Positions 1 through 23,248 of a stretch of 23,248 nt of DNA are shown here, piece by piece. Position numbers and translations under genes: made by a program. Source of the stretch: a virus; the IMG/VR virus record IMGVR_UViG_3300008952_000314, positions 1-23,248 of that record; one strand, given 5' to 3'. The notes under the pieces are model-generated. The model ran no database searches, was not told the origin of the DNA, and saw nothing but the letters and a program-made list of their open reading frames with translations. Positions within the stretch are counted from its first letter, which is position 1, and every line of letters starts with the position of its first letter.

Positions 1-91
1 CCCCCATCCGAGAACCTGGCTCGCTCGTTGCAGTGAGTACAAAACGTCGCCACGTATTTCGCCGTGGTCGCTCTGTGATGCTGTCGCCATG

Positions 92-142
92 AGATCGCTC
101 TCCGTAGTCGGTGAAATGTAACTCCGACTACATTAGCGATCT
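92..142. repeat. Compound inverted repeat (two nested 8-bp stems)
   Basis: AGATCGCT (92-99) pairs perfectly with AGCGATCT (135-142). Inside it GTAGTCGG (104-111) pairs perfectly with CCGACTAC (124-131), leaving a 12-nt loop and a small internal loop. The two stems together give 16 paired bases. As DNA it could be an operator or protein-binding dyad; as RNA it would be a strong hairpin. No T-run follows, so it is not a standard intrinsic terminator. Confidence 0.6.
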
Positions 143-156
143 ACGGCGAGTGCGGA

Positions 157-192
157 GGCCAACGCTTGGCCATTTGCGGAGTTTTGCGGAGT
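157..192. repeat. 15-bp palindrome plus tandem 10-bp direct repeat
   Basis: GGCCAA-CGC-TTGGCC (157-171) is a perfect dyad. It is followed by TTTGCGGAGT twice in tandem (173-182 and 183-192), with a related TGCGGAG at 151-157. Closely spaced short direct repeats next to a dyad are typical of repressor or iteron-type protein-binding sites. The function here is inferred only from this pattern. Confidence 0.45.
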
Positions 193-359
193 TGTCAGAA
201 AATGCCGCTACTAGCGGGGTGCCTTTATCGCCGCTTCGGGATGGTCGTCTAGCTTGCCCGACAATAATCTGGCCGCTTTGGACCTAACGTGTCACGCCCA
301 TTCTGAATAATCCGCCGAGTTGCTGCGATTTATTTTTTTGGGTTTTGTAGTTTCCGGTG

Positions 360-388
360 TTGACGCCGTTATGGCGTGTCGATAAAGT
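360..388 (+). promoter_or_regulatory. Candidate sigma70-like promoter for the early operon
   Basis: TTGACG (360-365) matches the -35 consensus at five of six positions. After 17 bases TAAAGT (383-388) matches the -10 box at four of six. It points at the gene starting at 424, whose ribosome site GGAGA lies near 413-417. The spacer carries a short ACGCC/GGCGT dyad (362-376) that could be an operator. This is inferred from consensus matching only. Confidence 0.4.
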
Positions 389-423
389 CTACATATAAGA
401 CATCGACGCAACGGAGAAACCAC

Positions 424-759
424 ATGAACGCCAGCAAGATTAAATCGCCGAAACTGACGGCCGAGGCCGCCTACGAAAACGCATACCTGGTCGCCCAAGA
501 CTTGGTCCAGCGGATCGACGAGTTGATGTTCGACTTGGCGGGCGAACTTCGCCCCGAAACGGTCTACACGCTCTCAAAGGCGAAGTTCGTGACGAGTTGG
601 GGGGATGCCAGTTTTCGCTCCGCGCGGCGAAATGGGCTCCGCGTCATTTACTTGGGACGGCAGGCATTCGTCAAAGGCTCAGACCTAATTGCCTACATCG
701 AAAAAAATGGGGCGGCGAGCAAGAGTGGTTATAGCAACGAGAAAGGACCGACGACATGA
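424..759 (+). CDS. Small excisionase-like / winged-helix DNA-binding protein
   Basis: A 111-aa protein and the first gene of the early operon. I start it at ATG 424 because GGAGA stands just upstream; an in-frame ATG at 376 lies inside the promoter region and lacks a ribosome site. The C-terminal half (about residues 55-95) has the rhythm of an AlpA/excisionase-type winged helix: a basic helix (FRSARRNGL), then a strand-turn-strand ending in GRQAFVKGSDLIAYIEK, where such families often carry a G-R-x-x-x-V-x-x-S-D-L motif. The N-terminal 45 residues are helical and unrecognised. The position next to a repeat-rich control region fits a regulator. The family assignment is tentative. It overlaps the next start by ATGA. 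Confidence 0.75.
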   Translation: MNASKIKSPKLTAEAAYENAYLVAQDLVQRIDELMFDLAGELRPETVYTLSKAKFVTSWGDASFRSARRNGLRVIYLGRQAFVKGSDLIAYIEKNGAASKSGYSNEKGPTT

Positions 760-1052
760 AAACGGATCTAGTAGGAACGGCCATTAAGTTTAAGGGCAAA
801 AAAACGATAGCTGCTGAGAGGGATTACCTGGCGAACTGCACAGGGACTGTCCGCGCAGCTTGGGTCAAGCATGGCGAACTGATGGTGCTGGTCGAAATTG
901 ATAGGGTTGGTGCCTTGGAAATGGTAGCCGTGAGCGACGACTGGTTCGAGGTGCGGCACTATGCCAGGACTCGATCCGGCCTGGTGTGCCAGAATTGTTA
1001 TTTCAGGGGGCAGGACATCATCGACTACGTCACCGGCAATGCGAAGGAATGA
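756..1052 (+). CDS. Hypothetical protein, 98 aa
   Basis: It starts at ATG 756, overlapping the stop of the preceding gene (ATGA), with AAGGA about ten bases upstream. It is mostly beta-rich in appearance (TGTVRAAWVKHGELMVLVEI reads like an SH3-type barrel of the kind seen in small DNA or RNA-binding modules), followed by SDDWFEVRHY and a single CQNC near the C-terminus. I do not recognise the family. Tight coupling to its neighbours supports it as a real early gene. A long antisense frame over the same bases has no ribosome site or family signal. Confidence 0.7.
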   Translation: MKTDLVGTAIKFKGKKTIAAERDYLANCTGTVRAAWVKHGELMVLVEIDRVGALEMVAVSDDWFEVRHYARTRSGLVCQNCYFRGQDIIDYVTGNAKE

Positions 1053-1055
1053 AGA

Positions 1056-1298
1056 ATGGAAGTCAAAGGCAAGATTCTCAGAAAGGCACCAGTCGGCCGG
1101 TCGCCTATTTATCCTTGGGAGAAATGGTGCAACGGTCAATGGTGGGAAGTTAAGCCCGGAGAATTCAATAAAACGGTGAGCCAGGTAAGGCAGTCGATCT
1201 ACCAGCGGGCACACCGGATGGGTCGAAAAGCTCAGGTTACTGTCACTCATAACAAGACGCGACTCGCGTTTCAGTTTTACGACGAGGAGGAGGCTTAG
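1056..1298 (+). CDS. Hypothetical basic protein, 80 aa
   Basis: The start ATG 1056 is preceded by AAGGAATGAAG, a good ribosome site. The product is small and basic (GKILRKAPVGR..., QRAHRMGRKAQVTVTHNKTR). It has an aromatic WEKWCNGQWWEV segment in the first half and an acidic tail (YDEEEA). The helix QVRQSIYQRAHRMGRK and the strand VTVTHNKTRLAFQF suggest a small nucleic-acid-binding fold, but I do not recognise a family. It ends one base before csrA, and its final codons contain the csrA ribosome site, so the two are translationally coupled. Confidence 0.7.
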   Translation: MEVKGKILRKAPVGRSPIYPWEKWCNGQWWEVKPGEFNKTVSQVRQSIYQRAHRMGRKAQVTVTHNKTRLAFQFYDEEEA

Positions 1299-1299
1299 C

Positions 1300-1539
1300 A
1301 TGTTGAGTCTGACGAGGAAATCTGGCGAAGCAATTCGCGTCGTCATCGATGGCAAGGTGTTTACGGTCAAGGTTTCAAACATTCGCGGCGGCAAGGTCCG
1401 TTTGGGCATCGACGCCCAACGCAAACCACTCGTCGATCCGCCCAATCAACTTGACGCCATCATCCAAGAGTGCAACGAACTTATTTCCATCTTCGTAAAA
1501 AGCGGCGCGACCGCTCAAGAGAACATGAAAAAGCAATGA
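1300..1539 (+). CDS. csrA: CsrA-family RNA-binding translational regulator
   Basis: A 79-aa CsrA/RsmA homologue. The N-terminus MLSLTRKSGEAIRVV matches the family hallmark (MLILTRRxGExxxI), and VSNIRGGKVRLGIDAQ matches the core strand pair ending in V-R-I-G-I-x-A-P. Arg6 of the LTR motif and a basic residue near position 44 are usually the RNA contacts. The family binds GGA in hairpin loops over ribosome sites and blocks or changes translation as a dimer. The C-terminal 30 residues beyond the core are longer than in classical 61-aa CsrA and form an amphipathic helix. Its own leader contains several overlapping GGA triplets (about 1283-1292), suggesting autoregulation. Phage-borne CsrA could redirect host carbon, motility or stress control. 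A hairpin with a GGA loop lies 90 bases downstream. Confidence 0.9.
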   Translation: MLSLTRKSGEAIRVVIDGKVFTVKVSNIRGGKVRLGIDAQRKPLVDPPNQLDAIIQECNELISIFVKSGATAQENMKKQ

Positions 1540-1616
1540 GCGACCGCTTCGTCGTATCGCACGCGACGAGTTGCCGCCGATGCGGCAGCATCCGGCAGCC
1601 TAGTCAAGGACGTTGA
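1536..1616 (+). CDS. Possible 26-aa CxxC microprotein
   Basis: A short frame begins at ATG 1536, overlapping the csrA stop (ATGA), and ends just before the hairpin. It encodes a 26-aa basic peptide with a single CRRC motif. The overlap with csrA is the main support, since downstream genes in this operon use the same ATGA coupling. There is no clear ribosome site of its own beyond GAGAAC in the csrA end. It may equally be untranslated leader. Confidence 0.28.
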   Translation: MSDRFVVSHATSCRRCGSIRQPSQGR

Positions 1617-1630
1617 ACGGACTCACACGC

Positions 1631-1669
1631 CGCAGCGGGTGCGACGGAGTCGCAACGCAACCCGCTGCG
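1631..1669 (+). promoter_or_regulatory. RNA hairpin with GGA apical loop downstream of csrA
   Basis: CGCAGCGGGT (1631-1640) pairs perfectly with ACCCGCTGCG (1660-1669). Stacked directly inside, GCGAC (1641-1645) pairs with GTCGC (1649-1653) around the triloop GGA (1646-1648), with a 6-nt one-sided bulge (1654-1659). A GGA exposed in an apical loop is the defining feature of CsrA-binding hairpins. It lies between csrA and the ribosome site GGAGG (1682-1686) of the microprotein gene. I infer a CsrA target or titrating element. It has no T-run, so it is unlikely to be an intrinsic terminator. Confidence 0.55.
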
Positions 1670-1694
1670 TGGTTCTTACTCGGAGGCAATCAGG

Positions 1695-1784
1695 ATGCCA
1701 TTAGTTCTTACGTCGTCGGCCATTGCAATCGGCGTTGCCATTGGGCTTACCGTTGCGTGCTGGATCGAACGGAACGAAGGATGA
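1695..1784 (+). CDS. 29-aa single-span membrane microprotein
   Basis: ATG 1695 is preceded by an optimal GGAGG (1682-1686) eight bases away. The peptide is a short N-terminus, one hydrophobic span of about 20 residues (VLTSSAIAIGVAIGLTVACW), and a charged tail IERNEG. This is the layout of phage membrane microproteins that act on host membrane proteins or superinfection, but no family can be assigned at this length. Its expression may be under CsrA control through the hairpin just upstream. An overlapping longer frame from TTG 1613 lacks a membrane pattern and a ribosome site, so I prefer this one. Confidence 0.55.
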   Translation: MPLVLTSSAIAIGVAIGLTVACWIERNEG

Positions 1785-1878
1785 ACCTAACGATACATGC
1801 GTGAGATAGACGCGCATGCCCGTCACCGCTCGGCTTGTCGCAGGGCTGGTGGCGGGATCATACAAGGAGGGGCAATCG

Positions 1879-2181
1879 ATGGATTCAGTCAACGTGATTT
1901 TACTCGCTAAAGGCAAAGAGAATTGGGTCTTTGTGTACGAGGACGGGCGCGAGGCTGACGTGTTGAGATTGCTCGGACGCTACGCCAGCAACCCCGATCT
2001 CGATTTCACTTGGTACGACGCTGCTACTCTCAGCCGAAAGGTTAGGGCGAATGAAGATTTGGCAAACGATTCCGGCCCGGACGACATCAGTACGTTTGAC
2101 GCCGGGACAGCGGTACTCGGCCCACAAAGCAAATCCGATCCCATCGGCCAGAGCAATAAACGATTCAACTTTCCAGCGTGA
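1879..2181 (+). CDS. Conserved-looking hypothetical protein, 100 aa
   Basis: I start at ATG 1879, nine bases after GGAGG; the in-frame ATG at 1816 has no ribosome site. The N-terminal 55 residues alternate strand and helix (VNVILLAKGKENWVFVYED, then ADVLRLLGRYASNPDLDFTW and a helix DAATLSRKVR). The remainder is low-complexity and probably disordered. I recall similar short proteins as unknowns in planctomycete phages, but I cannot name a domain. It directly precedes the recombination gene, and its stop overlaps an alternative GTG start for that gene. Confidence 0.7.
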   Translation: MDSVNVILLAKGKENWVFVYEDGREADVLRLLGRYASNPDLDFTWYDAATLSRKVRANEDLANDSGPDDISTFDAGTAVLGPQSKSDPIGQSNKRFNFPA

Positions 2182-2231
2182 CGAAGAGCAGAACTGGTTC
2201 GCATTCGACCCACAAGCAAAGCAGACAGAAC

Positions 2232-2783
2232 ATGACTCAAGGCATCGTCAACATTCGCGGCAAGGAGTATCAGACAGTCGCTTTTCGCGTGAACAAATTT
2301 CGGGGTGAGTGCCCAATCGAAGACGGCTGGGGAATCCTCACAAAGGTGATTAGCGCCGATAGCACATCGGTCTGCATCGCTTGTGAGATCACGAATCCGA
2401 AGGGCGAGGTTGTTGGGTGCGGTCACGCCGAAGAGGTGCGCGGGGCGTCCGCTATCAACAAGACATCTGCTCTTGAGAACTGCGAAACGTCGGCGATCGG
2501 TCGGGCGTTGGCGAGCTGCGGCTACGGCGGCGAAGAGTATGCAACAGCTAACGAGGTCAACGAAGCAATCGCCCAGCAGAACCAAGCACCCCGAAAACCA
2601 CCAATTGACCGGCAAATGGTCGATACCTTCCGCCGCAATGTGGAAGGCAAGGGGCAGGACGAGATCAAGGCAATGTCGGCCCGAGTGAAGGCTGACATCG
2701 GAATCGATGAGTCTACCGAAGCGGCCGTTCTGGGCGTGTTGAGGCAAGCATGGAAGACAGCAGCAGAGGCAGTGCCGGCATAG
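2232..2783 (+). CDS. Putative phage single-strand annealing (ERF/Rad52-like) recombination protein
   Basis: A 183-aa protein. The central segment (about residues 60-113) contains AEEVRGASAINKTSALENCE followed by TSAIGRALASCGYGG and EYATANEV. This is close to the conserved core of phage ERF-type and related annealing proteins, in which a helix ending in A-[IV]-G-R-A-L precedes the G-[IY] turn. These proteins coat single-stranded DNA and pair complementary strands during phage recombination. The C-terminal 60 residues are a separate helical region. ATG 2232 is chosen because homology begins soon after; an upstream in-frame GTG at 2178 overlaps the previous stop and would add 18 unconserved residues. 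Context fits: a helicase and a RuvC-like resolvase follow. The exact subfamily is uncertain. Confidence 0.6.
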   Translation: MTQGIVNIRGKEYQTVAFRVNKFRGECPIEDGWGILTKVISADSTSVCIACEITNPKGEVVGCGHAEEVRGASAINKTSALENCETSAIGRALASCGYGGEEYATANEVNEAIAQQNQAPRKPPIDRQMVDTFRRNVEGKGQDEIKAMSARVKADIGIDESTEAAVLGVLRQAWKTAAEAVPA

Positions 2784-2935
2784 CGTTCGGCGAAGAGTTC
2801 GCTGCGATTCGGATTCGCAGCGGCAAGGACGTGTTAACAGAGGATGGCAACTGCGTTTCGTGCGGGGCAGCGTTCAATCGGCCGCACAAAGCATGGTGCC
2901 AAGACGCGCAGGAGTGCGACAGGTATGGAAGCTAA
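2750..2935 (+). CDS. Small zinc-ribbon-like protein, 61 aa
   Basis: The frame overlaps both neighbours, starting 34 bases before the end of the annealing-protein gene and ending inside the start of the ParB-like gene. The C-terminal half has a C-x2-C motif (NCVSCGAAF), then H and two further cysteines (HKAWCQDAQEC), a plausible single zinc site. The N-terminal 30 residues are unremarkable. No family is recognised. Length, cysteine spacing and tight overlap support it as real, though the start codon has only a weak GAGG upstream. Confidence 0.5.
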   Translation: MEDSSRGSAGIAFGEEFAAIRIRSGKDVLTEDGNCVSCGAAFNRPHKAWCQDAQECDRYGS

Positions 2936-3881
2936 GCTGAAGATTAAGAAGCGGTTTCAGGAACTATGCCCGCCACTCTCAACGGGCGAGCGACAGCAGC
3001 TGCTAGAGAACATCCAAGACAGTGGCATCCTCGACCGCATCAAGGTTTGGCAAGGTTGGGTAATCGACGGTCACAACCGGTATGAAATTGCACAAGAACT
3101 CGATATCGAATTCGATGTTGAGGAATTGGATTTCGCGGACGAGAACGAGGTTTGTGATTGGATCATTCACAACCAACTCGGTCGGCGCAACCTTGACCCA
3201 GACGCCGCAAGTTACCTTCGCGGAAAGCTCTATAACCACAAAAAGAAGGCCACGGTTGGGCGACCAAATAAATTAGCCCAAAGTGGGCCAATTAATTCTA
3301 CGGCGGAGGTTGTCGCTAAGGATACGGGCGTCTCGAGGAACACGGTCAAGCGGGATGGCGCCTATGCGGAAGCGGTCGATTCACTCGCGCCCAAGGCTCG
3401 GCAAGCGGTCGAGCAGAAGGAAATCAAAGCCTCTCGCAAGGATGTTGAACGACTGGCCGAGCGAGACGAAGACACGCAGGCGGACATTGTCGAGACGGTC
3501 CAGATGGGCGATCAACCAAACCTCAAGGCAGCTCTCGACGCTGAAGAGGTTGAGGCCGACGACGAACGCACTGACGTTGATGTCGCGATAGAAATGGCTC
3601 CCGAGTTCAAATCCAAGATCACTCAGCTCACGTCACTCATGACATGGGTCAAGGATATGGCAGGCGGCCCCGCTGGCCGTCACCTGCAAGACAACTTCCG
3701 CAAGATCGAAGCGGACATTAAGAACGCTCGTCAGGCGATCAAGTTCGCGGCGCCACATAAGCCATGTCCGTACTGCGGCGGCGATGTGGATCACGAAACT
3801 CGGTCGTGTGAGGCGTGTATGGGCTGGGGTTGGGTCAATCGGATTGTTTACGACAACGCGCCTTCGGAGATGAAGAAATGA
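2925..3881 (+). CDS. ParB/Srx-fold protein with C-terminal zinc ribbon
   Basis: A 318-aa protein starting at ATG 2925 with GGAG about ten bases upstream. Residues 15-75 form a ParB-like N-terminal domain: LSTGERQQLLENIQDSGILD followed by the characteristic VIDGHNRYEIA (ParB box variant of D-G-x-x-R). A region (RRNLDPDAASYLRGKLYN) and an HTH-like segment (AEVVAKDTGVSRNTVKRDGAYAEA, about 125-150) follow, as in plasmid and phage ParB proteins. A coiled acidic linker comes next, and then a four-cysteine ribbon near residues 283-301 (CPYCGG...CEAC). Phage proteins of this type bind DNA, and many use CTP; partition is not implied because no ParA is present. It overlaps the next ParB-fold gene by ATGA. 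Confidence 0.8.
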   Translation: MEAKLKIKKRFQELCPPLSTGERQQLLENIQDSGILDRIKVWQGWVIDGHNRYEIAQELDIEFDVEELDFADENEVCDWIIHNQLGRRNLDPDAASYLRGKLYNHKKKATVGRPNKLAQSGPINSTAEVVAKDTGVSRNTVKRDGAYAEAVDSLAPKARQAVEQKEIKASRKDVERLAERDEDTQADIVETVQMGDQPNLKAALDAEEVEADDERTDVDVAIEMAPEFKSKITQLTSLMTWVKDMAGGPAGRHLQDNFRKIEADIKNARQAIKFAAPHKPCPYCGGDVDHETRSCEACMGWGWVNRIVYDNAPSEMKK

Positions 3882-4720
3882 CATCAGTACTTGATTCTAT
3901 TGCCCCATCAGAAAACGGCCGTGCGGCGGGATTCTGGCGACTCGAAAACATCACGCCCGAGACTGCGTTGGAGTATCTAAGCGTCAATCACAACAACCGG
4001 CATTTGCGACCCGCGCGAGTGAAGAGGTGGGCAACCGAAATGGCGTCGGGAAATTGGAGAGTCACGCATCAGGGCATCGCGTTTAGTTCGAGTGGCGTGT
4101 TACTCGATGGGCAACATCGACTGCACGCGATTATCGAAACGGACATGCCCATTAAAATGTGGGTCTACAGGGACATGGCTGATGACGCGATGCCGCACAT
4201 CGACCGAAACGCACCAAGAACTGATGCAAACGCGCTACAGTTGGCTGGGCACAGATGCTCCAACACTCACGTTGCGATTGCCCGAATGATTCTTGAAATG
4301 GGTGGAAACAATAAGGCAACAACAACACAAGTGATAGATGCGGTCATCCAGCACAAGGAAGCCATTGAATTCGGTTTGCAGTATTCTCAGAAATACCGCG
4401 CGGCGGCTGTGCGGACGCCAGTCGTGAGGGCTTGGTATACCGAGAGCCATCAACGGCTAACGGAATTCTTGTTTGTCCTGACCAACGGCATTGGCGAAGG
4501 GCAAAGTGATGCTGGTGCTATTCGATTGCGGAACCTAGTAGACGACAACCGAACTGGAACTGGCGGCGAAGCATCGCGACGAGCAATCTACTGGAAGGCT
4601 GAACGCGCACTGCGTGCGTTTCTTGATGGTCAGTCAATCACAAAGATTTATCCAGCAAAAGAAGAGTTGTTTTCGATTCCGAAGGTGCGGAATGAACAAC
4701 AGCCCAATCATTGCTGCTAA
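3878..4720 (+). CDS. Second ParB/sulfiredoxin-fold phage protein
   Basis: A 280-aa protein, start ATG 3878 overlapping the previous stop, with GGAGATGAAG as ribosome site. The N-terminal domain carries NHNNRHLRPARVKRWATEMA and GIAFSSSGVLLDGQHRLHAI, the D-G-Q-H-R-L signature of the ParB/Srx superfamily seen in many phage proteins of unknown role. The remaining 190 residues are helical (ARMILEMGG..., EFLFVLTNG), unlike true partition ParB, and end in ...RALRAFLDG. Two adjacent but dissimilar ParB-fold proteins suggest different DNA substrates or an enzymatic use of the fold. Its last 29 bases overlap the preferred start of the helicase gene. Confidence 0.8.
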   Translation: MTSVLDSIAPSENGRAAGFWRLENITPETALEYLSVNHNNRHLRPARVKRWATEMASGNWRVTHQGIAFSSSGVLLDGQHRLHAIIETDMPIKMWVYRDMADDAMPHIDRNAPRTDANALQLAGHRCSNTHVAIARMILEMGGNNKATTTQVIDAVIQHKEAIEFGLQYSQKYRAAAVRTPVVRAWYTESHQRLTEFLFVLTNGIGEGQSDAGAIRLRNLVDDNRTGTGGEASRRAIYWKAERALRAFLDGQSITKIYPAKEELFSIPKVRNEQQPNHCC

Positions 4721-6530
4721 TGATCTTGCAAGTGACGGAAATCAAATGAGCATCGCCCCAAGCATGACCATCCGAGACTATCAGGCCAAGTGCGCTGCCA
4801 ACGTCGTCAAGACGTGGGAAGACAGCGACCGAACGCTGATCGTCATGCCAACCGGAACCGGCAAGACGGTCACGTTCTGGACGGTGATCGACGAATACCA
4901 CCGACGCACCGGCCGCCGCGTGCTGATCATCGCTCATCGGGAAGAGTTGATCTATCAGGCCGCCAACAAGGGCAAGCAGTTCTACGATTATGACTGCGAT
5001 ATTGAAATGGCGTCGTCTCGCGCCGACACGAACACATTCTATCACCAGTCGCCTGTCGTCGTCGCCAGCGTGCAAACGCTCAATAGCGGCAAGGCGTGTC
5101 CGCAGTGTGAACGTCGCGTGCAGATGGTGCTCGAGAATCACAAAGGCGAGCATCCAGGCGTAGAACTTGGCTGTCCTAAGTGCATCCAAGGCCGCATTCG
5201 GCGGATGCAGCGATTCAATCAGGACGATTTCGGTCTGGTCGTCATCGACGAGGCTCACCATGCTACCGCGAACAGCTATCAAATCGTCCTCGACTACTTC
5301 GGCAGTGACGCGAAGGTCTTGGGCGTCACAGCAACGCCAGATCGGCACGACGAAGAATCGCTCGGCCAGATCTTTCAGGATGTGTCGTTCGACTACGAAC
5401 TACCTGACGCGATCAAGGACGGCTGGCTGGTCTCGATCGAGCAGCAGTTTGTTGAGGTTGATGGGCTGGACCTATCATCCTGCCGAAAGAACAAAGATGG
5501 CGATCTGCAAGACAAAGACGTTGCGAACGCTATGCGTGTACTCAAACAGGAAGGCGAACTACACAAGATCGTTGATCCGACGATAGAACTTGCAGGTGAG
5601 CGGCCGACGCTCGTGTTTGCGGCGAGCGTAGACCACGCAGAATCGATGGCCGAGATCTTCAACCGGCATCGCAAGTCGTCGGCTGAGGTGTTGCACGGTG
5701 GCACTGACAAGGAAGTCCGCAAGGAAACGCTAGAGCGGTTCGCGCGGGGCGAGTTTCAATACCTCTGCAACTGTGCATTGTTCCTTGAAGGATTCGACGA
5801 GCCAACCATCGGCTGCGTTGCCGTCGCTCGGCCAACAGCAAGCCGCGCCTTGTACGCTCAGATAGTTGGTAGGGGCACGCGGACTCTGTCGGGTGTGATT
5901 GACCATCTCGACACGCCTGCGATCCGCAGGACCGCAATCAGCGAATCAGACAAGCCTGCGGTCCTGGTGCTCGATTACGTTGGCAACTCAGGGTCACACA
6001 AGTTGATAACAACGGCGGACATCCTTGGTGGTAAAGAATCAGACCGTGTCGTTGCGAAGGCGACGGAGATCGCGAAAGACAACGCCAATAAAGGCATGCC
6101 ACCGATCGACATGGAGGCAGCTCTCGATGAAGCACGCCGACAGGTCGAGGAAGAGGAAGCCAAGGCCAAACGCAAGCACGTCGTCGCTAAGGCATCGTTC
6201 CGAACCAAGACGGTCAACCCGTTCGACATCTTCGACATTCGACCTGCACGCGAACCGGGATGGCACAAGGGGCGAGCACCTAGCCAGCGGCAGAAGGCGG
6301 CGCTACTCAAGTTTGGCGTCGATGAGAAGACAGTCGCGGGCGCGTCGTTCTCTGAGGCTAGTCAAATGCTCGACGGGCTGGTCAGCCGAATCAAGCAAAA
6401 CAAATGCACATTGAAGCAGGCGAAGATTCTACGGCGCCAGGGGTTTGGCGTTGACTGCACAATGCAAGAAGCGAGCGCGACGATCGATCGAATTGCTCGT
6501 TCTGGTTGGACTCTACGAGGTGACAAATGA
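4692..6530 (+). CDS. Superfamily II DNA/RNA helicase with zinc-ribbon insertion
   Basis: About 612 aa. Motifs in order: Q-like RDYQ (28-31), Walker A PTGTGKT (53-59), Ia IIAHREEL, Ib VASVQTL, DEAH box (186-189), motif III TATP (213-216), motif V region FLEGFDEP and motif VI QIVGRGTR (about 390-397). This resembles the DEAD/DEAH-box UvsW/Irc3-like phage helicases that remodel forks and recombination intermediates. Between Ib and II a four-cysteine ribbon is inserted (CPQC at 136-139, CPKC at 161-164). The C-terminus holds two similar helical modules (PSQRQKAALLKFGVD...; CTLKQAKILRRQGFGVD...), a tail I associate with phage helicases. ATG 4692 overlaps the previous gene by 29 bases; ATG 4746 would drop 18 unconserved residues and is an equal alternative. 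Confidence 0.9.
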   Translation: MNNSPIIAANDLASDGNQMSIAPSMTIRDYQAKCAANVVKTWEDSDRTLIVMPTGTGKTVTFWTVIDEYHRRTGRRVLIIAHREELIYQAANKGKQFYDYDCDIEMASSRADTNTFYHQSPVVVASVQTLNSGKACPQCERRVQMVLENHKGEHPGVELGCPKCIQGRIRRMQRFNQDDFGLVVIDEAHHATANSYQIVLDYFGSDAKVLGVTATPDRHDEESLGQIFQDVSFDYELPDAIKDGWLVSIEQQFVEVDGLDLSSCRKNKDGDLQDKDVANAMRVLKQEGELHKIVDPTIELAGERPTLVFAASVDHAESMAEIFNRHRKSSAEVLHGGTDKEVRKETLERFARGEFQYLCNCALFLEGFDEPTIGCVAVARPTASRALYAQIVGRGTRTLSGVIDHLDTPAIRRTAISESDKPAVLVLDYVGNSGSHKLITTADILGGKESDRVVAKATEIAKDNANKGMPPIDMEAALDEARRQVEEEEAKAKRKHVVAKASFRTKTVNPFDIFDIRPAREPGWHKGRAPSQRQKAALLKFGVDEKTVAGASFSEASQMLDGLVSRIKQNKCTLKQAKILRRQGFGVDCTMQEASATIDRIARSGWTLRGDK

Positions 6531-6814
6531 TCGCAGAGGCGAGAAGGGTTTACGAGGTTAAGGCAGTCGAAACAGAGGGATTCGTGAATACGTTCGTCTT
6601 CACTGTCGAAGGCAAAGAAGGGCTGTGGCGTCAAATCAAGCGAGAGGGGCGCCAAGGCATCAGGACGGCGGTTGAGGGCGCAGCTGTTGCGGTGCTCGAC
6701 GAATACAAGCTCATCGAGCTGGTTCGCTGGTGCACGCTCGAGAACCTACTCAGCAAACGAGCTGCACTGGACGTGATCCCAGTCGATGCGGAAGGCGAAC
6801 CGGTGACGCTATGA
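6527..6814 (+). CDS. Hypothetical helicase-linked protein, 95 aa
   Basis: It starts ATGA-overlapped with the helicase stop; the end of the helicase gene supplies the ribosome site (GAGGTGAC). The N-terminal part alternates strands (RRVYEVKAVET, NTFVFTVEGKEGLWRQI). A helical second half follows, with a single cysteine in RWCTLENLLSKR. No motif is recognised. Gene order and coupling suggest co-expression with the helicase, perhaps as a small accessory factor, which is speculation. It overlaps the next start (ATGA). Confidence 0.65.
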   Translation: MIAEARRVYEVKAVETEGFVNTFVFTVEGKEGLWRQIKREGRQGIRTAVEGAAVAVLDEYKLIELVRWCTLENLLSKRAALDVIPVDAEGEPVTL

Positions 6815-6924
6815 ACGAAAAAACAGAAGTCCGTTTGATGGCAAGCCAAACCGACCATCTGAGTGGCCGGTTGCTTCGCGAGTTTTCTATCTGGATTGAT
6901 GGTTATATGCAAGCTAGATCTTAG
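6811..6924 (+). CDS. Small hypothetical protein, 37 aa
   Basis: ATG 6811 overlaps the preceding stop in the ATGA style used throughout this operon. The 37-residue product (MNEKTEVRLMASQTDHLSGR...) is charged with a short aromatic C-terminal part (FSIWIDGYMQ). No family is recognised. It is the last gene before a structured non-coding gap, so it may end the operon. The main evidence is translational coupling; a truncation remnant of a longer protein is also possible. Confidence 0.45.
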   Translation: MNEKTEVRLMASQTDHLSGRLLREFSIWIDGYMQARS

Positions 6925-7233
6925 TTCGTCGGCCGCTCGGTCTTCAATTTCCATCGTATGGAAGTCGAGCAAATGTTCCGCCGAGCGGCCGACTGAGGAC
7001 ATAGGGCGACCAATTTGCCCACACGGTTCAACGGTAACGCTACCGAATGGCTGAGGCTAACAAAGGCGTTACGACAACTCCGGTTTACGTCCCCGGTCGG
7101 CCCGGCTGTGAGTAGCGAAAGCGAAGGCAGTAACGGACGAGGCGAGATGCCTTGCTGAAAGACGTAGTCGGTGCCGAGGGGCCGTTTGTTCGGTCGAATG
7201 CGAGGCGTTGTATCGCGGCGTGGGAGGGGGAAG
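6925..7233. other. Structured gap of about 300 bases, no confident gene
   Basis: No frame here has a convincing ribosome site. Short possibilities are a 12-codon frame at 6958, a 22-codon frame at 7047 (MAEANKGVTTTP...) and a 16-codon GTG frame at 7109; none is convincing. The left half holds a strong nested dyad (6928-6993), and a CGGTA/TACCG dyad lies near 7032-7045. The longest frames in this region are on the minus strand and have no family signal. The gap separates the helicase operon from the replication genes, so promoter, origin or small-RNA functions are possible. Confidence 0.5.
6928..6993. repeat. Nested inverted repeat, 13-bp outer and 6-bp inner stems
   Basis: GTCGGCCGCTCGG (6928-6940) is the exact reverse complement of CCGAGCGGCCGAC (6981-6993). 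Inside, TTCCAT (6949-6954) and ATGGAA (6958-6963) form a perfect hairpin around CGT, with extra partial pairing on both flanks. It lies four bases after the last stop of the helicase operon. There is no following T-run. It could be an mRNA-end protecting hairpin, a small RNA or an origin dyad. Confidence 0.6.
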
Positions 7234-7662
7234 GTGCGTAACGGCATGGATGGCAAAGCGTGGGAGGGATACCCACACAACATTGAGGCGGAAGTGTACG
7301 TGCTGGCTGCGGTGCTGGTGTCGCCAGAACCCGATCCCGTGTTTGAGTCAGTTAGCGGTAGAGAGTTCTTCATTCGGTTTCACGGTTGGCTCTTCGACAC
7401 CTCCAAGAAAGCGATCAGATCACGGCGGAAGTGCAAACATCCGGTTGAACACATCCTCAGAGAGAAGGCGTTTGTAAGGTCGCGTTTCGGTTTGGATCTT
7501 GAACGCGAATTGCGAGATCTAGGGCGCGAAGTTGCGCAGGGCAGCGTTTTATGGTGGCACGGCAGTTACTACGGCTGGGAAGTGAGACGACTAGCGGCGG
7601 CGAGAAAACGAATCCAGCAGGCAGAATCAGAAATCAGGGCAGCATGGGACGCGACAACGTAA
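7234..7662 (+). CDS. DnaB N-terminal-domain-like protein without helicase domain
   Basis: A 142-aa product. I choose GTG 7234 because GGAGG (7223-7227) lies six bases upstream; ATG 7246, in frame, is the alternative. The core PHNIEAEVYVLAAVLVSPEP followed by a helix and GREFFIRFHGWLFDTSKKAI matches the pattern of the DnaB helicase N-terminal domain (P-x-x-x-E-A-E-x-x-V-L-G-A-x-L ... F-x-x-x-x-H-x-x-I-F-x-A). This helical domain mediates primase and loader contacts. No RecA-like motor follows, so it cannot be a helicase. It may act as an adaptor or decoy for the host replisome. The next gene resembles a replisome organiser, consistent with a replication role. Confidence 0.55.
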   Translation: MRNGMDGKAWEGYPHNIEAEVYVLAAVLVSPEPDPVFESVSGREFFIRFHGWLFDTSKKAIRSRRKCKHPVEHILREKAFVRSRFGLDLERELRDLGREVAQGSVLWWHGSYYGWEVRRLAAARKRIQQAESEIRAAWDATT

Positions 7663-7753
7663 CTTTCATCGTGAGGCGAGCAATGGCGGAAGCATCGAGC
7701 GAGGCGAGTTTATGGAGTGGATAGGAATCGATCAGTAACTGAGGCACGGACGG

Positions 7754-8716
7754 ATGAAAGCCGGAACGGAATCGAAGATCAAGTTCAAGCGGTTCAAGCG
7801 GCGCCTGAAGCTACCGCATTGGCAGGCCGTTGGGATACTTGAGGCGATCTGGCAGCTGACCGCCCATTCAGCCCCAGAAGGCGATATTGGACGCCACAGC
7901 AACGAAGATATCGCGGCGTCAATCGAGTACGACGGCGACGAGGACGAACTGGTTTCGGCCTTGATTGATAGCGGATGGCTGGACGCTTGCGAGGTGCATC
8001 GATTGGTCGTTCACGATTGGTCTGAGCACGCTCCAAACTACGTTAAAGGCAACATTCAGCGGCACGGAAAGCAATTTATTAAGGCTTCCCCAGGGGAGCC
8101 TCCTAAGGAGCCTCCTAAGGAGCCTCCTAGGGAACCTCCCCAGGGGATACTCCCACCAAGCCTAGTCAAGCCTAGTCAAGCCAAGCCTAGTCAAGCCAAG
8201 CCTAGTCAAGTCAATGACTCTGTCAAAACGGCTGCCGCCGTCAGGGGGGTGACTCCAGAAGATTTCATTTCTCGCTGGAATCACTTTGTGAAAGACAAGC
8301 CCTCTCTGGCGAAGGTACTCAAGCTCACGGACGAACGGCGCAAGAAACTCAAGATCCGCCTCAAGGATCCTGATTGGTTCAACGCTTTCAAACTCGCGCT
8401 CAATCGCTTGCCTCTGCCGACCAGCGAAGGGAGCACCTGGCAGCCGACACTCGATTGGCTGATACGAAACGAAAGCAATGTGTATCGAATCTCGGAGGGC
8501 GAATTCGGATGGCGAGCCAAGGACGACCCAGCGCGGCAGAGGCTGGAAACGCACAGGACGAAGTTGATAACCCAAGAGCACGAACGGCAATTGAAGCAAG
8601 AGCAGGTGGAGCACAGACAGAACGCGAAATCAACGCACAACGCCATCGGGAATATCTTAGAAGCGACGGATGGAGGCGACGAAAGCGATGGCGAGAAAAG
8701 TCTGCTGTTTGGGTAG
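7754..8716 (+). CDS. Phage replisome-organiser / replication initiation-like protein
   Basis: A 320-aa protein. Residues 20-105 look like a winged helix (HWQAVGILEAIWQLTA..., NEDIAASIEYDGDEDELVSA, GWLD, VVHDWSEHA), the N-terminal type seen in phage replication proteins. A low-complexity linker of EPPK and KPSQA repeats (about 115-152) follows. A second domain comes next (about 165-250: FISRWNHFV, LTDERRKKLKIRL, FKLALNRLPLP, WQPTLDWLIRN) of the kind found in DnaT/organiser-like proteins that recruit host helicase, ending in a charged coiled tail. Family knowledge suggests origin binding and helicase loading. Its last 208 bases also encode, in another frame, the start of the HNH gene. The short EPPK repeats are DNA-level tandem repeats. 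Confidence 0.7.
   Translation: MKAGTESKIKFKRFKRRLKLPHWQAVGILEAIWQLTAHSAPEGDIGRHSNEDIAASIEYDGDEDELVSALIDSGWLDACEVHRLVVHDWSEHAPNYVKGNIQRHGKQFIKASPGEPPKEPPKEPPREPPQGILPPSLVKPSQAKPSQAKPSQVNDSVKTAAAVRGVTPEDFISRWNHFVKDKPSLAKVLKLTDERRKKLKIRLKDPDWFNAFKLALNRLPLPTSEGSTWQPTLDWLIRNESNVYRISEGEFGWRAKDDPARQRLETHRTKLITQEHERQLKQEQVEHRQNAKSTHNAIGNILEATDGGDESDGEKSLLFG
8096..8210 (+). repeat. Two adjacent short tandem-repeat tracts in the replication gene
   Basis: A 12-bp unit GAGCCTCCTAAG occurs four times with slight decay (8096-8143). It is flanked by CCCCAGGGGA copies at 8088-8097 and 8138-8147. A second tract (8161-8210) has CCTAGTCAAG four times in a 10- to 15-bp spacing. They encode EPPK and KPSQA linker repeats. 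Near-identity at the DNA level points to recent slippage; short repeats inside replication genes often double as the phage origin. Confidence 0.75.
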
Positions 8717-9045
8717 GTCGCTCGTTTGTTTGTGAATGGTGCGGGACGTTGCAACCGAGATCGAAACCGATGGGGACGATGTTCAAGGCGTCTGAATTCA
8801 TCACGGACTCACGCGGCCAGTCGTCGCACAATTTGAACATTCACCACATCGACTACGACCGAATTGGACAAGAGCGATTTGGCGACTTGATTGTTATCTG
8901 TGCTGATTGCCACGAGTATCTTCACGAGCGGATCGAACGGATGCGGAAGGGTGGCAAACGAACAGCCCGCAAAGTCATGGACCGAATAAAGCCGGTGATG
9001 GTTCGGCGGTTGTTGGCGATACATGAATCATGGAGGACTAAATGA
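8509..9045 (+). CDS. HNH-type nuclease-like protein, overprinted start
   Basis: A 178-aa product if started at ATG 8509, ten bases after GGAGG (8494-8498). Conserved parts: EYLRSDGWRRRKRWRE (typical helix before HNH zinc knuckle), C75-x2-C78, an H-H-I-D motif at 112-115 (NIHHIDYD), and C131-x2-C134-H with H139 (CADCHEYLH), giving a beta-beta-alpha metal HNH fold with structural zinc. There is no in-frame start between 8512 and about 8769, so the conserved N-terminal helix forces the start to lie inside the replication gene, a 208-base out-of-frame overlap. The first 40 residues are low complexity. Phage HNH proteins near replication genes can be nicking or homing enzymes; the role here is unknown. 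It ends in HESWRTK, shared with a remnant at 10075-10098. Confidence 0.75.
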   Translation: MASQGRPSAAEAGNAQDEVDNPRARTAIEARAGGAQTEREINAQRHREYLRSDGWRRRKRWREKSAVWVGRSFVCEWCGTLQPRSKPMGTMFKASEFITDSRGQSSHNLNIHHIDYDRIGQERFGDLIVICADCHEYLHERIERMRKGGKRTARKVMDRIKPVMVRRLLAIHESWRTK

Positions 9046-9064
9046 GTAACGAATTGCGGTTACT
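9022..9064 (+). repeat. 43-bp junction direct repeat, copy 1 (before methylase)
   Basis: This 43-bp segment matches 10075-10117 with only two differences (T/C at 9039, A/G at 9041). It covers the last codons of the HNH gene (HESWRT), the ribosome site GGAGGA, and the first eight codons of the methylase (MSNELRLL). It lies precisely over a gene-gene junction, with unrelated sequence on both sides. Confidence 0.95.
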
Positions 9065-9905
9065 CGCGCCATGGTTCGGCAGCAAGCGAAACCTGGCTAA
9101 GAATATCGTTGAGGAAATGGGCCAGCATTCGGCGTATTGGGAGCCGATGTGCGGCTCAATGGCCGTCCTGCTTTCGAAGCCGAAATGCTCGATGGAGACG
9201 GTAAACGACCTCAACGCCGACCTGGTAAACCTCGCCCGGGTGATCAAGGACGAGACCGAAGGGCCGCGGCTATACCGCCAACTTCGCCGAATGATCACGT
9301 CGGACGAGTTGTTTCGGGAATCCGCCTTGGTCGTCAAGGAAAGCGAGTTTGAGCCGACAATCGAGCGAGCTTTTCACTACTTCGTTTTCTGCTGGATGGG
9401 CCGAAATGGCGACTCGGGGACGACGAAAGTAGGCTACTCGTTCTGTCGTCGATTCACAAAGAACGGCGGACACGCTGCTAAGCGATTCTCGTCCGTAGTT
9501 CAGACAATACCGGAGTTCCGCCGGCGGCTTCGCGAAGTGACGATCCTGCAGGCGAATGTGTTCGAGCTGCTTGAGCGGATCGAGGATTCGCCTGGTGTCG
9601 TGATTTACTGCGATCCGCCCTACGTGACGAAGGGTGCCAAGTATGTGCATGACTTTGCGGCCGAAGATCACGGGCGAATGGCTGAGCAGCTTCGCCGATT
9701 CAAAAAGACACGGGTGATCGTGAGCTATTACGACCATCCGCTCGTGGATGAACTCTACGCCGGCTGGACCAAGCGGCATCTCAAGGCGACGAAGGCGATG
9801 GTGAATCAGGGCCGTCGCGACAAAGGCGGTTCGGTGGCGGCGCCCGAGGTGTTGTTGATCAACGGTCCCAGTCTGGTCGTCAAAGACGAGAGTGCGTTGT
9901 TCTAA
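9042..9905 (+). CDS. D12-class N6-adenine DNA methyltransferase (Dam-like)
   Basis: A 287-aa protein, ATG 9042 overlapping the HNH stop (ATGA) with GGAGGA upstream. The hallmarks of the Dam/D12 family are present: LAPWFGSKRNLAKNIV at residues 8-23 (SAM-binding motif), EPMCGSMAV at 34-42, NDLNADL at 55-61 and the catalytic DPPY at 191-194. It transfers a methyl group from SAM to adenine N6, usually at a short palindrome such as GATC. Orphan phage methylases protect phage DNA from host restriction or mimic host methylation. No cognate restriction gene is adjacent. The gene sits between two copies of a 43-bp junction repeat, suggesting it was acquired as a cassette. The target sequence cannot be derived from the sequence. 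Confidence 0.92.
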   Translation: MSNELRLLAPWFGSKRNLAKNIVEEMGQHSAYWEPMCGSMAVLLSKPKCSMETVNDLNADLVNLARVIKDETEGPRLYRQLRRMITSDELFRESALVVKESEFEPTIERAFHYFVFCWMGRNGDSGTTKVGYSFCRRFTKNGGHAAKRFSSVVQTIPEFRRRLREVTILQANVFELLERIEDSPGVVIYCDPPYVTKGAKYVHDFAAEDHGRMAEQLRRFKKTRVIVSYYDHPLVDELYAGWTKRHLKATKAMVNQGRRDKGGSVAAPEVLLINGPSLVVKDESALF

Positions 9906-9928
9906 CTAAGAAATCGGGAGACAAATCG

Positions 9929-9991
9929 GTGTTTACAGACTTAATACTCATTGCCTCTGCGTTGTCGGGCTGGATAGCCAGTTGTCACTAG
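9929..9991 (+). CDS. Possible 20-aa membrane microprotein
   Basis: GTG 9929 follows a good GGGAG (9916-9920) by eight bases. It would encode a 20-residue hydrophobic peptide (MFTDLILIASALSGWIASCH), enough for a short membrane span. It lies in the otherwise gene-poor stretch after the methylase. A competing frame covers 9982-10098. The evidence is ribosome site plus hydrophobicity only. Confidence 0.33.
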   Translation: MFTDLILIASALSGWIASCH

Positions 9992-10098
9992 AGGAACGAA
10001 CGAACTGCGTCGGGATCCAACTTACGGTCGAAGAGAACGTCCCAACGGAAGTTCGCGTGCGATTCACTGGAAAGCATGAATCATGGAGGACCAGATGA
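9982..10098 (+). CDS. Short frame ending in HESWRTR; probable remnant of a swapped-out gene
   Basis: An open frame runs through 9910-10098 and ends with the codons HESWRTR just before the zinc-ribbon gene. The first usable start is TTG 9982 (38 aa) with only a weak ribosome site. Its C-terminal seven residues match the C-terminus of the HNH protein because of the 43-bp repeat, while the rest is unrelated (EERTNCVGIQLTVEENVPTE). It could be a small real gene or the remnant of a longer gene that once occupied the same slot. Confidence 0.3.
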   Translation: MSLEERTNCVGIQLTVEENVPTEVRVRFTGKHESWRTR

Positions 10099-10117
10099 GT
10101 AACGAATTGCGGTTACT
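10075..10117 (+). repeat. 43-bp junction direct repeat, copy 2 (before zinc-ribbon gene)
   Basis: It matches 9022-9064 at 41 of 43 bases. Again it covers an HESWRT gene end, the ribosome site GGAGGA and an MSNELRLL gene start. The two copies are 1053 bp apart and bracket the methylase and the microprotein region. Confidence 0.95.
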
Positions 10118-10475
10118 GAGTATGCAGCAAGTAGCTATCCGTTGCGAGTCACGCGACCGATGCCCGAACCCCGATTGCAAATCACACGCAGGCGGGGAGT
10201 TCGGTGAATTCTCTCGCGACCCGCAGACGCGATTCTGTCTCAATTGCAATTGTGTCATCCCGTCGCCTGACGAGATTTGGAATCTAGAGACAGGCGAAGC
10301 GGTCAAGCATCAGGCGAACTGGTCACAGTGCGACGAGTTGAAGCGATCGACGCAGGTTGGCTGCGGTGTGACGCTTCGCGGCGAGGACGGCACGCGGTTG
10401 GGGTTGGCCGTTGAGATTGCGGAGGTGAGCCAGGGCCATCGTCGCAAAGTGAAAGGCACAGACAGGAACCCGTGA
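10095..10475 (+). CDS. Zinc-ribbon protein, 126 aa, with chimeric N-terminus
   Basis: ATG 10095 lies four bases after GGAGGA; an in-frame ATG at 10083 is upstream of that site and less likely. The first eight residues (MSNELRLL) are identical to the methylase start because of the 43-bp repeat. The core has cysteines at C17, C23, C28 and C48, C51, C53 (RCPNPDC ... RFCLNCNC), probably two zinc knuckles. This arrangement is like small phage zinc-ribbon proteins of unknown function. The C-terminal half is polar without a recognised fold. It is coupled to the PAPS-reductase-like gene, whose start overlaps this stop. Confidence 0.7.
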   Translation: MSNELRLLSMQQVAIRCESRDRCPNPDCKSHAGGEFGEFSRDPQTRFCLNCNCVIPSPDEIWNLETGEAVKHQANWSQCDELKRSTQVGCGVTLRGEDGTRLGLAVEIAEVSQGHRRKVKGTDRNP

Positions 10476-11407
10476 TGAAAGCTACAGGCACCAAAGCAGA
10501 CTTACTGAGTTGGGCATGGAAGATCGAGCGACCGAAATCGCCGTCTGTGGATTACCTGATCGCAGAGTCGCACGCGATCATCGACCGGGCGTTTGGAGAG
10601 CACCTTGCGGTCGCAATGCTTCCACTCTACTCGGGCGGCAACGACTCTGGCTGTAGCGCCCATGTCGCGAGCCTGCACCCGAAGTTCGCGGGAACGGTCT
10701 ACACGATCAACACACGGACGGGGGCATTCAAGACTAAGTTACACCAGCGGCGAGTCTGCAAACTGTTCGGCTGGAAACAGGAAGTGCGACGTTCTCCTAG
10801 TCGCAGCGACAACATGGAGGAATTCGTAAGGAACAAGGGGCTGCCCGGCCCAGGAATGCACACGGTGATTTTCTCGCGGCTCAAGCAACGAGTCTTGGAA
10901 TGCTGGACGAAAGAGCACAAAGACGCAGCTCGGCCGGTCGCGTTTATGTCTGGCGTGAGAGTAGCAGAGTCAACGCGACGGCTTGGCTACGCGAGTGAAA
11001 TTCAACGCGGATCGTATATTCGAAACGATGGCAGGATCAGCAACCCCTATCAGCTATGGGTTGCCCCGATCTTGCATTGGACAACTGATGACCAGCGCCG
11101 ATACCGCAAGGCGTTCGACATTCCACTCAATCCATTCACTGGAACGCTGGACATGAGCCTAGAGTGCGGCTGTGGATGCTATGCCGATCGTAGCGACAAG
11201 GACGGACCGTGCGACGAACGGGAGTTGATTCGCCAGTACGCGCCCGATGTTTCAAAGAAGATCGACATCTTGCAGCGTATCGCGAGGGAACACGGTCATC
11301 ATGCCGAATGGGGTTGTGCGCCACCCAACGATCCGAAGCATGATGGGTTCGTCCCACCGACGTGCCAATCGTGCGCGTCGCGGTCGTTGTTTGCGAAGGA
11401 GTCATAA
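10475..11407 (+). CDS. Phosphoadenosine phosphosulfate reductase family protein (PP-loop)
   Basis: A 310-aa protein, start ATG 10475, AGGAA six bases upstream (GTG 10472 is immediately before). The PP-loop motif SGGNDS (53-58) sits after a hydrophobic strand (AVAMLPLYSGGNDS), the ATP-pyrophosphatase signature of the PAPS reductase/adenine nucleotide alpha-hydrolase family. Further support: GTVYTINTRTG, the helix HQRRVCKLFGW, and FMSGVRVAESTRR, which resembles the R-x-x-E-S region of phage and DndC-like members. A cysteine-rich C-terminus (LECGCGC, CQSC, about residues 225-305) could carry an iron-sulfur or zinc site. Phage homologues are common, but their substrates are unknown; sulfur modification of DNA or tRNA is a family-based possibility, not shown. 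Confidence 0.85.
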   Translation: MKATGTKADLLSWAWKIERPKSPSVDYLIAESHAIIDRAFGEHLAVAMLPLYSGGNDSGCSAHVASLHPKFAGTVYTINTRTGAFKTKLHQRRVCKLFGWKQEVRRSPSRSDNMEEFVRNKGLPGPGMHTVIFSRLKQRVLECWTKEHKDAARPVAFMSGVRVAESTRRLGYASEIQRGSYIRNDGRISNPYQLWVAPILHWTTDDQRRYRKAFDIPLNPFTGTLDMSLECGCGCYADRSDKDGPCDERELIRQYAPDVSKKIDILQRIAREHGHHAEWGCAPPNDPKHDGFVPPTCQSCASRSLFAKES

Positions 11408-11886
11408 TGATTCTCGCGATCGATCCAGGCACAACCGAATCGGCCTACGTCCTATACGACGCTGGCGAATTGATCGCGTTTGATAAGGTCCGCAACGACG
11501 TGATGCTAGATCGGATGTTCGAGTTGATGGACGAGCACAAAGACCTGGATCATCTCGCAATCGAGCATGTCGCTTCCTACGGCATGGCAGTCGGCAAAGA
11601 AGTATTCGCAACCTGCGTTTGGACTGGGCGATTCATCCAGCAATGGGGCGGACCCTTCACGGCGATCTACCGCGCGGACGTGAAGATGCACCTTTGCCAT
11701 TCGATGCGGGCGAAGGACGCGAACATCAGACAGGCGATCATCGACCGTTATCCGGCGACGGGCGGCGGCAAGGTGCCGCAGGTTGGAACTAAGTCGAAGC
11801 CAGGACCGCTCTACGGTGTCAGCCTAGATGTTTGGGCAGCGTTGGGGGTTGCGATCACATACGACGAAACGCGAGGAGATAAATAG
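11407..11886 (+). CDS. RuvC-like Holliday junction resolvase (RNase H fold)
   Basis: A 159-aa protein starting at ATG 11407, which overlaps the previous stop TAA. It opens with ILAIDPGTTESAYVLYD (catalytic D6, the RuvC D-P-G motif). It has AIEHV with E53 and a C-terminal SLDVWAALGVA with D141, matching the acidic active-site layout of RuvC. Family members cut four-way junctions in recombination or before packaging. It fits with the annealing protein and helicase upstream as a phage recombination set. The last ten codons (ITYDETRGDK) recur in diverged form at 12143-12175, after another small gene, as part of a junction repeat. Confidence 0.85.
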   Translation: MILAIDPGTTESAYVLYDAGELIAFDKVRNDVMLDRMFELMDEHKDLDHLAIEHVASYGMAVGKEVFATCVWTGRFIQQWGGPFTAIYRADVKMHLCHSMRAKDANIRQAIIDRYPATGGGKVPQVGTKSKPGPLYGVSLDVWAALGVAITYDETRGDK

Positions 11887-11892
11887 CGATGG
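11854..11892 (+). repeat. 39-bp junction repeat A, copy 1 (RuvC tail / next start)
   Basis: It covers the last RuvC codons, the ribosome site GAGGAG, the spacer AAATAGCG and ATGG. It aligns without gaps to 12143-12181 at 32 of 39 bases. The differences in the coding part are conservative (Y to F, R to Q, D to V), as expected for homologous coding ends from related phages. Confidence 0.85.
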
Positions 11893-12119
11893 ATGACAAC
11901 GATGTGGGTTGTCCCAGGCTTTGCGATCTATGCCACAAGCCAGTTGAATTGAACTGGGACTATGCATGGTGCCGCCAGTGTGGAGAAGTCGGCGTTTGTC
12001 ATCACGGCAATCGGCCGCACGACTGCAATGATTGCATGATCGAGTCTGATTTGGCGTTTGACTCCCAGAGGGAGTGCCTTGCAACACAACGAAAAATCGA
12101 GCGACCAGACGATGACTAG
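11889..12119 (+). CDS. Double zinc-ribbon small protein, 76 aa
   Basis: It starts at ATG 11889 with GAGGAG upstream, supplied by junction repeat A. Nine cysteine or histidine ligands are visible: C8, C12, C15, C28, C31, C37, H38, C46 and C49. They are arranged as LCDLC ... WCRQC followed by VCHHG ... DCNDC, likely two small zinc sites. I recall a C-x-H-G ... D-C-N-D-C motif from small phage proteins of unknown function. The rest is polar. It occupies the slot between the RuvC gene and a truncated copy of the HTH gene start. Confidence 0.7.
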   Translation: MDDNDVGCPRLCDLCHKPVELNWDYAWCRQCGEVGVCHHGNRPHDCNDCMIESDLAFDSQRECLATQRKIERPDDD

Positions 12120-12145
12120 CCTATCTAGACGCGGCGCCGAGAATC
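12111..12145 (+). repeat. 35-bp junction repeat B, copy 1
   Basis: It matches 12457-12491 with a single mismatch (position 12132). It spans the end of the zinc-ribbon gene (…GAC-TAG) and the first 11 codons of an HTH-gene start (MTSLSRRGAEN). Its 3' edge runs directly into repeat A copy 2, overlapping it by three bases (ATC at 12143-12145). Confidence 0.92.
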
Positions 12146-12153
12146 ACGTTTGA
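12112..12153 (+). pseudogene. Truncated copy of the HTH gene start
   Basis: ATG 12112 begins MTSLSRRGAEN, identical to the first 11 residues of the intact HTH gene at 12458, then runs into HV and a TGA at 12151. The break coincides with the point where the sequence switches to a RuvC-tail-like segment. I read it as the remnant left when a second cargo cassette was joined in. Confidence 0.75.
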
Positions 12154-12181
12154 CGAAACGCAGGGAGTGAAATAGCGATGG
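12143..12181 (+). repeat. 39-bp junction repeat A, copy 2 (diverged RuvC tail)
   Basis: In the RuvC reading frame this reads ITFDETQGVK then stop, followed by GGGAG, AAATAGCG and ATGG. It is an orphan C-terminus of a RuvC-like gene with no body upstream. It provides the ribosome site for the gene at 12178. Confidence 0.85.
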
Positions 12182-12465
12182 GTACATGGAGCAAGGATGA
12201 ATACGACGAGATCAACGAAACAGGTTCGATCAACTTCAACGGATACGCGATTGGTGAATGTGGAAGATCGATCACGGTCGCGGAGGGATGGGACGACTCA
12301 ACGCCACGTCGGCACATCCTTCTGACGTGCGAGGGAAGGTCGAACGGAACCGAGTACAGCATGGACGTAGACAAGGCCGAAGCATTGGGGTTGCTAATAC
12401 TCTCGGCAGCGCGGGGGATGCGATGGATGTCTGCACGATTAGACGAGGACGAGGCCGATGACTAG
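12178..12465 (+). CDS. Hypothetical protein in second cargo slot, 95 aa
   Basis: ATG 12178 follows GGGAG from junction repeat A copy 2. The product is acidic, with strands GYAIGECGRSITVAEGW and RRHILLTCEGRSNGTEYSMD and a C-terminal helix AEALGLLILSAARGMRWM. No family is recognised and it has no similarity to the zinc-ribbon protein in the first slot. It ends overlapping the start of the HTH gene (12458). Both small genes end in acidic DD-stop codons that are part of repeat B. Confidence 0.65.
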   Translation: MGTWSKDEYDEINETGSINFNGYAIGECGRSITVAEGWDDSTPRRHILLTCEGRSNGTEYSMDVDKAEALGLLILSAARGMRWMSARLDEDEADD

Positions 12466-12491
12466 CCTATCTAGACGAGGCGCCGAGAATC
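12457..12491 (+). repeat. 35-bp junction repeat B, copy 2
   Basis: It matches 12111-12145 at 34 of 35 bases. It spans the end of the 95-aa gene and the start of the intact HTH gene. The copies are 346 bp apart, while the A copies are 289 bp apart, so this is not a simple tandem duplication of one unit. Confidence 0.92.
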
Positions 12492-12652
12492 CAAACGCGA
12501 AACTGACCGAGGCTGCTATCCCGAGGATTCGGCAGAGGTTGGCGAACGGCGAAACGCTTAAGGTTATCGCGGCACAGTTCGGCGTCTCGTTCCAGACGAT
12601 TTCTAAAATTAAAAACAACCGACGCTGGTTTCATGTGCCGAGGCAGTCGTGA
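12458..12652 (+). CDS. Small helix-turn-helix DNA-binding protein, 64 aa
   Basis: It starts at ATG 12458, overlapping the previous gene. NPNAKLTEAAIPRIRQRLAN, then ETLKVIAAQFGVSFQTISKI and KNNRRWFHV, is a classic resolvase/NUMOD-type helix-turn-helix. It matches the stand-alone HTH found in phage genomes and at the C-terminus of HNH homing endonucleases. The turn (F-G-V-S) and recognition helix (QTISKIKNNR) are intact. It is likely a small regulator or a remnant of a homing enzyme. Its start is duplicated at 12112 as a truncated copy. Confidence 0.8.
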   Translation: MTSLSRRGAENPNAKLTEAAIPRIRQRLANGETLKVIAAQFGVSFQTISKIKNNRRWFHVPRQS

Positions 12653-12675
12653 TCTAGCCAACGAAAGGATGCACC

Positions 12676-13338
12676 GTGAGACATTATCGATGGATGATTC
12701 GTCGCGACATGATCGAAGTGCTCGAGATCGAGCGGCAGTGCTTCGGGTTTCCCTGGTCGGAGGAGCATTTCGTATACTGCCTGCAACAGCGAAACACGAT
12801 CGGGATGGTCGTGGAAGTCGATAAGAGAGTGCGAGCGTTTGTTATCTACGAACTACATCCATCACGCATCGAAGTGCTGAACCTGGCCGTTGAGAGACAT
12901 CACCAGAGGATCGGACTCGGGGCAATGCTGATCGATAAACTCAAGCTCAAGCTGAACCCGAACCCGAATAGGCGAGGCGAACTGGCGGTCAACGTCGCTG
13001 AGTTCAACACACCGGCGCAACTCTTCCTGAAATCACAAGGGCTCAGTTGTATCCGAATCGATAAGAATGCGTGGATAACTCCAGACATCGATGCGTATCG
13101 TTTCGTCTATTCGGCGCGACCCAAGCAGAAGTCAGTGCCGGTCGATGATCTTCGCATCGGTCACGTCTACGAAGTGTCGCTGCGAACTGGTGAAGTTGTA
13201 GTGGGCGAGTTCTTGGGGTTCGTCAGGCATCGTAAGGGAATGCCGTTTCGCATTCGTCTTGCCGGTCAGGCGAGACGCTCGCGGATTGCAGTTGCTTTAA
13301 TCACGCTAATTCGGGAACTTAAAAAGCAAGACGCTTAG
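12676..13338 (+). CDS. RimI-like GNAT acetyltransferase with extra C-terminal domain
   Basis: A 220-aa protein, GTG 12676 after AAAGGA. Residues 1-150 form a GNAT domain: EIERQCFGFPWSEEHF (the F-P-W-S motif of RimI), beta strands GMVVEVDKRVRAFVIYEL, and the acetyl-CoA pyrophosphate motif Q-R-I-G-L-G at 77-82. RimI acetylates the N-terminus of ribosomal protein S18. A phage copy could acetylate host or phage proteins. Beyond residue 150 a separate beta-rich segment (VPVDDLRIGHVYEVSLRTGE ... GEFLGFVRHRKGMPFRIRL) looks like a small barrel and is not part of classical RimI. It could give target or nucleic-acid specificity. Confidence 0.82.
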   Translation: MRHYRWMIRRDMIEVLEIERQCFGFPWSEEHFVYCLQQRNTIGMVVEVDKRVRAFVIYELHPSRIEVLNLAVERHHQRIGLGAMLIDKLKLKLNPNPNRRGELAVNVAEFNTPAQLFLKSQGLSCIRIDKNAWITPDIDAYRFVYSARPKQKSVPVDDLRIGHVYEVSLRTGEVVVGEFLGFVRHRKGMPFRIRLAGQARRSRIAVALITLIRELKKQDA

Positions 13339-13363
13339 GCACTTCAATCATGGACGGGATGAC

Positions 13364-13654
13364 ATGGGGCGCGTCACAATACGAGGGAAGCGATGGATGC
13401 TTGTGTTTCGTCACGGCATGACGGCACGCGGTGACGTTGATGCTCCGCATCGACAGAATAAGCAGATCCGCATTCGGGCCGACCTGAAGGACGAAGAACG
13501 GCTCGAGGTTATAATTCACGAGATCACTCATGCCGCTATCTGGGACGCAAGCGAGGAAACCGTAACGGAGTTTGCGAGCGATTTAGCACGGATACTCTAT
13601 CGGCACTTGGGATATCGAGAGGGCAACGACAATGGCACGGAAGCAGAAACTTGA
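13364..13654 (+). CDS. Small HExxH zinc metallopeptidase-like protein, 96 aa
   Basis: ATG 13364 follows a GGGA-containing ribosome site. VIIHEITHAA (residues 49-58) gives the zincin H-E-x-x-H motif at H52-E53-H56. A downstream SEETVTEFASDLARIL provides candidate third ligands (E64, E65 or E69). The size and the E-E-x-V-x-E-F helix resemble minimal SprT-like or ImmA-like phage peptidases, which cleave DNA-bound proteins or repressors. The substrate is unknown. At 96 aa it is near the minimum for the fold. It overlaps the next gene by 23 bases. Confidence 0.75.
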   Translation: MGRVTIRGKRWMLVFRHGMTARGDVDAPHRQNKQIRIRADLKDEERLEVIIHEITHAAIWDASEETVTEFASDLARILYRHLGYREGNDNGTEAET

Positions 13655-13886
13655 CGACTACGAGTCAAAGACGACTGGGTATGCTAACTGGTTCGCTCGA
13701 CTCACCAAGGAAGAGCAGGAGATCGTTGAATCAGAGTCTGACGCTTACCTTCGAGGCGAATATCCGAAGCTAACGTCAGTGTCGGCTTTATCTCGGGCGA
13801 TGCGGTCTGCTGGTGTCATTCCTCCAGACGTGACTGAACCGACATTCAGGCGATGGTTCAACGCGAGGGGACGGGCGGATGGCTAA
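13632..13886 (+). CDS. Hypothetical protein, 84 aa
   Basis: ATG 13632 lies inside the end of the peptidase gene; GAGGGCAACG gives a weak ribosome site. The N-terminal 40 residues are charged helix (EEQEIVESESDAYLRGEYPK). The second half (SVSALSRAMRSAGVIPPDVTEP then TFRRWFNARGR) resembles a winged-helix or HTH module, as in small regulators or small terminase N-termini, but no family is certain. It overlaps the metallophosphoesterase start by eight bases. Confidence 0.65.
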   Translation: MARKQKLDDYESKTTGYANWFARLTKEEQEIVESESDAYLRGEYPKLTSVSALSRAMRSAGVIPPDVTEPTFRRWFNARGRADG

Positions 13887-14823
13887 GCGACTAAAGGCGC
13901 AGCCAGACTCGAAAGAGTTAGTGTCGCTTCGGAAGAAGAACGCTGAACTACTGGCGATAATCGACCAGATGAATGAATCGGCGGCCGAGCAGAGACGGGC
14001 GAAGTTCACGATCCCCAGAGGCCGAGCCACTTCACCACGAGGGACGTATATCCGTTTAGTGATCCCAGACACACATGGGACATTCATTGATAAGGCGGCC
14101 GTGCGTGCGATGCTTCAGGATGCGGTTCAGTATGGTGTTCGCGAGGTCGTGTTACTGGGTGATCACGTTGACTGCGGCGGGTTCCTCGCTCAACATCACA
14201 CGATGGGCTATGTCGCGGAAGCTGATTACAGTTACACCGATGACATCACCGCGGCTAATGTGTTTCTCGACGAGGTGCAGAAGGCGTGCCCCGATGCGGC
14301 GACGTATTACATCTGCGGGAATCACGAGCGACGGGTTGAGCGATGGTGCCTGACTGCGGCACTGTCCCGCTCGATCGACGCCAGTTTGCTGCTGAAATCT
14401 CTCGATCCGCGTTACCTGCTCCATCTAGAAGAGCGGGGCATCAAATACATCCACACGCTCGACGACTCGCTGAGTGGCGGCCAGACGCGGAACACGCTCG
14501 AACTCGGCAAGTGCTTGTTCCTGCATGGGTATTCGCACGCCATGCACGCAACACAGAAGACGCTCAACGACCTGGCTCGCAACGCTGTCGTCGGTCACAT
14601 TCACCGGCGCCAGTCGTTCTCGAGGACTACGCACGACAGCGAGATATCGGCCTGGTGCCCAGGTTGCCTATGTGAGCGGCGTAAATACTACATGCACGCT
14701 CGCCCAACGCATCACGCGCACGGTTATGGGTTGCAGATCGTGAACAAATCAGGCGAGTTCTTGCATATCAATGTGCCGATAATCGACGGCAAGAGCTACC
14801 TGTCGGCGCTCAAATCGGCTTGA
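13879..14823 (+). CDS. Calcineurin-like metallophosphoesterase
   Basis: A 314-aa protein. A short coiled coil (residues 10-45) precedes the phosphoesterase domain. All motifs are present: D64-x-H66 (PDTHG), GDHVD with D95, GNHE at 147-150 (N148, H149), a histidine in FLHGYSH (H216), and G-H-x-H at 239-242. These bind two metals and hydrolyse phosphodiesters or monoesters. Phage members act on nucleotides, protein phosphates or DNA ends; the target here is unknown. It is the last gene before a strong terminator, so it closes the replication/accessory unit. The start overlaps the preceding gene. Confidence 0.9.
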   Translation: MAKRLKAQPDSKELVSLRKKNAELLAIIDQMNESAAEQRRAKFTIPRGRATSPRGTYIRLVIPDTHGTFIDKAAVRAMLQDAVQYGVREVVLLGDHVDCGGFLAQHHTMGYVAEADYSYTDDITAANVFLDEVQKACPDAATYYICGNHERRVERWCLTAALSRSIDASLLLKSLDPRYLLHLEERGIKYIHTLDDSLSGGQTRNTLELGKCLFLHGYSHAMHATQKTLNDLARNAVVGHIHRRQSFSRTTHDSEISAWCPGCLCERRKYYMHARPTHHAHGYGLQIVNKSGEFLHINVPIIDGKSYLSALKSA

Positions 14824-14902
14824 CCTAAAGGGATTGGCAATAGAGAATTGAAAACATAACACAACCCGGTCGCCGCTCGGTCTGATCCGCTGATACGGCT
14901 TG

Positions 14903-14969
14903 CCCAAGAAACTGACGGCATATGTAGGTGCTACATCACCTTGCGTATGCCGTTTTTTTGTTTCTTGGG
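14903..14969 (+). terminator. Strong nested intrinsic terminator
   Basis: CCCAAGAAAC (14903-14912) pairs with GTTTCTTGGG (14960-14969). Inside, ACGGCATA (14915-14922) pairs with TATGCCGT (14946-14953), directly followed by a 7-base T run (14953-14959). Innermost, ATGTAG (14922-14927) pairs with CTACAT (14931-14936). A further CCCGGTC (14865-14871) can pair with GACCGGG (14969-14975). The middle stem plus T run is a textbook Rho-independent terminator separating the early/middle unit from the exported/virion unit. The T-run end pairs into the outer stem, which could make it switchable. Confidence 0.8.
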
Positions 14970-15008
14970 ACCGGGCGATTCTCTCTTTTGGATCATGGAG
15001 AAAATCAG

Positions 15009-15206
15009 ATGAAACTGCGACTCCTGACTACAGCTCTTCGGTTCGTTCTGAGCCAAATCGATCCGCAGACGGTCAAGGAGTTGATCGACGATCTGATTGA
15101 TAAAGTTGAGGACAAGTATGCCGACCAGCCGGTTGTGATGCAGGGCGCAGCGATGGTGCGTAATGTGTTCTCGATCCCTGACGACATCGGTGGCGACGAA
15201 GACTGA
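15009..15206 (+). CDS. Conserved small phage protein, 65 aa
   Basis: ATG 15009, GGAGA eight bases upstream. It is the first gene after the terminator. It is helical and acidic (SQIDPQTVKELIDDLIDKVEDKY) and ends in VRNVFSIPDDIGGDED. I recall short phage proteins with the same plan (I-D-x-x-I-D-x-x-E-D ... F-x-I-P-D-D) near structural or lysis genes, with unknown role. The promoter for this unit is not obvious; TTGGCA near 14834 is a weak candidate. The stop overlaps the next ATG. Confidence 0.7.
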   Translation: MKLRLLTTALRFVLSQIDPQTVKELIDDLIDKVEDKYADQPVVMQGAAMVRNVFSIPDDIGGDED

Positions 15207-15934
15207 TGCGAACCGCACTAGTCGCTGGTCTGGTCCTTCTCGGGTTCTGTGCCGCGACGGCCAATACGGCACCACCATCTGAAGCACGCACAAAACTCCA
15301 AGGCGCCGCACTTGAGGGGCGTCTTGAGGTCGTTGAGCACGAGCCGATAGTCATCGCGGCGAATATCGCAGTGCCCGAAGGTTGGTCCGCAATGTTTGAT
15401 TGGGACTTGCAGCGACCCGCCAAAGGCCGAGAGACCGACAACGGCCGAACGCTCCACGTTTGGGCGCCGCCCGGCGAATATGAGATTGAGCTGGAAGTGT
15501 TCCTAGCGAGGTACGACGAAGCGACGAAGCAGGTTCAGTTTCGCAAAGACACCTCGGTAACGGCATTGGTGGTCAAGCCGAGCAAACCCAGGCCGCCAGA
15601 TCCACCGGACCCTACGCCAGGTCGCCCCTCGGCCGTCCTGATCCTCCGCGACCAAGAGAACGACACGGCGACCGAGGCGGCGGCACTACAAGACCTGCGG
15701 CAGAGCGAGCTATTTCGGGGCGGGACACCGAAGCTGCTGATCCTGAGCACAGACGCGGAGACACCGGACGGCAAACCGGACCCGATATCACAGAAGTACC
15801 TCGCACAAGTCCCGCAAGGCAGCGAGTACCCATATTTCTTCGCGGTGGACGCTTCCGATCACGTCGTTGACTCGGGCGAGGTGCCTGACGATCCGGCCGA
15901 ACTAATCAAGCGAATTCAGGCGAGGTTGAGGTGA
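15206..15934 (+). CDS. Exported thioredoxin-fold-like protein, 242 aa
   Basis: It begins with a clear signal peptide (MRTALVAGLVLLGFCAATAN, cleavage near A-x-A/N). Residues 35-110 are a beta-sandwich (EHEPIVIAANIAVPEGWSAM, WAPPGEYEIELEVF) like a PKD/Ig domain. After a proline-rich linker (RPPDPPDPTPGRP) comes a domain of about 100 residues (SAVLILRDQEN ... KLLILSTDAETPDG ... YFFAVDASDHVVDSG) with a thioredoxin-like order of elements but no C-x-x-C. Similar two-part exported proteins are common in planctomycete genomes. It may act in the periplasm during lysis or as a host-derived cargo. No enzymatic residue set is seen. Confidence 0.72.
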   Translation: MRTALVAGLVLLGFCAATANTAPPSEARTKLQGAALEGRLEVVEHEPIVIAANIAVPEGWSAMFDWDLQRPAKGRETDNGRTLHVWAPPGEYEIELEVFLARYDEATKQVQFRKDTSVTALVVKPSKPRPPDPPDPTPGRPSAVLILRDQENDTATEAAALQDLRQSELFRGGTPKLLILSTDAETPDGKPDPISQKYLAQVPQGSEYPYFFAVDASDHVVDSGEVPDDPAELIKRIQARLR

Positions 15935-16143
15935 GACTACAGCGAAAACAAAGGCGACTCGCTCGGCAATTGGCGACCGAGTTCATCGAAGACAACCCCG
16001 GCGCGTCCGATAAAGAAGTGGCGGCCGCCGTTGGTCTGGAGATGGAAGAGGAATACGGCATGGCGATTGATCCGATCATGCTGATGGGATGGATCAAGCT
16101 AATCCTCGAACTGCTCAAACTCTGGCGAGAACGTAAAGACTGA
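15931..16143 (+). CDS. Small phage protein with hydrophobic C-terminal helix, 70 aa
   Basis: GTG 15931 overlaps the previous stop, with GCGAGG upstream. A basic N-terminus (MRLQRKQRRLARQL) and helical middle (NPGASDKEVAAAVGLEM) lead to a hydrophobic segment (MAIDPIMLMGWIKLILELLKLW) that is amphipathic or membrane-associated, then a charged end RERKD. The layout is compatible with a holin-like or peripheral membrane protein. It directly precedes the cysteine peptidase gene (TGATG overlap), which supports a lysis-related guess, but no family is recognised. Confidence 0.65.
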   Translation: MRLQRKQRRLARQLATEFIEDNPGASDKEVAAAVGLEMEEEYGMAIDPIMLMGWIKLILELLKLWRERKD

Positions 16144-16946
16144 TGCCGATCGATCCGCGATTTATCGACCACGACCTGACGCCTCCCGAGGGTATGGCTA
16201 CCGGGCTGATCGAACAAGATGCCGAGTCATTCGCGGCTGGTGTGCTCTGTCAAGATATCGAGGCGACGGGGAACTTGATACCTCGTTCGCAGTGGGATGA
16301 TTGGGCGAATCGCCGCGAGCCGGCACTGCGAGCCTCGGTGAGAACGATCCTGAATCAGGGTCGAGAGGGCTCGTGCGTTGGCAATGCTTGCGTAGGTGCC
16401 GCGATGGTGTGCGGTGCGTTGCAGTATGGGTCAGACTGGCGGGAGCTATCCGCTATGTCACTCTATGAACGAATAGGGCGAACGGCCCAATCTGGTGCGA
16501 TGATTCCTGACGGGATCGCTGAACTGACAGACCGAGGCGCCCTGCCGCTCGACTCCCCAGCAAACCGGGACGAATTCGATCTTGTCTATCCGGCGACTGG
16601 ATTCAATCCGCGCCGACTTCGCAGACTCGACTGGGAACCGACCGCGAAGCTATTCCGAGCGACCGATATTTTGCGGATCAATACAGCAGATGGATTCTTC
16701 TCGGCACTGTGTCACGGCTGGCCTACGATCTATGGGCGACAGCAGCATTGCATCTACAGCGTGCTACCGAAGAAGTCTCGCGGCAAATGGTATTTCGGCT
16801 ATGCGAACAGTTGGGGTCAGTGGGGCGACGAACTCAACGACACCGTTGGCAAGGGGCTCGGCTGGGACTCAGAGCGTGTGATTTCGAATTGCGTGGGCTA
16901 TGCGGTCCGCGATGTGACACGACGGCCACGGATCGAAATGGAGTAG
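16143..16946 (+). CDS. Papain-like (C1 family) cysteine peptidase
   Basis: A 267-aa protein. The full papain active-site set is visible: oxyanion Q72 and nucleophile C78 in NQGREGSCVGNACVGA, general base H202 in RQQHCIYSVLP, and N222 in YANSWGQWGDE, the N-S-W-G motif. There is no signal peptide and no large pro-domain (the first 60 residues are short of a typical inhibitor pro-region). Phage C1 peptidases have been found in tail and lysis modules. Here it stands between a hydrophobic small protein and two exported/membrane small proteins, so I infer lysis or envelope penetration. Head maturation is an alternative, but the head genes are not next to it. Confidence 0.85.
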   Translation: MPIDPRFIDHDLTPPEGMATGLIEQDAESFAAGVLCQDIEATGNLIPRSQWDDWANRREPALRASVRTILNQGREGSCVGNACVGAAMVCGALQYGSDWRELSAMSLYERIGRTAQSGAMIPDGIAELTDRGALPLDSPANRDEFDLVYPATGFNPRRLRRLDWEPTAKLFRATDILRINTADGFFSALCHGWPTIYGRQQHCIYSVLPKKSRGKWYFGYANSWGQWGDELNDTVGKGLGWDSERVISNCVGYAVRDVTRRPRIEME

Positions 16947-16948
16947 CG

Positions 16949-17137
16949 ATGAAACTCGAAACGCTATTTGCAATCTGTTTGCTTCTGATCGCGGCACACT
17001 TCGCAACCGCCCAGCGCGACGACCCGCCACCGCGAACCAACGTTGGCGCCACGATCGACAAGGCGCTGCAGGACATCAAAACAATAAAGGCGGACGTGGC
17101 GAAGCTCAGGCAAGCTCGCTGCTGCTGCAAACACTAA
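16949..17137 (+). CDS. Small exported protein with C-terminal cysteine cluster, 62 aa
   Basis: ATG 16949 follows GGAGTAGC. A signal peptide (MKLETLFAICLLLIAAHFATA, likely cut before Q) is followed by a proline-rich piece (DDPPPRTN) and a short coiled helix (ATIDKALQDIKTIKADVAKLRQ), ending in CCCKH. No lipobox is clear. The size, export and coil recall outer-spanin-like partners, and the next gene is a TM-plus-coil protein as in inner spanins; this pairing is speculative. The triple cysteine could cross-link or bind metal. Confidence 0.62.
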   Translation: MKLETLFAICLLLIAAHFATAQRDDPPPRTNVGATIDKALQDIKTIKADVAKLRQARCCCKH

Positions 17138-17155
17138 AAGAGATCGGGCAGAGAC

Positions 17156-17374
17156 ATGGGCTCAGCAGAATGGATAGCGTTTGGCGTGTTCGCACTTGCG
17201 CTGATCAGCGGCATTGTGCATATCGTTTGGCTGCTGGCATCAATGAAGGCAACGCTTCAATCGCTGGTTAGGAGAGCTGAAGCGACGGACGTGAAAGTGA
17301 CTGAGCACGTCAAGGATTGCGACGAGGACAGGTTGCATCTGAATCATCGGGTCAGTCACCTTGAGGGCACATAA
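17156..17374 (+). CDS. Small membrane protein with coiled tail, 72 aa
   Basis: ATG 17156, with GAGATCGGGCAGAGAC upstream. One membrane span (about residues 5-29, WIAFGVFALALISGIVHIVW) precedes a charged helix (ATLQSLVRRAEATDVKVTEH ... RLHLNHRVSHLEG). This is the topology of inner spanins, XhlA-like proteins or pinholin partners. It follows the exported 62-aa protein and precedes the fibre genes, consistent with a lysis cassette. The stop overlaps the next start (TAATG). The precise function is undecided. Confidence 0.65.
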   Translation: MGSAEWIAFGVFALALISGIVHIVWLLASMKATLQSLVRRAEATDVKVTEHVKDCDEDRLHLNHRVSHLEGT

Positions 17375-18501
17375 TGGCTGATGAGCGCCTAGTAGATATT
17401 GGGTTATCCCTCGGTTCTGGCGATATTCATTTGTCGGATTTGATTTTCGTTTTCGACGTAAGCGACACAACCGACGCAGGTGATGGTACGTCAAAGAAGG
17501 TCACGTGGGGCAACCTGATCGGGACCAATATACAGTTCAATGGCGCGGCCGGGATGGCGTCGGCTGGGGCGAATGACCTGACGCTAAATTCCGCTAGTGG
17601 CGATATTGTTGGCGTTGGCGATTACGTCACCGACAACAACGCAGTGTTCGCTGACGCGTCCCACAACCCCAAGACAATAGCCAGCTGGACAAGCGGTACG
17701 GCTCACGGTTACCTGGGTGTTGTTGAGCCGACAAACGACGCGTATTTGCACGTTCAGGGTGCTGGCGGCGCCTACCTTGCGATAGTCGACACAGGTGGGG
17801 CGGCTAACGACAAGTGGGCGATGTGGTGCACAAACGGCGGGCGAGTAGACCTGCATTCGTACAACGACGTTGGAACGTCTCGAGCGAGCAACATTATCTC
17901 GTGTGATATGGGCACTGGGAATGTTGGGATAGGCGGCACAAATACCGGAACAGCCCGTTTGCATGTCCAAGGTGGACGCCTTCAGATTGACAACAATGAG
18001 ACCGTCACGTTTCTGAATTCAACAAGCGGGACTGGCGGAACGGTCATATGCAACGCATCCAACGACATGCTCTACACGGTCGACGGGACAACAATGTTCA
18101 CGCTCGACCAGACAAATACTGAATTTGAGTTCAATCAAAACGCCCACTTCGGGACAAATACAAAAACACTATCTAGCAACGCCGTGACAATAGACTTCGG
18201 CGAATCAAATATCTTCGAACTGTCTCTTGCTGCGGCGACTGGCGCAACAACGATCACTCTTACCGAGCCTGCGGGCTCCCTGATGGGGTCGATTCGCGTC
18301 CTAAATCATGCCACTACAGGCCAGTCAAACACCTGGGCGACGACGGGATCGGCGACGATTCGCTGGGTGGATCCGGGGGGGTTTGGCGCGCCTGATTTCC
18401 AGTTCACAATTTCGCCGGGTGACGCGGTTTCGATTGATGTCACCTATTACAAAAACAAGGATGAATTTGTCTTGAGTTATGGGACCATTTACACGCCTTA
18501 G
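17374..18501 (+). CDS. Phage fibre/appendage protein, 375 aa
   Basis: It starts at ATG 17374, overlapping the previous stop. The composition is rich in G, T, N and S with alternating strands. Segments such as GNVGIGGTNTGTARLHVQGG, and a repeat-like GDIVGVGDYVTDNNAVF and HFGTNTKTLSSNAVTIDFGE, are typical of tail-fibre or tail-spike beta-helices. The C-terminal 100 residues (FELSLAAATGATTITLTEPA ... INRWVDPGG-like ... FVLSYGTIYTP) form a beta-sandwich common at phage fibre ends. It likely contributes to host recognition. No enzymatic domain or intramolecular chaperone is evident. Confidence 0.78.
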   Translation: MADERLVDIGLSLGSGDIHLSDLIFVFDVSDTTDAGDGTSKKVTWGNLIGTNIQFNGAAGMASAGANDLTLNSASGDIVGVGDYVTDNNAVFADASHNPKTIASWTSGTAHGYLGVVEPTNDAYLHVQGAGGAYLAIVDTGGAANDKWAMWCTNGGRVDLHSYNDVGTSRASNIISCDMGTGNVGIGGTNTGTARLHVQGGRLQIDNNETVTFLNSTSGTGGTVICNASNDMLYTVDGTTMFTLDQTNTEFEFNQNAHFGTNTKTLSSNAVTIDFGESNIFELSLAAATGATTITLTEPAGSLMGSIRVLNHATTGQSNTWATTGSATIRWVDPGGFGAPDFQFTISPGDAVSIDVTYYKNKDEFVLSYGTIYTP

Positions 18502-18516
18502 CCTGGGGTAGGCAAT

Positions 18517-20988
18517 GTGGCCGTTGATTTCTTACTTGTTCGTACCGGCGATTCGATGCTTGTCCGCACCGGCGACAAGCTCGAGCTTCGCGACGTTACC
18601 GCCGGGGTCGCTGTTCAGTACGCAAGCATTAGCCAGCAGATGGGGCAATCGGTGAACTATCTAAAGCAATCAACCGCAACGCAACATCAGCCTATTGGGC
18701 CGTTCCTTGACGAAGACGACGGGAAGACCGCCGAGACTGGTTTGACGATCGCTAACACCGATATCAAGCTCTGGAAGGAAGGTGCCACGTCGTTCGCCAA
18801 TAAGAACTCAGGCGGCGCTGCATACGAGGATAACGGGTTCTACGGTATCACATTTGACGCGACCGATACGAATACCGTCGGTAAACTCAAAATGCAGATT
18901 CACGTCGCGGGCGCGCTTCCCGTGTTTGAGACGTTCTACGTGCTAGAGGAGGCCATCTATGATGCGCTCTTCGCGGGGTCGGCTGCTGGGTTCAGTTCGT
19001 CGGGCGAAGTCACTCTTTTAGCGGCGACTCAGGCGAGTATTGACGCGGTCGAGACCGATACATCGACAACATTGCAAGCTGAGTTGGATGCCATTCAGGC
19101 GGCGGTCATAACAAACGCGGCGGGTGTTGACATCGCGGCGGATATCATCGCGGTTAAAGCCGAAACGGCGGCAATCCTTGCCGATACCGCCGAGATCGGG
19201 ACAGCAGGGGCCGGGTTGACGGATGTGGGCGGCTTCTCGACAGCGGCCAAGGGACAGATCAACACTGAGGCAGATACGGCCCTCACCGATTACGACGCAC
19301 CGACGCGGGCGGAACTGACCACCGATACGAACTCGATTCTGACCCGCTTGGGCACGCCAGCGGGGGCAGATGTATCTGCGGACGTAGCGGCCATCCAGAG
19401 CGACACGAATGACATTCAGCTTCGCCTGCCCTCGGCATTGACGACAGGAACAGCAGATAGTGGTTCAACAACGACGATGGTCGACGCGGCTCGAACCGAG
19501 GCCGACAACGACTATTGGAAGGGTCAGTTGATTCGGTTCACGAGTGGAACGGCAACCGGTCAAGTCAGGCTGATCACGGGGTTCACGGCGGCAACCGATA
19601 CGATCACATTCGAGCCAGCGACGACACAAGCAATCACCACAAACACCTATGAGATCCTGCCGTTTGGGCGAGGTGACTTGCTTACGGCCACTCAGGCCAG
19701 CATTGATGCGATCGAGACGGACACCGCCGACATGCAGCCGAAACTTGGCACGCCTTCAGCCGATGTGAGCGCGGACATTGCGGCCGTAAAGTCAGATACG
19801 GCGGCTGTGCTGGTTGACACAGGAACCACCCTACCTGCAACGCTCGGAACACCGACGGGCGCGGACATGTCGGCCGACATCGCAGCGGTTAAGGCGGATA
19901 CCGCGGCAACGCTCATCGACACAGCCGAGATTGGAGCGGCCGGAGCTGGCCTAACGAACTTGGGCGGCATGAGTACCGCAATGAAAGCGGAGGTCAACGC
20001 CGAGGCAGACACGGCATTGACCGACTATGACCCGCCAACCAACGCTGAAATGGAAGCCAGGACGCTTGTTGCTGCCAACTACTTCGACCCAGCCGCAGAC
20101 ACAGTGGCTAATGTCACAACCGTGGCAACGACGACCACGAACACGGATATGCGCGGAACTGACTCGGCCGCGCTGGCTGACACGATGGAGGGATTCTTCC
20201 AGGTTTCGCTTCGGTCTGATGCGGCTATCACAACGGATCGTGCTGCCATCCTGACGCTGATCAACGCCAATGAGGGAAGTGGAGCGGGTAACTACGCGGC
20301 AACGACTGAGTCGCTTGAGGCGTTACGGGATAGGGGTGATGCTGCCTGGATTACTGCTACCGGGTTCTCAACGCTAGTGGCGACTGACATCGTCAGTGAT
20401 GGAACGGCGCTGAACACAACGGCCGGCGTTTTGGATGTAGTCAACCTTGCCAACACGATAACGACGTACACCGGAAACACTGTTCAGACCGGCGACAGTT
20501 ATGCAAGGCTTGGAGCACCAGCGGGTGCGAGCATGGCCGCCGATGTTGCCGCAGTGAAAGTCGACACAGCAGCCACGTTGATTGACACGGGTACGACGCT
20601 ACCAGCAACACTGGCGACGATAGACGGCAACGTAGACGCTGTTTTGGTCGATACGGGTGCAACGCTTCCAGCGACGCTCGCAACGATTGATACCAACGTT
20701 GACGCGATTCTCGTTGACACCGCAACAACGTTGCCGGCCACGCTCGCCGGTCTCAATAACATAAGTGCTGCTGACGTGAATGCTCAGGTCTTGGATGTGA
20801 TCAATGTAGATACCCTCGTGGATGGCAAGACCATCCCGGCAGCGATGCAAATCATCGCCGCTGTTGTCGCTGGCAAGATAAGTGGGGCTGGGACAGGTAC
20901 GGAAGTGTTCTTGGGAATCGATGGTGTGACGACGCGAGCGACCGTAACGGTGGACGGATCGGGTAATCGATCGGGAGTCACCTACTAA
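18517..20988 (+). CDS. Long repetitive fibre/baseplate-associated structural protein, 823 aa
   Basis: GTG 18517 with GGGGTAGGC upstream; the nearby ATG 18515 is out of frame. The N-terminal 150 residues form a head domain (GPFLDEDDGKTAETGLTIAN, TFDATDTNTVGKLKMQIHVA, LPVFETFYV), a pattern shared by phage structural proteins. The rest is a helical shaft rich in A, T, D with repeats: a module of about 57 aa (IAVKAETAAILADTAEIGTA ... DALTDYDAPT-like) recurs near residues 211-267 and 454-512, ATQASIDA-ETDT blocks recur at about 168 and 389, and 22-aa units lie at 20581-20754. A compact domain (about 308-385: RFTSGTATGQVRLITGF) interrupts the shaft. It is likely a trimeric fibre shaft. Confidence 0.8.
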   Translation: MAVDFLLVRTGDSMLVRTGDKLELRDVTAGVAVQYASISQQMGQSVNYLKQSTATQHQPIGPFLDEDDGKTAETGLTIANTDIKLWKEGATSFANKNSGGAAYEDNGFYGITFDATDTNTVGKLKMQIHVAGALPVFETFYVLEEAIYDALFAGSAAGFSSSGEVTLLAATQASIDAVETDTSTTLQAELDAIQAAVITNAAGVDIAADIIAVKAETAAILADTAEIGTAGAGLTDVGGFSTAAKGQINTEADTALTDYDAPTRAELTTDTNSILTRLGTPAGADVSADVAAIQSDTNDIQLRLPSALTTGTADSGSTTTMVDAARTEADNDYWKGQLIRFTSGTATGQVRLITGFTAATDTITFEPATTQAITTNTYEILPFGRGDLLTATQASIDAIETDTADMQPKLGTPSADVSADIAAVKSDTAAVLVDTGTTLPATLGTPTGADMSADIAAVKADTAATLIDTAEIGAAGAGLTNLGGMSTAMKAEVNAEADTALTDYDPPTNAEMEARTLVAANYFDPAADTVANVTTVATTTTNTDMRGTDSAALADTMEGFFQVSLRSDAAITTDRAAILTLINANEGSGAGNYAATTESLEALRDRGDAAWITATGFSTLVATDIVSDGTALNTTAGVLDVVNLANTITTYTGNTVQTGDSYARLGAPAGASMAADVAAVKVDTAATLIDTGTTLPATLATIDGNVDAVLVDTGATLPATLATIDTNVDAILVDTATTLPATLAGLNNISAADVNAQVLDVINVDTLVDGKTIPAAMQIIAAVVAGKISGAGTGTEVFLGIDGVTTRATVTVDGSGNRSGVTY
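20581..20754 (+). repeat. 66-bp (22-aa) tandem repeats in the fibre shaft
   Basis: Unit 1 is at 20581-20646, unit 2 at 20647-20712 and a partial unit 3 at 20713-20754. They encode variants of [IV]DTGTTLPATLATID and GNVDAVL. Protein identity is higher than DNA identity, so selection on a helical repeat, not recent slippage, keeps the period. Confidence 0.8.
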
Positions 20989-21251
20989 TGGCAGCGGTCA
21001 AAGACACATTCGAATCTGGAACCTTCCTGCCGGTTACGTTTGGCGCGGGATCGTGGCGTGGCACTGGTGCCAGCATTGGCAGTAGTGAAGGTACGGAGTT
21101 TCGTGTCGGCGGAAGGCTACACGCCATAGCCAATGGCGAAAGCATGCACGCAATTGCAGGCGGCGAGCGATTACACGCGAAGACAGCGGGCGAACCAACG
21201 CACGCAATCGCAGCGGGTGGACGATTGCACTACACGCGAGGGGAAGACTAA
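20988..21251 (+). CDS. Small structural protein with five 9-aa His repeats, 87 aa
   Basis: ATG 20988 overlaps the fibre stop (TAATG). The first 42 residues (DTFESGTFLPVTFGAGSWRG ...) are a small beta domain. Then come five nine-residue units from residue 43: RLHAIANGE, SMHAIAGGE, RLHAKTAGE, PTHAIAAGG, RLHYTRGED, each with His at position 3 and a G-[EG] turn at the end. Such short period with regular hydrophobic and glycine positions suggests a beta-solenoid strip on the virion. Neighbouring genes are fibre and adaptor-like. The aligned histidines could bind a metal ion in stacked rungs, which is inferred only. Confidence 0.7.
   Translation: MAAVKDTFESGTFLPVTFGAGSWRGTGASIGSSEGTEFRVGGRLHAIANGESMHAIAGGERLHAKTAGEPTHAIAAGGRLHYTRGED
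21114..21248 (+). repeat. Five 27-bp tandem units encoding xxHAIAxGE
   Basis: Units start at 21114, 21141, 21168, 21195 and 21222 and run without gaps to the stop codon at 21249. DNA identity between units is moderate, with the CAC histidine codon invariant in all five. The period is exactly nine codons. Confidence 0.88.
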
Positions 21252-21586
21252 TGCCAACCATTGCGAGCCAGCGGGGCGAGATGTCAGCAGGCGGAACGCG
21301 AAACGTCGCCATTGACTACACGGATAAGCTCGACAGCGGCGAGCTCTTAACCGGCACGCCAACGATCGTTGAGGTGACCACCAACGACCTGACGCTAAGC
21401 AACAAGGTCGTTAGTACAGGCAGTTTGACGATACTCGGCGCGACGGTGGCTGCGGGCGCAGCGGTTCAATTCAAGGTGGTTGCTGGCTCGGGGCTGCTTG
21501 GTACATACACCATTCGGGTAACTGTCTCGACGGACGCGACGGTAGCGCAGACGTTCGTTGACGACTACGTGTTAGACATTCGGTGA
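21251..21586 (+). CDS. Phage fibre/adaptor-like Ig-fold structural protein, 111 aa
   Basis: ATG 21251 overlaps the previous stop. IDYTDKLDSGELLTGTPTIV, LTLSNKVVSTGS and AVQFKVVAGSGLLGTYTIRV then TVSTDATVAQTF follow the pattern of the small beta-sandwich proteins found beside phage head-tail and fibre genes (the phage fibre-tail adaptor type). The D-Y-T-x-x-L-x-x-G-E-x-L opening and G-T-Y-x-I-x-V-x-V-S-T-D core are familiar. It is likely a virion component linking an appendage. No catalytic residues are seen. Confidence 0.72.
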   Translation: MPTIASQRGEMSAGGTRNVAIDYTDKLDSGELLTGTPTIVEVTTNDLTLSNKVVSTGSLTILGATVAAGAAVQFKVVAGSGLLGTYTIRVTVSTDATVAQTFVDDYVLDIR

Positions 21587-21595
21587 GGTGAAGAT

Positions 21596-21844
21596 ATGGC
21601 ACTCATGATGGCAGAAGAGGCAAAGAGAATCGCCTCGGACAATAGCGGCGAGGTGGAGGGATTCAAGGTCACCATCGCCAAGCAAATCAAATCAGCGGCT
21701 CACAGCGGCACATCCAGCGTGTTTATTGATGTGCCTGTCCGTCGGCGCAGTGTTGTTGCGGCTTGGTTGCGGCAAAGTGGCTACACGGTCAGTGGTGAAG
21801 CGAATAAGGCAGCGGGGCCAGTTGTTGAAGTGCGATGGGACTAA
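21596..21844 (+). CDS. Hypothetical phage protein, 82 aa
   Basis: ATG 21596 follows GAGGTGAAG. It is helical at the N-terminus (MAEEAKRIASDNSGEVEGFK) with a core VTIAKQIKSAAHSGTSSVFID and a C-terminal helix-strand (VVAAWLRQSGYTVSGEA...VEVRWD). The pattern of an I-x-x-A-A-x-x-G ... L-x-x-x-G-Y-x-V small alpha/beta protein is common among phage unknowns near structural genes. No function can be assigned. Confidence 0.68.
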   Translation: MALMMAEEAKRIASDNSGEVEGFKVTIAKQIKSAAHSGTSSVFIDVPVRRRSVVAAWLRQSGYTVSGEANKAAGPVVEVRWD

Positions 21845-21846
21845 CG

Positions 21847-22176
21847 ATGCCTAGCCGACCACCAACAGCCTGCCCATGTGGCGGCATCAAACGAAACGGC
21901 AACTGCGACCGATGTGGCAAGCGGAACGGATACGACTCACGACGAGGGACAGCACACCAGCGAGGATACAACGCGGATTGGCGGAAGGCACGACACCTCT
22001 ACCTGAGAGACAACCCACTGTGCCAAGCATGCTTGAACGAAGGCAAGACGACAGCGGCGACGGTAGTTGATCACATCGAGCCACACAGAGGCGACAAGAT
22101 GCTGTTTTGGGCACGATCAAACTGGCAGGGGCTTTGTAAGCGACACCACGATAGGAAGACAGCGAGCGGCCGGTGA
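21847..22176 (+). CDS. Packaging-associated HNH endonuclease
   Basis: A 109-aa protein, ATG 21847. N-terminal cysteine pairs (CPCGG, CDRCG) are followed by RGYNADWRKARHLYLRDNPL, CQACLNEG (C59, C62), the catalytic DHIEPHRGD (75-83) and LCKRHHDRKT (C97, H100, H101). This is the classic small HNH family encoded next to the terminase genes of cos-type phages, where it nicks DNA and helps TerL cleave cos. The gene order HNH - spacer - TerS - TerL here is exactly that arrangement. The extra N-terminal zinc knuckle is a variation seen in some members. Confidence 0.9.
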   Translation: MPSRPPTACPCGGIKRNGNCDRCGKRNGYDSRRGTAHQRGYNADWRKARHLYLRDNPLCQACLNEGKTTAATVVDHIEPHRGDKMLFWARSNWQGLCKRHHDRKTASGR

Positions 22177-22283
22177 GGCTGTCTCAAAATGGGACGCGAC
22201 CGGGGGGCCATCGGATTCTGGGGGCCGACGACTACCGAAGACCGTCCCAGACTCTCTAACTTTTTTCGCGAAACGAGGCCGAC
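22177..22283. other. G-rich spacer between HNH and TerS, candidate cos region
   Basis: No convincing gene (a 33-codon frame from 22190 lacks a ribosome site). It contains GGGGGCC twice (22203-22209 and 22220-22226), TGGGACG (22190-22196) inverted against CGTCCCA (22243-22249), the string GTCTCAAAATGGGAC near its start, and CTAACTTTTTTCGCG near its end. In many HK97-like phages a G-rich segment of this kind between the HNH and terS genes holds cos. The assignment is by position and general look only. Confidence 0.5.
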
Positions 22284-22706
22284 ATGGTAGGTCGACCACC
22301 TAAACCACAGCAAATCAAGACGTTAGAGGGCAACCGTGCCCGCCGTGAAATCCCGCCAGAGGTGCCGGCTGATGGTTTGCCTGAGTTGCCCGCCGTGTTG
22401 AACGAAATCGCGACTGAGCACTGGGTCAAGGTCACGAGTGAGATTGATGGATGGGGCATTGCGAAGCGAGTCGACTCTCATGCCCTCGAGCAAATGTGTC
22501 GGTATTGGGCGTTGTGGCAAGCAGCGATGTCCGTGGCTGAGAGAGACCCAATAGACAAAGACGCTCGATTGGCGGTTTCAACGTATAGCGAATGCTGGCG
22601 GAAGTTCGCAATCGAGTTTGGCCTGACGCCTGTCGCGCGAGCCAAGTTGGCGATTCAAGAGCAGAAAAAGACGGACGATTTGGGCGACTTCCTCAAGGTG
22701 GTTTGA
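22284..22706 (+). CDS. Terminase small subunit, P27 family
   Basis: A 140-aa protein starting at ATG 22284. MVGRPPKPQQIKTLEGNRAR matches the family opening (G-R-P-x-K-P-x-x-x-K-x-L-x-G-x). It is followed by LNEIATEHWVKVTSEIDGWG, a helix ALEQMCRYWALWQAA and a C-terminal EFGLTPVARAKLAI, the E-F-G-L-T-P-x-[AS]-R motif of P27 TerS. It recognises the packaging start site and regulates TerL. It lies 33 bases before TerL, with a palindrome between. Length is within the normal range. Confidence 0.92.
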   Translation: MVGRPPKPQQIKTLEGNRARREIPPEVPADGLPELPAVLNEIATEHWVKVTSEIDGWGIAKRVDSHALEQMCRYWALWQAAMSVAERDPIDKDARLAVSTYSECWRKFAIEFGLTPVARAKLAIQEQKKTDDLGDFLKVV

Positions 22707-22731
22707 CCTAAGGGACAAATTGTCCCCTAGG
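22707..22731. promoter_or_regulatory. 25-bp near-perfect palindrome between TerS and TerL
   Basis: GGGACAA (22712-22718) and TTGTCCC (22720-22726) are perfect arms around a single A. CCTA (22707-22710) and TAGG (22728-22731) extend the symmetry outward with one unpaired base on each side. It starts immediately after the terS stop and ends nine bases before the terL ATG. It may be an operator, a packaging-protein site or an mRNA hairpin controlling terL translation. It has no T-run. Confidence 0.6.
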
Positions 22732-22739
22732 CGAAAAAC

Positions 22740-23248
22740 ATGATAAAACGCAGCCTAACGCCGAAACAGCAGCGCGACACCGAACCGATGATTCGGACGG
22801 TGAGCGACGAGCGTGCGTACGAGGCTGGCTACTGGTTCGACCCCAATGCGGCCGACCACGTTTGCACGTTTTTCGAGCGTTACCTATCTCACACGATGGG
22901 CGAACATGCTGGCAACTCGTTCACCCTCTTGCCGTGGCAGCGTGATGAGGTTCTGCGGCCGCTGTTTGGATGGAAGCGGCCAGACGACCGGCGCCGATAC
23001 TCAAAGGGTGACATCTTCGTTGCCAAGAAGCAGGGGAAGAGCACCATTGCGGCGGGGCTCGCCAATTACTTCCTGATGACCAGCGGTGCGCGCGGTGAAG
23101 TCTACGGGGTCGCTCACACTCGGGACCAGGCGGGCATCATCTACCGGGAAGCCGCGGCGATGGCGCGCACCTCGCCGGCGCTGCAAGACCGACTGAAGCC
23201 GATCGACAGCCAGAAGCGAGTTGTCTTTCACGCTCAGAACTCATTCTA
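22740..23248 (+). CDS. Terminase large subunit (HK97-like), 3' end outside window
   Basis: The frame is open from ATG 22740 to the window edge (169 codons, no stop). MIKRSLTPKQQRDTEP is followed by FFERYLSHTMGEHAGNSFTL, LPWQRDEVLRPLFGW, and DIFVAKKQGKSTIAAGLANY. The AKKQGKST at 95-102 is the variant Walker A (K-x-x-G-K-S-T) of phage TerL ATPases, here preceded by the typical L-x-P-W-Q element. GEVYGVAHTRDQAGIIYREA is the next conserved strand-helix. It powers DNA translocation and carries a C-terminal nuclease not reached here. The ribosome site is weak (AGGCGAAAAAC). About two thirds of the usual length is missing because of the window edge. Confidence 0.93.
   Translation, partial: MIKRSLTPKQQRDTEPMIRTVSDERAYEAGYWFDPNAADHVCTFFERYLSHTMGEHAGNSFTLLPWQRDEVLRPLFGWKRPDDRRRYSKGDIFVAKKQGKSTIAAGLANYFLMTSGARGEVYGVAHTRDQAGIIYREAAAMARTSPALQDRLKPIDSQKRVVFHAQNSF

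Follow-up and report, generated by a model that had tools for sequence, protein, structure and literature searches.

How two unrelated small genes come to stand one behind the other in a place that seems made for one is the question raised by a locus of an uncultured tailed phage, in which each gene is framed by pieces of the same two neighbours. We analysed the whole phage contig of 23,248 bp (hereafter the window), which encodes a terminase small subunit (22284-22706), a helicase, a replication protein and a RuvC-like resolvase; an 823-aa protein at 18517-20988, with repeated AVKADTAA-LxDTA-type stretches, is probably a tail fibre or a similar structural protein.

Two cargo genes between ruvC and an HTH gene

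The upstream neighbour (11407-11886, on the plus strand like the other features of the slots described here) is a RuvC-like Holliday junction resolvase gene, which falls within the phage Holliday junction resolvase family (phrog_1770, E 2.3e-20), has 141 tblastn relatives in viral contigs and ends in the tail ITYDETRGDK. It is followed by two genes, referred to here as cargos X1 and X2. Cargo X1 (11889-12119) encodes 76 aa and, from its richness in CxxC motifs, is probably zinc-binding; cargo X2 (12178-12465) encodes 95 aa. Alignment revealed that the bodies of the two proteins are unrelated, and the stop codon of both genes is the TAG contained in the overlapping HTH start (GATGACTAG), for X1 in a fossil copy of this start and for X2 in the resident one.

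Relatives of the cargos are scarce. A protein search of the phage collection with X1 and X2 returned none, and X2 has no relative in viral contigs or phages besides an identical contig described below. X1 matches no Pfam, NCBIfam or PHROG family at E 0.001 or better; its one relative, 56-61% identical, is located in L085 (2042-2254) behind a CsrA gene and in a different gene context, and X1 is a genuine family that therefore exists outside the ruvC-HTH slot. CsrA-like genes are present in both viruses of the X1 family (window 1300-1539; L085 1866-2045), the L085 relative of X1 following csrA directly. The predicted structures of both cargos are poor (pLDDT 47 for X1 and 60 for X2). The GC3 of X2 is 0.66, the same as in the neighbouring genes, and neither cargo stands out in composition as foreign.

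The downstream neighbour is a stand-alone DNA-binding (HTH) gene of 64 aa (12458-12652) that matches phrog_6156 (E 2.1e-7) and other HNH families; profile matches show that its protein resembles the C-terminal domain of HNH endonucleases of phages. Among its relatives (L087-L106), the majority lie within longer open frames and share the motif GxxNPNAKLTE. An HNH nuclease domain was sought in the gene and is absent, the DNA-binding part standing alone, and the sequence suggests a decayed endonuclease beside the slot. Scanning 11800-12700 for sigma-70-like promoters and plus-strand terminators revealed neither of them; by that scan the cargos lack the promoter and terminator of their own that characterise phage morons, and thus are not classical morons.

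Two direct repeats mark the borders of the cargos. Junction repeat A, which consists of a RuvC tail, a ribosome site and ATGG, aligns at 11854-11892 and 12143-12181 with 32/39 identical positions. The resident copy holds the last 10 ruvC codons, the SD GGAG and ATGG, while the fossil copy holds an orphan RuvC C-terminus (ITFDETQGVK-stop), the SD GGGAG and ATGG. Both copies retain the ribosome site: the predicted anti-SD pairing is -8.9 kcal/mol for X1 and -7.7 kcal/mol for X2, as compared to -2.2 kcal/mol for the fossil HTH start. Junction repeat B, made up of a cargo gene end and the HTH start, aligns at 12110-12145 (fossil copy) and 12456-12491 (resident copy) with 35/36 identical positions, and the single mismatch is synonymous (CGC/CGA). 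The fossil copy contains the end of X1 and the first 11 HTH codons, translates as MTSLSRRGAENHV-stop, and is cut inside the conserved family motif NPNAKLTE; it is thus a broken, truncated gene start. The fossil copies of repeats B and A abut at 12143-12145, where the last letters of the one and the first letters of the other are the same ATC, and the surplus HTH and RuvC ends occupy 12110-12175 as fossils.

This anatomy agrees with the initial annotation of the locus, which had proposed that two unrelated cargo genes of one slot stand in tandem between repeats A and B, that the middle junction joins a truncated HTH start to an orphan RuvC tail, and that the ribosome sites were kept: the repeats lie and read as it described them, both fossil translations hold, and the unrelated bodies of X1 and X2 and the neighbour fossils at the seam bear out the tandem. 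We depart from it on the nature of the fossil tail, said to differ from the resident one by conservative changes only. The differences are Y/F, R/Q and D/V together with one silent change, and D/V is not conservative. The F and Q of the fossil tail also occur at these positions in other RuvC relatives (ITFSETQ in L003 and ITYNETQ in L009).

Chance was assessed by shuffling the whole window 200 times with its dinucleotide content preserved and scoring the best direct repeat each time. The highest of these scores was 41.0 bits, as compared to 61.7 for junction B, 69.8 for a repeat at a second slot (below) and 40.1 for junction A; repeat A by itself is thus borderline in a whole-window search. 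The position of repeat A nevertheless makes a chance origin untenable: its copies lie 289 nt apart, and the fossil copy adjoins repeat B, stays in the RuvC frame as far as the stop codon and finishes with an SD followed by ATGG. Moreover, the core patterns of A and B each occur exactly twice in the window, and 0/100 shuffles gave two occurrences. The ATC at the seam carries less weight, since by calculation an overlap of at least 3 bp arises at a random join with a chance of ~5%, and it is therefore weak evidence for microhomology.

A second slot in the same genome and an independent pair

The strongest repeat of the window lies elsewhere and is an addition to the initial annotation, which omitted it. 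This repeat, J, is 43 nt long and aligns at 9022-9064 and 10075-10117 (41/43, E 5e-13). Its resident copy comprises an HNH gene tail (HESWRTK-stop), an SD and the start, MSNELRLL, of a Dam-type (D12) adenine methyltransferase gene (9042-9905; PF02086 E 5.4e-21, phrog_56 E 4.2e-61). Its fossil copy comprises an orphan HESWRTR-stop, an SD and MSNELRLL, which continues in frame into the gene that follows, the second cargo of this slot (10095-10475). The 126-aa product of that gene begins with the same eight residues as Dam and is otherwise unrelated to it, the alignment of the bodies being at shuffle level; there is a weak match to phrog_1477 in its C-terminal part. The HNH neighbour itself has a weak Pfam match (E 0.0013). 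The HNH-Dam slot is a one-sided form of the architecture found at ruvC-HTH. An open frame of 62 codons (9906-10098) lies between Dam and the second copy of J, and its last residues are the orphan HNH tail.

In another lineage, two RuvC relatives provide an independent before/after pair for the RuvC slot. In L009 (locus 3444-3773) a gene, Z, comes directly after RuvC. In L012 (locus 3453-4059) three elements separate RuvC from Z, namely, in order, Y (DUF6948), a low-complexity gene and an orphan RuvC tail; the DNA of the two is 77-82% identical over the longer aligned stretches. L012 carries a 38-nt repeat (36/38) around the start, and the orphan tail matches the resident tail of L009 at 27/30 positions, as compared to 20/30 for L012's own resident tail. 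The low-complexity gene beside the fossil may point to a more complex history. This gene (L012 3764-4006) is of the GYGDGSG repeat type and directly follows the DUF6948 gene; GYGDGSG-like repeats also occur near DUF6948 genes in L173, L175, L183 and L204.

A survey of 117 loci (694 kb) revealed strong repeats of the stacking kind only in the window and in L012, and a second survey, of 79 loci selected through DUF6948 (436 kb), revealed weaker or ambiguous cases only. L193 was considered as a third stacked phage and rejected: its two gene tails share further residues (TEKRCLE), and it may be a plain gene duplication. The start repeats of L113, L127, L145, L173 and L183 are weaker (24-37 nt) and were not counted.

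The parents of the stacked slot were sought in viral contigs with RuvC, X1, X2, HTH, a PAPS-reductase-like gene and gene 10095 as queries, and in genome contigs with X1 and RuvC. Neither set contained a relative with X1 or X2 alone between ruvC and HTH, and a DNA search of the phage collection gave short ruvC and chance matches only; neither parent has therefore been seen. The expectation that a relative would carry a single cargo and a RuvC tail like the fossil is thus borne out in another lineage, by L009 as compared to L012, but not for this phage.

Origin of the stacked slot

The best explanation of these observations, to which we assign a probability of roughly 0.6, is that an illegitimate join stacked two alternative cargos of a single ruvC-HTH slot. 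The ruvC-HTH interval would be a replaceable cargo slot in this phage lineage, whose occupant takes its ribosome site from the last ruvC codons and its TAG stop from the overlapping HTH start; because both sites lie in the ends of the neighbours, occupants could be exchanged without harm to either. A ruvC-X1-HTH genome would have been joined, 11 codons into HTH, to a ruvC-X2-HTH relative, 10 codons short of the end of the relative's ruvC, in a join that used at most 3 bp (ATC). A newcomer accompanied by the final codons of a related ruvC would carry its own ribosome site; each cargo would thus have kept its own, and the unused HTH and RuvC ends would have been left as fossils. One exchange would suffice, and both cargos would stay translatable. 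The anatomy, the unrelated cargo bodies, the preserved ribosome sites, the second slot and the L009/L012 pair are shown directly, and the last two strengthen the reading; we infer from them that each allele had a different genome as its source, in what order the events took place, and that X1 and X2 are both translated. A foreign origin of X2 is putative, X2 being without relatives. The copies of A differ at 7/39 positions and those of B at 1/36, and a single exchange therefore needs parents that differed much more at ruvC than at HTH. The stacked state is also predicted to be resolvable, recombination between the A copies yielding ruvC-X2-HTH and recombination between the B copies yielding ruvC-X1-HTH.

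An identical final anatomy would arise if the stretch from ruvC tail to HTH start had first been duplicated in tandem, with the join at ATC, and one copy had then been converted, via its A and B flanks, to the cargo of a relative. The near identity of the B copies (35/36) is what a duplication predicts, and the homology-driven exchange carried out by phage recombinases tolerates high divergence, with a minimum of ~30 bp for Red-beta (PMC3945230). This course needs two events instead of one, however, and does not avoid the second phage, since a donor with the other cargo is still required; we consider it possible but rather unlikely. The initial annotation had proposed an unequal exchange between two phages at ATC: the stacked alternative genes and the fossils at the seam speak for it, but its single step is inseparable from duplication followed by replacement. 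A different kind of explanation sees in the repeats conserved elements of translation start or regulation instead of traces of recombination, and takes its model from the SAS/ESAS elements of cluster K mycobacteriophages, which are 13 bp long, occur in 11-19 copies and lie just upstream of start codons (PMC3203893). The repeats here likewise lie just upstream of start codons, all three strong repeats of the window carry such a codon, and A and J also carry a strong SD. Unlike SAS, however, they are 36-43 nt long, and each core occurs exactly twice, far from the many copies that characterise SAS; A extends ~35 nt upstream of the start codon, over in-frame RuvC codons; an SD is missing from the fossil copy of B (-2.2 kcal/mol); and the RNA fold is not unusual (z 0.22 and -0.07). 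These data strongly disfavour a functional origin of the repeats.

The HTH gene could also be the remnant of an HNH homing endonuclease, in which case break repair would have copied neighbouring DNA and left duplicated ends as a side effect of homing. Such an account draws on the resemblance of the HTH protein to the C-terminal domain of HNH endonucleases and on the HNH gene adjoining the second slot, but it is highly improbable given that the HTH gene has no nuclease domain, that the HNH assignment at the second slot is the weak one noted above, and that no such gene was identified beside the L012 slot. Least probable of all is an assembly artefact. The window is a metagenomic virus contig, and two co-existing strains with different cargos would yield similar pieces that might be joined; yet the overlap at the seam is only 3 bp, far below the word length of an assembler and too short for it to join on, so that reads presumably crossed the seam. 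Moreover, a second IMG/VR contig, 3300007760_000096 (23,114 bp), has different ends and is identical to window 5708-23248 (17,541 bp), and thus through the whole region, although the two contigs may derive from related samples. A chimeric assembly is therefore unlikely.

Comparison with known routes of gene gain

Short conserved stretches at gene borders, the boundary sequences of lambdoid phages, guide the replacement of modules (discussed in PMC3029335). Boundary exchange of this kind swaps modules and, unlike the event proposed here, leaves no tandem alleles with truncated neighbours. T4-type phages reportedly carry mobile regulatory cassettes (PeSLs) that consist of a promoter and a stem-loop in intergenic DNA. 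The repeats of the window resemble PeSLs in being short repeated elements at gene borders that are associated with gene shuffling, but they consist of a coding tail and a ribosome site, and contain no promoter or same-strand terminator match.

Stacking of the kind proposed for this phage has already been described, the published precedent being the mycobacteriophages Island3 and Brujita. In Island3, gene 68 is a new gene without homologues that lies behind gene 67 and shares with it a 60-bp 3' end (18 codons); the closely related Brujita has this 3' end only once and lacks the new gene, and in that study a gain could not be distinguished from a loss (Pope et al. 2011, PMC3029335). As with Island3 gene 68, a copy of the 3' end of the upstream gene flanks the added gene in both slots of the window (A at 11854/12143; J at 9022/10075). 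Unlike in Island3, both neighbours of the ruvC-HTH slot left fossils, one being the tail of RuvC and the other the start of HTH; the repeat extends over the ribosome site and the start codon, two cargos are stacked, and the same genome holds a second slot. The close relative of Island3 marks that event as recent; no such relative was found for this phage, for which the analogue is the L009/L012 pair.

The gain of small genes in phages is mostly inferred from end states, whereas the seam described here can be read directly, with its fossil ends, its overlap and its ribosome sites. We put forward only tentatively, as a doubtful generalisation, that stacking is a general route by which phages acquire small genes, the unit being a ribosome site plus a gene, with the cut ~10 codons short of the upstream gene's end. 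Its instances would be the two slots of the window and the RuvC slot of L012; if the route were general, a new gene would be translated at once while the old one was kept, and the short repeats would allow the loss of either. The locus provides a concrete signature, in which copies of a gene tail, a ribosome site and a start stand on both sides of an unrelated gene; tallying it in phage genomes would allow an estimate of how frequently stacking takes place and is then resolved. The fossil tails of the two window slots and of L012 are all 7-10 codons long, a length that may result from selection on DNA compactness or from limits on where the break can fall.
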